From an uncultured Aquimarina sp. (GTDB taxonomy: Bacteria; Bacteroidota; Bacteroidia; Flavobacteriales; Flavobacteriaceae), in contig NZ_CANMQT010000001.1 in the NCBI RefSeq assembly GCF_947500065.1, positions 1-64,000 of the forward strand: a stretch of 64,000 nt of DNA, given 5' to 3'. Below the pieces are notes generated by a model. It did no database searches and was not told where the DNA came from. It worked only from the letters and a program-made list of their open reading frames with translations. Positions 1 to 64,000 of the stretch are shown here, piece after piece (the stretch's first letter is position 1; each line of letters begins with the position of its first letter). The translations under genes were made by a program, and so were the position numbers.

Positions 1-11
1 AAATCAAAATC

Positions 12-98
12 ATGAGAACTTTAGACAACAATCAAATTACTAAAAAATTAAAAACAACAAACGGAAATATCTGGAACTCCAAAAGACGTTTTAGATAG
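12..98 (+). CDS. short ORF (28 aa) MRTLDNNQITKKLKTTNGNIWNSKRRFR
   Basis: ATG..TAG; near-identical second copy at 158-244; substitutions preserve the frame. Confidence 0.5.
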   Translation: MRTLDNNQITKKLKTTNGNIWNSKRRFR

Positions 99-157
99 TC
101 TAACATAAAAAAACATCAATCAACCTGTCCGCCTCTGGTGGATTAAAAATCAAAATC

Positions 158-244
158 ATGAGAACTTTAGACAACAATCAAATTACTAAAAAATTAAAAA
201 CAACAAACGGAAATATCTGGAACGCCAAAAGACGTTTTAGGTAG
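158..244 (+). CDS. short ORF (28 aa) MRTLDNNQITKKLKTTNGNIWNAKRRFR, paralogue of 12-98
   Basis: tandem copy with one S->A and one synonymous aga->agg change. Confidence 0.5.
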   Translation: MRTLDNNQITKKLKTTNGNIWNAKRRFR

Positions 245-301
245 TCCAATAAAAAAAACATCAACCTCTCCGTCATAAGCGGATCAAAAAAACTAATCAT
301 C

Positions 302-451
302 ATGAGAACATTACAAAACATACGGAATATATCACGAAACAGTGCTACTCCACAATATAATAGGTTCGTAAATTACATCACTCAATTCTACGATTATGAA
401 GGAAACATTATTACCGGAAATAAAAGATACACCTACCAAGTTGAACGTTAA
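302..451 (+). CDS. short ORF (49 aa) MRTLQNIRNISRNSATPQYNRFVNYITQFYDYEGNIITGNKRYTYQVER
   Basis: same MRTL start and similar leader hairpin as the two preceding sORFs; followed by a terminator. Confidence 0.45.
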   Translation: MRTLQNIRNISRNSATPQYNRFVNYITQFYDYEGNIITGNKRYTYQVER

Positions 452-455
452 AACA

Positions 456-495
456 AAAAGCTGAATTTTAGGGCAAACCAAAAAATTCAGCTTTT
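456..495. terminator. bidirectional rho-independent terminator
   Basis: aaaagctgaatttt...aaaaaattcagctttt inverted repeat between convergent genes. Confidence 0.75.
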
Positions 496-532
496 ATCTT
501 TATATTACTTTGATCATAAAAATTCTTACATA

Positions 533-1774
533 TTACTTGACTTCCATTACTTTTTTCTTTGATCCAAACTGTAATTTCCCTGTCTCTATTTGAATCGCTG
601 TTTTTGCCAAAATAGTAAAAACAAAAGCTCCCAATGCCCATATACCAAGTGTTACTCCAATCTCAATTCCTGTAGGAGTATATTCTGCTATTTTACCATA
701 AGGTCCGGGAATAAAACCTGGAACAATCAAACCAAATCCTTTTTCTATCCAGATAGCCACAAATAGTATAAAACAACAAAAATACAATACCCTCAAATTG
801 TTCCGTAACTTACCAAATGTAAGTAAAATTGTTGCGAGCACATTCAACGGAATTGCCGTCCAGATCCAAGGTAATAAAGCTGTTTTGCCGTGTAACCCAA
901 AGAATAAATAATACGCGCTCTCACTATGATGTGTAGGTGCATAAAACTCCTTAAATAATTCAGATACCAGCATGATCAAGTTGATCTGTGCCGCCACAGT
1001 CACAATCATTCCTATCTTTTTGATAGTTTTATCTTCTATCTTAAACTCTGTAAAACTTCGGATAATCGCTAACACCAAAATAATTAATGCAGGTCCTGCA
1101 GCAAAAGCTGACGCCAAAAAACGAGGGCCTAATAACGCATTATTCCAAAAAGGTCTTGCCTGTAATCCCTGATATAAGAAAGCGGTTACTAAGTGGATCG
1201 CAACAGCCCAGAAAACGGATAAAATGGCTCCGGGAACATATATTTTGGGGTTCGGAACTTTTCCTTGATACCGTTGGAATAAAATATAAAACGGAATCGA
1301 AATATTTAAAAACAAATATCCATTAAGCACCAGTACATCCCAAGTAAGCATAGAATTTGGAAAATTAAATACCCCAATACCCGGAATCATATGCCATAAT
1401 ACTGAAGGACCACCCATATCGGCTACCACAAAAGCTAGACACATAATTAATGCTGCTACAGCGAGTCCTTCTCCAATAAGTACCGCTTGTTTAAAATCAA
1501 TATCTTTTAAAACATAGGTTGGCATCACCAACATCACTGCCGCCGCCGCTACGCCTACTAAAAAAGTAAAATTAGATATATATAATCCCCAACTTACTCT
1601 GTCCGTCATTCCTGTTACACTCAGGCCATACTCTAGTTGTATCGAATAGCAATACATCCCTGTTATCATCACAAAAGTCAAAAATCCCATCCATAACAAG
1701 TATTTCATGGAACCTTTTGTAATCGTATCGAAGCTATCTTTAACTAAACTTCCAAAAACTTTGAGTGTTTTCAT
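533..1774 (-). CDS. nrfD: NrfD/PsrC-family polytopic quinol-oxidising membrane subunit
   Basis: 413 aa, many TM segments, NrfD-like translation, last gene of nap cluster. Confidence 0.8.
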   Translation of the reverse strand: MKTLKVFGSLVKDSFDTITKGSMKYLLWMGFLTFVMITGMYCYSIQLEYGLSVTGMTDRVSWGLYISNFTFLVGVAAAAVMLVMPTYVLKDIDFKQAVLIGEGLAVAALIMCLAFVVADMGGPSVLWHMIPGIGVFNFPNSMLTWDVLVLNGYLFLNISIPFYILFQRYQGKVPNPKIYVPGAILSVFWAVAIHLVTAFLYQGLQARPFWNNALLGPRFLASAFAAGPALIILVLAIIRSFTEFKIEDKTIKKIGMIVTVAAQINLIMLVSELFKEFYAPTHHSESAYYLFFGLHGKTALLPWIWTAIPLNVLATILLTFGKLRNNLRVLYFCCFILFVAIWIEKGFGLIVPGFIPGPYGKIAEYTPTGIEIGVTLGIWALGAFVFTILAKTAIQIETGKLQFGSKKKVMEVK

Positions 1775-1789
1775 GTATATTATTTTTTG

Positions 1790-1905
1790 GGCGTGTCCCG
1801 CCTAAGACGGGTCGGGCTATCCGCTATATCTTTTTTAAAGTCTTATCCTTCGACAAGCTCAGGATGACATTAAAAAAGGATGCCGCTCCTATCCCTCACG
1901 TAAAA
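1790..1905. repeat. dispersed flavobacterial-type intergenic element (gggcgtgtcccgcc..gggtcgggctatccgctatatc..cttcgacaagctcaggatgaca..ggatgccgctcctatccctcacg)
   Basis: recognised from memory as a common Bacteroidetes intergenic sequence with a nested palindrome. Confidence 0.5.
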
Positions 1906-1924
1906 CCATCTTTTTATTATACTA

Positions 1925-3118
1925 TCAATCCATAAAATACCAGAACTTAGGTTCGGTACCCAGATCTTCTTTTAATCTAAAAACTTTTTTATTTTCTAGT
2001 ACCCATCGGATTGTACTATTAGGATCTAATAAATTCCCAAAAATCCGAGCTCCAGTTGGACATGCTTCTACACAAGCGGGGTCTTTTCCTGATCTGGAAC
2101 GTTGTACACAAAAAGTACATTTTTCCATCACACCTTTCTTACGCATGCGATTCCCTAGATAATGTTGGTTTTTATTTACCTCTTCTTCTGGAACTTCTGG
2201 TTTACTCCAATTAAATCGTCGACCATCATAAGGACATGCTGCCATACAATAGCGACAACCTACGCACCAGTCATAATCAATTACCACTAATCCATCATCT
2301 TCACGCCATGTAGCTTCTACAGGACACACTTCTACACAAGGAGGGTTGTCACAATGAAAACATTGGGTTCCCATATAAAAATGACCTTCTGCAGGTACTT
2401 CGTGATAATAGTTATCATCAGCTTCGTTAAACTTAAATCCTTCTCCATCCTTCATCTCATGAATCCTGATATACTGCATTTCAGAATTTCTATCTTGATT
2501 ATTTTCCTTGACACAAGCATTTACACAATCCATATAACCTTGACATTTAGATATATTAAATGCATATCCAAACAACACATCTTTTGCTGCGTCTGTGGAT
2601 TTCATGGTTATGTTTTGTTTTTTACGTAATTCATAAGATCGTACCAATCTATTTACTGTAGCATTTCGCTCCTCATCTGTCATCAATTTATAGTTTCCTT
2701 TAAACTGCTCTTCCCAATCAATCTGTGCTTTTTCTTTACCTTCATCTCCTGTAATTACACTACAAGAAGTACTTACTGCACCTGCTCCAATCATAAGGCT
2801 AGCAGTTAATTTCCTGAAAGCTGTACGCCGGTCCATTTTCACTTCAAACACTTGATCAAAACCATCTTTTTTGCGCTCGTCTCCAATAGCAGCATCTACC
2901 GCAGCATCAAAGAATTCCTGTTCACTAACCTCAGGGACACTATGAGAACCACAACTTCCCGAAGTATTTCCACAACCACAAGATGTTTTAACAGGAGTTG
3001 ATTCGTTTACTTGAGAACCACATCCACCTGAAGTACTTCCACAACCACAGGATCCACCTGAAGTTTGTTTGGTTGTACTATTTAGATTCAGCTTAAAATA
3101 TTTTCCAATTCCACTCAT
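1925..3118 (-). CDS. 4Fe-4S ferredoxin-type electron transfer subunit (DsrO/NrfC/HybA-like) with Cys/Gly-rich N-terminal extension and internal Tat-like motif
   Basis: multiple CxxCxxCxxxC motifs; DRRTAFRKLTASLMIGAGAVSTSC internal. Confidence 0.85.
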   Translation of the reverse strand: MSGIGKYFKLNLNSTTKQTSGGSCGCGSTSGGCGSQVNESTPVKTSCGCGNTSGSCGSHSVPEVSEQEFFDAAVDAAIGDERKKDGFDQVFEVKMDRRTAFRKLTASLMIGAGAVSTSCSVITGDEGKEKAQIDWEEQFKGNYKLMTDEERNATVNRLVRSYELRKKQNITMKSTDAAKDVLFGYAFNISKCQGYMDCVNACVKENNQDRNSEMQYIRIHEMKDGEGFKFNEADDNYYHEVPAEGHFYMGTQCFHCDNPPCVEVCPVEATWREDDGLVVIDYDWCVGCRYCMAACPYDGRRFNWSKPEVPEEEVNKNQHYLGNRMRKKGVMEKCTFCVQRSRSGKDPACVEACPTGARIFGNLLDPNSTIRWVLENKKVFRLKEDLGTEPKFWYFMD

Positions 3119-3158
3119 AGCTTATGTTGTATTAAAATCACAATAAAATGTTATTGGA

Positions 3159-3782
3159 TCATTCTCTTTCTTTTACTTTCTGTGTATTAAACCTTGAAGG
3201 CCATCTGGATTCAATTTTAGGTTTGTGCGGATTGTGACAATTCACACAGGTCATTGCCGCTCTTGGTGTGGACCATCCTCCTATATTTTTTCCGTGTGCA
3301 CCTCCTTTCCAATCCTCAAACTGTGGACTATGACATTGCGCGCACAGTTGATAACTTCGGTTAAAATCAATAGCAGTACCTGTTAAACTTTTTAGGTTGT
3401 TCATATTATCACCGTTATGACAAGTAGCACAATTCATAACCTTCTCATTAGCGTGTACCAGATTAATATCCCAGTGTGCTTTCTTTAAATCAACACCTTT
3501 AAGTTCCTTTAGTGGTTTTGTATGACATTCGATACAAGCATATGATGTAATCTGACTCTTACGTTCGGGAATTAAGAACGTATGTTTTCCTTCCGTAATC
3601 TCTATGGTTTTGATATCTCCTATATATGATTCTGAAGAAATAGTCGTCCCATGATAATTCTTACTTTCTGCTTCTATTTTATCTGTTAAACTGTGATATT
3701 CTCCTTCGCTATGCTTACACGAAAACAGCCCGGTTACAAGCAAACTTCCCAGTACGTATATATAACTTCTTTTACTGATCAT
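3159..3782 (-). CDS. tetraheme cytochrome c lipoprotein
   Basis: CIECH, CATCH, CAQCH, CVNCH; lipobox LLVTGLFSC. Confidence 0.8.
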   Translation of the reverse strand: MISKRSYIYVLGSLLVTGLFSCKHSEGEYHSLTDKIEAESKNYHGTTISSESYIGDIKTIEITEGKHTFLIPERKSQITSYACIECHTKPLKELKGVDLKKAHWDINLVHANEKVMNCATCHNGDNMNNLKSLTGTAIDFNRSYQLCAQCHSPQFEDWKGGAHGKNIGGWSTPRAAMTCVNCHNPHKPKIESRWPSRFNTQKVKERE

Positions 3783-4470
3783 TTGTATGGGTTTTTCTTG
3801 AAAAAACTGCAGTGTTTACAATCTCTTGTGCAGGCACATGACATTGGCGACAGTTAATTCGTTCTGGATGGGTAACTCTAATTTCCTTTGGAGCTGCAGC
3901 ACCTGCATGACAGGACAAACAATTCTCACGCATCTGGATTTGATGTGGTATTACAGGTGGACTACCTGGTAATGCATTATTATTTCCTACTGATGCCGCA
4001 AACATTTTGAAAAAAGTAGTTTCTTTAAATAGGGTTTTCTCAGTTTGTGCAACATGACATTGTCGACAATTGATCATCTCTGGATGCGGTGTCACTGGAG
4101 CATACGCATTAAATTTCTCCGTAAACCCACCATTCTGATGGCATTGTAAACAGGCTTTTCCTCCCATACCACGCTCTCCTTTTATTAATGGATGCGGAAT
4201 ACTGGGCGGTGCTCCTGGATATGCTCGATTGTTATAATACGTTGCTAATGTTCTTTGATGTTCTTCATCTACGGGCATATTGAGATATTCCAATGCATAT
4301 TCAGAACGTTCAAAAACTCCTTTTTCTGAAGGAATTATAGATGTTGGCGCAGCATCCGAAATTGGAATATACGCTTCTTCCAAGCCTTTTTCATAGCTAT
4401 AATTCCATACAAGGATGAAAACGATGAAAAGCAGTGTAAAAAACGATATGATACCTAATCTCTTTTTCAT
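3772..4470 (-). CDS. napB: NapB-like cytochrome c with two tandem diheme units (four CxxCH)
   Basis: CLQCH, CRQCH, CLSCH, CRQCH; duplicated GxPPxIPH...CxxCH...HPexINCRQCHV units. Confidence 0.75.
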   Translation of the reverse strand: MKKRLGIISFFTLLFIVFILVWNYSYEKGLEEAYIPISDAAPTSIIPSEKGVFERSEYALEYLNMPVDEEHQRTLATYYNNRAYPGAPPSIPHPLIKGERGMGGKACLQCHQNGGFTEKFNAYAPVTPHPEMINCRQCHVAQTEKTLFKETTFFKMFAASVGNNNALPGSPPVIPHQIQMRENCLSCHAGAAAPKEIRVTHPERINCRQCHVPAQEIVNTAVFSRKTHTNDQ

Positions 4471-4473
4471 AAG

Positions 4474-6801
4474 TTAGGCTTTTTCAACTTTTACAGCACA
4501 TTTTTTATAATCGGGCTCTTTTGAAATCGGACAAAAAGAATCCAACGTAATATCATTGATCAGCATATTCTCATCAAAAAACGGAACAAATACCTGCATC
4601 GGAGCGGGTATACCTCGTTGATTTACAGAAGCTGGTAAGGTAATTTCTCCTCGTCTTGTTGTCAGTTTTACATTATCTCCTGTTTTGATTTGCAGTCGTT
4701 TAGCATCTCCAGGATTTAATTCTACATATCCATGTGGCATCGCTTGATGTAACACCGGAATCCTACGTGTCATGGATCCTGTATGCCAATGTTCCACTAC
4801 ACGACCTGTTCCTAACCAATACGGATATTCCTGATCAGGTTCTTCGGCAGCAGGCTCATATGGACGCTGCCAGATGACCGCTTTACCATCTGGTTTCCCA
4901 TAAAAATGAAATTTTTTACCATTAGAACAAGCTGGATCATATTTTGCATTAAAACGCCATTGAGTAGATTTACCGTCTACATATGGCCACATAGCACCAG
5001 ATTGGGATTTCAACACTTCCAGAGGAGCCATATTATGTTTCTTACCTACATGATGTTTTCGGTATTCATTATATATCTCTTCGATATGGGTTTCTTCTTT
5101 ATAGTAGAATTGTTTTTCATATCCGAGACGTTTTGCAACTTCTATTAATTGCCAGGTATCACTCATCGCTTCTCCAGGAGGATTCACCATTTGCTCAAAA
5201 TATTGAGTACGACGTTCTGAGTTCCCATACATTCCTTCACGTTCTATCCACATAGCCGACGGTAAAATCACATCTGCGATATCTGTAGTTGGTGTTGGAT
5301 ATATATCAGAAACAACAATAAAACGTCCTTCTTTCTTTGCTCCATCTCTATAACGCTTCAATTTTGGGATAGTCACCATAGGATTAGTTACCTGAATCCA
5401 CATAAAACGAATATCTCCGCGATCCAATGCCCTAAACATTTCTACGGTATGATAGGTCGGTTTGGGGTCAATATTTTCTACCGGAACATCCCATATTTTT
5501 GCAGCAAACTCGCGATGTTTTTTATTCATCACCACACCATGAGGGAGTTTATGGGTTAAGGTACCCACTTCCCTCACTGTACCACATGCACTAGGTTGGC
5601 CCGTTAAAGAAAATGGACTGTTACCTGGTTCTGATATTTTACCAGTTAATAAATGAATATTATAAATAATATTATTCATCCAGGTACCACGCGAATGCTG
5701 ATTTGGTCCCATACACCAAAAGGACATCACCTTCTTATTTGGATCACCATACTGCGCAGCCATATATTTGATATCTTTTACCGATACACCAGAAATTTTA
5801 GAAGCTTTTTCAGGAGTATAATCATCTAAGAACTTTTTATAGGCTTCAAAATTGATTTTCTCAGGCTTGTCTGTAAATTTATAGTTGTCCTCAAGACCAT
5901 AACCCATTTTGGTGAGTCCTTTGCTAAAATTACAATGCTCCTCAATAAATACCGAATTCATCCAACCATTATGTATAATTTCATAGCAAATGGCATTACC
6001 CACAGCTAAGTCTGATTGTGGGTTGAATATAATTGATGTATCCGCCGCCATGCTTGTTCGTGTAGTTCTCGTAGCAAAATCGATAATTTTCGACCCCCTT
6101 TTTAGTCGTTGATCTAATAACCTGGAAAATAACACTGGATGCATTTCCGCCATATTATTACCCCATAGCACAAAAGTATCGGCATAATCAATATCCTCAT
6201 AACATCCCATAGGTTCATCGAGTCCAAAAGAAGTCAAAAAACCAGTTACAGCAGTTGCCATACACAAGCGCGCATTTGCTTCTACGTTATTGGTACCTAT
6301 ACAACCTTTAAACAATTTAGAAGCAACATACCCATCAGGAATCGTCCATTGACCAGATCCGTAAATCGATACTGCATCTTTGCCATGATCTTTGATGGTT
6401 TCTTTCATTTTGGAAGCGATCAAATCCAATGCTTCTTTCATGGACGTTTCTACATATTGGCCATTTTTCTTTACCAAAGGTTTTGTTAATCTATCTTTGC
6501 CATACAGTGCCATAATAGAATGATAGCCTTTCACACAACATAATCCTTTATTCACAGGTGATTTTGGATCTCCTTTTACAGCAATAGCTTTTCCATCTTC
6601 AGTACCAATTAGAACTCCACAACCCACACCACAAAATCGACACGGTGCTTTTTTCCAATCTAAATTAGCTCCGTTTGGGATTCCTTTTTCTTGCTCATCG
6701 GCGAACAAAATTCCCGGAAACATGGTCGCAGCTGCAGTCATTGCAGATAGCATAGCCATTTTTCTTATAAAACTTCTTCTATTGGTTAGAGATGTATACA
6801 T
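4474..6801 (-). CDS. napA: periplasmic nitrate reductase catalytic subunit, Mo-bis-MGD
   Basis: 775 aa, Tat signal RRSFIRKMAML, CRFCGVGCGV 4Fe4S motif, LCMATAVTGF Mo-Cys region. Confidence 0.93.
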   Translation of the reverse strand: MYTSLTNRRSFIRKMAMLSAMTAAATMFPGILFADEQEKGIPNGANLDWKKAPCRFCGVGCGVLIGTEDGKAIAVKGDPKSPVNKGLCCVKGYHSIMALYGKDRLTKPLVKKNGQYVETSMKEALDLIASKMKETIKDHGKDAVSIYGSGQWTIPDGYVASKLFKGCIGTNNVEANARLCMATAVTGFLTSFGLDEPMGCYEDIDYADTFVLWGNNMAEMHPVLFSRLLDQRLKRGSKIIDFATRTTRTSMAADTSIIFNPQSDLAVGNAICYEIIHNGWMNSVFIEEHCNFSKGLTKMGYGLEDNYKFTDKPEKINFEAYKKFLDDYTPEKASKISGVSVKDIKYMAAQYGDPNKKVMSFWCMGPNQHSRGTWMNNIIYNIHLLTGKISEPGNSPFSLTGQPSACGTVREVGTLTHKLPHGVVMNKKHREFAAKIWDVPVENIDPKPTYHTVEMFRALDRGDIRFMWIQVTNPMVTIPKLKRYRDGAKKEGRFIVVSDIYPTPTTDIADVILPSAMWIEREGMYGNSERRTQYFEQMVNPPGEAMSDTWQLIEVAKRLGYEKQFYYKEETHIEEIYNEYRKHHVGKKHNMAPLEVLKSQSGAMWPYVDGKSTQWRFNAKYDPACSNGKKFHFYGKPDGKAVIWQRPYEPAAEEPDQEYPYWLGTGRVVEHWHTGSMTRRIPVLHQAMPHGYVELNPGDAKRLQIKTGDNVKLTTRRGEITLPASVNQRGIPAPMQVFVPFFDENMLINDITLDSFCPISKEPDYKKCAVKVEKA

Positions 6802-6805
6802 AGTA

Positions 6806-7045
6806 CTAGTTGTTTTGAGGTGTGTTAAATCCAGATACCATTGCTAATAATTTTAAACTTTCTATAGTTTCTAATTTTTCTTTCAGAATTGCTTCATCCG
6901 TCTTATTATTTGTTTCTGTGATTAAGATAAGGATGTCTTTATTTTGAGCAGGCATTACTTCGCATTGATTCATTTTAGATAATGTTTCAATAAGTTCGTT
7001 TTTTTTACCTGTATGTGGATGGGCTAAATAACTTTTGATTGGCAT
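6806..7045 (-). CDS. napD: NapD-like chaperone
   Basis: 79 aa small protein directly upstream of napA; NapD-like fold pattern. Confidence 0.6.
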   Translation of the reverse strand: MPIKSYLAHPHTGKKNELIETLSKMNQCEVMPAQNKDILILITETNNKTDEAILKEKLETIESLKLLAMVSGFNTPQNN

Positions 7046-7128
7046 ATTATTCAGTTTAAATCTTAAAAGAATTAAATGATTCGACTACAAAACACAATCA
7101 TTTCATATTCAATTAATTAAGATAAGGA

Positions 7129-8412
7129 TTATTCTTTGTTTTTCTTAAAATCTGTTGTAAAAAGATTCGGGTTAATAATCAATTGAGCCCAAGCCCAATT
7201 ATTAGTATTATCATTTGGTCTTCCTCCTTTTATAAGACTCATACTTTCTGAAGCGAACATATGAGAGTATCCAAGGTTCAGTTTTACATTTTTTATGATT
7301 TTCTGTGTAAAAACAACATCCACTTCCTTTCCCAGGTACTTATCCGCATCAGTTGTTAGATCAGCATTGGCCATAAAGTAATGTCCTTTTAATAATACGC
7401 TTGATTCTGAACCAGTTTTGAAAACGAACTTAGCGTATAGATCATTTAAGCCTACATTATTCGCGTGGTTACCTACATAGAAGTAATCCATAAATCCGTT
7501 GAATTTATGATTCGTACCATATAGCGGGAAGAAAGATTTGTTCTTGCTGTCACCATCCTGATCTGTTCCGCTCAATATCTCCACTCCTAATCCATATAAA
7601 ACATTCCCTGGTTTATAAGTAGCTTCTAAAGATATCTGGTAGGCACTGAGATCTGTATCCGCATCTGCTTTTCCGAATTGATAATAAGCACTACCCGCAA
7701 GATTTACTTTGTTTATCGGAAACCTAAAATAAGAGCCCGCAGTTTGTCGATAGAAAACTCCATCTGGTTCATCATTATTAACTCCTGTGAATTTTTGGAA
7801 TCCTGAATTAAGGAATAAAAAACTAGCTGAGCTTTTCTCCCAAGATTTCTTTAAATATGCATATTGCATCGCTTTATAGGTAAAGAATCCTTGGATATTA
7901 AACCCAGTTCCTTCATTAGATTGTCCTTGCTGACTGAAGGCTGCACCTACATCTACTTTGAATGTATTAGTATCATATTTTATCAAAGCAGCATCGTGAA
8001 AACGTCCCTGCATCGCCCAATCAAGTTCTCCAAAAATACGTTGATCATCATAAGAGATAACCTGTCTCCCTGCCTTTAGAGACCATTTTTCATTAAAAAA
8101 TACTTGACCCCAAGCCTGAAACAATGAAAAAGAATCATTACCATCACTTATTAAAATCTGACGTGTATCTCCCCAAGTACTCACATCCTGAACACTAACA
8201 AACAACTTCAATCTTTCCTGTTCATAACCTATATTCAATCTGGTACGTTGGGTTACAAATGCTGCCGGATCTGCATCATCAGGAAATAGATTATTGAATC
8301 CATGACGGTATTCAAACCTTGTTCTTAAATCTGCTTCGATTGTAAGTTGAGAAAATACATTTGTAGTAAAAAAGATTAAAAATAGAACGCATAAGTGTTT
8401 TACTATTTTCAT
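7129..8412 (-). CDS. alginate-export-family outer membrane porin
   Basis: signal peptide, beta-barrel; IEADLRTRFEYRHG...TQRTRLNIGYE...DVSTWGD. Confidence 0.75.
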   Translation of the reverse strand: MKIVKHLCVLFLIFFTTNVFSQLTIEADLRTRFEYRHGFNNLFPDDADPAAFVTQRTRLNIGYEQERLKLFVSVQDVSTWGDTRQILISDGNDSFSLFQAWGQVFFNEKWSLKAGRQVISYDDQRIFGELDWAMQGRFHDAALIKYDTNTFKVDVGAAFSQQGQSNEGTGFNIQGFFTYKAMQYAYLKKSWEKSSASFLFLNSGFQKFTGVNNDEPDGVFYRQTAGSYFRFPINKVNLAGSAYYQFGKADADTDLSAYQISLEATYKPGNVLYGLGVEILSGTDQDGDSKNKSFFPLYGTNHKFNGFMDYFYVGNHANNVGLNDLYAKFVFKTGSESSVLLKGHYFMANADLTTDADKYLGKEVDVVFTQKIIKNVKLNLGYSHMFASESMSLIKGGRPNDNTNNWAWAQLIINPNLFTTDFKKNKE

Positions 8413-8468
8413 AAAAAGAATATTTATTGGTATATCACAAATGTTAGTTTATTAATCATTTTATAATA

Positions 8469-8480
8469 TGACATTTGTCA
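8469..8480. promoter_or_regulatory. FNR-core-like dyad TGACATTTGTCA
   Basis: perfect palindrome 56 nt upstream of the porin/nap operon start. Confidence 0.65.
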
Positions 8481-8574
8481 GGTTTCATTCGAAATGTTTT
8501 TGCGAATTTCAGCACTTTGATACATGAAAAATGAATTTAACAGGTATAGTTTTGACATACCTATTCTTTCACGA

Positions 8575-10365
8575 TTATAATACAGCAATCTCTCTGCTTA
8601 TTTGATTAAGAGTTTGTTCTTCCTTATTTAAATCTTTTAATAAGAGCTCATTACTTTCTTTAAAACTGATTGTTGCCTTACTAAAGACCTCTCGATAATA
8701 CATAATTCCATCTTGTAAATTTTTTGCAAAAACAGACATATATTTTTGCTGCTTTTTGTCGGCTATTTCATCCAGTTCCTTTACCATATTTTTAAGGTAT
8801 GTAATATAAATAGTAAGTTCTTTTATAAACATATTAGGACGATCTTCTCTGGCTACATTAGAAGACCCATAGATATGATCTGTAATCTCTTTTAAATTCA
8901 TGGTCTTGGAATAATATGCCATATTAGGTCCTGGACAAATAGAAACACCATTACTCTCTACTTTGGTGTCTATATCATTAACCAATAGTGCTGCTGTTCC
9001 TAAACCAACACAGGTGCAAGATTTCTCTATAATTTTATTGTATTTTTTTTGATACATTTCTGGAGAAAGGTCTTCTTTTTCTAATTGGATGATTTTTTTA
9101 TGTTGATATTGTCGTGAGGCTGTACAAATACCTTTTTCTGTAAACTCTTTATTCAAGGCTACATATTTTTTTGGACAAGAACTACCAGGCCTTCCTTTAT
9201 TAATCAACACCTGTTTTTCTATATCTTTTGTGTTTCCTTTTAAGCTATTAAATGGAACTCCTAAGGGAGAAATATCACTTAAATACAAATCCTCTTCCTT
9301 TGCTTTTACTAGTTTACCCAAGGTTTCATTATCTACAGAGGTTGCCTCTGGAACCAGAAGAAATGGTGTACCCCATCCAATAGAATCTACTTCATAATAG
9401 TCCTGAATAAATTGATGTTCTCCTGCGTTACCTACACCTCCTTGAGCGGTTATTTTAATATCTAATACAGATTGAGGAACAGCTCTTTCTTTAGCCGATA
9501 ATGCACTAATTAAAATAGCATGAATAGATTGAATTAATTCTTCTCTATTGTCTCTAAATTGAGCTAGAATTGGTCCTAATAAATACCCATCAGTAGCAAA
9601 TGCATGGCCGCCACAATTAAGTCCCGATTCAATTCTATATTCTGAGACCCAAATTCCTTTTTTAGCTAAAAACTTACCCTGAATTAAGGCTGATCTATAG
9701 TCACTTACTTTTAAAACAATTTTCTTCTTTATGGTGCCATGTACGTCTGGAAAAAAATCTTCAAATTGCTCAATATAGCTATATAGCCTTGGATTCATTC
9801 CTGCTGACAGGATTAAGGATGAACATAAATCGCTATTTGCATATCCTCTTAATGCAGCATGTGCATCGTTATATATAGAAGGTAATTTTTCTTTATGAAG
9901 ATAATTTTCTTTATCAACTTTGGTCATGATATTAACATCAATACTGCCCATTGTTAAGTTCTTTTCTACCCAGTTTTTGATTTCTTGTACATTAAAGTTA
10001 TTAGACATCAACTCTTGGAATTGTTGCTTTAATACTGAAGTATCTGGTAGTATGTTGATATATTGTTTTAAATCACCATGATATCCGTTTGCAATGTTTT
10101 TAAGGTTTTCAAATTTCTTTTCTGCCAGATTATTGATCAAATTAAGATATGAAGTAATTCTTTTAGCTCTAAAATCCTCTATACTTTCGGTTATCTCATT
10201 ATAGGCAATCTGAAATTTAGTGCAATATGTTTTTCTTAATTTTTCTAAGAGTATATCGTCTACCAATGAGATTGCAGAATCGATTCCTAAATGTGAAACT
10301 TTTAATGGTGTATCAATGGTAAATCCAATTCCCATAACGGGAATATGAAATGTATGTGCTTTCAT
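8575..10365 (-). CDS. conserved hypothetical, possible TIM-barrel/flavin-type enzyme with conserved Cys clusters
   Basis: 596 aa; HIPVMGIGFTIDTPLKVSHLGID...ESGLNCGGHAF...SCPKKY..GICTASR..CTCVGLG..CPGPNMAYY. Confidence 0.5.
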   Translation of the reverse strand: MKAHTFHIPVMGIGFTIDTPLKVSHLGIDSAISLVDDILLEKLRKTYCTKFQIAYNEITESIEDFRAKRITSYLNLINNLAEKKFENLKNIANGYHGDLKQYINILPDTSVLKQQFQELMSNNFNVQEIKNWVEKNLTMGSIDVNIMTKVDKENYLHKEKLPSIYNDAHAALRGYANSDLCSSLILSAGMNPRLYSYIEQFEDFFPDVHGTIKKKIVLKVSDYRSALIQGKFLAKKGIWVSEYRIESGLNCGGHAFATDGYLLGPILAQFRDNREELIQSIHAILISALSAKERAVPQSVLDIKITAQGGVGNAGEHQFIQDYYEVDSIGWGTPFLLVPEATSVDNETLGKLVKAKEEDLYLSDISPLGVPFNSLKGNTKDIEKQVLINKGRPGSSCPKKYVALNKEFTEKGICTASRQYQHKKIIQLEKEDLSPEMYQKKYNKIIEKSCTCVGLGTAALLVNDIDTKVESNGVSICPGPNMAYYSKTMNLKEITDHIYGSSNVAREDRPNMFIKELTIYITYLKNMVKELDEIADKKQQKYMSVFAKNLQDGIMYYREVFSKATISFKESNELLLKDLNKEEQTLNQISREIAVL

Positions 10366-10465
10366 TTATTATCTATTAATTGAGTTTATTGGGAGATGAG
10401 AATACTTTTCATCATTAATACAGCTCTTTTTTGACAAATAACAACATTGAAAACTCATCAAAATA

Positions 10466-10477
10466 TGATGAATATCA
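10466..10477. promoter_or_regulatory. FNR-core-like dyad TGATGAATATCA
   Basis: 100 nt upstream of the - strand gene at 10365. Confidence 0.5.
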
Positions 10478-10498
10478 TTGAATTTTGTTTTCTTAATT

Positions 10499-11287
10499 TT
10501 AATCAATTGCCAAAAGTGGGATTTCGGTATGAAGTGTCAATAGTTTAGTAAGCCTTCCTTCTGATGGCTCATTCTTTTTAGCATGATTTCTTGGTAGAAT
10601 AGCTAATAGATCAATTTCTTTATCATTGATATATTCGAAAATTCCCTTTTCAATATCTGTATTTTCCTGAAAGGTATGATGTGAGTAGAAGTTCTCAAGA
10701 TAGTACCCTATTGTGTTTTCATTTTTTTCATCAGCAGGGGTATATCCATAACAACCTTCTTCATTACAAATAGTTAATACATGAACTTGCGCGTGGAAAC
10801 GTCTTGCAATATCTAATAGAGTTTCAAGCACCGTAGCATCATCTATCTCATTTTGACCTAACACCAAAGCTATTTTTTTGATCCTAAACTCTTTTGTACT
10901 TTCTGGAATAGCAATTACAGGGCAATCTGCTTCTAATACGAGTTTAGAAGTGTTAGTCATAGCCGAATCATCTTCGGAGCCTTTTGTTCCCATGATAATT
11001 AGATCTGCCTGTTGCTCTTTTTGAGTTTCTAAAATATTCTCTATTAACTCTCCTGATTTTACAACTGAATTCAGAATACCTCTGAAATAAGGATTATCTT
11101 TTTTAATTTCGGCAATTCTAACCTCTAATTCCTTTTGAATCGCACTATTATCAGACGATTTACTAGTATGAATTAACAAAATTTGGATTGATTGGTCATC
11201 GCCCGCAAAACTAATAGCATACTGTAAAGCACTTTCTGTGGTGGTAGACACATCGAAAGGAACAATAATTTTAGTGATATCTTTCAT
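10499..11287 (-). CDS. universal stress protein (two UspA-like halves)
   Basis: IIVPFDVSTTTESAL...LIIMGTKGSEDD...CPVIAIPES. Confidence 0.88.
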   Translation of the reverse strand: MKDITKIIVPFDVSTTTESALQYAISFAGDDQSIQILLIHTSKSSDNSAIQKELEVRIAEIKKDNPYFRGILNSVVKSGELIENILETQKEQQADLIIMGTKGSEDDSAMTNTSKLVLEADCPVIAIPESTKEFRIKKIALVLGQNEIDDATVLETLLDIARRFHAQVHVLTICNEEGCYGYTPADEKNENTIGYYLENFYSHHTFQENTDIEKGIFEYINDKEIDLLAILPRNHAKKNEPSEGRLTKLLTLHTEIPLLAID

Positions 11288-11377
11288 AATGTGAATTTTT
11301 AAGTTTCAGGTTTTAATGGTTATACCTATTTGTTGGTTGTACACTACAAAGGTTAGCTTATTACTAATTGTAAAAAA

Positions 11378-11389
11378 TGACATTTATCA
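11378..11389. promoter_or_regulatory. FNR-core-like dyad TGACATTTATCA
   Basis: in divergent intergenic region between USP (-) and DUF2892 protein (+). Confidence 0.6.
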
Positions 11390-11457
11390 GCTTTTACTTC
11401 CTATTTCTTTTAGAATTTTGTTAGAAGTATATTATGAACAATTGATATCTAGTAATC

Positions 11458-11682
11458 ATGAAAAAAAATCTAGGAAAAATCGATTCTGCAATCAGAATTA
11501 TTATTGGTGTAGTATTAGCATACTTGTTTTACAATAATTATATAGCCGATACCTTAGGCATTGTTTTATTATCATTGTCGGGAGTCCTTGTGATCACCGG
11601 ATTTATAGGCTGGTGTCCTTTATATCGTTTGTTAGGGCTAAAAACATGTCAGATAAAGAATGGTCTTTCTGAAGATCGATAG
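11458..11682 (+). CDS. DUF2892/YgaP-TM-like small membrane protein
   Basis: MKKNLGKIDSAIRIIIGVVLA...GWCPLYRLLGLKTC. Confidence 0.8.
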   Translation: MKKNLGKIDSAIRIIIGVVLAYLFYNNYIADTLGIVLLSLSGVLVITGFIGWCPLYRLLGLKTCQIKNGLSEDR

Positions 11683-11688
11683 TACTTG

Positions 11689-12291
11689 TTACTTACTATA
11701 ATATATATCTTTAGACCAACTATAATCAGGTTGTAGCTTATATTTTGTTGTACGATTAATTCTTACTAAGGAATCACCTTCAACAAACGTGATCTGTGAA
11801 GGTTTAACAATGTACCCACCCCAATAATCAGGTTTGGGAATGGTTTTGCTTTTAAATTTGGTTTCATATTCTTTCAAACGATCCTCTAATATTTTTCGGG
11901 AAGCAATCACCTTGCTTTGGTTAGATACCCAGGCACTTAATTTACTTCCTTCAGGACGAGATTCGAAATATCCTTCGGACAAGTTTTCCGGAAGCTTTTC
12001 TGCTTTGCCCGAAATCAAGATTTCTCGATTTGACCTTGTCCAATTAAACAAAAGGGATACCTTACTATCCTGGGCTATTGCTTTTCCTTTCTCACTATTA
12101 TAATTGGTAAAGAATATAAATCCTTCCCAAGTAAAGCGCTTCAGTAGTACTATTCTACTTTTAGGAAAACCATCTAAACCTTTGGTTGACAACAACATTG
12201 CATTAATTTCATCTTCTGGATGTGCTGTATCAACTTCATGAAACCATTTCTGAAAATGTTCTATCGGGTTATGATCATCCACTATATTCAT
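11689..12291 (-). CDS. pdxH: pyridoxamine 5'-phosphate oxidase
   Basis: MNIVDDHNPIEHFQKWFHEVDTAHPEDEINAMLLST...; likely start at internal ATG. Confidence 0.88.
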   Translation of the reverse strand: MNIVDDHNPIEHFQKWFHEVDTAHPEDEINAMLLSTKGLDGFPKSRIVLLKRFTWEGFIFFTNYNSEKGKAIAQDSKVSLLFNWTRSNREILISGKAEKLPENLSEGYFESRPEGSKLSAWVSNQSKVIASRKILEDRLKEYETKFKSKTIPKPDYWGGYIVKPSQITFVEGDSLVRINRTTKYKLQPDYSWSKDIYYSK

Positions 12292-14690
12292 GATTCCTGA
12301 AGTTTTATTTTTCTTCCATTCCAATTGGTTAATATCGTTACATAAACAACTACAGAAATAGAACTTAATGGCATCAATATAGCTGCAATAATTGGAGATA
12401 ATTGCCCTGTAACTGCATAATATAAACCTACACTATTGTACAAGAATGACAAAACAAAACTCGATTTGATAATCTTGATTGTCTTTTTGGAAACTTTGAG
12501 ATACTTAGGGATTTTGTCAAATTGAGAAGCATCTAAAATTGCATCACAGGCTGGAGAAAACACATTTACGTTTTCTGAAATAGCAATCCCTACATTACTT
12601 TGAGCCAAAGCACCGGCATCATTCAGTCCGTCACCAATCATGATTACTTTTTCTGTTGACTCCTGCAATGATTTTATATAATTTAATTTGTCATCAGGTC
12701 TTTGGTTAAATAACAGAGAAGTACCTTCTGGAAGTAATTGTTCCAAGTGTGTTTTTTCTCCTTCATTATCACCGGATAGAATAGATAATTTATAAGTTCT
12801 GGTTAGAGTATCAAAAACGTTCTTTACATTCTTTCTATATTGATTATGAAAAACATATCGCCCTTTATACTCATTGTTTGCACTTATATGAACATTCGTA
12901 TTTTGTATTGCTGAAAATTCGTTACTTCCTACAAAATTGGAAGAACCTATTTTTATAGTACTTTCTGCCAACTTGGCTTCAATTCCTTTTCCTATATATT
13001 CTTGAAATTCATCAAGTGTATGTATGTCTTGCTCATCTAACATATTATACAATGCTCTGCTAAGTGGATGATTGGATGCTCTCAATGTATTTTTGAGTAA
13101 GGATTCTTCTTCTGGAGTTAGTTCCATCCCTTCGTATTCAATTTTAGTAGCAGTATTGGTTGTTATGGTACCTGTTTTATCAAAAATTATACTATCCGTC
13201 AGAGCTAACTGTTCTATAACATCTGCATTTTTAAGATAGAATTTATTTTTCCCAAAAATTCGAAGCATATTTCCCAAAGCAAAAGGTCTTGCTAAAGCTA
13301 GTGCACAAGGGCACGCTATAATCAATACTGCAGTGAAAACATTGATAGCTTTTGAGGAATCTACAAACATCCAAAAAATTGTAGCGATGATTGCTACGCA
13401 CAAAATAGTTACAGTAAAATATTTGCTAATGATATCGGTTAAATTGGTAAAGGATGCTGATTTATCTGTACTAAATACATTATTGCTCCATAACTGAGTA
13501 AGATAACTTTGTGCTACCGTTTTTGTCGCTTCAATTTCTATGGCTCCGTATAACTGCTTGCCTCCTGCAAATAGTTTATCACCAGATATTTTAGTCACCG
13601 ATTCGCTTTCTCCGGTTACAAAACTATAATCAATTCTTGCGGCTCCCTTAATTAATATAGCATCTACGGGTATCAACTCTCCATTACGTATAAGTAGTCG
13701 ATTCCCTTCCTTAATATCATACACCTGAATACTTTCTTCGGTGTTAACTTTCTTTTTTTTGTCAAAAACTAATCGAGTTACGGCAATTGGGAAATAAGAT
13801 TTATAATCTCTTTCAAATGACAAAAAGGAATAGGTTTTCTGTTGAAAAAATTTACCCAGTAATAAGAAGAACACTAATCCCGTAAGACTATCAAAAAAAC
13901 CGGTTCCCCAATCAAATATGATCTCCGCAGTACTTCTCAGAAAAAGTACTACAATTCCTAAGGCAATGGGCACATCTATATTCAATATTTTGGATCGCAA
14001 TCCTTTAAAAGCTGAAACGAAATAGTCCTGTGCAGCATATAATACAACGGGCAATGAAAAAATAAACATCAACCAACGAAATACATATTTATATTGCTCC
14101 AACCAATATTCAGATACTTCAAAATATTCTGGAAACGACAAGAACATGACATTCCCAAAAGCAAATCCGGCAACTCCCAATTTATAGATCAAACTCCTGT
14201 CGATATATTTTTTTCTTTCTGAATAATCATCAAGACTTATGTAAGGTTCATAACCAATAGAATTGAGTAACATAACTACTTCTTTCAGTGATATTTTTTC
14301 ATTACTAAAAGTAATTCGAACGGTCTTCTTCGGAAAATTAACCTGAGAATTGGTAATTGAAGATTCAAGCTTATGTAAATTTTCTAATATCCAGATACAA
14401 GAACTACAATGTATATGAGGAATATATAATGTTATAATCTCTGTAGTACCATCGCTAAATTCGATTAATTTTTCAGCAATAGCAGGAGTATCGAGATAAT
14501 TGTATTTTTTTTCAACTTCTTTAGGAATGGCACCAGGAGCAGATTGTAAATCATAATAACAGGATAAATCATTCGTCGAAAAAATATCATATACAGTTTT
14601 ACACCCATTGCAGCAGAATGTTTTTTGATCAAAGGTAATTGCTAATGCATCGCAATCATTCCCACAGTGATAACACGTGGATTCTATCAT
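12288..14690 (-). CDS. ccoI: CcoI/FixI-type Cu+ P-type ATPase with N-terminal Cys-rich metal-binding domain
   Basis: CYHCGNDC...CCNGCKTVY...CSSCIW, ACPCALALARP, FDKTGTIT, GDGLNDAGAL; ORF extends to 14732 but MIEST start preferred. Confidence 0.88.
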   Translation of the reverse strand: MIESTCYHCGNDCDALAITFDQKTFCCNGCKTVYDIFSTNDLSCYYDLQSAPGAIPKEVEKKYNYLDTPAIAEKLIEFSDGTTEIITLYIPHIHCSSCIWILENLHKLESSITNSQVNFPKKTVRITFSNEKISLKEVVMLLNSIGYEPYISLDDYSERKKYIDRSLIYKLGVAGFAFGNVMFLSFPEYFEVSEYWLEQYKYVFRWLMFIFSLPVVLYAAQDYFVSAFKGLRSKILNIDVPIALGIVVLFLRSTAEIIFDWGTGFFDSLTGLVFFLLLGKFFQQKTYSFLSFERDYKSYFPIAVTRLVFDKKKKVNTEESIQVYDIKEGNRLLIRNGELIPVDAILIKGAARIDYSFVTGESESVTKISGDKLFAGGKQLYGAIEIEATKTVAQSYLTQLWSNNVFSTDKSASFTNLTDIISKYFTVTILCVAIIATIFWMFVDSSKAINVFTAVLIIACPCALALARPFALGNMLRIFGKNKFYLKNADVIEQLALTDSIIFDKTGTITTNTATKIEYEGMELTPEEESLLKNTLRASNHPLSRALYNMLDEQDIHTLDEFQEYIGKGIEAKLAESTIKIGSSNFVGSNEFSAIQNTNVHISANNEYKGRYVFHNQYRKNVKNVFDTLTRTYKLSILSGDNEGEKTHLEQLLPEGTSLLFNQRPDDKLNYIKSLQESTEKVIMIGDGLNDAGALAQSNVGIAISENVNVFSPACDAILDASQFDKIPKYLKVSKKTIKIIKSSFVLSFLYNSVGLYYAVTGQLSPIIAAILMPLSSISVVVYVTILTNWNGRKIKLQES

Positions 14691-14738
14691 ACAAATCTTA
14701 TTTGCTACAAAAATGAAAAAGATGTTAAGCACATAATA

Positions 14739-14750
14739 TGATAAAAATCA
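14739..14750. promoter_or_regulatory. FNR-core-like dyad TGATAAAAATCA
   Basis: between ccoI-like (-) and USP (+), about 50 nt from each start. Confidence 0.6.
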
Positions 14751-14803
14751 TAGTTTTAAGTCCAATGACAATTTAGTTTTGGCATATCACCATAATACTA
14801 TCA

Positions 14804-15718
14804 ATGATGAAAAAGATTTTACTACCTACAGATTTTTCAGAAAATTCCTGGAACGCTATTGACTATGCTACGGAACTTTTTAAAAATGAAGCCTGTACTT
14901 TTTATCTTTTAAATGTCTATAACAAGATTATTTATGAATCTGTGCACCTTTCTGACATCTCATCCGAACGTAATATAGAAAATACGGTAAAAGCTAATGT
15001 TGTCAATAATCTCGAACATCTTAAAACATCCTTATTATATACAAGCCTTAATCAAAAGCATCAATTTGAAACCATTGCAGCGCTAGGCTCTTTAATAGAT
15101 GTAACAGAAAATATTGTAAAATCTGAAAAAATTGACCTCATTGTTATGGGTACTAAAGGGGCAACAGGAACAAAAGAAGTATTCATGGGCAGTAATACGG
15201 TGCGTATCATTAACGCTATCAAAAAATGTCCTGTTTTGGCAATCCCAGATGGTTTTACTTTTATAAATACGCCTAAAGAAATTACATTTGCTACAGATTT
15301 CACTCACTTTTACAGTAAAGAAGAATTACAACCATTATTGGATCTGGCTACATCCTTTAACGCAGCTATCAGAATCGTTCATGTGCAACAGGAAGAAGGA
15401 ACCCTAACCGAAGAGCAAAAATTTAACTTAGGAATGTTACAAAAATATTTTAAAGGCATAACGTATTATCAACATACCTTAACCAAAAGTGATTCCGTTT
15501 CAAAATCACTGAAGATTTTCACTGAAAAGCTTGACATTTACTTACTGGCAATGCTAAATTATTCTCACAGTTTTATAGATAAACTTACCAGAGAACCAGT
15601 AATAAAAACCATTGCATTCCATACTCAAATACCTCTGTTGATAATACCGGAATTAGGTATGAGCGCTGCTTTTTCTAAAACGGTTAAACAAGATTCAAAA
15701 TTAGAAGGAATTCGATAA
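14804..15718 (+). CDS. universal stress protein
   Basis: ILLPTDFSENSWNAIDYA...VMGTKGATGTKEVFMGSNT. Confidence 0.92.
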   Translation: MMKKILLPTDFSENSWNAIDYATELFKNEACTFYLLNVYNKIIYESVHLSDISSERNIENTVKANVVNNLEHLKTSLLYTSLNQKHQFETIAALGSLIDVTENIVKSEKIDLIVMGTKGATGTKEVFMGSNTVRIINAIKKCPVLAIPDGFTFINTPKEITFATDFTHFYSKEELQPLLDLATSFNAAIRIVHVQQEEGTLTEEQKFNLGMLQKYFKGITYYQHTLTKSDSVSKSLKIFTEKLDIYLLAMLNYSHSFIDKLTREPVIKTIAFHTQIPLLIIPELGMSAAFSKTVKQDSKLEGIR

Positions 15719-15815
15719 AAAGACTTGCCATAACATACTTATAAAATCAACAACCTCGGAGCAAGCTCACGAGGTATGTTTCCGAAACCATTATTTTGTT
15801 TTCAAGGCAAGTCTT
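15716..15815. repeat. intergenic palindromic element
   Basis: aagacttgcc...ggcaagtctt arms with nested cctcg..cgagg. Confidence 0.5.
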
Positions 15816-15840
15816 GGGGAATTAAACCCTCAACGAGGAA

Positions 15841-16068
15841 TTAATCTTGATCTCTTGCTATTGGTCGATCTTCATAAAAATCTTCAAAAGTTTTATTTGT
15901 ACTATACTTATCAGTAAGAACTGTGTATACCATTAGTACAACCAGTATCTGGCCAAAACAACTAAGATAAAATACCCAACTAAATTCAATATTCATTATT
16001 GCCATAATTGTAATTAGCAACAATAATATTGAAGTAATACCTATCATCATCATTCCTGAAATTCTCAT
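15841..16068 (-). CDS. small two-TM membrane protein (hypothetical)
   Basis: 75 aa, FSWVFYLSCFGQILVVLMVYTVLTDKY..KTFEDFYEDRPIA. Confidence 0.7.
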   Translation of the reverse strand: MRISGMMMIGITSILLLLITIMAIMNIEFSWVFYLSCFGQILVVLMVYTVLTDKYSTNKTFEDFYEDRPIARDQD

Positions 16069-16129
16069 GTTTTGTAGTTTTTATAATTTAGTTCAATTGT
16101 TGGTTGATTACTTATTAAATAATTAGAGT

Positions 16130-16212
16130 CCCTTCTCCTTGAGAGAAGGTCAGGATGAGGGGATTCATATACCAAAAACCCTCACCTTAATCCTCTACCA
16201 GAAGGAAAGGAA
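16130..16212. repeat. intergenic palindromic repeat (cccttctccttgagagaaggtcaggatgagg...ccctcaccttaatcctctacc)
   Basis: imperfect inverted repeat, non-coding. Confidence 0.5.
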
Positions 16213-16325
16213 ACCATAAATTTGATAATAAGATATAGACAACAATTCAATTATCAGCAACTACTTTAATATACAGTTTTTCTCTCATTATTACTCTTAA
16301 CAATTAGCTAAAATAAAGTTGTTGC

Positions 16326-16337
16326 TGACAAAAATCA
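16326..16337. promoter_or_regulatory. FNR-core-like dyad TGACAAAAATCA
   Basis: 57 nt upstream of USP start 16395. Confidence 0.6.
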
Positions 16338-16394
16338 TAGTTTCTATGCTTGTAGTTATCTAGTTTTGAGTAAACACTTAATAATAGCTGGATA

Positions 16395-17243
16395 ATGAGA
16401 AAAATATTGATCCCCACAGATTTTTCAGAAAATGCGATGAATGCGATTCGATATGCCGTAGCGCTATTTAAGTATGAACGGAGTGAGTTTTTAATTTTTC
16501 ATGCCTATGCGGATGAAGTATATGACCATAATACATCTGTGTCGCGAAAAATGCTGGAAGAACTAAAAAAAACAGCTCATAAAAACTCTGAAGCAGAATT
16601 AGCCAAAATACTTTCATTAGTAAATGAACTATCTCATAATCCTAGACATGAATACAAAACTTTATCAGTTTTTGGCACACTCATAGATGAAGCGAATGAT
16701 CTGGTGGATCAGAAAAATATTGACATACTAATTATGGCCACCAGAGGCAAAACGGATGATCGTAAACTCACCTTCGGAAGCAACACCTTACAAGTACTTA
16801 AATACGTAAAATGTCCTGTTCTGGCAATCCCTATGGATTGTAAATATGTTCAGCCAAAAAAAATTCTTTTCCCTACGGATTATATGTTACCCTATAAAAG
16901 AAGAGAATTAAAATTACTAAGTACATTGACTAAAAGTTTTAGGTCTTCTATTAACTTTTTACATATTTCTAAATATAAAAAACTGTCCCTACGGCAGGAA
17001 GACAACAAAGCCTTTTTAGAAAAATGTTTATGCGATACAGACGTATCTTTTCATACTATAGATGAAACGGATATTACCACTGCTATCAACCGATATATTG
17101 AAAAAAATGAAATAAACATGCTAGTTATGATAAATTCCAGACATTCATATCTGGAATGTGTACTATATCAATCTACAATTGACAAGATTGGATTACACAT
17201 TAAAATACCATTTCTAACTATGCAAAACTTACACCGAAACTAA
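16395..17243 (+). CDS. universal stress protein
   Basis: ILIPTDFSENAMNAIRYAV...CPVLAIPMD. Confidence 0.9.
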   Translation: MRKILIPTDFSENAMNAIRYAVALFKYERSEFLIFHAYADEVYDHNTSVSRKMLEELKKTAHKNSEAELAKILSLVNELSHNPRHEYKTLSVFGTLIDEANDLVDQKNIDILIMATRGKTDDRKLTFGSNTLQVLKYVKCPVLAIPMDCKYVQPKKILFPTDYMLPYKRRELKLLSTLTKSFRSSINFLHISKYKKLSLRQEDNKAFLEKCLCDTDVSFHTIDETDITTAINRYIEKNEINMLVMINSRHSYLECVLYQSTIDKIGLHIKIPFLTMQNLHRN

Positions 17244-17255
17244 AACAATGTAATT

Positions 17256-18173
17256 ATGAAACGGATCTTATTACCTACCGATTTTTCTGACAATGCATTT
17301 AATGCTATACGATATGCACTACAATTTTTCAAGAATGAAGAATGTACATTTTATCTCCTTCATACTTTTACACCTGTGTCCTATAATGTAGGATATCTTA
17401 TAGAGAATCCTATGCCTTATGGAATGGAAGATATCGCTATGATGAATTCAAAAAGAGATATCGAACGCACAGAAGCAAAAATAAAAGAGGAGTTCAACAA
17501 CCCAAAACATAGTTTTGAGAGGATTTCGGCTTTTAATATGTTGATTAATGAAATTAAAGACACCGTAGATCGCTATAACATCGATCTGATAGTTATGGGT
17601 ACTAAAGGAGCTACCGGAGCCAAAGAAATTTTTATTGGAACCCATACTATGTATACTATAAAAAAAGTGAAGTGCCCTGTCTTAGCGATTCCTTCTGACT
17701 TTGAATATGAAAAACCTAAAGAGATATTATTCCCAACGGATTATCATCTTAGTACTACTAATAAGTATCTGCCGTTAATCAAAGATATATGTAACCAACA
17801 TACTGCAAGGCTTCATATGCTTAATGCTTACTATGGTATTCCTTTAGATCAAAATCAAAAAGAAACAAAAGATTTTATAGACACTTATTTTGAAAAAAAC
17901 GCTCATGTTTTTCACATTGCAGATGGCATGGATGTGATTGAAGCGGTAGAAGATTTTCAAAAAATGAATATCATAAACTTGCTGGTTATGGTTCATAACA
18001 AACATTCATTTTTCGAAAACTTGTTATTCAAACCGGTAATAAACCAAATAGCATATCACACCAACATTCCTTTTTTAGTAATTCCATCAGAAAAGAGAAT
18101 CGGATCTAGCAAACAAGCTAATCCTACTGATGAAAAAAGAAAGAAAAAAGAGGATGAAGGTTTAGCTGTCTAA
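17256..18173 (+). CDS. universal stress protein
   Basis: ILLPTDFSDNAFNAIRYAL...VMGTKGATGAKEIFIGTHT. Confidence 0.92.
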   Translation: MKRILLPTDFSDNAFNAIRYALQFFKNEECTFYLLHTFTPVSYNVGYLIENPMPYGMEDIAMMNSKRDIERTEAKIKEEFNNPKHSFERISAFNMLINEIKDTVDRYNIDLIVMGTKGATGAKEIFIGTHTMYTIKKVKCPVLAIPSDFEYEKPKEILFPTDYHLSTTNKYLPLIKDICNQHTARLHMLNAYYGIPLDQNQKETKDFIDTYFEKNAHVFHIADGMDVIEAVEDFQKMNIINLLVMVHNKHSFFENLLFKPVINQIAYHTNIPFLVIPSEKRIGSSKQANPTDEKRKKKEDEGLAV

Positions 18174-18217
18174 CAAAAATAAGCATAGTCCTAACGTATA
18201 TAAATACTAGCTAAAAG

Positions 18218-19069
18218 ATGAAAAAAATACTGGTAACAACAGATTTTTCTGACAGGGCCTGGAATGGACTTGTATATGCAATCGATTTATACCGTGATAT
18301 CCCCTGCGAATTTCATATACTTAATACATATGATCTTAATTCGGTGCGATTAGTTACCACGTTAAGCTCGCAAAAAGTGGGATATTTTTACGAATCTATT
18401 AAGATAGAATCAGAAGAAGGGTTAAAAATGACTTTAGAAGATATCAATAATTCTCAGCCTGCTGAACATCATTCTTTCAAAACCGTTTCAAAATCCGGTA
18501 TCTTGACAAAGATTTTACAGCAAATGACGGAAAAGAATCAATTTGATCTGATTATAATGAGCTCTAAAGGAACTACAGGATCAAAACAGATTTTTCTGGG
18601 AAGTAGCGTAAAGAAAGTATTAGAAAATGATTTTCATTGTCCCATTCTCATTATCCCTGAAGATGCTTATTTCGAAGGTATTAAAAATATCGCTTTCGCA
18701 ACAGATTTCGAACGAATATACCATAAATTCGAAATTAAACCCATTATTGATTTAGCAAAACGCAACAATGCTACTGTGAGAATGATCCATGTCTATGATG
18801 AACAAAAACTAAGCCCAGTACAACATTATAACTCTACAACACTGGAAAACTTTTTTAAAAACGTAAGGTTTGATTTCCATGTAATGCCCGAATTTTCAAC
18901 TATAGAAAAAGGAATACAAGCCTTCATAGAAGAACTGGAAATAGATCTGTTAACAATGATCAAATATGAGTATAGCTTTATTCAGCGTTTAATAAGAGAA
19001 CCGATCATAAAAAAAATAACATTTAATACTAAGATTCCTTTCTTAGTTATTCCCGCAGATCATATTTAA
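18218..19069 (+). CDS. universal stress protein
   Basis: ILVTTDFSDRAWNGLVYAI...IIMSSKGTTGSKQIFLGSS. Confidence 0.9.
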   Translation: MKKILVTTDFSDRAWNGLVYAIDLYRDIPCEFHILNTYDLNSVRLVTTLSSQKVGYFYESIKIESEEGLKMTLEDINNSQPAEHHSFKTVSKSGILTKILQQMTEKNQFDLIIMSSKGTTGSKQIFLGSSVKKVLENDFHCPILIIPEDAYFEGIKNIAFATDFERIYHKFEIKPIIDLAKRNNATVRMIHVYDEQKLSPVQHYNSTTLENFFKNVRFDFHVMPEFSTIEKGIQAFIEELEIDLLTMIKYEYSFIQRLIREPIIKKITFNTKIPFLVIPADHI

Positions 19070-19127
19070 AAAAATGAAGGTCATTTAATAAACAAACTTA
19101 CAATATCATACAATTCTCTTATTGATA

Positions 19128-19139
19128 TGAGGATTGTCA
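19128..19139. promoter_or_regulatory. FNR-core-like dyad TGAGGATTGTCA (one arm degenerate)
   Basis: 58 nt upstream of USP start 19198. Confidence 0.45.
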
Positions 19140-19197
19140 TAGTATTCCTGATTTTTTGGAAATAGTTTTATGATATAATTTCTAAAACTTAAAAACC

Positions 19198-20046
19198 ATG
19201 AAAAGAATACTTGTTCCCACAGATTTTTCAAATAATGCATACAGTGCTCTTTTTTATGCTACACGATTATTTCAGGATCAAGCATGTAAATTTTACATCT
19301 TAAACACTTTTAAGGTAAATACTCCGGTTTTAACAAGTAGGATTGATACTAGCAAAGGAGATTTATTATATCAAAAACTGAGTGCTGAGTCTAAAGATTC
19401 ATTAACACAAATATTTCATTCAATTACTAGAGATACCGATGACCTTAACCATACTTTTGAAGCTATCTCTGTTTCTAAAGACTTAACAGAAACAATTCAT
19501 AAAACTATCGAAAGGAATAATATAGATCTGGTGGTTATGGGTACAAAAGGTGCTACCGGGACTGCCAGTCTTTTTATGGGAAGTAATACGGTTAAGGTTA
19601 TTCAAAAAACTCATAATTGTCCCGTTTTGGTAGTTCCGGATGAGTACGATTTCGAAAAGCCGATGGAGATCGCTTTCCCAACAGATTTTAGACGATTTTA
19701 TATAGCAGAAGAATTAAAACCATTAATAGATATTGCTTCTTTGTTTGGTTCTAACATAAGAATTTTTCATATCCATGAAGAGGAAAAGCTAGATGAACTA
19801 CAAGATCATAATTACAATTCTCTAAAAAAATATCTTAAAGATTTTACACATAGTATTCACTGGATATCCAAACTTGATCAAAAGTCTAAACTTATTAATG
19901 ATTTCATTAACCAATTAAACATCAACTTATTAGTGATGGTCAATTATCGACATAGTCTTATAGAAAGTATAACTCATGAGCCAGTCATCAAAAAGTTGGG
20001 ATTTCACGCATCAGTTCCTTTTCTGGTAATACCGGATGCTAGCTGA
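19198..20046 (+). CDS. universal stress protein
   Basis: ILVPTDFSNNAYSALFYAT...VMGTKGATGTASLFMGSNT. Confidence 0.92.
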   Translation: MKRILVPTDFSNNAYSALFYATRLFQDQACKFYILNTFKVNTPVLTSRIDTSKGDLLYQKLSAESKDSLTQIFHSITRDTDDLNHTFEAISVSKDLTETIHKTIERNNIDLVVMGTKGATGTASLFMGSNTVKVIQKTHNCPVLVVPDEYDFEKPMEIAFPTDFRRFYIAEELKPLIDIASLFGSNIRIFHIHEEEKLDELQDHNYNSLKKYLKDFTHSIHWISKLDQKSKLINDFINQLNINLLVMVNYRHSLIESITHEPVIKKLGFHASVPFLVIPDAS

Positions 20047-20055
20047 CAATTATCA
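20044..20055. promoter_or_regulatory. FNR-core-like dyad TGACAATTATCA
   Basis: 59 nt upstream of USP start 20115, overlapping the stop of the preceding USP. Confidence 0.55.
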
Positions 20056-20114
20056 TAGTTTTTAACAGAGAATGATCATACATTTAAACTGTTAATCCTT
20101 AAAAACCTATTCTA

Positions 20115-20966
20115 ATGAAAAAGAAGATTTTATTGCCAACAGATTTTTCTAAAAACGCATGGAACGCTATGAGCTATGCTATTGAGCTTTATAAAAATGA
20201 GGAATGTGATTTCTACGTCCTCAATGTTTTTAACGCTACAGGCTATGCATTAGAAAGTATGATGGTTCCTGAACCGGGAGAAAGAATGTATGAAGAAGCT
20301 AAAGAGAAATCAGAAAAAGGGCTTGGTAAAATTTTAGAACGACTTTCTTTTAGAGACCAATATACAAATCACAAGTTCTTTATGGTTTCACAATTTAATA
20401 GCTTACTCGAAGGGATTAAGGATCTCGTAGATAAACAAGACATAGAAATGGTTATCATGGGAACTAAAGGAGCTACTAATGCGGGTGATGTCATCTATGG
20501 CAGTAATACTGTTTTAGTAATGGAAAAAGTAAGAAACTGTCCTGTAATGGCAATCCCAGAAGATGTAATATATACAGAACCTAAGGAAATTGTATTCCCT
20601 ACAGATTATGAAACACATTTTAAACGCAGAGAGCTACAATACTTGATCGAAATTGCCAAAATTAGTAATGCAGCGGTTCGTTTTCTTCACGTCTCCAATG
20701 AAGATACCTTAAGTGATGAACAAAAAAGTAATCAAAAATTATTGAAAGAATATTTTGAAACTATACCTCATACATTTCACACCTTGCGTAATGTGGATGT
20801 AAAAGGAGGACTCAGTGCTTTTGTAGAAAGTAGAAATAGCGACATGATCACTTTTATAAATAGGAAACATAGTTTCTTTGGGAGTATATTTTCTAGACCC
20901 ATGGTTAAAGACCTCGGATACCATTCTAAAGTGCCAGTATTAGCGTTACATGATATTAAAAATTAA
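20115..20966 (+). CDS. universal stress protein
   Basis: ILLPTDFSKNAWNAMSYAI...IMGTKGATNAGDVIYGSNT. Confidence 0.92.
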   Translation: MKKKILLPTDFSKNAWNAMSYAIELYKNEECDFYVLNVFNATGYALESMMVPEPGERMYEEAKEKSEKGLGKILERLSFRDQYTNHKFFMVSQFNSLLEGIKDLVDKQDIEMVIMGTKGATNAGDVIYGSNTVLVMEKVRNCPVMAIPEDVIYTEPKEIVFPTDYETHFKRRELQYLIEIAKISNAAVRFLHVSNEDTLSDEQKSNQKLLKEYFETIPHTFHTLRNVDVKGGLSAFVESRNSDMITFINRKHSFFGSIFSRPMVKDLGYHSKVPVLALHDIKN

Positions 20967-20978
20967 AACCTACTAGTT

Positions 20979-21401
20979 ATGAAAAACACAGGAATATGGA
21001 TGGATAAGGAAAAAGCCTATATCATCGACATAAAAGAAAATAAAGAAGACATGATCACGATTTTTTCCGAAATAGAAGATTATCGTATTCACGGAGGTTC
21101 AGGAACACGTTTTAAAGGTGGACCGCAAGATGTAGTTCAGGATAGTAAATACCTAGAGCGTGAAAAGAATCAGTTTAAAACATATTTTAAAAAAATAATT
21201 CCTTACATCGAAAATGCTGATAAGATTGTAATTTATGGACCCGCAGAAGCCGGTGAAAAATTCCATAAAGAATTAGAAGAAAATTATAAGAAAATAGGCA
21301 AAAAAGTAAAAGCCGTTCTCAAAGCAGACAGTATGACCGAAAATCAAACAAAAGCTTTGATTCGGGATTATTTCAAGAATTATAAGCCACATATTTTATA
21401 A
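20979..21401 (+). CDS. putative aeRF1/host-attachment-like (translation-associated) protein
   Basis: 140 aa; IWMDKEKAYIIDI...HGGSGTRFKGG...LEREKNQFKTYFKKIIPYIENADKIVIYGPAEAGEKFHKEL. Confidence 0.55.
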   Translation: MKNTGIWMDKEKAYIIDIKENKEDMITIFSEIEDYRIHGGSGTRFKGGPQDVVQDSKYLEREKNQFKTYFKKIIPYIENADKIVIYGPAEAGEKFHKELEENYKKIGKKVKAVLKADSMTENQTKALIRDYFKNYKPHIL

Positions 21402-21437
21402 GAATCCTCCAATAGCAATCTGTTTAGTTTTAAATCT

Positions 21438-22280
21438 ATGAAAAAGCAGGATTTCGACATCCTAAAATCTTCTGGAAAAAGAGTGAAGTTCTCATTAAGG
21501 AAATTGCAGAATTCACTCAGAAGAAGTGGGGCAGATGATAAAACTATTGAACATATTATTGACACCGTTAGAGATGAATTATACCAAGGCATTTCTACAA
21601 AGGAGATTTACAACAGAGCTTTTGCCTTACTTAAAAAGCAAAAATCTGTTTTTGCTTCGAAATACAAACTCAAAAAGGCTATTTATGAATTAGGGCCTAC
21701 TGGTTTTCCGTTCGAGAGCTTCGTAGCGGCTATTCTTAAGCAATCTGGATATCAAGTCAATATTGGACAAATCATATCCGGCAAATGTGTTTCTCATGAA
21801 GTTGATGTAGTTGCTAAGAAAAATACAGATTATATTGTTATTGAATGTAAATTTCATAGTGAAGAAGGGCGTAATTGTAATGTTAAAATCCCTTTATATA
21901 TACACTCCAGATATCAAGATATCCTTAATAATTTTGAAAATAAAAAAAATAACCTGATTACCCCTAATCAAGGATGGGTAGTGACGAATACTCGGTTCAC
22001 AAAAGATGCTATCCAATATGGTGAGTGTGCGGGTTTATATTTACTGAGTTGGGATTATCCAAAAGCTAATGGCCTAAAGGACAGAATTGACCGCTTAGGA
22101 TTATATCCAATCACTGTATCTACACTCCTTACTAATAGAGAGAAACAGTTTTTATTGAGTAGGGATATTGTTTTGTGTAAACAGCTAAGAGGAGATATGT
22201 TTTACCTTGATCATTTAGGCATTTCCGAAAAGAGAAAGCAAAAAATACTGGATGAAATAAATAAGTTATGTAACGAATAA
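21438..22280 (+). CDS. ATP-cone domain fused to Mrr-like PD-(D/E)xK nuclease domain
   Basis: N-term VKFSLRKLQNSLRRSGADDKTIEHIIDTVRDELYQGISTKEIYNRAFALL; C-term HEVDVVAKKNTDYIVIECKF. Confidence 0.78.
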   Translation: MKKQDFDILKSSGKRVKFSLRKLQNSLRRSGADDKTIEHIIDTVRDELYQGISTKEIYNRAFALLKKQKSVFASKYKLKKAIYELGPTGFPFESFVAAILKQSGYQVNIGQIISGKCVSHEVDVVAKKNTDYIVIECKFHSEEGRNCNVKIPLYIHSRYQDILNNFENKKNNLITPNQGWVVTNTRFTKDAIQYGECAGLYLLSWDYPKANGLKDRIDRLGLYPITVSTLLTNREKQFLLSRDIVLCKQLRGDMFYLDHLGISEKRKQKILDEINKLCNE

Positions 22281-22293
22281 AAAGGATCTTCTT

Positions 22294-23664
22294 ATGTCAC
22301 TGGTCAAAATTCATTTTCTTGGAGCAGCAAAAACCGTAACAGGTTCAAAATTTTATATAGAAACACCACAGAAAAACATTTTAATCGACTGTGGAATGTT
22401 TCAAGGTATTAAAGAACTACGAGAGTTAAACTGGAAACCTTTTCCGATGGATACTTCTGTAATTGACACAGTGCTGCTCACTCATGGACATCTGGATCAT
22501 ACTGGTTATTTACCGAGATTAGTTAAGCAAGGATTCCGAGGCGATATTATAGGAACCGCCCCTACTCTGGCAATTACAGAAATTATTCTAAGAGATAGCG
22601 CCAAAATTCACGAAGAAGAAGCCGATAAAGCAAATAAAGAAAGGTATTCTAAACATGATCCAGCTTTACCATTTTATACCCTAAAAGATGCAGAAAAAAC
22701 ATTGCAATATTTTAAAACCAAAGAAAAGGACAACTGGATTTCATTGTCAGATGATATTGAATATAGATTTAGATATAACGGACATATTATAGGAGCTTGC
22801 TTTATAGAATTGAATCTTTTTGAAAAAACCTTAGTATTCTCTGGCGATATAGGAAGACCTGACGATGTATTGCTTCAAGCTCCTGAAAAACCAACATGGG
22901 TAGATTTTCTTTTTATGGAAAGTACGTATGGTAACAAACTGCATCCAGATCAAGATGTAGAAGAGAAATTAATCCAATTGATAAACGAAACCTTATACAA
23001 AAGAGGAACACTTATTATCCCATCTTTTGCGGTAGAACGTTTACAGACATTGATGTATCTTTTATGGAAGCTATATCAAAAAAACAAAATCCCGAACATT
23101 CCCATCTTCGTGGATAGTCCAATGGGCAATAATGTGCTGTCAGTATTTGAACAATTTCCGGATTGGCATAAACTACCAATGAAAGACTATTACGCCATAT
23201 GTAATCATATTAATATTGTTACATCGTATAAAGAAACATGGGAAACAATTGATGATCCCAGACCAAAAATTGTAATTGCAGGTAGTGGAATGGTTACTGG
23301 AGGCAGAGTTTTAACCTACCTAAAACAACTTATAGATATTACCACCACATCTGTTCTTTTAGTAGGATATCAAGCAGAAGGAACTCGTGGCAGACAATTA
23401 CAGGATGGAGCCCATGAAATCAAATTGTATGGTAAATATTATCCGGTAAAAGCGCAAATACATCATATAGAAAGTCTGTCTGCTCATGCCGATCAATATG
23501 AATTGCTTGATTGGGTCAGTAAAATTAAAAACATCCCGGAAAAAGTCTTTCTTATTCATGGAGAACCATCTGCTTCAGAAGCATTTAACATTAAATTACG
23601 AGATACTTTTAATTGGAACATCCATATTCCCAAACTCAATGAAGTTCAAGAGATTATTATCTAA
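22294..23664 (+). CDS. beta-CASP MBL-fold RNA-processing exonuclease
   Basis: LTHGHLDHTGYLPRL, GDIGRPDD, FMESTYGN, GSGMVTGGR, SAHADQYELLDWVS. Confidence 0.9.
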   Translation: MSLVKIHFLGAAKTVTGSKFYIETPQKNILIDCGMFQGIKELRELNWKPFPMDTSVIDTVLLTHGHLDHTGYLPRLVKQGFRGDIIGTAPTLAITEIILRDSAKIHEEEADKANKERYSKHDPALPFYTLKDAEKTLQYFKTKEKDNWISLSDDIEYRFRYNGHIIGACFIELNLFEKTLVFSGDIGRPDDVLLQAPEKPTWVDFLFMESTYGNKLHPDQDVEEKLIQLINETLYKRGTLIIPSFAVERLQTLMYLLWKLYQKNKIPNIPIFVDSPMGNNVLSVFEQFPDWHKLPMKDYYAICNHINIVTSYKETWETIDDPRPKIVIAGSGMVTGGRVLTYLKQLIDITTTSVLLVGYQAEGTRGRQLQDGAHEIKLYGKYYPVKAQIHHIESLSAHADQYELLDWVSKIKNIPEKVFLIHGEPSASEAFNIKLRDTFNWNIHIPKLNEVQEIII

Positions 23665-23679
23665 ACTCTATTGAAAATG

Positions 23680-23691
23680 TGACCATTGTCA
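23680..23691. promoter_or_regulatory. FNR-core-like dyad TGACCATTGTCA
   Basis: just downstream of the MBL gene; about 310 nt upstream of 24000 CDS. Confidence 0.45.
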
Positions 23692-23774
23692 TTCTTTTTC
23701 TCTTCAATTTTTAAGTAGTTTACTTCTGTATAGCATAGCTAATCAACCCGTTGCGTATTTTGATTTTTTTTATT

Positions 23775-23885
23775 CAAAATTCTTCTATTCGAGTGTTTCG
23801 ACTGAAAGAAGAAGTATACTTCGACAAGCTCAGCAGAGCTATCGAGAATAGGATTTTGGATCAAAAAAGCTATTCTCGATACAAT
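23775..23885. repeat. intergenic palindromic element (cttcgacaagctcag.. ; tatcgagaatag..ctattctcgata)
   Basis: inverted repeat arms 23838-23882 region. Confidence 0.55.
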
Positions 23886-23999
23886 TTTCCTCCATTACAT
23901 TTTGGAAAATCACTCGAATTGACGCTTTTCTTTAACATTTCTTTCATAATGCACAACAGGCTAATCAAACTACTTGTAATCTTTAAAAAAAATAAAGCC

Positions 24000-24413
24000 A
24001 TGACAACCAAAATAAATACAACAAACAAAGATCTTAAAGATATCCATTTCGATACGCTAGAATCAAAATCTAGCTTACAGTTTATTGAAGATGAAGTATT
24101 ATTTATCAATCAGTTACTACACTCCTATGTTTTCGAACCAACAACTCCCAACCTTTTTGAACGCTTACAGGAATTTAGACTTGAAATTGAAAGAGTTAAA
24201 AAGGAAATAGATACACTACACGAAGAGATACGAAAACACGAAAACGAATTGGGTGGAATGCTAGAATGTGATACCATTTCCTGCGATCACTATTATTATG
24301 AAGAACACGAATCATTAAAAAAACGCTTTAATGATTTTTACAAGAATTTCCGCAAGCTAAAATCTGAGGTATTTAATTATGCAGGTGGTATTCTAAAAAA
24401 CAATAAAAAATGA
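24000..24413 (+). CDS. coiled-coil hypothetical protein, paralogue of 25041-25484
   Basis: SLQFIEDEVLFINQLLHSY motif shared with ELKFIKDEQRFLNDLIENY. Confidence 0.75.
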   Translation: MTTKINTTNKDLKDIHFDTLESKSSLQFIEDEVLFINQLLHSYVFEPTTPNLFERLQEFRLEIERVKKEIDTLHEEIRKHENELGGMLECDTISCDHYYYEEHESLKKRFNDFYKNFRKLKSEVFNYAGGILKNNKK

Positions 24414-24431
24414 ATTCAATAAGAGGTAAAC

Positions 24432-24443
24432 TGATAATTATCA
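24432..24443. promoter_or_regulatory. FNR-core-like dyad TGATAATTATCA (perfect)
   Basis: 72 nt upstream of hsp20. Confidence 0.6.
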
Positions 24444-24515
24444 TTTTTTTCAACTTGTTAAAAACCTACATTTAAAATACTTAAATAGAATACTAATAAT
24501 TAAAACCTAAACATT

Positions 24516-24959
24516 ATGTCAATAATTAAATTTAACAAAAACAGGTTCCCATGGTTCAATGATAGAGTTTCTAATTGGATGGATACTGATAATTTCTTTG
24601 CTGATGATTTCTTTATCAAAGACAGAAACTTACCTGCAATGAATGTAAAAGAACATAAGAATGATTTTGAAATTGAACTTGCAGTTCCTGGGTTTTCAAA
24701 AAAAGATATCGAAGTAACCATGGAAGATGATGTATTACACATCTGTGCAGAAAAAAGTAAGGAAGAAGTAGAAGAAGATAAGGATTACACTCGTAAAGAA
24801 TTTAACTATAGTTCTTTTGACAGAAAGTTACAATTACCTACTAGTGTAGATCAAAACGAAGAGGTTAAAGCGAAATACAAAAATGGTGTTCTTACACTCA
24901 ATCTATTGAAAAGAGAAGAGATAAAAGAACAACCTAAAAAAGTAATCGAGATAGATTAA
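24516..24959 (+). CDS. Hsp20/alpha-crystallin small heat shock protein
   Basis: DFEIELAVPGFSKKDIEVTMEDDVLHI...YKNGVLTLNL. Confidence 0.92.
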   Translation: MSIIKFNKNRFPWFNDRVSNWMDTDNFFADDFFIKDRNLPAMNVKEHKNDFEIELAVPGFSKKDIEVTMEDDVLHICAEKSKEEVEEDKDYTRKEFNYSSFDRKLQLPTSVDQNEEVKAKYKNGVLTLNLLKREEIKEQPKKVIEID

Positions 24960-25040
24960 CCTCATGCATGGTGGCAGGAAATAATTTTGGGGACTTATTT
25001 TCTGCCATTATCAAAATAAATCGAAACTAAAAGTCAACCC

Positions 25041-25484
25041 ATGAAATCAAAAAAACCAAACATCAAATACGTAGAGTGGAAAAGTGCAGAAGAATTGCAT
25101 GAAGCTTCTCTTATTTGGATTTCAGAGTTAAAGTTCATCAAAGATGAGCAACGTTTTCTGAATGATCTTATAGAAAATTACACCATGCAATTGATCTCAG
25201 AAAAGACTTTTGAAAAAAGTAGCAAAATAATTAATGAACTGAATCTAAAAAGAAAAGAGGTCAATCCTTTACTAAAAAAGGTAATAAAACACTGTAACGA
25301 GCTTACCATACTCGTTGACGGCATTGATCAACCGGAAGAAGAAAAAAAGTACAAAGAAAATCATCAAGAATTATTAGTCGAAGTAAGTGCTTATTTTGAT
25401 AACTATAAACAGACCAAAAGAAGGATTTTTGATCTTATCAAAACTATTATCAAGACTGGTAAACAAAAACGTTTATTAAACTAA
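25041..25484 (+). CDS. coiled-coil hypothetical protein, paralogue of 24000-24413
   Basis: shared FIxDExxFxNxLxxxY pattern. Confidence 0.75.
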   Translation: MKSKKPNIKYVEWKSAEELHEASLIWISELKFIKDEQRFLNDLIENYTMQLISEKTFEKSSKIINELNLKRKEVNPLLKKVIKHCNELTILVDGIDQPEEEKKYKENHQELLVEVSAYFDNYKQTKRRIFDLIKTIIKTGKQKRLLN

Positions 25485-25495
25485 CCGCAATCCTT

Positions 25496-26008
25496 TTGAT
25501 TAGAATATTTAAAAAAATATTATTAATTCTTGTAGCGCTCTTTATAGGATTCTGGGCTTGGTATGAGTACACCTATTCTATGGATACTGTTATCCCTTTT
25601 GAAATAAATAATTCTAATGCTAAAACAAAAGTTTTGATAGCTTCTCAAGGCAGCAAGTTCAAGGATTCAGTAGTTAAAGGAATTTTAAAAAACTATGAGA
25701 AGGATTCGATTTATTTTAAAGTAATTGACATCTACACATTATTTACTGTAAACCTTGATAAATGGGATGCACTGCTATTTATTAATTCTTGGGAATATGG
25801 CAGTCCGCCCGGAAACGTAAAAAAGTTCATAAAAAACAATCCTGAACAATTAGATAAACTCATTATTTTATCTACTGTGGGAAGTAGTCATATTACTCTA
25901 AAAGATGTAGATGTGATTTCTGGAGAATCTATTATAGAACAAGCACCTAAATACACAGAGATTATGGTACATCAACTTAATCAAATAATAAAAAGAAACA
26001 ATGAATAA
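25496..26008 (+). CDS. membrane-anchored flavodoxin-like protein (TTG start)
   Basis: TM N-term; KVLIASQGSKFKDSVVKGI...DALLFINSWEYGSPPGNVKKFI. Confidence 0.5.
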   Translation: MIRIFKKILLILVALFIGFWAWYEYTYSMDTVIPFEINNSNAKTKVLIASQGSKFKDSVVKGILKNYEKDSIYFKVIDIYTLFTVNLDKWDALLFINSWEYGSPPGNVKKFIKNNPEQLDKLIILSTVGSSHITLKDVDVISGESIIEQAPKYTEIMVHQLNQIIKRNNE

Positions 26009-26672
26009 ACTAAACACATCTATCATCTTAATAGTTGCAGGGTTGTTAATGAGTTGCTCATCCAGTGAGCTTGTCGAGGTATGGAAAAATCCCGACATTG
26101 ATAGTTTTGAAGCCAATAAGGTATTAGTGATAGGAATGACCTCTGACACAGATGGGAGAAAAGTATTTGAGAAGAAACTTACCCAAGCACTTAAAAAGAA
26201 TGGAGTGAAATCAGAAAGAAGTCTTGATTTTTTCGAAAAATCATTTACCAATTCACCAAAAACGGTGGAAGATTTACTAGCCATGGAAGGCAAACTTCAG
26301 GAAGCTGGTTTTGACGCCATTTTACTATCCAAAGTATTAGCCATAGAAGACAAAGTTACTGTCGTACAAGCCTATCGAAATCTGGATAAAGATTTTAAAA
26401 GCTTTAAAGATGACTATTATCAAAATCAAGACATTTATTACGAAGATGGATATTATTCAGCATATGAAATATATCATGCCGAAACATCTCTGTATTGTAT
26501 ATGTCCAGATAAAGAGAGAGAATTAATATGGAAAGGATCCATAGATATCACTGAACCAGAAAATGTAAAAAAAGCCGTAGGAGATTACGTAAAAGTATTG
26601 ATTTGGGCATTAAAAGGACAAAAACTCTTAATCGTTGAAGAAGAACTGTACAATGAAGATATTGATATATAG
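26001..26672 (+). CDS. lipoprotein, hypothetical
   Basis: lipobox LLMSCSSSELVEVWKNP. Confidence 0.7.
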   Translation: MNKLNTSIILIVAGLLMSCSSSELVEVWKNPDIDSFEANKVLVIGMTSDTDGRKVFEKKLTQALKKNGVKSERSLDFFEKSFTNSPKTVEDLLAMEGKLQEAGFDAILLSKVLAIEDKVTVVQAYRNLDKDFKSFKDDYYQNQDIYYEDGYYSAYEIYHAETSLYCICPDKERELIWKGSIDITEPENVKKAVGDYVKVLIWALKGQKLLIVEEELYNEDIDI

Positions 26673-27657
26673 TGCCAAAGATTTTGAAATACCATTTCTG
26701 GAAAAAGCAAATAAGGATGTTTATCAGATCAAATATATTCCTGAAAGACTTACCTCTAAAACAGCAATGCTTTCTTTAGGATTTAATGCTGTATCTATTT
26801 TTTCTGCAGATGATGTTTCCTCCAAAGTTTTAGAGTTATTATATGATTTCGGTGTTCAATACATTGCAATACGCGCTGCAGGTTATGACAATATACATCT
26901 AAAAACTGCTCAAAAACTAGGAATCAAAGTAGCAAATGTGCCAGAATACTCTCCTAACGCCATTGCAGAACACGCTGTGACACTATTATTGGCTTTAAAT
27001 CGTAAAGTGATTTTATCCAATCAACAAGTAAGTAATTATAATTTTTCACTGAGCAACCTTGTAGGGTTTGATGTAAACAACAAAACCGTTGGAATTATCG
27101 GAACTGGTAAAATTGGAAAAGTACTTGCTAAGATTCTGTATGGGTTTGGATGTAAGATCATAGCTAACGATATCTACGAAGATCAAAAATTTGCAAAACA
27201 ATATGATATCAATTATGCAGAACTCTCCGAGCTATGTCAGAAATCTGATATCATTATGCTAAGTGTACCTCTTAATTCACATACACATTATATGATTAAT
27301 TCCGATCTCATTCGGTTGATGAAAAGAGAAGTTTTTATTATTAACATTGCTAGAGGAGCTGTCGTAAATACTTCAGAACTGCTAGAAGCCTTAAAATGGA
27401 ATAGAATTGCTGCCTATGGAGCCGATGTTTATGAATATGAACATAGTCTATTTTTTTATGATCGTTCCAAAACGAAACCAGATGATCAATTATTACAACA
27501 ATTAATTGACTTACCAAATGTTCTCATTACACCTCATCAAGCTTTTGCAACAAAGGAAGCCCTCACAAACATTGCAGAAACAACTATTTACAACATCAAT
27601 TGCTGGCAACAAAACAAAGCTTCTAAGAATGAACTGACCAGAGAATTAGTGGGGTAA
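26653..27657 (+). CDS. 2-hydroxyacid dehydrogenase, D-lactate dehydrogenase-like
   Basis: VPEYSPNAIAEHAVTLLLALNRK, GIIGTGKIGKVLAKIL, NIARGAVVNTSELLEAL. Confidence 0.9.
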   Translation: MKILIYSAKDFEIPFLEKANKDVYQIKYIPERLTSKTAMLSLGFNAVSIFSADDVSSKVLELLYDFGVQYIAIRAAGYDNIHLKTAQKLGIKVANVPEYSPNAIAEHAVTLLLALNRKVILSNQQVSNYNFSLSNLVGFDVNNKTVGIIGTGKIGKVLAKILYGFGCKIIANDIYEDQKFAKQYDINYAELSELCQKSDIIMLSVPLNSHTHYMINSDLIRLMKREVFIINIARGAVVNTSELLEALKWNRIAAYGADVYEYEHSLFFYDRSKTKPDDQLLQQLIDLPNVLITPHQAFATKEALTNIAETTIYNINCWQQNKASKNELTRELVG

Positions 27658-28059
27658 TTTATCTTTTAGTAAACCATATAGAAATGTTCCTAAAATTGAA
27701 GCTGCAATTACAATTAGGATCGGAAAATATCCAGCTCCTGCTAAAACAAACATGGGGCCAGGACAAGCTCCAGCTAGCGCCCAACCCAAACCAAAAATAA
27801 TTCCCCCAAATATATACCGACTAAAACTTTTTTCTTTGGGCGTGATAATAATTTCATCTCCAGAAAAGGATTTAATCTTACGCCTTTTAATCAGTTGAAT
27901 TCCAATAATACCAAGTCCCACAGCAGAACCGATGATTCCATACATATGAAACGATCCAAATTGAAACATTTCATAAATTCTGAACCAAGAAGCTGCTTCA
28001 GATTTAAACAGAACAATTCCGAAAAAAATACCAATTGCTAAATATATAATTGTACGCAT
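27646..28059 (-). CDS. YeeE/YedE-family (DUF6691-like) transporter half
   Basis: GLGWALAGACPGPMFVLAGAG. Confidence 0.85.
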   Translation of the reverse strand: MRTIIYLAIGIFFGIVLFKSEAASWFRIYEMFQFGSFHMYGIIGSAVGLGIIGIQLIKRRKIKSFSGDEIIITPKEKSFSRYIFGGIIFGLGWALAGACPGPMFVLAGAGYFPILIVIAASILGTFLYGLLKDKLPH

Positions 28060-28063
28060 TTAT

Positions 28064-28621
28064 TTAAAATATTAAGGGAAATATTATATGTATCATTACC
28101 AAACCACCAATAAAAAAACCAACAACAGCAATAAGAGATGGCAATTGTAAATCACTTAAGCCGGAGATCGCATGACCAGAAGTACAACCTCCTGCATAAC
28201 GCGCACCAAAACCAACTAACAGCCCTCCTATCATCAGGATAACTAATGCTTTCGGATCATCAAAAACATCTTTAGAAAATAACATATCGGGCATGTAAGC
28301 GTCACCTGCATTAGTAAATCCTTTGGATTGAAGATCTGTGACTACTGTTGGATTTAAATCAACAACAGTATCATTAGACAAATAATTTTCAGCGATAAAA
28401 CCACCGATAATAACTCCCAGAACAACGACAAGGTTCCATTGCTGTGCTTTCCAATCAAATCTAAAAAAACTTGTTGTTTTTCCCGCTCCGCAAATGGTAC
28501 ATATCGTTCTAAGGTTAGATGACATACCAAATTTTTTACCCACCATTAGTAGTAAGAACATCACAAAAGTTATCAATGGTCCTGACACATACCATGGCCA
28601 AGGTTCGTATATCCAATTCAT
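28064..28621 (-). CDS. YeeE/YedE-family sulfur transport protein half
   Basis: GFGARYAGGCTSGHAISGLSDLQ. Confidence 0.88.
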   Translation of the reverse strand: MNWIYEPWPWYVSGPLITFVMFLLLMVGKKFGMSSNLRTICTICGAGKTTSFFRFDWKAQQWNLVVVLGVIIGGFIAENYLSNDTVVDLNPTVVTDLQSKGFTNAGDAYMPDMLFSKDVFDDPKALVILMIGGLLVGFGARYAGGCTSGHAISGLSDLQLPSLIAVVGFFIGGLVMIHIIFPLIF

Positions 28622-28669
28622 TAGCTTTTTAATTTTCTACAAACAACGTGTATTTTATAAGAAAAGTCA

Positions 28670-28683
28670 GTAACTTATGTTAC
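28670..28683. promoter_or_regulatory. dyad GTAACTTATGTTAC
   Basis: GTAAC-N4-GTTAC 48 nt upstream of the YeeE pair. Confidence 0.6.
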
Positions 28684-28703
28684 AATTGAATTATTTTTCA
28701 ATT

Positions 28704-29174
28704 TTAAAAAGTAAGAAACGAGAAAAATCGTGGTAAAAAACGCCCCGTAGATTCTTTGTATGTTTTATACTCCTCAAAAAAGACAAGTAATTTTTTTTCT
28801 TCATACCTGGATTTAAAATGAAAAAACACATAAATAGCAGTAGCAACAATCAATTTAAAAACGGAATCTGTATAAAAGCCATATCCAAATACGACACATA
28901 ATATTCCTGCATAAATTGGATGCCTTATAAATTTATAAAGACCCGTCTGAATCAATTCTGAATTCACCTTAGGGCTCGGAAAAGGAGATAAATTTTTATT
29001 GAGTTGTATTAATGAAATCAAAACAATTAAAATACCCAAAATTAAAACAAGTAAACCCATCTTATTTATCAATGATGGCCAATTGACTTTTAAAATCAAC
29101 ATTTCAAATACATATACCAAAAAGAGACCAAACTGAATAAATACGAATACAAAATCTTTAGTTTTTAATTCCAT
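28704..29174 (-). CDS. isoprenylcysteine carboxyl methyltransferase/PEMT-like membrane methyltransferase
   Basis: GLYKFIRHPIYAGILCVVFGY...RYEEKKL. Confidence 0.8.
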   Translation of the reverse strand: MELKTKDFVFVFIQFGLFLVYVFEMLILKVNWPSLINKMGLLVLILGILIVLISLIQLNKNLSPFPSPKVNSELIQTGLYKFIRHPIYAGILCVVFGYGFYTDSVFKLIVATAIYVFFHFKSRYEEKKLLVFFEEYKTYKESTGRFLPRFFSFLTF

Positions 29175-29227
29175 AAAATTATTATAAAACGGCTGTACTA
29201 TTGCATTATAAGTAATGATACTAAAAC

Positions 29228-29260
29228 AAACCCCATCTTAAACTATGAAGATGGGATTTG
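29228..29260 (-). terminator. rho-independent terminator
   Basis: aaaccccatctt..aagatgggattt. Confidence 0.65.
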
Positions 29261-29289
29261 TGTAATAAACTTCTTTTTCATTAATAAGC

Positions 29290-30360
29290 TTAGTACCTCA
29301 GCACTCCAAAAGGGTTTAGACCAGAATCAAAATCGGATATTTTCCTCAACGTTCCATTTCTTCTTAATTGATAAAAAACAACCTTAGTAGCAGTACCTCC
29401 AGAATGAGATAAGAATACGATATTTCCTCTTTTATTTACGGCAAGGTTATGTGGAGTATTAAAATCGGTATCAATTTCAGAAATTACATTATTATTATTA
29501 CGACCTATCACTCCGATCTTGTTATCTGCAATTCCGGTTGTCAAAACAAATCTTCTACTATTAGCGACTCCATGTGCAGAATTAAAGGGAATGACTCCTA
29601 ATTTATCCAAATTAAAACGGCTAAACACCGTAACACTATTATCATTTTGAGCAGGAACGTACAATTTAGATCCCACTGGCAATAGGTGCGCATCTCCTCC
29701 TACCACTTCGTGTTTAATGTATGCTAGCGTTTGCGTATTATACATGATTACATAACTTCTGTCGGGTCCATCTAAGACGGTTACATACGCCGCATAACCA
29801 CTCGGAGAAATTGTTACATCGTGCTGCACTGCATTCTCAGTAAGTTCTGGTATTTCATCAACAGGAAGTGGAATGTTTCTTATTACCGTATTTGATTTTA
29901 AATCAATAACTGAAGTAGATTTTGAAACTATATTATTAATCCATAACTGATTAACACGATCGTTAATCCACATATGGAATGCGCCTTGTTGAATTTCAAT
30001 TTCTCCTTTAAGTTCAAAAGAATCTGCATCATAATATAAAACTTTGCTATTTGCAAAATCGCCTATATAAACACTATTATTTCTTCTACTGTATGCAAGG
30101 TATGTAGGTTGTGCTCCTTCATCCGGAAGCATAATCTCCTGGACAAATTTGGTGGTTTTTGCATCAAAAACAGTAAAAGTAGAAGATCCTCTATTGGCGA
30201 CAAGAAAAAATTCATCATTGTGATAACCAAATTTAGCATCAGATACTTGAGTTTCTTGATGTAAAGCGTCTTTTTCTATTTGATTTACTTCGGTTTCACA
30301 TGAACCGAATACCAAAATTGCGATAGCTACGAAAGCTACTCTTAAAAACATTTTTTTCAT
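29290..30360 (-). CDS. YVTN-like beta-propeller lipoprotein
   Basis: lipobox VFGSCETE; repeated propeller blades. Confidence 0.75.
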   Translation of the reverse strand: MKKMFLRVAFVAIAILVFGSCETEVNQIEKDALHQETQVSDAKFGYHNDEFFLVANRGSSTFTVFDAKTTKFVQEIMLPDEGAQPTYLAYSRRNNSVYIGDFANSKVLYYDADSFELKGEIEIQQGAFHMWINDRVNQLWINNIVSKSTSVIDLKSNTVIRNIPLPVDEIPELTENAVQHDVTISPSGYAAYVTVLDGPDRSYVIMYNTQTLAYIKHEVVGGDAHLLPVGSKLYVPAQNDNSVTVFSRFNLDKLGVIPFNSAHGVANSRRFVLTTGIADNKIGVIGRNNNNVISEIDTDFNTPHNLAVNKRGNIVFLSHSGGTATKVVFYQLRRNGTLRKISDFDSGLNPFGVLRY

Positions 30361-30514
30361 TTGTGTGTATATTTAAGTTGGAATTATTCATTACTTAAGG
30401 TTTTAGGTATAAAAACATTCAATAAACTTACTATGACAATATAATTTTATAGAGTTTAGTAACTAACAACATATAAACTGAAAATCAATAGATTAAGTTT
30501 AATGTTTATATCAG

Positions 30515-30580
30515 TTCGAGCGGAGTCGAGAACAATTGACTGTTAAAAATAGGCTTCGACTCCGCTCAGCCTGACATTAT
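30515..30580. repeat. flavobacterial intergenic palindrome (gagcggagtcgag..ttcgactccgctcagcctgaca)
   Basis: inverted repeat. Confidence 0.6.
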
Positions 30581-30647
30581 TATTACAGAAATAACTATCT
30601 ACAGACCTCAATAATTTTGTATGTATCTGATTTACAAGTTCGGAAAT

Positions 30648-30851
30648 CTATTTAACCTTACACGTATTTAGTCCTACGATAGCATACAAAGGACAAAAGC
30701 TAACAAAGCTTGTAAGTACAAATATCACAGAAAGTCCTACTAGCACATACCCCAAAGTGCCTTGTATAACTCCAGTGAAGTACAATATACCAATCCCAAT
30801 AGCTGCTAGTATTCTTATAATGCGATCTAAACCGCCCATATTCTTTTTCAT
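30648..30851 (-). CDS. DUF2892/YgaP-TM-like small membrane protein
   Basis: MKKNMGGLDRIIRILAAIGIG...FCPLYAIVGLNTCKVK. Confidence 0.82.
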   Translation of the reverse strand: MKKNMGGLDRIIRILAAIGIGILYFTGVIQGTLGYVLVGLSVIFVLTSFVSFCPLYAIVGLNTCKVK

Positions 30852-31103
30852 ATACTTATATATTTTACGTTAAAAAAATTCAATAATTAACACTACTCCA
30901 GCCACAATACTCGAACATATAACACAGATAATTAGTAATTTAAATCCTTTATGCATGCGTATACGTTATTTTGTTTTAGGTTTATTCATCAACACATACT
31001 AGATGGCTAACAATTAAGTATCTTGAAATAAATTATTTGAGTATTGTTTTTATTTTCTCAAATTAGTGTGAAACAAATTTATTTAAGAAAATCAGTAAAA
31101 GAT

Positions 31104-31117
31104 GTGACAATTGTTAC
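31104..31117. promoter_or_regulatory. dyad GTGACAATTGTTAC
   Basis: one mismatch to GTAACnnnnGTTAC; upstream of methyltransferase. Confidence 0.45.
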
Positions 31118-31132
31118 AACTAAGATTGTTTT

Positions 31133-31741
31133 ATGAAGCATACAGAAAAACTAAGAACAGCACTAGGAAATATAGATATCTACTTATTAGATCAAATATT
31201 AAAAGATCGCTATTCGCAAAATGATAAGATACTAGATGCTGGTTGTGGAAGTGGTAGAAATATATATTGGTTTTATAAAAATAGATTTAATGTATATGCT
31301 GTAGATAAGGAAATTGAACAGATCGAATACTTGAAACTTACGTATCCTGATTGGAGCGATCAGTTTAGTAATGCTTCATTAGAACAATTGCCTTATGATG
31401 GTGATTTTTTTGATCATATCATTTGTAGTGCAGTGCTACATTTTGCTACAAGTATCCATCACTTTAAAACTATGTTTTCAGAACTCTTACGTGTATTAAA
31501 ACCTTCCGGAACCTTATTCATAAGGATGACTTCTGATATTGGAATTGAAAATAAAATAACTCATATAGGAGAAGGCGTTTATAGATTAGGTGATGAGTCT
31601 GATCGATTTTTACTTACTAAAGAGTTACTATCTCTACTAATGGAGGAGCATCAATTATCATTCTTAGAACCTTTAAAATCTACTAATGTTCATGACCTTA
31701 GGTCTATGTCTACTTTAGTGCTTCAGAAAAATGGTAAATAA
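31133..31741 (+). CDS. class I SAM-dependent methyltransferase
   Basis: KILDAGCGSGRNIYWF...HIICSAVLHF. Confidence 0.85.
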   Translation: MKHTEKLRTALGNIDIYLLDQILKDRYSQNDKILDAGCGSGRNIYWFYKNRFNVYAVDKEIEQIEYLKLTYPDWSDQFSNASLEQLPYDGDFFDHIICSAVLHFATSIHHFKTMFSELLRVLKPSGTLFIRMTSDIGIENKITHIGEGVYRLGDESDRFLLTKELLSLLMEEHQLSFLEPLKSTNVHDLRSMSTLVLQKNGK

Positions 31742-31743
31742 GA

Positions 31744-32388
31744 TTAACCTTTATCAATCAGTTCTATCGCACCTTGTTTTAAAACTATAAAACCTTCTTG
31801 TTCCAGTTTTTTGAGTAATCGTGATATCACTTCCCTAGAAGAACCTAAATCATAGGCGATATGCTGGTGCGTAGTATTTAGCGTATTACGTCCTTTTAAC
31901 TTTGCCTCTTTTTTTAGATATTCTAATAACCTTGTATCCTTATTAGAAAATGTTAGTATTTCTATGACATTTAATAATTCTTCGAATTTAATATTGAAAA
32001 GATCATAAATAAACTCATTCCACTTAGGATACTTTTTAGCTATGGCAAGTGCTTTATCTGCTGGGATAATGACAACTTCAGAATCCTCTTCGATAACTGC
32101 CTTTACCTTGCTTGTTTCATTCTTTACCAAAGTGGTTACAGACATTACACAGCTTTCTCCTGGTTTTATATAATATAACAATACTTCATTTCCGTGAATT
32201 TGCTCTTCTTTAAATACTTTTGCCAAACCAGAAATAAGTAATGGAATTACTTTTACATATGCTCCTTGTCTTAAAATTACGGTCCCAGCATCAAAGGTAT
32301 GAACACTACTAATTGCTACAAGTTCTGCTTTTAATTCTGGCATTGTTGCCAACTTTGGAAAGTACGTATCTAGTGCTTTTGAGATCAA
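31744..32388 (-). CDS. Crp/Fnr-family transcriptional regulator
   Basis: cNMP-like fold plus HQHIAYDLGSSREVISRLLKKLEQEG HTH. Confidence 0.9.
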   Translation of the reverse strand: MISKALDTYFPKLATMPELKAELVAISSVHTFDAGTVILRQGAYVKVIPLLISGLAKVFKEEQIHGNEVLLYYIKPGESCVMSVTTLVKNETSKVKAVIEEDSEVVIIPADKALAIAKKYPKWNEFIYDLFNIKFEELLNVIEILTFSNKDTRLLEYLKKEAKLKGRNTLNTTHQHIAYDLGSSREVISRLLKKLEQEGFIVLKQGAIELIDKG

Positions 32389-32437
32389 TAGGAACTATTT
32401 TTCACTAATTTAATCAATAATTTATCTCTATGTGAGG

Positions 32438-32881
32438 CTATTTTTTCGGATTCTCGATCCAGACTTTATATCCTCCTTTAAAATCATATATTTTCTTGAA
32501 ACCTAGCGTTACTAGTAACTTAGCAGCTCGATGACTTCTCCAACCAGAATAACAATAGATATAAACAGGTTTTTCTTTATCTAGTTTTTGGAACGCTGCA
32601 GTGAATTTTTCTTTATCCGCAATACCGATATTAATAGCATCATCAATATATCCTGCATGATATTCTTTGGGAGTACGTATGTCCACAAACTGAACATCTT
32701 TGTGTAGCACCTTTTCCTTTATGGTATTGATATCTACAATAATGATTTTATCATTTTCTTTTATAATATCGGATTTTTGATTTCCAGATATTTGCTGTGA
32801 AAAAACTCCTGAAACGCTAAATAATAACAATATCAGATATAGATTAGGTTTTATTAACTTAGAATTTACTGGATATATCAT
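32438..32881 (-). CDS. secreted rhodanese-like protein
   Basis: VQFVDIRTPKEYHAGYIDDAINI...YCYSGWRSHRAAKLL. Confidence 0.88.
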   Translation of the reverse strand: MIYPVNSKLIKPNLYLILLLFSVSGVFSQQISGNQKSDIIKENDKIIIVDINTIKEKVLHKDVQFVDIRTPKEYHAGYIDDAINIGIADKEKFTAAFQKLDKEKPVYIYCYSGWRSHRAAKLLVTLGFKKIYDFKGGYKVWIENPKK

Positions 32882-32884
32882 ACA

Positions 32885-34297
32885 TTATTTTAGTGTACTT
32901 GGACATACATACGCTGTAGTTTCTATACCAGCTTTCTTCATTGCAGAAAAGCCACCAGCCACATCAATAATATTATGAATACCTCTACTTTTTAATATAG
33001 ATGCTGCAATTACAGATCTATATCCTCCAGCACAATGTATATAGAATGATTTGTCTTCGGGAAAATCATTCATATAATCATTGATAAAGTCTAAAGGCGA
33101 ATTTTTTGCTTTATCGAGATGTTCAGCAACAAATTCACTTTCTTTTCTCACATCAAAAATTGCTACTTCTTCAGCGTTCAATTTATTTTTAAGTTCTTCT
33201 GCTGTTATTGATGATAAGGTATCATAATCTTTTCCTGCTTTTTTCCAGGCTTCCATCCCTCCTTCTAGATATCCTATTGTTTTATCAAACCCTACACGAG
33301 ATAATCGAGTAATCGTTTCTTCTTCTTTACCTTCTGGAGCAACTAGTAAAATAGGTTGCGCTACATCAGCAATCAAAGCGCCTACCCAAGGTGCAAAACC
33401 ACCTTCGATTCCGATAAATATAGATCTGGGAATATGTCCTTTTACATATTCGTTTTGATGTCTTACATCCAATACAATCGCACCTGTTTCGTTTGCTAAA
33501 ACCTCAAATTCTTCTGGCGATAATGGTTTGGTTCCTCTTTCCAAGACTTCGTCTATATCTTCGTATCCTTCTTTGTTCAACTTTACGTTTAAAGGGAAAT
33601 ATTGCGGAGGAGGTAATAAACCATCGGTCACTTCTTTTACAAATTCTTCTTTGGTCATATCTGCGCGTAACGCATAATTCATCTGCTTCTGGTTTCCTAA
33701 AGTGTCTACCGTTTCTTTCATCATATTTTTACCACAAGCAGAACCTGCTCCATGAGCGGGATATACGATTACATCATCGGCCAAAGGCATAATTTTATTT
33801 CTTAAGCTGTCAAATAATGTTTCTGCCAGTTCTTCCTGAGTCATATGAGCCGCTTTCTGTGCTAAATCAGGACGCCCTACATCACCTAAAAACAAGGTGT
33901 CTCCACTAAAAATAGCATGATCTTTACCATTTTTATCTCTTAGCAAATAGGTTGTACTTTCCATAGTATGACCTGGAGTATGTAATGCTATTATTGTAAG
34001 ATCACCCAATGTAAACTTTTGTCCGTCTGTAGCAATAGTAGCTTCAAAAGACGGATTAGCATTGGGTCCATAAATAATCTCTGCTCCAGTTTCTTTAGCT
34101 AGCGTAACATGTCCACTCACGAAATCTGCATGAAAATGAGTTTCAAAAATGTATTTAATTTTTCCGTTATCGTTTTTTGCTCTTTCGATGTATGGCTTTA
34201 CTTCTCTCAGCGGGTCTATAATTGCCACCTCTCCTTTACTTTCTATATAATAAGCACCTTGTGCCAGACATCCTGTATATATTTGTTCAATATTCAT
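32885..34297 (-). CDS. persulfide dioxygenase (ETHE1/BLH-like MBL) fused to two rhodanese domains, CstB-like
   Basis: ETHFHADFVSGH, FSGDTLFLGDVGRPDL, rhodanese 1 lacking Cys loop, rhodanese 2 CAGGYRS. Confidence 0.9.
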   Translation of the reverse strand: MNIEQIYTGCLAQGAYYIESKGEVAIIDPLREVKPYIERAKNDNGKIKYIFETHFHADFVSGHVTLAKETGAEIIYGPNANPSFEATIATDGQKFTLGDLTIIALHTPGHTMESTTYLLRDKNGKDHAIFSGDTLFLGDVGRPDLAQKAAHMTQEELAETLFDSLRNKIMPLADDVIVYPAHGAGSACGKNMMKETVDTLGNQKQMNYALRADMTKEEFVKEVTDGLLPPPQYFPLNVKLNKEGYEDIDEVLERGTKPLSPEEFEVLANETGAIVLDVRHQNEYVKGHIPRSIFIGIEGGFAPWVGALIADVAQPILLVAPEGKEEETITRLSRVGFDKTIGYLEGGMEAWKKAGKDYDTLSSITAEELKNKLNAEEVAIFDVRKESEFVAEHLDKAKNSPLDFINDYMNDFPEDKSFYIHCAGGYRSVIAASILKSRGIHNIIDVAGGFSAMKKAGIETTAYVCPSTLK

Positions 34298-34385
34298 ACT
34301 TTCTATTATTTCTATTGTTCCCCGAAAATCGAGGTAATATATTCTTTTTTGTTTTCTAAAATACTACTCTAATTATCTTTTTACA

Positions 34386-34399
34386 GTAACAATTGTTAC
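34386..34399. promoter_or_regulatory. perfect dyad GTAACAATTGTTAC
   Basis: 88 nt upstream of persulfide dioxygenase gene. Confidence 0.65.
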
Positions 34400-34422
34400 A
34401 AAATACAAAATCAAAGTTCTAC

Positions 34423-35223
34423 TTACCCCAATTCCTTTATAAGTATGTAAATACCCATTACTAAAACGAACCAGCCAAACCCTTTTTCTAGTTTCTTACC
34501 TTCTATAAAATTAGATATATACATTCCTATAAAAATTCCGATAATAGAGATTCCTGTAAATGATATTAGAAAAACCCAATCTATTTCTAGATTTTCTACA
34601 TCTCCTATAAAACCAATCAATGACTTAATCGCAATAATTAATAATGAAGTTGCTACCGCTTTTTTCATAGGTAATCTTGCGAATAAAACCAAGGCTGGGA
34701 TAATTAAAAAACCTCCACCTGCTCCAACAATCCCTGTTAAAGCTCCGACCAAAAAGCCTTCTCCTACTATCAAAGGATAATTATAGTTAACTATCGTTTC
34801 CTTTTCTAGGGATTCTTTTCTATTTTTTATCATAGAAACTGAAGCCATTAACATGATCATTGCAAAAAAAACCATAATCCCAATATTCTTAGTAATCGTA
34901 AATTCCACAATTGAAAAAAGCTCATCAGGTATCGCCGGAACAAAAAACCTTCTAGTAAGATACACCGCAATAAAAGCGGGGATCGAAAAAACAATAGCAG
35001 TTCTAAAGCTAACCAATCCTTTTCTAAAATTTCTAATCGCTCCTACTAATGCAGAAGACCCAACTACAAATAATGAATATGCAGTAGCAGTTACGGGATT
35101 GATATGCATCAAGTATACAAAAATCGGCACTGTCAATATAGAACCTCCACCACCTATTAAACCTAATACAACTCCAATGGTCAATGCTCCAAAATATCCC
35201 AGAACTTCTATTATTTCCATCAA
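34423..35223 (-). CDS. TauE/SafE-family sulfite exporter
   Basis: GVVLGLIGGGGSILTVPIFVYL...GIVGAGGGFLIIPALVLFA. Confidence 0.9.
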   Translation of the reverse strand: MMEIIEVLGYFGALTIGVVLGLIGGGGSILTVPIFVYLMHINPVTATAYSLFVVGSSALVGAIRNFRKGLVSFRTAIVFSIPAFIAVYLTRRFFVPAIPDELFSIVEFTITKNIGIMVFFAMIMLMASVSMIKNRKESLEKETIVNYNYPLIVGEGFLVGALTGIVGAGGGFLIIPALVLFARLPMKKAVATSLLIIAIKSLIGFIGDVENLEIDWVFLISFTGISIIGIFIGMYISNFIEGKKLEKGFGWFVLVMGIYILIKELG

Positions 35224-35266
35224 TTATTTTTTTTGACAAAAATAACGTCAGAATTATGTGATCACA

Positions 35267-35280
35267 GTAACATTAGTTAC
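35267..35280. promoter_or_regulatory. dyad GTAACATTAGTTAC
   Basis: GTAAC-N4-GTTAC 43 nt upstream of tauE. Confidence 0.6.
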
Positions 35281-35287
35281 ATAGGCT

Positions 35288-35920
35288 TTAGAGACTTATA
35301 ACTGTAATATTATTTCGATTCAGTTTTATCTTGCCTTCTACCTCTAATTTTTTCAATAATCTTGATATTACTACTCGCGAAGTATGTAAATCATACGCAA
35401 TTTCCTGATGTGTATTATGAACTATAGTATCGTTATTGACTTTGGTTTTGTCCTTCAGATATTTTAGCAATCGTTCGTCCATATTAAGAAAAGCAATGCT
35501 ATCAATAGTTTCTATAGCTTCCATCAATCTTTTATGATAACTTTCGAAAACAAAATTCCTCCAGGATTTATACTTTGCTGTCCATTCTTCCATTTTTTCC
35601 ACCGGAATCATAATAAGCGTAGCATCTGTTTCTGCAATTGCTTTGATTTCGCTTTTATGATGACCGATACAACAAGATAAGGTCATCGCACAGGTATCTC
35701 CTTTCTCTAAAAAGTAAAGTAATAACTCATCTCCTTCCTGATCTTCTCTCAATATTCTAATCGCTCCATTTATAATTAAAGGCATGGATTTAATATAACT
35801 TCCTGGTCGTATGAGTTCCATTCCTTCTGGAATCTCTTTAAAAGTTGCTACACTATTGATTTCTTCTAATAGTTCATTTTCAAAAAGATGCCCATAATTA
35901 TTCTTAAGTTCTTGAATCAT
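35288..35920 (-). CDS. Crp/Fnr-family transcriptional regulator with CxxxxxCC motif
   Basis: DTCAMTLSCCIGHHKSEIKA; HQEIAYDLHTSRVVISRLLKKLE. Confidence 0.9.
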   Translation of the reverse strand: MIQELKNNYGHLFENELLEEINSVATFKEIPEGMELIRPGSYIKSMPLIINGAIRILREDQEGDELLLYFLEKGDTCAMTLSCCIGHHKSEIKAIAETDATLIMIPVEKMEEWTAKYKSWRNFVFESYHKRLMEAIETIDSIAFLNMDERLLKYLKDKTKVNNDTIVHNTHQEIAYDLHTSRVVISRLLKKLEVEGKIKLNRNNITVISL

Positions 35921-36723
35921 TATTGTAATTGTTGTTTTTGATTCTCAAAATATAATGCCAGTTGTTGTTTTGCTTCTTCATATCCTAAATCAAACATTTT
36001 ATCCACATTACCACCACTAAAAACTCCATAATTTGCCAATTTTTTTGGCTGAATTACAAGATCACAGTTTTTAAATTTTATTTCAGAATTTGACATCTCC
36101 TTTAAGTAATATGCACGCTGCATCACACTGTAGGAGTTTTTAAAATCTGTGATTTTAGGTTGTTTTATGGGTGTAACATCAATACCTATGATAATATCAC
36201 AATCTTTCTGTATCGGTGCAATAGGAAAGTTATCTAAGATCCAACCATCAGAATATAATTGATCTCCAATTTTTATTGGAGAAAATACTCCAGGAAAAGC
36301 CGCTGAAGCCAATATAGGTTTAATTAATTCTCCCTTATCAAAAACGGTAACTGTACCTTCTACCAGATTGGTAGCGGTTACAAATAGTTTTTTATCCAGG
36401 CTTTCGAAAGAATTCTGTGGTAAGTACTTAATAAGATCATCATAGAATTTTTCTGAATCCAAAAATCCTGCTTTTTTCCTAGTAAATCTATTGAACTTAA
36501 ACAAAGGAGTATTGCTAAAAAAACCTTTCATTTTCTCTATAGAATTTCCCGCAGCGTAAAATGATCCTACAATTGCTCCCGCACTTGTACCTGAAATAAC
36601 ATTGGGAATTAACCCTGATTCTTCTATTGCTTTTATCGCTCCGACATGGGCAACTCCCTTAAATCCTCCACCAGAGAGTACCAGTCCAACATTTTTTGAT
36701 GTCTCCATTTCTTTGTGTTTCAT
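35920..36723 (-). CDS. patatin-like phospholipase
   Basis: GLVLSGGGFKGVAHVGAI, GTSAGAIVG, SDGW. Confidence 0.92.
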   Translation of the reverse strand: MKHKEMETSKNVGLVLSGGGFKGVAHVGAIKAIEESGLIPNVISGTSAGAIVGSFYAAGNSIEKMKGFFSNTPLFKFNRFTRKKAGFLDSEKFYDDLIKYLPQNSFESLDKKLFVTATNLVEGTVTVFDKGELIKPILASAAFPGVFSPIKIGDQLYSDGWILDNFPIAPIQKDCDIIIGIDVTPIKQPKITDFKNSYSVMQRAYYLKEMSNSEIKFKNCDLVIQPKKLANYGVFSGGNVDKMFDLGYEEAKQQLALYFENQKQQLQ

Positions 36724-38141
36724 AGAATCGGGCTAAAAACTTTAGCCATCCCTTCTTTCAGTTTCTCTATCCAAGATCTATTTACAAAAGTAGCATAGTT
36801 TAACTGAACACTTTGTTTACAATCACTTAAAAAATCATTCTTTAATTCAATTGCAAAAGTATCATCATATATGATCACATTTACTTCATAATTCTGTTCA
36901 AAACTTCTGATATCAAGATTCGTAGTACCTACGGAAGAAACGGTATCATCAACAACAATCGTTTTACTATGTAAAAAACCATCAGAAAATAAATAGATTT
37001 TAACACCAGCCTCCATCAATCCTTCAAAATAAGATCGCACACACCAACGAACAATTGTACTATCAGATATATCCGAAAGTAACAACCTTACCTCCACACC
37101 ACTTAAGGCTGCAACTTTTAAAGCTTCCAGAATAGCTTCTCCAGGAATGATATATGGATTCGCGATATAGATATAATCCTTAGCTTCATTTATCAATGAA
37201 AAATATAACTGTTGCGTGGCAGAAAAATCTTCATCCGGACCACTATGCACTGTTTGAGCAGTCATAGTTCCCATTTTTTTATAGGTCGTAAAATATAATG
37301 GACTTAAAATATTTTCCTTATTACTTACCAGATACCAATCCATGACAAAAATCGCCTGTAAACTATGTACAACAGGTCCTTCTAATTGCAAATGCATATC
37401 ATGCCAAATTCCTAAGGTAGGATCACCGGTCACATATTTATCAGAAATATTAATCCCACCAGTAAAAGCAATTTTATTATCTATTACGATGATTTTTCGA
37501 TGGTTTCTGTAATTAATCGAAGATAAAAACTTACCGAATCGAACAGGTAAAAAACTATAAATCTCTACTCCTGCTTTCCGAAGTTTTTTAATATACTTTT
37601 TGCTTAGAGACTTGCTCCCGATTCCATCATAAAGGATACGTATCTGAACTCCCTCTTTTATTTTTTGTGCAAAAAGTTCGAAAAGTCCTTCTGCTAATTC
37701 TCCATCTTCAAAAATATAATATTGTAAATGAATAAAGTCTGTCGCTTTCTGTAGGCTTTCGAATATTGCCTGAAACGTAGCGTTTCCATTTTTAAGAAGT
37801 TTCAGCTTATTTCCTGCACTAGGCGCAAAACCGCAGTTTCTGATAATGAGTCTGATTAATTTTTGATGCTCTTGGTATTCCTCCTCCGTTACAGCATCAT
37901 AATGGCTTTCTGCTTTTTTTAAATAGGTACTAATGTCATCAGTTCTTTTAAGTTTAAACAGCTTATTTTTTCTTCGGTTTCGACCTAACAACAGATAAAA
38001 CAACATTCCACCAACAGGAATTGTAAAAATAGCCAGCATCCAAGCCAAGGTTTTGGTTGGACGCATTCCATATACCAGGAGTTTAATGACAATTATAGTT
38101 CCAGTCAAAAAGTATAGGATAAGAAAAGTAGCATATACCAT
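36720..38141 (-). CDS. cls: cardiolipin synthase (PLD family)
   Basis: two HxK motifs: NHRKIIVIDNKIAFTGG, LHSKTIVVDDTVSSVGT. Confidence 0.9.
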   Translation of the reverse strand: MVYATFLILYFLTGTIIVIKLLVYGMRPTKTLAWMLAIFTIPVGGMLFYLLLGRNRRKNKLFKLKRTDDISTYLKKAESHYDAVTEEEYQEHQKLIRLIIRNCGFAPSAGNKLKLLKNGNATFQAIFESLQKATDFIHLQYYIFEDGELAEGLFELFAQKIKEGVQIRILYDGIGSKSLSKKYIKKLRKAGVEIYSFLPVRFGKFLSSINYRNHRKIIVIDNKIAFTGGINISDKYVTGDPTLGIWHDMHLQLEGPVVHSLQAIFVMDWYLVSNKENILSPLYFTTYKKMGTMTAQTVHSGPDEDFSATQQLYFSLINEAKDYIYIANPYIIPGEAILEALKVAALSGVEVRLLLSDISDSTIVRWCVRSYFEGLMEAGVKIYLFSDGFLHSKTIVVDDTVSSVGTTNLDIRSFEQNYEVNVIIYDDTFAIELKNDFLSDCKQSVQLNYATFVNRSWIEKLKEGMAKVFSPIL

Positions 38142-38163
38142 CTCCTAGTAATTTTCTATTACA

Positions 38164-39000
38164 TCAATTATGCATAATAAGTAAGGGAACTCTGGTACCG
38201 TAACTTATTTTGGAAGTCTCAGAACCACTAAAGAATCGCTCCAGAAATGTTTCTCTTTGGATAAACATCGCATTCATATCGACATCCATAATTTGCACGA
38301 AACTATTGATGGCAAGAGCTGTAGGAACATTGGTAATAGAATGAAAGGTATGATTGATGTCTTTAAAAAAATCTTTTAGATGTTTCTTATCATCAAATTC
38401 TGCTATCGTAACTGTTTCGTCTTCTTTTATCTTTAGAATCCTTAAAGAGGCTTTAAATTTGATCAATGTATCTACTAAGGGTTCAATATTTTCTGTAGTG
38501 AAGTGGTCATTATAATCAATGGTATACAATATTGTTTTTAGCCCCTCAAAAACATATCCTTGAGGAATCACGAGTACCGGACAATCGATCTTACGAATTA
38601 CATTAAGTGTATTACTCCCGAAAACGACTTCTCTGGCACCTGTCGCTCCATTAGTACCCATAACGATGAGATCAATATTTTTTGATTTTACAGCCTGTTT
38701 GATCGCATCCGTAAAAATATCATAATCTGTAAGTGCATGAAACGTATAATTCTCGTGTAGAATTCCGTTTTTTAGTTCTGTTATCAATGTATTGAGTTGT
38801 TCCTTAGATCCTTTTAAGACGGATTGATGAATAGAAGTATTGGCGGGAGCAGTCATGAGATCATCCGTCATATAGTTAGAAGCTTTTTGCACATTCAGCA
38901 CATAAAACGTACAGAGCTCGTTTTTGAAAAACTCGAGTGCATAATCAATGGCATTTTTTGCATTTTCTGAAAAGTCAGTAGGAAGCAGGATATTTCTCAT
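38164..39000 (-). CDS. universal stress protein
   Basis: ILLPTDFSENAKNAIDYAL...VMGTNGATGAREVVFGSNT; start at MRNILL preferred. Confidence 0.92.
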   Translation of the reverse strand: MRNILLPTDFSENAKNAIDYALEFFKNELCTFYVLNVQKASNYMTDDLMTAPANTSIHQSVLKGSKEQLNTLITELKNGILHENYTFHALTDYDIFTDAIKQAVKSKNIDLIVMGTNGATGAREVVFGSNTLNVIRKIDCPVLVIPQGYVFEGLKTILYTIDYNDHFTTENIEPLVDTLIKFKASLRILKIKEDETVTIAEFDDKKHLKDFFKDINHTFHSITNVPTALAINSFVQIMDVDMNAMFIQRETFLERFFSGSETSKISYGTRVPLLIMHN

Positions 39001-39051
39001 TGTCTGATGATTTAATATCATAAAAGTACTGCTGCTTCTGCGGAGGAACTA

Positions 39052-39063
39052 TGATATTTGTCA
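39052..39063. promoter_or_regulatory. FNR-core-like dyad TGATATTTGTCA
   Basis: 51 nt upstream of USP start 39000. Confidence 0.6.
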
Positions 39064-39416
39064 GCTTGGTTTGTGAATGTGGGTGAGAAGCATGGTTGAT
39101 GATTAGTGAATTATGATTCGAACCGATAAGTCATACCAGAACTACTTACAATATTCAAGTATATTCAACCGATGATAAGAATGTCCTTTTTGTACCGGTT
39201 AGATTTGCAAAAAAACTTGTAAATGGCATAAATAAATATCAAAAAAAGTAGATCTATTTTATTATAATGAGGAAATACATAGGTTTTGGAATGATCCTAA
39301 CTATTGGAAAAGAGTTCAATAATTTCTTTTAGAATAATCATTTAGTAGTACTTCTTACACATGTTTTTAAGGCTAGATATAACAAAAAACGATAAATGAT
39401 ACATACAAGACACTTT

Positions 39417-39524
39417 ATTAATTCTTAATTATATTTGAAAGACTAACTACACGTAAAAAGATAAATTCTCTGAAAAAATTTTTATCTAAAAAGTTAGATA
39501 GTTAAAATATAATTAAGAATTAAT
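39417..39524 (+). repeat. perfect 20-bp inverted repeat bracketing the leader of the AraC-type gene
   Basis: attaattcttaattatattt (39417-39436) and aaatataattaagaattaat (39505-39524). Confidence 0.8.
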
Positions 39525-40632
39525 GATAGACACATCTTTAGATTCAACAAATTTCTATTTTTTAATTGCTATTTTTCAAGGAATAGTACTGTCGTGTATT
39601 ATAATATTTCGCTCGAGAGATAGCAAGCCAAATCTATTTTTTGGCTTACTTGTATTTTTGTTCTCACTTTCACTTTTACATTTAATTTTAGAAGAATCTA
39701 TTCATGCTTTCAACTCAAAATTTCCGATTCCCATGGAGTTTAGCCTGGCATATGGCCCTTTGGCTTATTTTCATGTAAAGTATATTAAAAATCCTTTAAG
39801 AACATTTAGTTGGAAGGATGTACTTCATTTTTTGCCCTCTTTGCTTTTAGACGTTATTTTTTTTTTGCTGCTTTTTACCTATGTTAGATTCAATCTGGAT
39901 TGGGCAAATGAAAATATCACTTTGATTCAAACGATTGCTCTAGTGTTGGGATTATTTGGGATCGTACAATTGGCAACCTACACCTACTTAATTTATCGTG
40001 AATCAGTAAACATGAAGCCTGTATTACCAGGATTTGAAAAGGTAAAAACATGGCTTAGACATCTAATTTTATCCTGGTGTTTACTTGTTGGCTTTTTATT
40101 GCTAGCTATTCCTATTGCATTATTTTTTATAAAAAAATTGGATACTAATTCTTTGTATTTCTACAAGCCACTTGGAGTTATTTTGGGACTCTTCATTTAC
40201 ATTTTAGGATATTTATATTTATTAAAATATCTTAAGGTTATTAAAAACTATAAAGATCGAGTAAGAAGAATTCATTTTTCTAAAAATGAATTTAATGAAA
40301 AGAAAGAAGAGTTACTTCATGCATTAACCAAAAATCAGCTTTATAAAGATTCTGAACTTACAATACTTAAACTGGCAAAACACCTTGACTGGCCTGTTAA
40401 TAATCTCTCAAGAATCATTAATGACACACTTCATACAAATTTTACAGATCTTATAAATAGCTACAGAGTGGAAGCGTTTAAGCAAAAGCTAATTGAGAGT
40501 GATAGTGATAAATACTCGATTTTGGGTTTAAGTGAAGAGGCAGGCTTTAATTCTAAGACTTCTTTTTATAGAATTTTTAAAAAAGAAACCGGAATGACCC
40601 CTTCAGATTATGTAAAGTCTTTACCTAAATAG
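39523..40632 (+). CDS. AraC-family regulator with N-terminal multi-TM sensor region
   Basis: 7TM-like N-term; C-term YSILGLSEEAGFNSKTSFYRIFKKETGMTPSDY. Confidence 0.85.
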   Translation: MIDTSLDSTNFYFLIAIFQGIVLSCIIIFRSRDSKPNLFFGLLVFLFSLSLLHLILEESIHAFNSKFPIPMEFSLAYGPLAYFHVKYIKNPLRTFSWKDVLHFLPSLLLDVIFFLLLFTYVRFNLDWANENITLIQTIALVLGLFGIVQLATYTYLIYRESVNMKPVLPGFEKVKTWLRHLILSWCLLVGFLLLAIPIALFFIKKLDTNSLYFYKPLGVILGLFIYILGYLYLLKYLKVIKNYKDRVRRIHFSKNEFNEKKEELLHALTKNQLYKDSELTILKLAKHLDWPVNNLSRIINDTLHTNFTDLINSYRVEAFKQKLIESDSDKYSILGLSEEAGFNSKTSFYRIFKKETGMTPSDYVKSLPK

Positions 40633-40839
40633 TTCCAAATGACGATTTGAAACTAACTTAATTATGTTATCTATTCTTTGATAATGATATTTGAAAAATC
40701 CTTAGACGGAATACAGAAGTTATAATTGGGATAAACAAAAATTAAAGTATTAGTCTTATTTTAAAATGCTTAAGTGCTTTAAAATTAAAAATGGTTACAA
40801 AGTATTAAGGACTCCTACTATAAGTAAAAAAGAGTGTTG

Positions 40840-41703
40840 ATGATAAAATTAGAAAAAAGCGTTTGGTTATATATTGGTTTAGTATTTCTATTCACATATA
40901 CTTTCCAGATTATTACTATTGTAAATGGTGGAGATGATTTTACTCTATCACGTCTTTTTATTGGACTGACTATGTTCTTTCCAGGAATTGGAGCCATTAT
41001 CTATTTAACAAAAACTAAACAAGGATTTAAGTATATCAATTGGAATATTGGAAAATTCAAATTTATTGCCTTAAGCGTATTACTTCCATCTTTAATTACA
41101 TTTTTTGGAATTATTATATTTGAAAATATAGGGTTAGCCTCAAACAACGTTTTTCTAATTGATGACAGTCAAGTTCATAGTATTGAAATCTTTCTTATAT
41201 TGGATACAGACGAACAAAGTATTCCATTTTTCTTTCTTAATTTTTTAATCACCGGAATTGGTTCTTCATTAATCACTGGTTTTTTAACCATAGGTGAAGA
41301 AATAGGATGGAGAGGATTTCTTCAAAAAAAATTATTAGAGAAAAATAGTGTGTTTAAATCGCTTACATTCTTGGGGATTCTCTGGGGATTTTGGCATTTT
41401 CCTATAATTATTAATGGATTTAATTATCCTGAACATCCTATATTAGGAGCTTTTTTGATTTTTCCATTAACAACTGTTTTTATTTCATATTTCTTTGGCT
41501 GGTTGAGTATCAATTCAAAAAGTGTCTGGCCGGCTGTAATTGCACATGGCAGTCTAAATTCAGTAATGATTTTCTTGTTTGAAATGGATTTTGGTGATCA
41601 AAAACTTAAAGGCAATATTGCAATATTGGGGTTATGGATAATTATAGGTATGATATCCTTTTACCTAATAGCCTCTAAAAAAACATCAAAAAATGAAATA
41701 TAA
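40840..41703 (+). CDS. CPBP/CAAX-family intramembrane protease
   Basis: GEEIGWRGFLQKKL, GFWHFP, AHGSLNS. Confidence 0.88.
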   Translation: MIKLEKSVWLYIGLVFLFTYTFQIITIVNGGDDFTLSRLFIGLTMFFPGIGAIIYLTKTKQGFKYINWNIGKFKFIALSVLLPSLITFFGIIIFENIGLASNNVFLIDDSQVHSIEIFLILDTDEQSIPFFFLNFLITGIGSSLITGFLTIGEEIGWRGFLQKKLLEKNSVFKSLTFLGILWGFWHFPIIINGFNYPEHPILGAFLIFPLTTVFISYFFGWLSINSKSVWPAVIAHGSLNSVMIFLFEMDFGDQKLKGNIAILGLWIIIGMISFYLIASKKTSKNEI

Positions 41704-42448
41704 AGTTTATATATTCCTAATGACTATTTTACTTGTTTTTTGTGAAGTAAAAAGTCAAAATCGAATACAAATTAATATCCCAACTGCTGATTTTGAAACA
41801 GAATATGTCTGGAGAACCATTCAAGATATTAACTTCTTTGAAGACAATAATTATCAAATAAGCCTTCCAAAAGATCCATTAATCGAAGACTTAAAGATTA
41901 AAGCTAAAAAGGAAAAGCTAACAAATGAAGATTACAATAAATTAAAAACATTTATACGAGATAGTGTTTACGATGTCACTGACTATCAAAAAGGGTATGA
42001 AAAAATTAAAAACCAACTACCCCTAATTAATAATCTAGTGAATGAAATAAGTGAGTTAGATTATAAATGGAATTTTAAAGAATTTAGTGTTTATAATATA
42101 AATCTTACGCTTTATGGCCCAGGTGGTAGGTATGATTCTGATGAAGGTTCAATATTAATTTTTACTACATCCAAAGGGCAGTTTAAAAGTTATGACAATC
42201 CTGCAAATACAATTATTCATGAAATAATACATATCGGAATTGAATCGGCTATAATTAATAAATTTCAAGTTCCTCATCCTTTAAAAGAAAGAATAGTTGA
42301 CACATTTGTATTGTTAAATTTCAAAGATGATTTACCAAATTATCGGATACAAAACATGGGAGAGTATAGAACAGATACTTATATTAAAACTAAAGCAGAT
42401 TTAAAAAGTTTATATAGTATTGTCAAAAAAATAATGAAGTCTAAATGA
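41693..42448 (+). CDS. secreted putative zinc metallopeptidase
   Basis: signal peptide; TIIHEIIHIGIES (HExxH). Confidence 0.6.
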   Translation: MKYKVYIFLMTILLVFCEVKSQNRIQINIPTADFETEYVWRTIQDINFFEDNNYQISLPKDPLIEDLKIKAKKEKLTNEDYNKLKTFIRDSVYDVTDYQKGYEKIKNQLPLINNLVNEISELDYKWNFKEFSVYNINLTLYGPGGRYDSDEGSILIFTTSKGQFKSYDNPANTIIHEIIHIGIESAIINKFQVPHPLKERIVDTFVLLNFKDDLPNYRIQNMGEYRTDTYIKTKADLKSLYSIVKKIMKSK

Positions 42449-42469
42449 CAAGTAAAATTATATAATACA

Positions 42470-42630
42470 ATGAAAAACTATTGTTCTCTATTCATTTTAT
42501 CGTTATTATATTCTCAGTTAATGCACAAGATTTAACTAAAAAAGAAATCAATGAGATAACCAATAAAATACCTAAACTTATTTTGGAGAACTATGTATTG
42601 AGTGAAAAGAAGGTAGAAATTACCAGATAG
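42470..42630 (+). pseudogene. truncated/frameshifted secreted gene N-terminus (S41-peptidase-like leader)
   Basis: frame ..FSVNAQDLTKKEINEITNKIPKLILENYVLSEKKVEITR* then hairpin element. Confidence 0.45.
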
Positions 42631-42733
42631 CGCGGATTTAAGGTTGTAATCCGTGCGATAATCAGTAAAACAAAGACTGAACTCTTTTTACATATAGAGT
42701 TCAGCCTCTTTGTAAGTAGAAACAATCAGTTTA
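42628..42733. repeat. REP-like hairpin plus terminator element, copy 1
   Basis: tagcgcggatttaaggttgtaatccgtgcgata...ctgaactc..gagttcag...aagtagaaacaatcagttta; copies at 50444 and (partial) 47673. Confidence 0.75.
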
Positions 42734-42737
42734 CCCC

Positions 42738-42820
42738 CGCTCTTCGAAGTTTGCAACTTCGATGTGTTAAGGCTTATTAGTAATAGTATTTTATATTTAT
42801 CTAATAAGATCAATAAAGCT
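42738..42820. repeat. about 80-bp repeat (gctcttcgaagtttgcaacttcgatgtgttaag...tctaataagatcaataaagctaaa), copy 1
   Basis: near-identical to 46852-46931. Confidence 0.8.
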
Positions 42821-43075
42821 AAAAATTTGATAACAATCTTAATCATATTAATTTTACTAGGAATTGTAATTGTCTGGTTTATTTGGTATCTAAACAAGAA
42901 CCGATGTCCTAAATGCAAAGCAAGTTTTTTCTACTATAATTTAACAGAAACAAAAATACTAGGTTATGATCCAGACTATAAATTTGTAAGGATTGACCAA
43001 CAAACTTACAATTGTTTAAAATGTAAACATCGCTGGAAAGAAATAACGAGGTATGATGAGAAGGATGGTTATTAG
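42764..43075 (+). CDS. small membrane protein with zinc ribbon (CPKC..CLKC); 5' end supplied by the repeat
   Basis: NRCPKCKASFFYYN...TYNCLKCKHRWKEI. Confidence 0.5.
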   Translation: MLRLISNSILYLSNKINKAKNLITILIILILLGIVIVWFIWYLNKNRCPKCKASFFYYNLTETKILGYDPDYKFVRIDQQTYNCLKCKHRWKEITRYDEKDGY

Positions 43076-43127
43076 GATAAAAAAAAGGATGATATCCTTT
43101 AAGGGAACAAAACACACTATAGATAAT

Positions 43128-43148
43128 TAAAAGTTCAAATAAAAGATG
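43128..43148 (+). repeat. gene-junction repeat copy A (taaaagttcaaataaaagATG)
   Basis: ends at ATG of 43146 CDS; one-base insertion. Confidence 0.6.
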
Positions 43149-43472
43149 AATTTCACTGAATTATCAGCACTAATAGATGTGTTCTATGAAAAACCTTGGA
43201 AGTTTCGTATGAAACTTTTTAGTATGGACTATCCTACTAATTGGCAATCTGCTATATGGAGTCCAACGGATAATTATGTAGAGAGTCATAGTTGTTTAAC
43301 TCAGTTTTCTGATTTAGAAAATATAGAAATAAATCCTATCGAGGACAGGTATATTGGAAGATTAGTTCCGAATAGAATTTATGATCATTCTCAAGAGATC
43401 TTTGATATACTTAAAGATCATACTGTCGAATATAAAATGCAACAAACCTTAATACTAATAAAAGTTCAATAA
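43146..43472 (+). CDS. hypothetical protein (cassette-like), C-terminus -IKVQ encoded by repeat
   Basis: 108 aa, starts and ends in junction repeats. Confidence 0.6.
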   Translation: MNFTELSALIDVFYEKPWKFRMKLFSMDYPTNWQSAIWSPTDNYVESHSCLTQFSDLENIEINPIEDRYIGRLVPNRIYDHSQEIFDILKDHTVEYKMQQTLILIKVQ

Positions 43473-43480
43473 AACGATAG
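43459..43480 (+). repeat. gene-junction repeat copy B (ataaaagttcaataaaacgata)
   Basis: contains stop codon of 43146-43472. Confidence 0.8.
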
Positions 43481-43616
43481 AATTAGGTAACTATATTTCG
43501 AATATTGAGAATAGATAGTTCTAATAATTATATAACTACGTTAGGAAACATTTGAACCAAGTCAAGTAACATTTCCCTGTTTTAAACGTCATCCTTCTAT
43601 AACCAACTCTATAAAC

Positions 43617-45179
43617 GTGAAAAAGAAGGCATTTAAATTTCTTAAAATCTTTTCTACAATATCTCTGTTACTAGTAGTAATTATAATAACTGCTATTTTG
43701 TGGCCAATGCCAAAATTAAAATCGCCTATAAAGCATGAGATAGTTTTCATAAAATCTATTACTGTTATTGATGTAGAATCTGGGAATCTTTTAGAAAATC
43801 GAGATATTCTCATAAAAAACAATAAAATTATTGCCATCGATACTACTGGCATATTAAAAGTAGACTCAAACGCTATAATTATTAATGGCAGTAATAAATA
43901 TACAATGCCAGGTTTGTGGGATATGCATACACATTCAAATCAACATTCAGAATGGCTGCACCATCCACTTTACATAGCAAACGGTGTTACGGGTATTCGC
44001 GATATGTCAGGTCAACTTAATGAAAGAGATAGTTATTGGGCTGGCAGTAAAGAACGTTTACATTGGAATTCAGAATTGAATACTAATCAAAGAATAACTC
44101 CAAGATATGTTCTGCAAAGTAGTTACCAAATTGACGGTGCTTCTTCTGTTCCCGATAACTTTCCAGAATTTTTTAAGCTTGAGAAAGACGAACATGTTGA
44201 TTCTATTTTAAGTTTTTATAAAAATGAAAAAGTAAATTTCATTAAAGTATATCAACAAATACAACCCGATATATATAGAAAGTTAGCTTTAGCTGCACCA
44301 AAACATGGATTGCACCTCGCGGGTCACAAACCAATGTTTATAAGCCTTGAAGAGGCGGTTGTATTGGGACAAAGAAGTTTTGAACACGAGCGTATTTTTA
44401 TGTTTGAGTCTTTTCCTGAAGCAGATAGTTTGCGAAATCCCAAAAACTGGAAAGCATTCTTTTCGAAATCAAAAAAATCAATAGTTGAAGATTTTAATCC
44501 AAAAATTGCAATTAAACTAATGACGCTAATGAAAGAAAATAACGCGTATTGGACACCAACGCTTCAAACCCTCAAATTCGAGGCATATGCTCATAAACCC
44601 ACTTTTACAGACAATCCCAACTTAAAATATGTCACCTCTATACGAAAAGACTTGTGGTGGGGAATTGATGTAAGAAATAATAAGAAAAAGAATTTATCAG
44701 AAGAAGGAAATGGATTGAGTACGAATTTTTACAATGCGGTAAAAAAACAGATTAAAATGGCCAATGATATCGGAGTCCCGATTATGACGGGAACAGATGT
44801 GACCGATTCCTATACTTTTGCAGGGTTTAGTATGCATGATGAATTAGAAGATTTAACAAAAAGCGGTTTGTCCAACCTTGAGGCTTTACAAAGTGCTACT
44901 ATTGTTCCATCGAAGTTTATTGGAAAAGAGGAAGATTATGGAACAATCGAAAATGGTAAAATTGCAGATTTAATAATTTTAAATAAAAATCCTTTAGAAA
45001 ATATTGCCAATTCTAGAACAATCGATGGTATTATTATGAATGGAATTTATTATAATTCAGATAAGTTAAATGAACTAAAAAAATTCACACAATCGATTTC
45101 GTCAAGTTTTCATATGAACGTTAAAGTCTTTTATAGTCTCATAAGTAGTCCTCTAGTTAGAGTACAGTTTGCGGATTAA
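43617..45179 (+). CDS. amidohydrolase family protein (GTG start)
   Basis: MPGLWDMHTHSNQHS...GTDVT...NGKIADLIILNKNPLENI. Confidence 0.88.
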   Translation: MKKKAFKFLKIFSTISLLLVVIIITAILWPMPKLKSPIKHEIVFIKSITVIDVESGNLLENRDILIKNNKIIAIDTTGILKVDSNAIIINGSNKYTMPGLWDMHTHSNQHSEWLHHPLYIANGVTGIRDMSGQLNERDSYWAGSKERLHWNSELNTNQRITPRYVLQSSYQIDGASSVPDNFPEFFKLEKDEHVDSILSFYKNEKVNFIKVYQQIQPDIYRKLALAAPKHGLHLAGHKPMFISLEEAVVLGQRSFEHERIFMFESFPEADSLRNPKNWKAFFSKSKKSIVEDFNPKIAIKLMTLMKENNAYWTPTLQTLKFEAYAHKPTFTDNPNLKYVTSIRKDLWWGIDVRNNKKKNLSEEGNGLSTNFYNAVKKQIKMANDIGVPIMTGTDVTDSYTFAGFSMHDELEDLTKSGLSNLEALQSATIVPSKFIGKEEDYGTIENGKIADLIILNKNPLENIANSRTIDGIIMNGIYYNSDKLNELKKFTQSISSSFHMNVKVFYSLISSPLVRVQFAD

Positions 45180-45272
45180 AACGTTTGCAAACAATGGTAA
45201 CCGTTGCACAACTTATTTCTTAATAAAATTTGATAAATTCAAAAAGAACATGATCACAAACCTAATGATTAA

Positions 45273-45293
45273 CTAAAGTTCAATAAACCGATG
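45273..45293 (+). repeat. gene-junction repeat copy C (ctaaagttcaataaaccgatg)
   Basis: consensus match; following ORF only 11 codons. Confidence 0.85.
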
Positions 45294-45351
45294 TGCTATG
45301 AGATTATGGAAATTAACCTGTGTTAGAAGTTCGGGAAAGGCACCTGATAAC

Positions 45352-45376
45352 TCGGGTTTTTAATCCGAGATTGATA
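45352..45376. repeat. REP-like hairpin (ctcgggtttttaatccgag)
   Basis: short stem-loop. Confidence 0.4.
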
Positions 45377-45479
45377 TCACGAATTCCATTAATTGGATTG
45401 CATTACTTTTTTTTTATAATCGAACAATATTACCTTGCTTTAAAATGCATTAGATAGAGGTTGTAAAATTAGAACCTGC

Positions 45480-45512
45480 TCTTCGAAGTTTGTAACTTCG
45501 AATTGTCAAGCG
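45480..45512. repeat. hairpin gctcttcgaagtttgtaacttcgaattgtcaag
   Basis: same hairpin as at 42738, 46852, 52647, 54083. Confidence 0.65.
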
Positions 45513-45593
45513 ATTGCAATACTATTTTTAATTAAAGTGTGTAAATACTAGATGTAATAAAACTGTTGTTGTTTGTTAGTGGTCTATTCTTAT

Positions 45594-46016
45594 TTACTTT
45601 TTATAACGATTTGGCAAGAACTTCTTTCCTATTATCAACTGTGAAATATGAATTAGAATAGCAGAAACAAGAATAAAGATGGATGTTTCTTGTAGGCCAT
45701 TAGTGAGAAATAACAAAAAATCTGATCCTGTCGTGTAATAATTAATGAACACTCTTACATACAATACAATAAAACCAATAGCTGCAAACGTATAAACATG
45801 TTTAGCTGTATTTTTAAATATATAAACCATACCTGTATAGATCCAAAAACATCCAAATACATAAATAAGCCAAATAAAATCAAAATCCGATCCTCTTTTC
45901 ACAAATGTCATGGGGTCTATTAACTCTACGATAAACTGATTGATATATGCAGCTAGAAGGATTACTACAAAATTAATAGCACAACTGATTAGATGAAATT
46001 TTAAGGTGTTACTCAT
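45594..46016 (-). CDS. four-TM membrane protein, candidate immunity protein
   Basis: 140 aa; start codon overlaps the stop of the toxin-like ORF (TAATG). Confidence 0.6.
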   Translation of the reverse strand: MSNTLKFHLISCAINFVVILLAAYINQFIVELIDPMTFVKRGSDFDFIWLIYVFGCFWIYTGMVYIFKNTAKHVYTFAAIGFIVLYVRVFINYYTTGSDFLLFLTNGLQETSIFILVSAILIHISQLIIGKKFLPNRYKK

Positions 46017-46648
46017 TACAAATAAAAATAGGTGTTATTATCATTCTCTAACTCTCTAGATTCACTAAAACTTAAGGCGCTATCACATCGTATCGTACCA
46101 TCTCCACTACTACCTCTTTGTCCTCTTCCAGCTCCAATAGAACAAAACCCATCATCGGAGAACACATGTTTAGTAATACTTGTTATGATTTCGACGTGCG
46201 ATTTTCCAAAAACAACAATATCACCAGGTTCTACTTCTCTATAATTCGCTCTTTTTTTCAATGTAGATTGCTCATTAATTATTTGTCTTGGATCATAATA
46301 ATGCCTGTTGACTGATGTAAAACTTCGTTTGCTGTAAGCATAGATTGCGTCTCCTACAAATACGTTACATAACCATATTTTATGAGATCCGGTCATACTC
46401 CAAAAAACACTATACAATCTACTATCCCAACTAGAATAGGCACTTTTTAAGCGTGCTAGATCATTCTTGTTTTTTTTAACATCACTAGCAGTATAATGGA
46501 AACCACCTAAGGTTGATAAGGTGCTTTTTTGAGAACTCGTTAAAGATTGCCAGTCGCTCCAGCTACTAAAATTAGAAGGTTTTTTAGTAGCTCCTGCTAA
46601 TTTTGGGTTAGGAGAAAAAAACCAGTTCTGTTTTTTAATATGAAAATC
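46016..46648 (-). pseudogene. orphan C-terminal toxin module, papain-like/CHAP-NlpC amidase-like domain; no N-terminus or ATG
   Basis: frame open to 46648 (77 codons upstream of annotated TTG): ..PNPKLAGATKKPSNFSSWSDWQSLTSSQKSTLSTLGGFHYTASDV..; WLCNVFVGDAIYAY...EPGDIVVFGKSHVEIIT. Confidence 0.55.
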
Positions 46649-46851
46649 TCAATAGGAGTTCATAACCATTCGGTTTTGACCTAATTTTATAGCTTCATTT
46701 TCTAAGCCCATATATTGTCTTTGAGTTCAATGGTTAAAAGATACTATCAATTTTACAGAACGTAAAAAATTAAGGGAAATTTTATTTTATTGTTCGGTCA
46801 GTTGTAGAACACTCACTAAGTAAATTAATTTTACAGTTAAATACCTAGCTC

Positions 46852-46931
46852 TTCGAAGTTTGTAACTTCGATGTGTTAAGTTATTAGTACTAATATTTTA
46901 TATTTATCTAATAAGATCCATAAAGCTAAAA
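46852..46931. repeat. about 80-bp repeat, copy 2
   Basis: near-identical to 42738-42820. Confidence 0.8.
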
Positions 46932-46941
46932 GGAAACAGTC

Positions 46942-46963
46942 ATTAAAGTTCAATAAACCGGTG
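46942..46963 (+). repeat. gene-junction repeat copy D (attaaagttcaataaaccggtg)
   Basis: ends at GTG start of 46961 CDS. Confidence 0.8.
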
Positions 46964-47206
46964 GGAAAATTTAAGATTAGAGGAATAGTTTTTGGTAGTT
47001 TGAAACCCAAAACAATAACTATTCATGTAGGATATGATTATGGAATGGCTGATAGCGGAGGACTCAAAGAGGTACATGTAAATATTGTGCCTGAAGACTG
47101 TAGAATTCCCAACTCTTATGTTTGGGTAACTTTAGATGATGGTTTGGTAATCAAGGTTGAAAAAATGAGTGTTCAAGAAACTAAGGAAAACTTAAAAATT
47201 CAATAG
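46961..47206 (+). CDS. hypothetical protein (cassette-like), GTG start
   Basis: 81 aa, C-terminus -KIQ in degenerate repeat; partial duplicate at 47560-47665. Confidence 0.55.
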   Translation: MGKFKIRGIVFGSLKPKTITIHVGYDYGMADSGGLKEVHVNIVPEDCRIPNSYVWVTLDDGLVIKVEKMSVQETKENLKIQ

Positions 47207-47213
47207 TCAGATG
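47191..47213 (+). repeat. gene-junction repeat copy E, degenerate (cttaaaaattcaatagtcagatg)
   Basis: same stop-N4-ATG spacing as consensus. Confidence 0.5.
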
Positions 47214-47567
47214 AAATTACGTGATAATCTAGGCTTTTCTATTTTTATAGGAATCGTTCTGATATTTGTTATTGGCTATCTATCTCAGCAACCGAAAGAG
47301 TATAGTCTAAAAAAGAATAGAAAACTGGTTCTTTCAGTCGTTACTAAGGTTTCTGATAAAGGTAAAGAATCAGGAAGCATTAAATATAAATTTATCTATA
47401 ATGATAAAGTATACAAAAATTCTGATCCGTTAAATCCTGGTTGGCCTAGGCATGTTAGAAAAAGAAAACCAAATGTTGGTGAATATTATTATGCCGAATT
47501 TGATAGCTTAAAACCAAGCAATTCGAAAATCATAATTGGAGAATACCCTGTAAAACTAAAGGAATAG
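47211..47567 (+). CDS. membrane-anchored hypothetical (possible immunity-like)
   Basis: 118 aa, N-terminal TM. Confidence 0.6.
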   Translation: MKLRDNLGFSIFIGIVLIFVIGYLSQQPKEYSLKKNRKLVLSVVTKVSDKGKESGSIKYKFIYNDKVYKNSDPLNPGWPRHVRKRKPNVGEYYYAEFDSLKPSNSKIIIGEYPVKLKE

Positions 47568-47668
47568 TTTTAGGTAGTTTGAAACCCAAAACAATAACTA
47601 CTCATATTAGGATATGATTATGGAATAAATGATAGTAGAGAATTTAAAAAGGTACATGTACCTACTAA
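47560..47668 (+). pseudogene. partial degenerate duplicate of 46961-47206 gene
   Basis: ggaatagttttaggtagtttgaaacccaaaacaataacta..catattaggatatgattatggaat.. Confidence 0.75.
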
Positions 47669-47672
47669 ATGA

Positions 47673-47990
47673 AAAAGACTGAACTCTTTTTACATATAGA
47701 ATTCAGTCTCTTTTTAAGTAGAAACAATCAGTTTACTAAAGCTTTTATTGTTTTGTTGCTTCTTTAAATGCTTTTACACCTCCAACAATAGGAATTGAAA
47801 TAGATGTTGCATCCAGATCAATAGTAAGTTCAGTTCCTGGTTTCGGTAATAATGTGAATTTATTATCACTAGAAAAAATCATCACTCCAATTTGTTGTCC
47901 TTTTTTAATGATCTGATCGTCTGGCTGTAAATCAAAAGACATCTCATAGAACGCACCTGGTTTTAACGCTTCGCTTTGTGTTAATGATTT
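47673..47990 (-). pseudogene. duplicated 3' end (about 80 codons) of the S15 peptidase gene plus its terminator
   Basis: near-identical to about 50484-50805. Confidence 0.85.
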
Positions 47991-48027
47991 CGATAGCGTG
48001 GAAATGTTTTCCAAGAGGAATAATAAT

Positions 48028-48049
48028 CTAAAAGTTCAATAAAACGATG
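48028..48049 (+). repeat. gene-junction repeat copy F (ctaaaagttcaataaaacgatg)
   Basis: consensus match ending in ATG of an 8-codon ORF. Confidence 0.85.
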
Positions 48050-48138
48050 AAAAAAGGTATGATAATAAGGTAACATTTCACTCCATTTAGATACTTACTA
48101 ATAGAACCTTTACAATTTAAATTAAAATAAGCTTAAAT

Positions 48139-48189
48139 ATGGGAATGATTGGAAATATCATAAGAGTATCTGAAGACATTCATCTTTAA
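48139..48189 (+). pseudogene. DUF1877-like N-terminal fragment MGMIGNIIRVSEDIHL*
   Basis: resembles MGMIxNxxRVSEEE start of DUF1877/YfbM family. Confidence 0.5.
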
Positions 48190-48235
48190 GCAATAGTTTC
48201 TCTAAAATAATGAAAAACAAAAAACTACTTCTAAC

Positions 48236-48256
48236 CTAAAAGTTCAACAAAACGAT
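48236..48256 (+). repeat. gene-junction repeat copy G (ctaaaagttcaacaaaacgat)
   Basis: 18 nt upstream of 48275 CDS. Confidence 0.75.
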
Positions 48257-48274
48257 AATTAAAAACAAAATATC

Positions 48275-49750
48275 ATGAAAAGAAAACTACTATATATATT
48301 ATTTTTTATAGTTACTACAGCACAGGCGCAGATTACAGAAATAGGAGAAACACTATATGGGACAAGAGGTGGTCAATGGTTTGGATTTTCTTTGAGTACT
48401 AGTTCTGATGGAAAACGAATCGTAGTAGGAAATCCTACCGAAAGGACTTCTGGGTTTGTCCAAGTTTTTGAAAAAGTATCGGGTGACTGGGTACAAGTAG
48501 GGGATGATATCCAAAGTATATTGGAGGATGAAATTAGTGATCTGGGATCTGGATTGTCCGTTAGCACCAATAGCAATGGTACTATTGTTGCTTTTGGAAC
48601 TCCCAGCCGTCGGAATGAAGAAAATCTTTTTCGTGCAGGTCAAGTTAGAATCTACAAAGAACAAGCTGGAAATTGGATCAAAGTCGGCAATGATATCAAT
48701 GGAGAAGCTGAAGAAGATTATTTAGGAAGCTCTATTAGTTTGAGCTCAGATGGTAATACTATTGCCATTGGTGTTCCCGAAAATGATGATAATGGAGTTA
48801 ACAGTGGAAAAGTAATTATTTATAGAAATATAGAAGGCACATGGACTCAAATGGGTAATGATATTAATGGAAAGATAGCATATCAATTTCTTGGGCGATC
48901 GGTTCAACTAAGTGCAGATGGAACTACCTTAGTGGCAGGAGGACCTGGTTCGTTTAACCAAGATATCTTAGGCAAAGCATATGTGTATCAATATATCGAG
49001 GATGTTTGGAAGCAAATAGGTACTGATTTAGAAGGTACCTATACTGGAGCCGGATTTGGAACTTCTGTAAGTATTAATAATAATGGGACTATAGCGGCAG
49101 TCGGATCACCCTTTGGGAGTAGAGTATTGGTATATAAGTATGGCAATAACACTTGGGAATTAGTAGGAGATGTCATTAAAGTGGGATGGAATAATAGTTT
49201 TGGATTTGCTATCAGTCTTAATAATTCGGGTAATATGTTGGCTATTGGAGCACCATATGAGAACGGACCGCCAACTCAAATTGGAATGGTTCAAGTTTAT
49301 GAAAAAAATGATGATTCCTGGATCCAAATTGGTGACGATATTTATGGAACCAGTGAGTACGACCAATTGGGGTCTGCAGTAAGTTTTAATGCCGATGGAG
49401 ATGTTTTGGCAGTTGCAACACCTTATAGTAACGAAAATGGGGATAATTCTGGAGATGTACAGATATTTCAGGTAGAAGGTAATATTCTAAATGTCGATGA
49501 ATACGCATCGATTTCGACATCCTTTCAAATTTTTCCTAATCCAACCAGTAATGAACTTAACATTTCGGTAGTTGACAAAGCGATAAAAAAGATTGAGCTG
49601 TATGATATAAAAAATAGTTTGATTCAGGAAATCACAACAAATACCACAACGAATGTATTGGATTTTTCATCACTTTATAGAGGTATTTATCTTCTTCGAA
49701 TCACTCTTGATGATGGAACTGAGATTATTAAAAAAGTTGTAAAAAAATAG
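48275..49750 (+). CDS. secreted FG-GAP-like repeat protein with T9SS type A C-terminal sorting domain
   Basis: repeats SxDGxxIAxGxP..GxVxVY; C-term FPNPTSNELNISVVD...YRGIYLLRITLDDGTEIIKKVVKK. Confidence 0.88.
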   Translation: MKRKLLYILFFIVTTAQAQITEIGETLYGTRGGQWFGFSLSTSSDGKRIVVGNPTERTSGFVQVFEKVSGDWVQVGDDIQSILEDEISDLGSGLSVSTNSNGTIVAFGTPSRRNEENLFRAGQVRIYKEQAGNWIKVGNDINGEAEEDYLGSSISLSSDGNTIAIGVPENDDNGVNSGKVIIYRNIEGTWTQMGNDINGKIAYQFLGRSVQLSADGTTLVAGGPGSFNQDILGKAYVYQYIEDVWKQIGTDLEGTYTGAGFGTSVSINNNGTIAAVGSPFGSRVLVYKYGNNTWELVGDVIKVGWNNSFGFAISLNNSGNMLAIGAPYENGPPTQIGMVQVYEKNDDSWIQIGDDIYGTSEYDQLGSAVSFNADGDVLAVATPYSNENGDNSGDVQIFQVEGNILNVDEYASISTSFQIFPNPTSNELNISVVDKAIKKIELYDIKNSLIQEITTNTTTNVLDFSSLYRGIYLLRITLDDGTEIIKKVVKK

Positions 49751-49856
49751 AGTGGAGATAGCAATGTTATTTTTGGATTAAGAATTAAAGCTTAATATCC
49801 AAATAAGTTGCCCAAGTATTGAAAATGGTAAAAAGTAAGATTATAATAAATAGAAG

Positions 49857-49877
49857 CTAAAGTTCAATAAACCGATG
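49857..49877 (+). repeat. gene-junction repeat copy H (ctaaagttcaataaaccgatg)
   Basis: ends at ATG of 49875 CDS. Confidence 0.85.
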
Positions 49878-50081
49878 AAAAATTATAAAATTTTATTTGC
49901 TGTATCATTTGTTGCCATACTTGGTTCTTGCAAATCCGATGATGACAACAATTGCCCAGATATAATTGAAATAGTAACCGAAGAAGACCTAGAATTGGCT
50001 GAAAGATGTGGGTTAGATCCTGCTCCACCACTTGGAAAATATTGGGTATCTAAAAATTATAAAAGAACTAAAGTTCAATAA
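49875..50081 (+). CDS. small lipoprotein (cassette-like), C-terminus -TKVQ encoded by repeat
   Basis: lipobox ILGSCKSDDD; starts and stops inside junction repeats. Confidence 0.65.
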   Translation: MKNYKILFAVSFVAILGSCKSDDDNNCPDIIEIVTEEDLELAERCGLDPAPPLGKYWVSKNYKRTKVQ

Positions 50082-50087
50082 GCCGAT
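50068..50087 (+). repeat. gene-junction repeat copy I (ctaaagttcaataagccgat)
   Basis: contains stop of 49875-50081. Confidence 0.8.
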
Positions 50088-50099
50088 TATATATTTTAT

Positions 50100-50340
50100 G
50101 ATTAACATTCAAAGCCGAAAAGAATATATTAATTTCCTCGAGGGTCTTTGAAAAGAGTATCAAGAGGATACGGAAAACAAGGGAAATCATAGTGTAAAAT
50201 ATTTTTTAGAAGCCATGATACGATACTCAGATGCTGTTCAATAATATTACAAGAACACAAATCAAGAGATTAATGCTGACGAAGCCAATGGAAAGTCTTT
50301 GCAGATATTATAAAGGGAGCTTCCATTTATGATGGAAGCT
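50100..50340 (+). pseudogene. decayed DUF7660-like gene (in-frame stops and frameshift)
   Basis: MINIQSRKEYINFLEGL*KEYQED..YFLEAMIRYSDAVQ*YYKNTNQ.. then WKVFADIIKGASIYDGS*. Confidence 0.5.
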
Positions 50341-50360
50341 AAAGTTCAAATAAAACGATA
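50339..50360 (+). repeat. gene-junction repeat copy J (ctaaagttcaaataaaacgata)
   Basis: immediately after decayed gene. Confidence 0.75.
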
Positions 50361-50386
50361 GAAATAACTCTTAAAACAGAAACACA

Positions 50387-50458
50387 ATGACAAAGCTGCA
50401 GTTATCAATTATACTTTTGTTCATTTCTGGACTTATGATCCCTATAGCACGGATTTAA
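50387..50458 (+). pseudogene. signal-peptide-only fragment truncated by hairpin element
   Basis: MTKLQLSIILLFISGLMIPIARI*; stop lies within the hairpin repeat. Confidence 0.45.
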
Positions 50459-50549
50459 GATTGCAATTCGTGCGATACTTAGTAAAAAGACTGAACCCTT
50501 TATTTACATATAGAATTCAGCCTCTTTCTAAGTAGAAACAATCAGTTTA
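50444..50549. repeat. REP-like hairpin plus terminator element, copy 3
   Basis: tagcacggatttaagattgcaattcgtgcgata...agtagaaacaatcagttta. Confidence 0.75.
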
Positions 50550-50561
50550 CTAAAGCTTTTA

Positions 50562-52388
50562 TTATTTTGTTGCTTCTTTAAATGCTTTTACACCTCCAAC
50601 AATAGGAATTGAAATAGATGTTGCATCCAGATCAATAGTAAGTTCAGTTCCTGGTTTCGGTAATAGTGTGAATTTATTATCACTAGAAAAAATCATCACT
50701 CCAATTTGTTGTCCTTTTTTAATGATCTGATCGTCTGGTTGTAAATCAAAAGACATCTCATAGAACGCACCTGGTTTTAAAGCTTCACTTTGTGTTAATG
50801 ACTTATAATTTTGTGGATCAGCCCAACCACGAGTAATGATATTATCAGTAATTTTTTTTGTATTCTTTTTCCAGGGCAAAGAAACCATCCAAACTGAAAG
50901 ATTAGCAGCAGGCTTACTACTAGCTAGTTTTATCTTTACTTTGGCAATTCCCGATATGTGGATATCTTGTGTTAGTTCTGGAGTTGTATAGAGCAAGCGA
51001 TGGTTTGATGTCTTTAATATTGCTAATGAATCTCCTGAAAATGTATAATCATCAACTAATTTTTCTGTTCCTTGTTTAGTGGGTTTTGTAGCGCTTAACA
51101 CACCTGCTGTTGATCCTCCAGTAGTAGGAAAAAGAACTACGTCTGATGCATCTGGATTAGGATACTCTTTATAGGAAGTAGGGTTCTCTCTAGCATCATT
51201 TTCGCGAACAATCCAGGCACGCGCATCTTTTTCCACACCATTTTCTACACCATGCAAGTATCTTGTAAACCACCTGTTCATCATCGTGATCGGTGGAGGA
51301 CCTCCATGACCATTCTGATGATAATAAATCTGAGAAGGAATACCCATTTCCTTAGCTTTCTTATAAATTCTATAACTATGCTCTGGCATTACATTCCAAT
51401 CATTGAATCCATGAGACATCAATAATGCGGCTTTCATAGGTTTCATATCGTTTAGGTAATCTCGGCCTGCCCAGAAATCATTATAATCTCCAGTAATTCT
51501 ATCCATCCCATTTTTCATATCAGTATCTCGTACCGTCTTATTATTATAAGGGCGTTTAGACTCATCTCCACTATGAATAAAATCATACAACACATCGATG
51601 TCCTCGCCCAAATATCCTCCAGGAGAACGTACTAAACCATTAGATCTGTAATAATGATAATATGATGTATTTGGTGCAATAGGAATGATAGCCTCTAATC
51701 CTTTTACTCCAGTAGTTGCAGCAGCTAATGGAATAGTTCCGTTATAAGAAGTTCCTGTCATCCCAACTTTTCCTGTAGACCAGTACGCACTAACCGTCTC
51801 TGTTCCCACAGGATCTGTATATCCATCAATACGACCACATAACCAATCAATCACTGCTTTTGGAGCTAAAGATTCATTATCGCCTCCTACAGTGGGAGCT
51901 CCTTGTGATAATCCTGTACCTGGAGAAGATGAGTGTACTACAATATATCCTCTTGGAATCCATTTTTTTGTATGTGAATTAGAAATGATAGGTCTTTTAC
52001 CGCTGCGTGTGACTTCTGCATGTGTTCTCGGCTTAGCTTGCGCTCCTATCTCATGTTTTACATCCCAAAACAATCCTTCTATATTAGGAGCGACTCCTGC
52101 AAAATAAGGACTAGAAACATAAATAACAGGTAGCTTCAACCCTTCTGTTTCTGTTTGATACGGACGTGTTACAGAGACATGCATTCGGTCTAGTTTTCCA
52201 TCTCCATCTGTATCAAATTCTGTAGCTACCCATAGATCATGACGAATCCATTTATCTGGTGTATTGAAAGCTTCTACTATTTGTGCTTCGCCATCCTTAA
52301 ATACGGGTAATGCCTTTTTCTGAGCGTTTATATGTGTTATTAGAAATAGAAATAATACTAAAAAATGCGTGTTAATTTTATGAGTCAT
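50562..52388 (-). CDS. secreted Xaa-Pro dipeptidyl-peptidase / S15 CocE-NonD family hydrolase
   Basis: GKVGMTGTSYNGTIPLAAATTGVKGLEAIIP; SHGFNDWNV. Confidence 0.9.
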   Translation of the reverse strand: MTHKINTHFLVLFLFLITHINAQKKALPVFKDGEAQIVEAFNTPDKWIRHDLWVATEFDTDGDGKLDRMHVSVTRPYQTETEGLKLPVIYVSSPYFAGVAPNIEGLFWDVKHEIGAQAKPRTHAEVTRSGKRPIISNSHTKKWIPRGYIVVHSSSPGTGLSQGAPTVGGDNESLAPKAVIDWLCGRIDGYTDPVGTETVSAYWSTGKVGMTGTSYNGTIPLAAATTGVKGLEAIIPIAPNTSYYHYYRSNGLVRSPGGYLGEDIDVLYDFIHSGDESKRPYNNKTVRDTDMKNGMDRITGDYNDFWAGRDYLNDMKPMKAALLMSHGFNDWNVMPEHSYRIYKKAKEMGIPSQIYYHQNGHGGPPPITMMNRWFTRYLHGVENGVEKDARAWIVRENDARENPTSYKEYPNPDASDVVLFPTTGGSTAGVLSATKPTKQGTEKLVDDYTFSGDSLAILKTSNHRLLYTTPELTQDIHISGIAKVKIKLASSKPAANLSVWMVSLPWKKNTKKITDNIITRGWADPQNYKSLTQSEALKPGAFYEMSFDLQPDDQIIKKGQQIGVMIFSSDNKFTLLPKPGTELTIDLDATSISIPIVGGVKAFKEATK

Positions 52389-52646
52389 TATTATGGTAGT
52401 TTATTAATCAAATTAGCTTAAAATCAGAAGGCTAGGATTACCGATAAAAACGGTAATATATCCACTGTGTCAAACAAATATAGAATAGAAATACGAATTA
52501 TCTTATATTTCCAAAAGAGAAAGGAGAGATCTTTAGATTATTTTATAAGAACATGTGAATATACTATTACCTATTGATAATAATAGGTTTTAAAATTTTA
52601 TAAAATAGATCCGCAAATACGAAACAATCAAAACTAACTTTCTGCT

Positions 52647-52672
52647 ATTCAAAGTTTGTAACTTTGAAGTGT
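52647..52672. repeat. degenerate cgaagtttgtaacttcg-type hairpin (caaagtttgtaactttgaagtgttaa)
   Basis: same family as 42738/45480/46852. Confidence 0.5.
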
Positions 52673-52713
52673 TAAATTAAATTATTCGTAATAGCAGAAC
52701 TCTATATATAAAA

Positions 52714-52745
52714 AAACAGTTGCAAAATTATTTTGCAACTGTTTT
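52714..52745 (-). terminator. rho-independent terminator
   Basis: aacagttgcaaaa..ttttgcaactgtttt. Confidence 0.8.
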
Positions 52746-52775
52746 TATTCGTTTTTTCCTTAACAGATACTTCAA

Positions 52776-53882
52776 TTATTCCGCATAAATAGAAAAAATC
52801 TCATGCTCATAGTTTTGGGTAGACCAAGATGCAGGAACATTATTTGTCCATACAGTAGCAACATTCGGAGCGTTGCTATAAGTAGGGTTTCTAACCGTTC
52901 CTCCTGCGAAGACGATAAAGTTTTTCACATAAACTGAACTAGCATAAGCATTTCCATTGACATCCGTTGTCAAATTGGTTCCCACACCATTTTTCCACAA
53001 CTTAGCTACTCTACCAGATCCTGTATACTCATAACCAGCCACGTGTACACCAAGCCCTGACACATATACAGATTTTGCTGATGCATTATAGGTTCCATTA
53101 GATAAATACGTAGGTACACCGTTTTTCCAAACTACTGCTTTTGTTCCTTCTTTTCCTGCGACATACACATCACCAGAACTAACAAAAATTGAATTAGCTG
53201 ATGAATTATTGGTAATTCCACCCAAAGAAAATAGTGGACTTCCGTTCTTCCATACCTTATGATTAGGATTTGTTCCAGAAGCACTCATTTCGTAACCACA
53301 AGCATATACATCAGTATTATATTTAAAAACAGAGGTGATTCTAACCACATTGTTTGTTTCAACAGGTGTAAAAGTTTGCGTTGCTCCACCGATCTGCCAT
53401 AATTTTGCATTACTACCATCATAACCTCCAACATATACATTATTACTATCATCCACAAAAACCGAGTTAGCAGATCCGCTATTAATACCATTTGTTAAAC
53501 TATTGACCACACCATTTACCCACAGTTTAGCAACGTTTTTAGTGCCATTACTTTCGAATCCAGCTACATAAACATTATCAGCAGCATCAACAACAACAGA
53601 ATTTCCTGCAGCTGCCTGCGTACCATCTGTTAAAGCTGTTGCTACACCGTTTACCCATACAGTAGCCGTTCTTTTTTGTAAAGGATTAGCCGACGACCAA
53701 ATCCTTTCGAAACCAGCGGCATATGTAGTAGGTGGAAGGTAAGTATCTATTATGATGACTGGTCTTCTCTTTTCCATATCAGATTCCATTTCGGAAACAG
53801 TTTGATCTTCTAAACGATCCGCTGTACAAGAGAAAAGCAATCCTAACAATGTAATGGTAAATAATACTGTGATTTTGTTCAT
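52776..53882 (-). CDS. beta-propeller lipoprotein
   Basis: lipobox LLFSCTAD; repeated [VN]xVYVAGxExxGxxxxAxxWxNG units. Confidence 0.75.
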   Translation of the reverse strand: MNKITVLFTITLLGLLFSCTADRLEDQTVSEMESDMEKRRPVIIIDTYLPPTTYAAGFERIWSSANPLQKRTATVWVNGVATALTDGTQAAAGNSVVVDAADNVYVAGFESNGTKNVAKLWVNGVVNSLTNGINSGSANSVFVDDSNNVYVGGYDGSNAKLWQIGGATQTFTPVETNNVVRITSVFKYNTDVYACGYEMSASGTNPNHKVWKNGSPLFSLGGITNNSSANSIFVSSGDVYVAGKEGTKAVVWKNGVPTYLSNGTYNASAKSVYVSGLGVHVAGYEYTGSGRVAKLWKNGVGTNLTTDVNGNAYASSVYVKNFIVFAGGTVRNPTYSNAPNVATVWTNNVPASWSTQNYEHEIFSIYAE

Positions 53883-54354
53883 TTTTTGTTTTTTATAAAT
53901 TAAATTATTTTGCTATTTACTATGGTGGTTACTCATTCCATTGTTTTGTTACCCAAGAAAAAAATATATTTTTTGGCATCTATTTTTAATGCTTCATTAA
54001 GCGCATATATTTTCTCTGAAACAATTTTGGATCTAGCTTGGTTGTTTTAAGAAACCTCTGATGGTTTGGCTTTAGGTTTCTCATCTTCGAAGTTTGTAAT
54101 TTTCAAGTATTAATACTGTTTTATTAAAGTTAATGGATTATTTATCCTTGCATTGAAATTTTAATTTGCCTCGAAACACAATGTAATATCACTGAAAACA
54201 GTGAATAATATTTGAGATTTAATACTAATATTTGTGGAATACACACAGAGTTATATAGAAACAACTTGCATTTTCAGATAGGATATAATGCAAATATGTG
54301 ATAGACTAACTCTCTTTTTTTACTTTGAATTATTAACTGTAAATATTAAATATT

Positions 54355-54561
54355 ATGATCAAAAACATTTTAAACTTAAGGGGTGCCCAGAAAATCAACA
54401 GAACAGAACAAGAGTCTATTAAAGGAGGTTTTGGCCTTCCATCAACAGACGACTGTGGATGTGTGGTAGTTGGACGTTTCGGGTATCAGGAAATTATTGC
54501 AGTTTCTTGCAGTAGTACTTGTCCTGATGGATCAAATCCGATCCCAGGATTAGGTTTCTAG
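54355..54561 (+). CDS. bacteriocin/RiPP-like precursor peptide with GG leader
   Basis: MIKNILNLRGAQKINRTEQESIKGG|FGLPSTDDCGCVVV...VSCSSTCPDGSNPIPGLGF. Confidence 0.75.
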   Translation: MIKNILNLRGAQKINRTEQESIKGGFGLPSTDDCGCVVVGRFGYQEIIAVSCSSTCPDGSNPIPGLGF

Positions 54562-55281
54562 GAGTTTATCAAAGTAAACTACTAAGGGTGTCATATACTT
54601 GATCTATCCTTAGTAATTTGTAATAGATAGAGAGTTCATAAAAGTCACTTATATCTTTTAATATTTTTGATAAACGTGGTTTTTATGACTCTTCATTTTT
54701 AGTTTTAGACAATTACAAACTGTTATTTTTTTGATAGTAATAACGCGTAAAAACTGTTACGCTATTGATATTTTTTGATTCAGAATACAATTCAAACAAA
54801 AAAACATCAAATTCATCCTAGTCTCAAATATTTTTTAAAGTGTCAATTGCAAAATTGATACATCCATTTACTATGGATCTAACGGTTTTCGGTGATAATC
54901 ATTTACAATTTCTTACAACCACAAAATAACCAAAGCCTTAGCCTCTTTGATCAATAAACTATCTTCGCTATCGTTACATAAGCAGTTTATAATCGATAAC
55001 ACTTGAACTCCTTCCAGAATTCTGATAAAATACAATTTCCCTCAAATGATTCCACCTATTTGTAAACCAGGATTACCCACGCTCTCTGGTCCTGAAATAA
55101 GGTCATGAAACTTACTTTTTTTCCAAAACATGTAAAACAAAAAACAAATACTTTTTGATTTTTAGGGTGATTCTAGTATACATAAACTCTATTATGGAAA
55201 AATATTATTCCTCAATAGTTAATTTTGTTTAAACATTTTTAGAAAATATTAAACATTTTGTATCTTTATATAAAATTAGAA

Positions 55282-55395
55282 GATGTGGAACTTATTGAAA
55301 AAGCTTTAGGGTTTGAAAGTAAAAAGATGAGTTATATGACTAACAGAGGGAAAGAGAAAATAGAAAAACATCTTAACGGAGTATCAACAGTATAG
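55282..55395 (+). pseudogene. gene fragment ..DVELIEKALGFESKKMSYMTNRGKEKIEKHLNGVSTV*
   Basis: short open frame without clear start. Confidence 0.3.
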
Positions 55396-55428
55396 TTGCT
55401 ACTATTTCTACATCAAGAATTCGCAATC

Positions 55429-55860
55429 ATGATATTAGACACTACATATTCAAATAAAAAAAATAAAGAACTAATCAATGATCTGGTTGGAAAACCTTTC
55501 TCATTAATCCGTTCAATTAAGATGCATGGTATCGGTTCTAAACGTATGATTATAGAAAATGTAAGTCCCAACCTAAAAAATATTTTAAATACCGTTTCAG
55601 ATGTAAATTATGGTAGTATTGAATTAAGACCTATTGGAATTTTAATCGCTATCACCAAAGGGTTGCAAAATTTCACCTGGGTAATTCCATACTATCAGTT
55701 TTACCTTTACCAAACAAATGGTATTAGTATCCATGCACAAGGTAAGTTTGTTCATTTCAGAAATAATCGTACACATCAAGAAAATGCTTCTTTTTTTAAG
55801 AAACTGACACGATTAAAAACTGAGTACGACCAAAGGTTTCCACATGTGGATTCTATTTAA
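55429..55860 (+). CDS. conserved hypothetical protein
   Basis: 143 aa from MILDTTYSNKKNKE. Confidence 0.65.
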   Translation: MILDTTYSNKKNKELINDLVGKPFSLIRSIKMHGIGSKRMIIENVSPNLKNILNTVSDVNYGSIELRPIGILIAITKGLQNFTWVIPYYQFYLYQTNGISIHAQGKFVHFRNNRTHQENASFFKKLTRLKTEYDQRFPHVDSI

Positions 55861-55882
55861 AATTTCATCTCAAATCAAATAG

Positions 55883-56212
55883 CTAATGACTATTTATATT
55901 TTCTTGATTTTGACTTCTAAGTGATAATGCAAATTGCATGAGATCAAGATCAGCGTGTGCCGCGTAATTACTACTTAAACAACCTTTGATCCCGTCATCA
56001 CAGGCAATTAAGAATAGAATAGAAGTGTCACTCGGATCGCTCAATCCTTTATGTCTACAATATTCTACCAGAATACATTCTTCTATAGCATATCTTTTTT
56101 TAGTTTTCCGATCATAAATTCTATTGTCTTTGAATAGAAAATCAACAGTGAACCCCTGATTCTTTGCATTCTGGATATCTTCCAGAAATGTTTTATGCGG
56201 TGATAATATCAT
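55883..56212 (-). CDS. small conserved hypothetical protein (PRPP-synthetase-annotated type small protein)
   Basis: GFTVDFLFKDNRIYDRKTKKRYAIEECILVEYCRHKGLSDPSDTSILFLIACDDGIKGCL. Confidence 0.65.
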   Translation of the reverse strand: MILSPHKTFLEDIQNAKNQGFTVDFLFKDNRIYDRKTKKRYAIEECILVEYCRHKGLSDPSDTSILFLIACDDGIKGCLSSNYAAHADLDLMQFALSLRSQNQENINSH

Positions 56213-56354
56213 AGTATTTTGTTTTTTGATTCGTATTTCTAAATTCTCAGTAATTCTTCGGTTTTGATTTTAATACCCGCTTTAAATTTGAATAAAATCA
56301 AAATTTTCATGACATAAAACGAGCATTAAGGATTGAGGTAACTAAATTGTATCA

Positions 56355-57146
56355 CTATCTAAAGATGATCGAAGCACAGGTTTCGGCATTCATTTTTTGA
56401 ATAAGTAATTGAACCACTTGTTTTGGCGTTTTTACAACTCCCAATTCTTCCTTATTCAGAATCAGCTTATTAGTATTGTTTTCCCAAACAAAGATTTTTC
56501 CACCAGATTTTACAACTCTGTTTTCTTCATTAGATGTTATTCGGAAGGCTTCAAATTTATGATCATATTTAACGCCCGCAGGATAATATAACTCTGTTAC
56601 AAATTGGGTACTCCCTTTCTCAAAAATATGGCAAACACAATCTCCAATATCTTTTAGTTCAGAAACCCGAACCATATTATTCTGAATGATTTTCCACTGT
56701 CCTTTTTGTTTTACAGCAACAATATTCATAAGAATAGTGCCTTTTTCTGCTATTTTATCGTCTATAATAGATTCAAAATCCAGTAATGCAGAAACGGTTC
56801 CTGCAGTTTCTTTTTGAGTACTATATAAAATTTTGTTTATTTTCATCTTAAGGCTATAATTACCATCCTGGACGATATCATTAAGTTGAAATCTAATGTT
56901 CTCCTTTGTATAATTTTTCTTGACAATAGCTCCAGACAATTTTACATAGGTCGTGTTTCCAGAATATTGTTCGCTATAAAGTGCTAATACTTTGGGTACC
57001 GCATTGTCTTTCTCTATAGAATTCATAAGTTTTATATAAGACTCCATGATTTCGATAACAGGATCAATCTTTTCTATTTTATTTGCAGATGCAGTTGCGT
57101 ATAAAAAAGTAATCATACAGCATAGTAGTACATAAGATTTTTTCAT
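56355..57146 (-). CDS. secreted hypothetical protein
   Basis: signal peptide; 263 aa. Confidence 0.65.
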   Translation of the reverse strand: MKKSYVLLCCMITFLYATASANKIEKIDPVIEIMESYIKLMNSIEKDNAVPKVLALYSEQYSGNTTYVKLSGAIVKKNYTKENIRFQLNDIVQDGNYSLKMKINKILYSTQKETAGTVSALLDFESIIDDKIAEKGTILMNIVAVKQKGQWKIIQNNMVRVSELKDIGDCVCHIFEKGSTQFVTELYYPAGVKYDHKFEAFRITSNEENRVVKSGGKIFVWENNTNKLILNKEELGVVKTPKQVVQLLIQKMNAETCASIIFR

Positions 57147-57166
57147 AATTCAGGATATTTTAAATT

Positions 57167-58063
57167 TTAGAAATATATTTTTTTTTTAGAAAGATATCTT
57201 CTTAAAATACCTCCTTTGATATGATTCACATCATACTCGATTACAAAAGCATTAGGGTCTATTTGATCAATAATTTTATTGACTTTGCCTATTTCAATTC
57301 GATTTATAATGGTATGAATTACTTCAAAATTTTGGATCTTTCCTTGATTTCCATATCCATGAACTCCATTAAATACAGTCATTCCTGATCCCAATTTCGA
57401 TGTAATTGCTTCTTTGACCTGATCATATTTTTTTGATACAATCATCACTCCAATAAAATTTTCAAATCCTTCTATAGTGAGGTCTGTTATTTTTGCGGTT
57501 ACCAAAAACGCTAGGATAGAATACATGGCGGTTTCCTTTGAAACAATGATTGCTGTAATCGCAAAGAGTATAAAATTAAAGAGTAAGGTTACTTTTCCAA
57601 TACTTACACCAAAATGCCTGTTAAGATATATCCCTAAAATCTCGGATCCATCTAAAACAGCACCATTTTTTATGGTAATACCTATTCCTAAGCCTAGTAA
57701 AAGTCCTCCGAAAATTGAAGTCAATAATTTATCACTAGTGAACACACCAAAATTTTCAAAATGAATAAAAATCGCAAAACTAATAATACTGACTAATGAC
57801 TTGAAAACCATATATCTGGAAATAGTGAAATATGCCAATATCAGAAACGGAATACTAAGAACTATCAATACTATTGATATATTAATAGCAAACAGGCTGT
57901 TTAATAAAATCGCAATACCTGTGACACCTCCATCTAAAAAACCATTAGGTAGAAGAAAAGCTTTCAAGCCGATACTCGCTAATAATACTCCCAAAGCAAT
58001 TTGCACGTACTCATAAGCACCTCTTATTATTTGATTCTTATGTATTGAAGTATTTTTGGTCAT
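57167..58063 (-). CDS. YitT family membrane protein
   Basis: LPNGFLDGGVTGIAILL...GSGMTVFNGVHGYGNQGKIQN. Confidence 0.88.
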   Translation of the reverse strand: MTKNTSIHKNQIIRGAYEYVQIALGVLLASIGLKAFLLPNGFLDGGVTGIAILLNSLFAINISIVLIVLSIPFLILAYFTISRYMVFKSLVSIISFAIFIHFENFGVFTSDKLLTSIFGGLLLGLGIGITIKNGAVLDGSEILGIYLNRHFGVSIGKVTLLFNFILFAITAIIVSKETAMYSILAFLVTAKITDLTIEGFENFIGVMIVSKKYDQVKEAITSKLGSGMTVFNGVHGYGNQGKIQNFEVIHTIINRIEIGKVNKIIDQIDPNAFVIEYDVNHIKGGILRRYLSKKKIYF

Positions 58064-58076
58064 ATAGATTTTTTGT

Positions 58077-58394
58077 TTAGAATACAGTGATGTAATCTGC
58101 AATAGTTTCTGACTGTTGCGGATCCATATGTACGATTGGAATTGAATATAAAACAGGCATATTAGATCCGAACATTTTCCTAAGACGATCGTTTAGATTA
58201 TTAAACTGTAAGGATTTAACAATACCAGAAATTAACGTTCTATTTAACTTACTTGTTTTGCTTTTTGCGTCTATTCTAGCCTGCACACAATTTTCGATAA
58301 TTGTGACTGTCAAAAGATACTTACCCCTTAGTAAAAATTCTATAATTTCATCAGTTTGTGATTTACTTTTGGGAATGATGAATATCTTTACCAT
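58077..58394 (-). CDS. small alpha/beta protein, CutA/PII-like fold possible
   Basis: MVKIFIIPKSKSQTDEIIEFLLRGKYLLTVTIIENCVQ. Confidence 0.5.
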   Translation of the reverse strand: MVKIFIIPKSKSQTDEIIEFLLRGKYLLTVTIIENCVQARIDAKSKTSKLNRTLISGIVKSLQFNNLNDRLRKMFGSNMPVLYSIPIVHMDPQQSETIADYITVF

Positions 58395-58405
58395 AATTCT
58401 TTGAT

Positions 58406-59242
58406 TTAAGATTTATAATAAGGTTTCTCAGAATTTTGTGCCCTCAAAATCGAGGATAGTTCTTCTATTGGTATTTCAAGAAAATAGTTTCCTGAATAGG
58501 TAGGACATACTGTACAGTCATCAAAGTAGAATTTAATATGATCTGAATCGACAACAAAATTATTCTTGAAAACTTCAAAGGTATTTTTAGTAAATTCCCA
58601 GCAATCATTGAAAGAGTCTTGTCCTACAATACGCGCTTGTAATTCTTGATTTAGCTTAAATAATAAGAACTTCTCACTATTATTTTCAAACAAATCATTA
58701 TACGTAACAAACGTTCCTGTTTTTACATTATAATTTAAGCCCTTGAACATAAAAGAATTATGTCGATCATCATCATAATAATTTGTTTTGTATAATAGAA
58801 CACTTAAGAAGTGACTATTTTTAGTATACACTTTATAATCCAGATTTCTTCTCTTCCTTTCGGCATCTTTGAATAAAGGATCACAGGATAAATCATCATT
58901 ATAAAGCACTTGTAGGATTGATGTTTCTGTTTTTAAATAATTTCTCTTTATAAAGGAATTAAAATTACTGAACAAAGGATTGAATTGTTCATCTAGATGA
59001 GGATACTTATAATCAAGAATTAATGAGTTTTCTTTTTTATAAAACGTTTTAGTGCTAACAAAATCATTAAGCGGAGCTTCTTGCTTTTTTACTAACCAAT
59101 AGTCTGATTTCTCTTTAGACAAATTATGAGATATTAAAACTGTTTTAGCATCTTCTTCAATCAATTTATGATTAGAATCATTTGATATAGTGTTACAAGA
59201 GAGAAGTATTGTGGCAAGAGAAATACAAATTAGATTTTTCAT
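58406..59242 (-). CDS. lipoprotein with DUF3298/RsiV-like domain
   Basis: lipobox ILLSCNTI; KTGTFVTYNDLFENN...FDDCTVCPTYSGNYFLEIPIEEL. Confidence 0.6.
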   Translation of the reverse strand: MKNLICISLATILLSCNTISNDSNHKLIEEDAKTVLISHNLSKEKSDYWLVKKQEAPLNDFVSTKTFYKKENSLILDYKYPHLDEQFNPLFSNFNSFIKRNYLKTETSILQVLYNDDLSCDPLFKDAERKRRNLDYKVYTKNSHFLSVLLYKTNYYDDDRHNSFMFKGLNYNVKTGTFVTYNDLFENNSEKFLLFKLNQELQARIVGQDSFNDCWEFTKNTFEVFKNNFVVDSDHIKFYFDDCTVCPTYSGNYFLEIPIEELSSILRAQNSEKPYYKS

Positions 59243-59296
59243 CTTTTAAGGTGATTTAGTATCGTTATTACTTGATACAAATCTCCATAAATAGTT

Positions 59297-59333
59297 TCAT
59301 ATATTTTTATTTATATTTATAATCATTTGCATA
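59297..59333 (-). promoter_or_regulatory. AT-rich shared motif copy 1 (reverse complement ATGCAAATGATTATAAATATAAATAAAAATATATGA)
   Basis: almost identical to 62594-62630. Confidence 0.6.
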
Positions 59334-59533
59334 AAATAATTTTATGTAAATGATTATAATAAAACGATGCAAATAAACAAATACTGAGATTGAGTAATTT
59401 CGAGAATATGATCTTCTAAAAAACACTTTGCATAGTTCGTTATGGGTTTGTAAAATAATCCATAACCTAAAGAATAAAGGTTTAATCAAAGTATTGTGCA
59501 GAAAATAAATTTATTGAAAGTAGTTATATAAAT

Positions 59534-60448
59534 TTATAGGCTCTCGAATCTTTTTTCGATAATTGTACTCTTTTCCTTTTTTAAATATTCAAGAAAAGCT
59601 GTGGCTACCAGAGAGAATTTTTTGTTCTTAAGCCAGATCATATGCCAGTTTGATTTGATAGGAAAGCCTTCTACAGGAATAATCTGTAAGCGCCCCATAT
59701 TAAGTTCATTACGTATTCCAATAAGTGGCATAATAGAATAACCAAGTCCTGCAACTACGGCTTGTTTTACAGCTTCATTAGAGGTAAGTTCCATTTTTTT
59801 ACTTACAGGAAGATTATTCTTTTCAATATACCTTTCCATAGTATACCTAGTTCCTGAACCTTGTTCTCGATAGATTAAAGGAAGTGTTGTAAAAATAGAT
59901 TTATCATAAACCTTCTTTGTGAAGCTTTCATCATTATTTCCAACCAAATAAAGCTGATTCTCCATTAATTCAATTTTTTCAATTTGTAATTTATCAGGAA
60001 GTACTGATACTAATGAAAAATCTACTGTGTTTTCTTCTAAGCTATTAACTACCTGTGCCTTATTGGTCACATCAAGAATTAATTCAACGCCCTTATGCTG
60101 TTTTATAAAATCAGATAAGAAATAAGGCATGATATATTTACCTGTAGATACAACTGAAATTTTTAACACACCAGATAACTGTCCTTGATAGGCTAAGGTT
60201 TTATAATTTATTTCCTTTACTTCTTCCAATATCTTCTCAGCTGCATTGGCTATTTCTTTTCCAAAATCCGTTACATATAACTTTCTTCCAATTACTTCAG
60301 TTAAAGGGATCGGAAATTGATCTTGAAAATTTCTTAACTGAATCGAAACGGCTGGTTGCGTTAAATGCAAATCTTCGGAAGCTTTCGTAACGCTCTTTTT
60401 CTCAACTATTTTAGAAAAAATCTGTAATTGATGAAGTGTATAATGCAT
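59534..60448 (-). CDS. LysR-family transcriptional regulator (CbbR/CmpR-like)
   Basis: LHQLQIFSKIVEKKSVTKASEDLHLTQPAVSIQLRNF. Confidence 0.9.
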   Translation of the reverse strand: MHYTLHQLQIFSKIVEKKSVTKASEDLHLTQPAVSIQLRNFQDQFPIPLTEVIGRKLYVTDFGKEIANAAEKILEEVKEINYKTLAYQGQLSGVLKISVVSTGKYIMPYFLSDFIKQHKGVELILDVTNKAQVVNSLEENTVDFSLVSVLPDKLQIEKIELMENQLYLVGNNDESFTKKVYDKSIFTTLPLIYREQGSGTRYTMERYIEKNNLPVSKKMELTSNEAVKQAVVAGLGYSIMPLIGIRNELNMGRLQIIPVEGFPIKSNWHMIWLKNKKFSLVATAFLEYLKKEKSTIIEKRFESL

Positions 60449-60459
60449 AAAAATAATTT

Positions 60460-60498
60460 ATATAAACGATTGTAAATATAAATAAAAACATATGAAAC
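60460..60498 (+). promoter_or_regulatory. AT-rich shared motif copy 2
   Basis: cgattgtaaatataaataaaaacatatgaaac. Confidence 0.5.
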
Positions 60499-60529
60499 AA
60501 TACATACATCTTTGCAAAAAACAAAACTA

Positions 60530-60769
60530 ATGAGAGATTTAAATCCAAAGAAAAACCAACCAGAAAAAGTTAAAGTGATTTCACTTCATCATAACAAAAA
60601 GGCAGCATCACCCACAATCCTTAATCTAATAATAATCGCCCTTCTTTTTTCGACTTTTATGGCGCTTTCTATAAAAAGCGACCATCTTTTCTTAACTGAA
60701 ATTCTACTTTCTGGAAGTATTATAGCATTACTAGGCATATCAAACTCCATCCCTAAAACTAAGAGGTAA
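60530..60769 (+). CDS. small two-TM membrane protein
   Basis: 79 aa from MRDLNPKKNQPEKVK. Confidence 0.55.
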   Translation: MRDLNPKKNQPEKVKVISLHHNKKAASPTILNLIIIALLFSTFMALSIKSDHLFLTEILLSGSIIALLGISNSIPKTKR

Positions 60770-60821
60770 ACACTTAATATTTTTCAAATAAATTCTATTA
60801 TAAAATCATAGTAACAACTAT

Positions 60822-61787
60822 ATGGATTTACATTTACTTATAGACAACCTGACCAACCCTGCATTACTTTTTTTCTTCTTAGGAGTTATTGCAGTTCAGC
60901 TTAAAAGCGATCTTAATATCCCTGAAAACTCTTCAAAGTTTATTTCACTTTATCTTTTACTTTCAATCGGTTTTAAGGGTGGTCAAGAGCTTTCACATAG
61001 TACATTTAATGCAGAAATACTATGGTCATTACTTTTTGGAATATTTCTGGCCATCTTCATTCCTGTGTATACGTATTTTATATTGCGCAGAAAATTTAGT
61101 CTCGAAAATGCAGGAGCTATCGCAGCATCTTATGGTTCTGTAAGTGCTGTAACATTTGTAACAACCATATCTTTTTTAGAAATAGAAAACATTGCCTTTA
61201 GCGGTCATATGGTAGCAGTAATGGCATTAATGGAGGCACCGTCCATAATGGTGGGATTACTTCTGGTCACAATTTTCAAAAAAAATAAGAACGAAGATAA
61301 AATTCCTATAAAAACTGTAGTACATCACGCACTAACTAATGGCAGTGTTCTGCTTATAATAGGTAGTTTGATTGTAGGTTTATTTGCAAGTGAGGCACAA
61401 GCCGAAGGAATCAAACCTTTTACTACAGATATATTTAAAGGATTCCTAGCTGTATTCCTTTTGGATATGGGAATCACTAGTGGACGTAAGCTTTCTGGTT
61501 TCATTAAAAAAGGATGGTTTGCTTTTCTATTTGCCATCATCATACCTGTTATAAACGGTTGTATTGTTGCGGTAGTAAGTGGTCTTTTTAGTTCTGGAGA
61601 GGGCAATAGATTGTTATTTGCCATACTCGCTGCTAGTGCATCCTATATCGCAGTGCCTGCAGCGATGAAACTAGCACTTCCAAAAGCGAACCCTAGTCTT
61701 TATATTCCGATGGCTCTGGCAATCACTTTTCCCTTTAATATAACATTAGGAATGCCTTTATATCTGTGCATCATACAGGTTACATAA
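60822..61787 (+). CDS. sbtA: SbtA-family sodium-dependent bicarbonate transporter
   Basis: PALLFFFLGVIAVQLKSDLNIP...LYLLLSIGFKGGQELSH. Confidence 0.9.
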   Translation: MDLHLLIDNLTNPALLFFFLGVIAVQLKSDLNIPENSSKFISLYLLLSIGFKGGQELSHSTFNAEILWSLLFGIFLAIFIPVYTYFILRRKFSLENAGAIAASYGSVSAVTFVTTISFLEIENIAFSGHMVAVMALMEAPSIMVGLLLVTIFKKNKNEDKIPIKTVVHHALTNGSVLLIIGSLIVGLFASEAQAEGIKPFTTDIFKGFLAVFLLDMGITSGRKLSGFIKKGWFAFLFAIIIPVINGCIVAVVSGLFSSGEGNRLLFAILAASASYIAVPAAMKLALPKANPSLYIPMALAITFPFNITLGMPLYLCIIQVT

Positions 61788-61793
61788 TAATAA

Positions 61794-61834
61794 TTTATGA
61801 TTACAATAAAATATATAAATAAAAATATATAACA
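61794..61834 (+). promoter_or_regulatory. AT-rich shared motif copy 3 (diverged)
   Basis: atgattacaataaaatatataaataaaaatatataaca. Confidence 0.4.
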
Positions 61835-61882
61835 TATTAATTCAACCTTTGTACTATAAATCAAAACAATTTCAATAAAATT

Positions 61883-62194
61883 ATGGAAGCGATAGAAACA
61901 GCAACAATGAAAGTAAAAACAGATCAAAAAATAAATTTGATTGATGGACACTTTACAGCATCAGAAGCAGCAGACATTATTAACGCTGTACTTAATGTAA
62001 AAATCAACTTTCATAGATTGCATCGATTATCAATTACTGAAGGAAATACTAGTGATGAGTGCGAATATGATAGTGGAAGAATAGATGAATTACTGCAAGA
62101 GCAGGTTACAGCGAAAGAGTTTTTTACTCAGGCAAGATTAGACGGGAAAAAACTTAAAATGAGTAGTGTAATCAATATTTCTGTCGAAGATTAG
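61883..62194 (+). CDS. hypothetical protein
   Basis: 103 aa; IDGHFTASEAADIINAVLNVKINFHRLHRL. Confidence 0.7.
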   Translation: MEAIETATMKVKTDQKINLIDGHFTASEAADIINAVLNVKINFHRLHRLSITEGNTSDECEYDSGRIDELLQEQVTAKEFFTQARLDGKKLKMSSVINISVED

Positions 62195-62260
62195 GTATTA
62201 GAATTAGTCAAATCATTGAATATCCAACATTTTTTCAATCCAGTTATAAAATTGATTGAT

Positions 62261-62297
62261 AAAAAGAGAGTCTCTTACTATAAGAGACTCTCTTTTT
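62261..62297 (+). terminator. rho-independent terminator
   Basis: aaaaagagagtctctta ctat aagagactctcttttt. Confidence 0.9.
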
Positions 62298-62593
62298 AGT
62301 AACTATGGTAGTTATTAAAATCTTAAAGGCGATACCAAATTCAAGAGAATAAATTTATGGTAACATGACCTCTACTAATATTAACTCCTTATAAATATTA
62401 TATTTGAAAACACCCTTCCTTCACTAGAAAAATGAGGTCAAAAAATAAATTCTTACGATACTTGGCATATTAAGGCTGTATCGTCATTCTCCTAACTTCC
62501 TCCGAGGTTTTCCTTGTCACAATTTTAAATACTAATCGCAGAGTTTTCTACAAAAAGCATCCAATTCCCATTACTTAATCATAAATAATTTTT

Positions 62594-62630
62594 ATGCAAA
62601 TCATTATAAATATAAATAAAAATATATGAG
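62594..62630 (+). promoter_or_regulatory. AT-rich shared motif copy 4 (ATGCAAATCATTATAAATATAAATAAAAATATATGAG)
   Basis: almost identical to reverse complement of 59297-59333. Confidence 0.6.
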
Positions 62631-62694
62631 CTAAATTTTCTAACTTAGAGGTAATGAAAAATGATTTTCAGGAAACTTGAAAAAATAATATAGT

Positions 62695-63138
62695 ATGAAA
62701 AAGACATATAACATATGGATACTTTCTGTATTTAGTATAACACTTATTTATGGTGGTATATCGGATAATAAGTTTACAGTAAACTCTAATTCATGCAAAG
62801 AAATATTATTTTGTTTAGATGGATCTAATCACTATTTAAACTTTGAGTTTACAAATTATTTTAGTGATAAAAATAATTTTCATTTTGTTAGTACGGAGTT
62901 AGAACATTTTGCGCCCGTTTCTTTAGTGACTCTTGAACATAAGGTAAAAAAAGAATTAGAAAAGATCAACCAACGAGAAGATCACATAAACTTATTACTA
63001 GCCAGAAAACGCTCACAATATCAATTATATAAAGTAAATATATTCGGTAGATTAACAAATCCTGTAAACGTAGCGATAAACTATCATAAGTCACTACCCC
63101 CAAGAATGGAAGGATTGGGCATAAGATTACGGTTTTGA
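62695..63138 (+). CDS. hypothetical secreted protein
   Basis: 147 aa, signal-like N-terminus. Confidence 0.55.
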   Translation: MKKTYNIWILSVFSITLIYGGISDNKFTVNSNSCKEILFCLDGSNHYLNFEFTNYFSDKNNFHFVSTELEHFAPVSLVTLEHKVKKELEKINQREDHINLLLARKRSQYQLYKVNIFGRLTNPVNVAINYHKSLPPRMEGLGIRLRF

Positions 63139-63213
63139 AATCAAAAATTGAGACTAACTAATACCAAAAAATTATAAGATTAAACAATGTATAATAACTA
63201 AAAATTAATTTCC

Positions 63214-63993
63214 ATGAAAACTAAATTTTTCCTTTTAATTGGGGTATTGGGATTATGCTCTAATTGTGCAGTCATACGTCCTGGTGAAGCTGGTGTGAAA
63301 CAGACATTAGGTAAATTTTCGGATAAGGTATCCACTCAAGGCACCATAGTTTACAATCCATTGGTTAGTAAAATCATCAAAGAATCAACACAAACAAATA
63401 ATATAAAACTTATTCTGAGTTTGCCCAGTAAAGAAGGGCTTAGTGTAAATTCTGAGATCTCTATTTTATATCGTTTAGAGCAAAATAAAATACCCTCGGT
63501 ATTAGAAAATTTAGGTCAGGGATATGAATCAATAATTACTAGCGTATTCCGGTCAGCTTCTTCTGATGTATGTGCTCAATTTTTCGCTAAGGATATGCAT
63601 TCTGGTATGCGAGCGAAAATAGAAGATGAAATCAAAATCAAAATGGAAGAAAATCTCAGAAAACAAGCTGATGGAATCGAGCTTATTGCCGTTTTAATGA
63701 AACGTATACAATTACCAAATGGGCTAGCAAATTCTATAGAACGAAAATTGCAAGCTGAACAAGATGCGATGAGAATGGAGTTTGTGATACAGCAAGCAAA
63801 ATTAGAAGCAGAAAGAAAAGTTATAAACGCTGAAGGTGAACGAGATGCTCAGAAAATATTGTCTGAAGGGTTGACGCAAGAAATCATCAAAATACGAAGC
63901 ATAGAAGCCTTTAATAAACTATCTGAGTCTCCTAATAGTAAAATAATCATTACAGATGGAAAAACACCACTATTGATCGATTCAGATAATTAA
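63214..63993 (+). CDS. SPFH/prohibitin-like (band 7) lipoprotein
   Basis: lipobox LCSNCAVIRPGEAGVKQTLGK; QAKLEAERKVINAEGERDAQKI. Confidence 0.88.
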   Translation: MKTKFFLLIGVLGLCSNCAVIRPGEAGVKQTLGKFSDKVSTQGTIVYNPLVSKIIKESTQTNNIKLILSLPSKEGLSVNSEISILYRLEQNKIPSVLENLGQGYESIITSVFRSASSDVCAQFFAKDMHSGMRAKIEDEIKIKMEENLRKQADGIELIAVLMKRIQLPNGLANSIERKLQAEQDAMRMEFVIQQAKLEAERKVINAEGERDAQKILSEGLTQEIIKIRSIEAFNKLSESPNSKIIITDGKTPLLIDSDN

Positions 63994-64000
63994 ACTTAAA

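What the first reader, a model, noticed from the sequence alone, without database searches (positions are those of the whole stretch)
20979..23664. aeRF1-like + ATP-cone/Mrr nuclease + beta-CASP nuclease cassette: possible stress RNA/translation-control system
Immediately after the USP array and co-oriented with tight spacing lie a 140-aa protein resembling bacterial aeRF1/host-attachment proteins, a fusion of an ATP-cone (nucleotide-sensing domain of ribonucleotide reductases) to an Mrr-type PD-(D/E)xK nuclease (D...ECK), and a CPSF-like beta-CASP MBL nuclease. The mix of a ribosome/tRNA-mimic-like protein, a nucleotide-gated nuclease and an RNA-processing nuclease, with ATP-binding USPs upstream, suggests an energy-status-gated RNA decay or ribosome-inactivation module, or a defence function. 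I know of no described pathway combining these.
Basis: inference. Interest (0 to 1): 0.75.

Follow-up and report, generated by a model that had tools for sequence, protein, structure and literature searches.

The report
Low-oxygen regulon nucleases with mini-release-factor
A marine bacterium keeps, in one operon that appears to be switched on with its low-oxygen genes, a miniature relative of the protein that ends translation in our own cells plus two nucleases, which suggests a built-in programme for idling ribosomes and recycling RNA when oxygen and energy run out.

Summary
Three tightly spaced genes follow the universal-stress-protein (USP) array. P1 (20979-21401) is a stand-alone eRF1 middle ("GGQ") domain; the cassette branch of its family keeps a conserved loop, usually GGPQ. 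P2 (21438-22280) is an ATP-cone fused to an AF1548/Mrr-type nuclease with an invariant catalytic triad. P3 (22294-23664) is a complete beta-CASP ribonuclease close to TTHA0252. P3 directly follows P2 in 76 of 80 relatives' loci. P1 and P2 co-occur across 299 Flavobacteriaceae genomes. The main new finding is the regulation: the USP-P1-P2-P3 operon starts at a rigid composite promoter, a CRP/FNR-type palindrome followed exactly 23 nt later by a TAnnTTT box. That pattern occurs only 14 times in the 6.57-Mb genome. Thirteen sites lie in two clusters that also hold the cbb3 oxidase, the hibernation factor HPF, Hsp20, USPs and a PAS-kinase/receiver-Crp pair. The cassette is therefore most likely an oxygen/energy-limitation module: P1 acts on ribosomes, and P2 and P3 turn over RNA. 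It resembles the DosR, lxa and FixK2 low-oxygen responses in kind. The biochemistry is untested. A defence role has no support here. Verdict: a new variant of a known kind.

The parts
20044..20085 (+). Composite promoter of the USP-P1-P2-P3 operon: CRP/FNR-type palindrome TGACAATTATCA (20044-20055), 23 nt, then TACATTT (20079-20085, Bacteroidota -7-type box)
   Evidence: the composite pattern has 14 sites in 6.57 Mb (reversed control: 1), 5 of them in this window. In ~100 relatives' loci there are 143 sites against 0 for a spacing control and 0 for a reversed control.
20115..20966 (+). Universal stress protein, first gene of the operon; ATP-type motif G2XG9XGS at residues 116-130
   Evidence: Pfam Usp 3.5e-23; motif.
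20979..21401 (+). P1: stand-alone eRF1 middle (M, domain 2) fold protein, 140 aa
   Evidence: AF2 model mean pLDDT 80.7. Foldseek: the best 31 hits are eRF1/aRF1/Pelota/Balon, E from 3e-7. VIA-align Z 12.2, 131 residues, rmsd 3.3 to eRF1 143-285. Pfam eRF1_2 matches 12 of 47 members.
21117..21128 (+). Codons of the GGPQ loop of P1 (residues 47-50), placed like the GGQ loop just before the long helix
   Evidence: Q50 in 38 of 40 cassette-type members, G48 38/40, P49 35/40, G47 28/40 with W in 10; absent in paralogues and cyanobacterial relatives.
21438..22280 (+). P2: ATP-cone (residues ~8-67) + Mrr/AF1548-like PD-(D/E)xK nuclease + AF1548-like C-terminal domain, 280 aa
   Evidence: PDB 1y88 (AF1548) E=2.4e-43; model mean pLDDT 87.1; Foldseek AF1548 3e-15 plus NrdR/NrdA ATP-cones at E 4e-3 to 1.5e-2.
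21804..21851 (+). Catalytic triad of P2: D123, E136, K138
   Evidence: Invariant in 21 homologues down to 43% identity.
22294..23664 (+). P3: beta-CASP MBL ribonuclease, 456 aa
   Evidence: Closest solved relative TTHA0252 E=1e-70. HGHLDH (64-69), GHIIGA (163-168), SGDI (183-186), E209, H398 and H422; the catalytic positions are conserved in at least 97% of 88 homologues.
14739..14780 (+). Composite promoter site upstream of USP 14804-15718
16326..16367 (+). Composite promoter site upstream of USP 16395-17243
24432..24473 (+). Composite promoter site upstream of Hsp20 24516-24959
24516..24959 (+). Hsp20 small heat-shock protein, same regulon
   Evidence: Pfam HSP20 7e-24; in 37 of 101 neighbourhoods.
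39022..39063 (-). Composite promoter site upstream of USP 38164-39021
25041..25484 (+). Conserved ~147-aa protein family of unknown function found with the cassette; a second member is at 23994-24413
   Evidence: Family in 59 of 101 neighbourhoods; no confident Pfam match.

Best explanation
The cassette is the RNA/translation arm of a low-oxygen (energy-limitation) regulon of Flavobacteriaceae. Step 1 (shown by sequence): USP-P1-P2-P3 lies behind a CRP/FNR-type palindrome at fixed distance from a Bacteroidota -7-type box. If the first base of TAnnTTT is taken as -12, the palindrome centre is at -41.5, the class II activator position. Step 2 (inferred): the activator is the receiver-Crp protein paired with a PAS histidine kinase, or a Crp-family relative, responding to oxygen or redox. 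Step 3 (fold shown, action inferred): P1 is a free eRF1 middle domain that enters the ribosomal A-site/peptidyl-transferase centre of idle or stalled ribosomes. It would either block the centre (hibernation-like, beside HPF of the same regulon) or, through its GGPQ loop, release peptidyl-tRNA. Step 4 (domains and residues shown, action inferred): P3 is an RNA-cleaving beta-CASP nuclease, and P2 is a nuclease whose ATP-cone makes activity depend on the adenine-nucleotide level. Together they degrade RNA once ATP falls, yielding nucleotides for salvage and energy.
For: Fold of P1; family matches. Loop conservation in the cassette branch. P2 residues: D123/E136/K138 invariant; K10, G13, K22 and T54 are also shared with the ATP-cone of this genome's own ribonucleotide reductase-like protein. 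P3 motifs. Linkage: P2-P3 adjacent in 76/80, usually under 20 nt apart or overlapping; P1 and P2 co-occur in 63 of 299 genomes (79 with P1, 130 with P2; odds ratio 9), 41 of the 63 within 3 kb. Regulon: 14 genome-wide composite sites against 1 reversed control, 5 here and 8 on contig C11. C11 carries cbb3 oxidase, hemN, PAS-kinase, receiver-Crp, CbpA/CbpM, thioredoxin, deoC, purine-nucleoside phosphorylase and HPF, and one site sits just upstream of HPF. In relatives: 143 sites against 0 and 0 in controls, 80 before USPs, and 46 loci where a site-led gene run reaches P2. Nucleotide-salvage link: P2-P3 followed by AMP/thymidine phosphorylase and PRPP synthetase in Pontibacter and Criblamydia plasmids, and P3 homologues with the same two genes and phosphoketolase in Shinella and with the same two genes in Rhizobium. 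Induction elsewhere: an MBL hydrolase, PRPP synthetase and thymidine phosphorylase (bll3115-3117), a 'translational machinery protein', 'host attachment proteins', USPs and Hsp20 are raised in microoxic Bradyrhizobium (PMC6515984).
Against: No expression, binding or activity data exist for this organism. P1 is missing from more than half of the genomes that have P2, and 22 of 63 genomes with both do not have them within 3 kb (some because contigs are broken), so P1 is not an obligate partner. The first G of GGPQ is W in 10 of 40 members, so catalysis by the loop is uncertain. The AF2 model has low confidence in residues 38-46. Whether P2 cuts RNA or DNA is unknown; its nearest solved relative, AF1548, is deposited as a protein of unknown function. 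In Bradyrhizobium the homology of bll3115-3117 to P3 and its partners is inferred from annotation and gene order, not from sequence. In this genome the AMP phosphorylase/PRPP synthetase pair is not beside the cassette.
Confidence: 0.55

Rival explanations
1. P1 is purely a hibernation-type blocker (a Balon-like wedge without the flanking domains); the GGPQ loop only contacts rRNA, and P2/P3 do general RNA clean-up with no functional tie to P1.
For: Balon and its mycobacterial homologues use the same fold without GGQ and lie in stress/hypoxia operons with Hsp20 and RaiA (PMC10901736). Most baeRF families lack the catalytic glutamine (PMC6514570). HPF is in the same regulon. P1 is often absent where P2-P3 is present.
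Against: The loop is among the most conserved segments of cassette-type P1 (Q50 in 38/40) although relatives outside the cassette lack it. P1 lacks the domains with which Balon holds the decoding centre and EF-Tu.
Confidence: 0.25
2. P2-P3 is a DNA-directed nuclease/repair or restriction pair gated by dATP/ATP, co-regulated with stress genes because DNA is at risk during anoxia and re-aeration.
For: Mrr_cat, Hjc-like and restriction-enzyme-like matches of P2; ATP-cones bind ATP/dATP in ribonucleotide reductase and NrdR (known families).
Against: P3 matches RNA-cleaving beta-CASP enzymes best (TTHA0252, CPSF73, FttA). P2-P3 neighbours elsewhere are nucleotide-salvage and fermentation genes, not repair or methylase genes.
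Confidence: 0.12
3. The cassette is an anti-phage or ribosome-inactivating defence module.
For: Weak PADLOC similarity of P2 to CARF-PDDEXK and of P3 to LmuA-type MBL proteins; Foldseek hits of P2 to Can2/Card1/Cdn1 effectors share the nuclease fold.
Against: Those matches are to the nuclease or MBL fold only. Neighbours are USPs, Hsp20, cbb3 oxidase and HPF across scores of genera with a shared promoter. No hallmark defence genes were seen, and order is conserved rather than shuffled.
Confidence: 0.04
4. The genes are co-expressed housekeeping stress genes without a joint function; conserved order reflects only shared regulation.
For: USPs, MscS, Hsp20, lipoproteins and cardiolipin synthase-like genes also share the neighbourhood.
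Against: P2-P3 order and spacing are kept in 76/80 loci and in another phylum (Criblamydia, 4-nt overlap), tighter than for the other members.
Confidence: 0.25

Closest known systems
Balon / Rv2629 / Msmeg1130 hibernation factors (PMC10901736)
   Same: Same eRF1-type middle-domain fold (VIA Z 9-11); stress and hypoxia operons with Hsp20 and RaiA/HPF nearby.
   Different: P1 is 140 aa and has only the middle domain; it carries a GGPQ loop, whereas Balon lacks the GGQ motif. The Balon survey excluded proteins under 300 aa.
Single-domain baeRF families and VLRF/Vms1 (PMC6514570)
   Same: [quoted passage not shown] aVLRF/acVLRF families keep a spaced glutamine motif (GGxSQ).
   Different: No Pfam baeRF family matches P1 itself; 6 and 2 of 47 relatives weakly match families 5 and 12. 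The GPQ-loop branch tied to P2-P3 was not found described.
AF1548 (PDB 1y88) Mrr-like nuclease
   Same: Nuclease core and C-terminal domain, E=2.4e-43.
   Different: The AF1548 match covers only the nuclease and C-terminal part; P2 adds an N-terminal ATP-cone.
Ribonuclease TTHA0252 (beta-CASP)
   Same: Near full-length match E=1e-70 with all MBL and beta-CASP motifs.
   Different: P3 is operon-linked to the ATP-cone nuclease and the low-oxygen regulon.
Low-oxygen programmes: B. diazoefficiens FixK2/microoxia set (PMC6515984), B. cenocepacia lxa locus (PMC6127331), M. tuberculosis DosR
   Same: USP arrays, Hsp20 and, in one or other of them, CBS-domain and release-factor-like proteins and cbb3 oxidase, under oxygen-responsive control.
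   Different: Different phylum and regulator architecture (PAS kinase + receiver-Crp); the composite promoter and the P1-P2-P3 operon were seen only on the Bacteroidota side.

Membership tests
eRF1/aeRF1 superfamily (middle domain) | eRF1 domain-2 fold over the whole domain | tested here: met
   VIA-align Z 12.2, 131 of 140 residues on eRF1 143-285; Foldseek top 31 hits all of this superfamily.
eRF1/aeRF1 superfamily (middle domain) | GGQ catalytic loop before the long helix | tested here: inconclusive
   GGPQ/WGPQ at the equivalent place; Q50 38/40, first G 28/40; loop poorly modelled; register with GGQ supported only by a weak alignment to a recalled eRF1 sequence.
Class I release factor / Balon (three-domain proteins) | N-terminal codon/decoding-centre domain and C-terminal pelota-type domain | tested here: not met
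   P1 is 140 aa and aligns only to the middle domain.
Ribosome hibernation factor | Binding to ribosomal active centres of idle ribosomes | not testable with these tools
   Needs ribosome pelleting or cryo-EM.
ATP-cone proteins | ATP-cone domain with conserved nucleotide-contact lysines and threonine | tested here: met
   Pfam above cut-off; K10, K22, T54 invariant in P2 homologues and shared with this genome's NrdA-type cone; fold matches NrdR/NrdA cones. That these residues contact nucleotide is from general knowledge of the family.
ATP-cone proteins | Allosteric control by ATP/dATP | not testable with these tools
   No binding or activity data.
Mrr/AF1548-like PD-(D/E)xK nucleases | D...(E)xK catalytic residues in the family fold | tested here: met
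   D123, E136, K138 invariant; 1y88 E=2.4e-43, Foldseek 3e-15.
beta-CASP ribonucleases | MBL HxHxDH motif plus beta-CASP motifs A-C and RMMBL | tested here: met
   H64, H66, D68, H69, H164, D185, E209, H398, H422 at 97% or more conservation in 88 sequences; domains.
CRP/FNR-type low-oxygen regulon | TGA-N6-TCA palindrome at a fixed class II-like position before member genes | tested here: met
CRP/FNR-type low-oxygen regulon | Transcriptional induction by oxygen limitation through a Crp-family activator | not testable with these tools
   Inferred from the cbb3 oxidase, hemN, HPF and PAS-kinase/receiver-Crp genes in the sister cluster.
Known anti-phage defence systems | Significant match to a defence-system protein over its length, with system partners | tested here: not met
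   Only partial matches, E 2e-5 or weaker.

The most novel reading that the evidence does not exclude
P1 is a minimal, single-domain peptidyl-tRNA hydrolase of the archaeal/eukaryotic release-factor type working inside bacteria. During oxygen loss it releases nascent chains from stalled ribosomes (GGPQ instead of GGQ). The freed or idle ribosomes are then either stored by HPF or stripped of RNA by an ATP-sensing nuclease pair (P2-P3) whose products feed nucleotide salvage and substrate-level ATP formation.
Probability: 0.15. Interest if true: 0.85.

Novelty: new variant of a known kind. Interest (0 to 1): 0.62.

Why it matters
It ties an unstudied nucleotide-sensing nuclease and a one-domain release-factor relative to a precisely defined promoter and to HPF and the cbb3 oxidase, across scores of marine genera. 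This turns a list of hypothetical genes into a testable low-oxygen dormancy programme. It gives exact predictions (a 42-bp promoter, Q50, D123/E136/K138) for how bacteria shut translation down and recycle RNA without oxygen. If the GGPQ loop is active, it would show that the archaeo-eukaryotic peptide-release chemistry can run as a single free domain in bacteria.

Tried and rejected
Pfam and NCBIfam on P1 alone gave only incidental matches; the family-wide scan was needed. A generic FNR pattern TTGATNNNNATCAA was not enriched in the window (116 hits against 107 expected); the real motif emerged from repeats upstream of the USPs. The 13-nt half-pattern alone is not enriched genome-wide (35 against 37 reversed); only with the -7 box at fixed spacing does it become specific. 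A PDB sequence search with the ATP-cone profile returned only designed-repeat and annexin matches and was discarded. A PDB sequence search with the P1 profile gave only marginal Pelota hits. Defence was rejected for lack of context. The lxa locus paper's main text did not mention an ATP-cone protein, so no homology to it is claimed. Literature searches for the ATP-cone/Mrr combination found nothing relevant. Two of the plasmid loci read with P3 homologues (Legionella, Aureibacter) lacked the phosphorylase/PRPP pair, as did Paraburkholderia, so that link is frequent, not universal.
Full report
Observation. They are co-oriented with the last USP of the array, and the gaps are 12, 36 and 13 nt. 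The nearest named genome is an Aquimarina; its orthologue of P2 is 94% identical (L066).

P1 is a free eRF1 middle domain. On its own P1 has no convincing Pfam or NCBIfam match, but a family alignment of 47 members does: 12 match Pfam eRF1_2, 6 match baeRF_family5 and 2 match baeRF_family12. The AlphaFold2 model (mean pLDDT 81) retrieves only eRF1, aRF1, Pelota and Balon among its best 31 PDB hits (E from 3e-7). VIA-align superposes 131 of 140 residues on eRF1 residues 143-285 at Z 12.2 and rmsd 3.3, and on the Balon proteins at Z 9-11. P1 therefore contains the catalytic-type domain and nothing else: no codon-reading domain and no pelota domain. In cassette-type members, the loop that precedes the long helix is among the most conserved segments (GGSGTRxKGGPQDVVQDSKYLEREK). 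Q50 is kept in 38 of 40, G48 in 38, P49 in 35 and G47 in 28, with W in 10. Paralogues elsewhere in Flavobacteriaceae and relatives in cyanobacteria lack this motif. Burroughs and Aravind (PMC6514570) report that three baeRF families keep only this core and that most baeRFs have lost the glutamine. P1 is thus a member of the superfamily in an unusual state. Whether GPQ works like GGQ is open. The alignment that places Q50 on the GGQ glutamine is weak and uses an eRF1 sequence recalled from memory.

P2 is a nucleotide-sensor/nuclease fusion. The ATP-cone and Mrr_cat domains both pass Pfam's cut-offs. The nuclease plus C-terminal part is homologous to AF1548 (PDB 1y88, E=2.4e-43; Foldseek 3e-15). 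D123, E136 and K138 are invariant in 21 homologues spanning the phylum, as are K10, G13, K22 and T54 of the cone. These last four are also shared with the cone of this genome's own ribonucleotide reductase-like protein. P3 is a complete beta-CASP enzyme closest to the ribonuclease TTHA0252, with all catalytic motifs conserved.

Conservation of the cassette. In 80 named loci found through P2, P3 follows directly in 76, with gaps mostly under 20 nt or overlapping. P1 precedes directly in 22, MscS in 13 and a USP in 35 (maps). Searching from P1 instead, P2 lies within 1.5 kb in 24 of 30 loci and USPs in 26 of 30. In 299 Flavobacteriaceae genomes P1 occurs in 79 and P2 in 130. They co-occur in 63 (odds ratio 9, Fisher P 4e-14, not corrected for phylogeny), and 41 of the 63 are within 3 kb. 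P2-P3 is the core; P1 is a frequent but optional partner. Other recurrent neighbours are a PAS histidine kinase, a receiver-cNMP-HTH_Crp regulator, Hsp20, thioredoxin, the FixI/CcoI copper ATPase with cbb3 oxidase, CbpA/CbpM and HPF.

Regulation. A repeat upstream of several USPs and Hsp20 proved to be a palindrome TGAYAWWWRTCA. In the window it lies upstream of USP and Hsp20 genes and of the cassette operon. Aligning the sites exposed a rigid second element: TAnnTTT begins exactly 23 nt after the palindrome in 83 of 121 sites. Other offsets have at most 2, apart from offset 0, which is the palindrome's own 3' extension. TAnnTTTG is the established -7 box of Bacteroidota (general knowledge). 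If its first base is -12, the palindrome centre is at -41.5, the class II CRP/FNR position. The composite pattern occurs 14 times in the 6.57-Mb genome, against 1 reversed control. Five sites are in this window: three before USPs outside the operon, one before the USP that leads the P1-P2-P3 operon, and one before Hsp20. Eight are in the first 45 kb of contig C11, including sites upstream of the cbb3 oxidase operon and of HPF. The last lies upstream of a two-CBS-domain protein. In about 100 relatives' loci there are 143 sites against 0 for a changed spacing and 0 for the reversed pattern. Eighty precede USPs, and in 46 loci a site-led co-directional gene run reaches P2. C11 also carries hemN, the PAS kinase/receiver-Crp pair, CbpA/CbpM, thioredoxin, deoC and a purine-nucleoside phosphorylase (gene names there other than the family matches are read from sequence by eye). 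The two clusters are therefore one regulon, whose membership strongly suggests control by oxygen or redox. Induction itself was not tested.

Function. Outside Flavobacteriaceae the P2-P3 pair sits in salvage and fermentation operons. In Pontibacter and Criblamydia plasmids it is followed by an AMP/thymidine-phosphorylase-family protein and PRPP synthetase, and in Criblamydia it lies beside phosphoketolase, glucan phosphorylase and acetate kinase. P3 homologues without P2 sit with the same two genes in Shinella, Rhizobium and Methylophaga, and with the arginine deiminase pathway and USPs in Paraburkholderia, but without either in Legionella or Aureibacter. In microoxic Bradyrhizobium diazoefficiens, an MBL hydrolase, a PRPP synthetase and a thymidine-phosphorylase-family protein encoded side by side (bll3115-3117) are all induced. 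So are a 'translational machinery protein', two 'host attachment proteins', USPs, Hsp20, phosphoketolase and CBS proteins (PMC6515984). The simplest mechanism is RNA turnover under energy shortage: P3 cuts RNA, P2 adds an ATP-sensitive nuclease, and nucleotides go to salvage. P1, with HPF of the same regulon, acts on the idle ribosome, either as a wedge like Balon (PMC10901736) or as a peptidyl-tRNA hydrolase. The regulon and folds are shown; the activities are inferred.

Verdict. The programme is a new variant of a known kind (low-oxygen stress regulon with ribosome-directed proteins). It contains two unusual parts: a GPQ-loop, single-domain eRF1 relative and an ATP-cone nuclease paired with a beta-CASP enzyme.

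Noticed in passing
G000 contig C11 1-45000 (loci L208-L210): Sister cluster of the same regulon: cbb3 oxidase, hemN, PAS kinase + receiver-Crp, CbpA/CbpM, thioredoxin, deoC, purine-nucleoside phosphorylase, peroxiredoxin and HPF, with eight composite promoter sites.
   Followed up: yes
L056 11178-12713 (also seen in genomes G374 and G407): A second ORF just downstream of P2 carries its own N-terminal ATP-cone fused to a ~430-aa region that looks like a glucoamylase-type protein: another ATP-cone fusion.
   Followed up: no
window 21786-22028 (P2 residues C117, H120, C137, C197): Invariant cysteines and a histidine around the nuclease active site; C117, C137 and C197 line up with cysteines of archaeal AF1548. 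Possible metal site or redox switch.
   Followed up: no
window 23994-24413 and 25041-25484: Two copies of a conserved ~140-147-aa family of unknown function, present in 59 of 101 neighbourhoods of the cassette.
   Followed up: partly
window 23840-23881: A 42-nt inverted repeat after P3 (arms of 21 nt, 86% complementary), a possible processing or repeat element.
   Followed up: no
L177 8016-10213 (Criblamydia sequanensis plasmid): A chlamydial plasmid carries P2-P3 in a fermentation/nucleotide-salvage operon near a site-specific integrase, suggesting horizontal transfer between phyla.
   Followed up: partly
window 27646-35920: Two Crp-family regulators (31744-32388 and 35288-35920, - strand) surround genes with rhodanese, MBL and small membrane transporter-like features, suggesting a sulfur-related set next to the stress cluster.
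   Followed up: no
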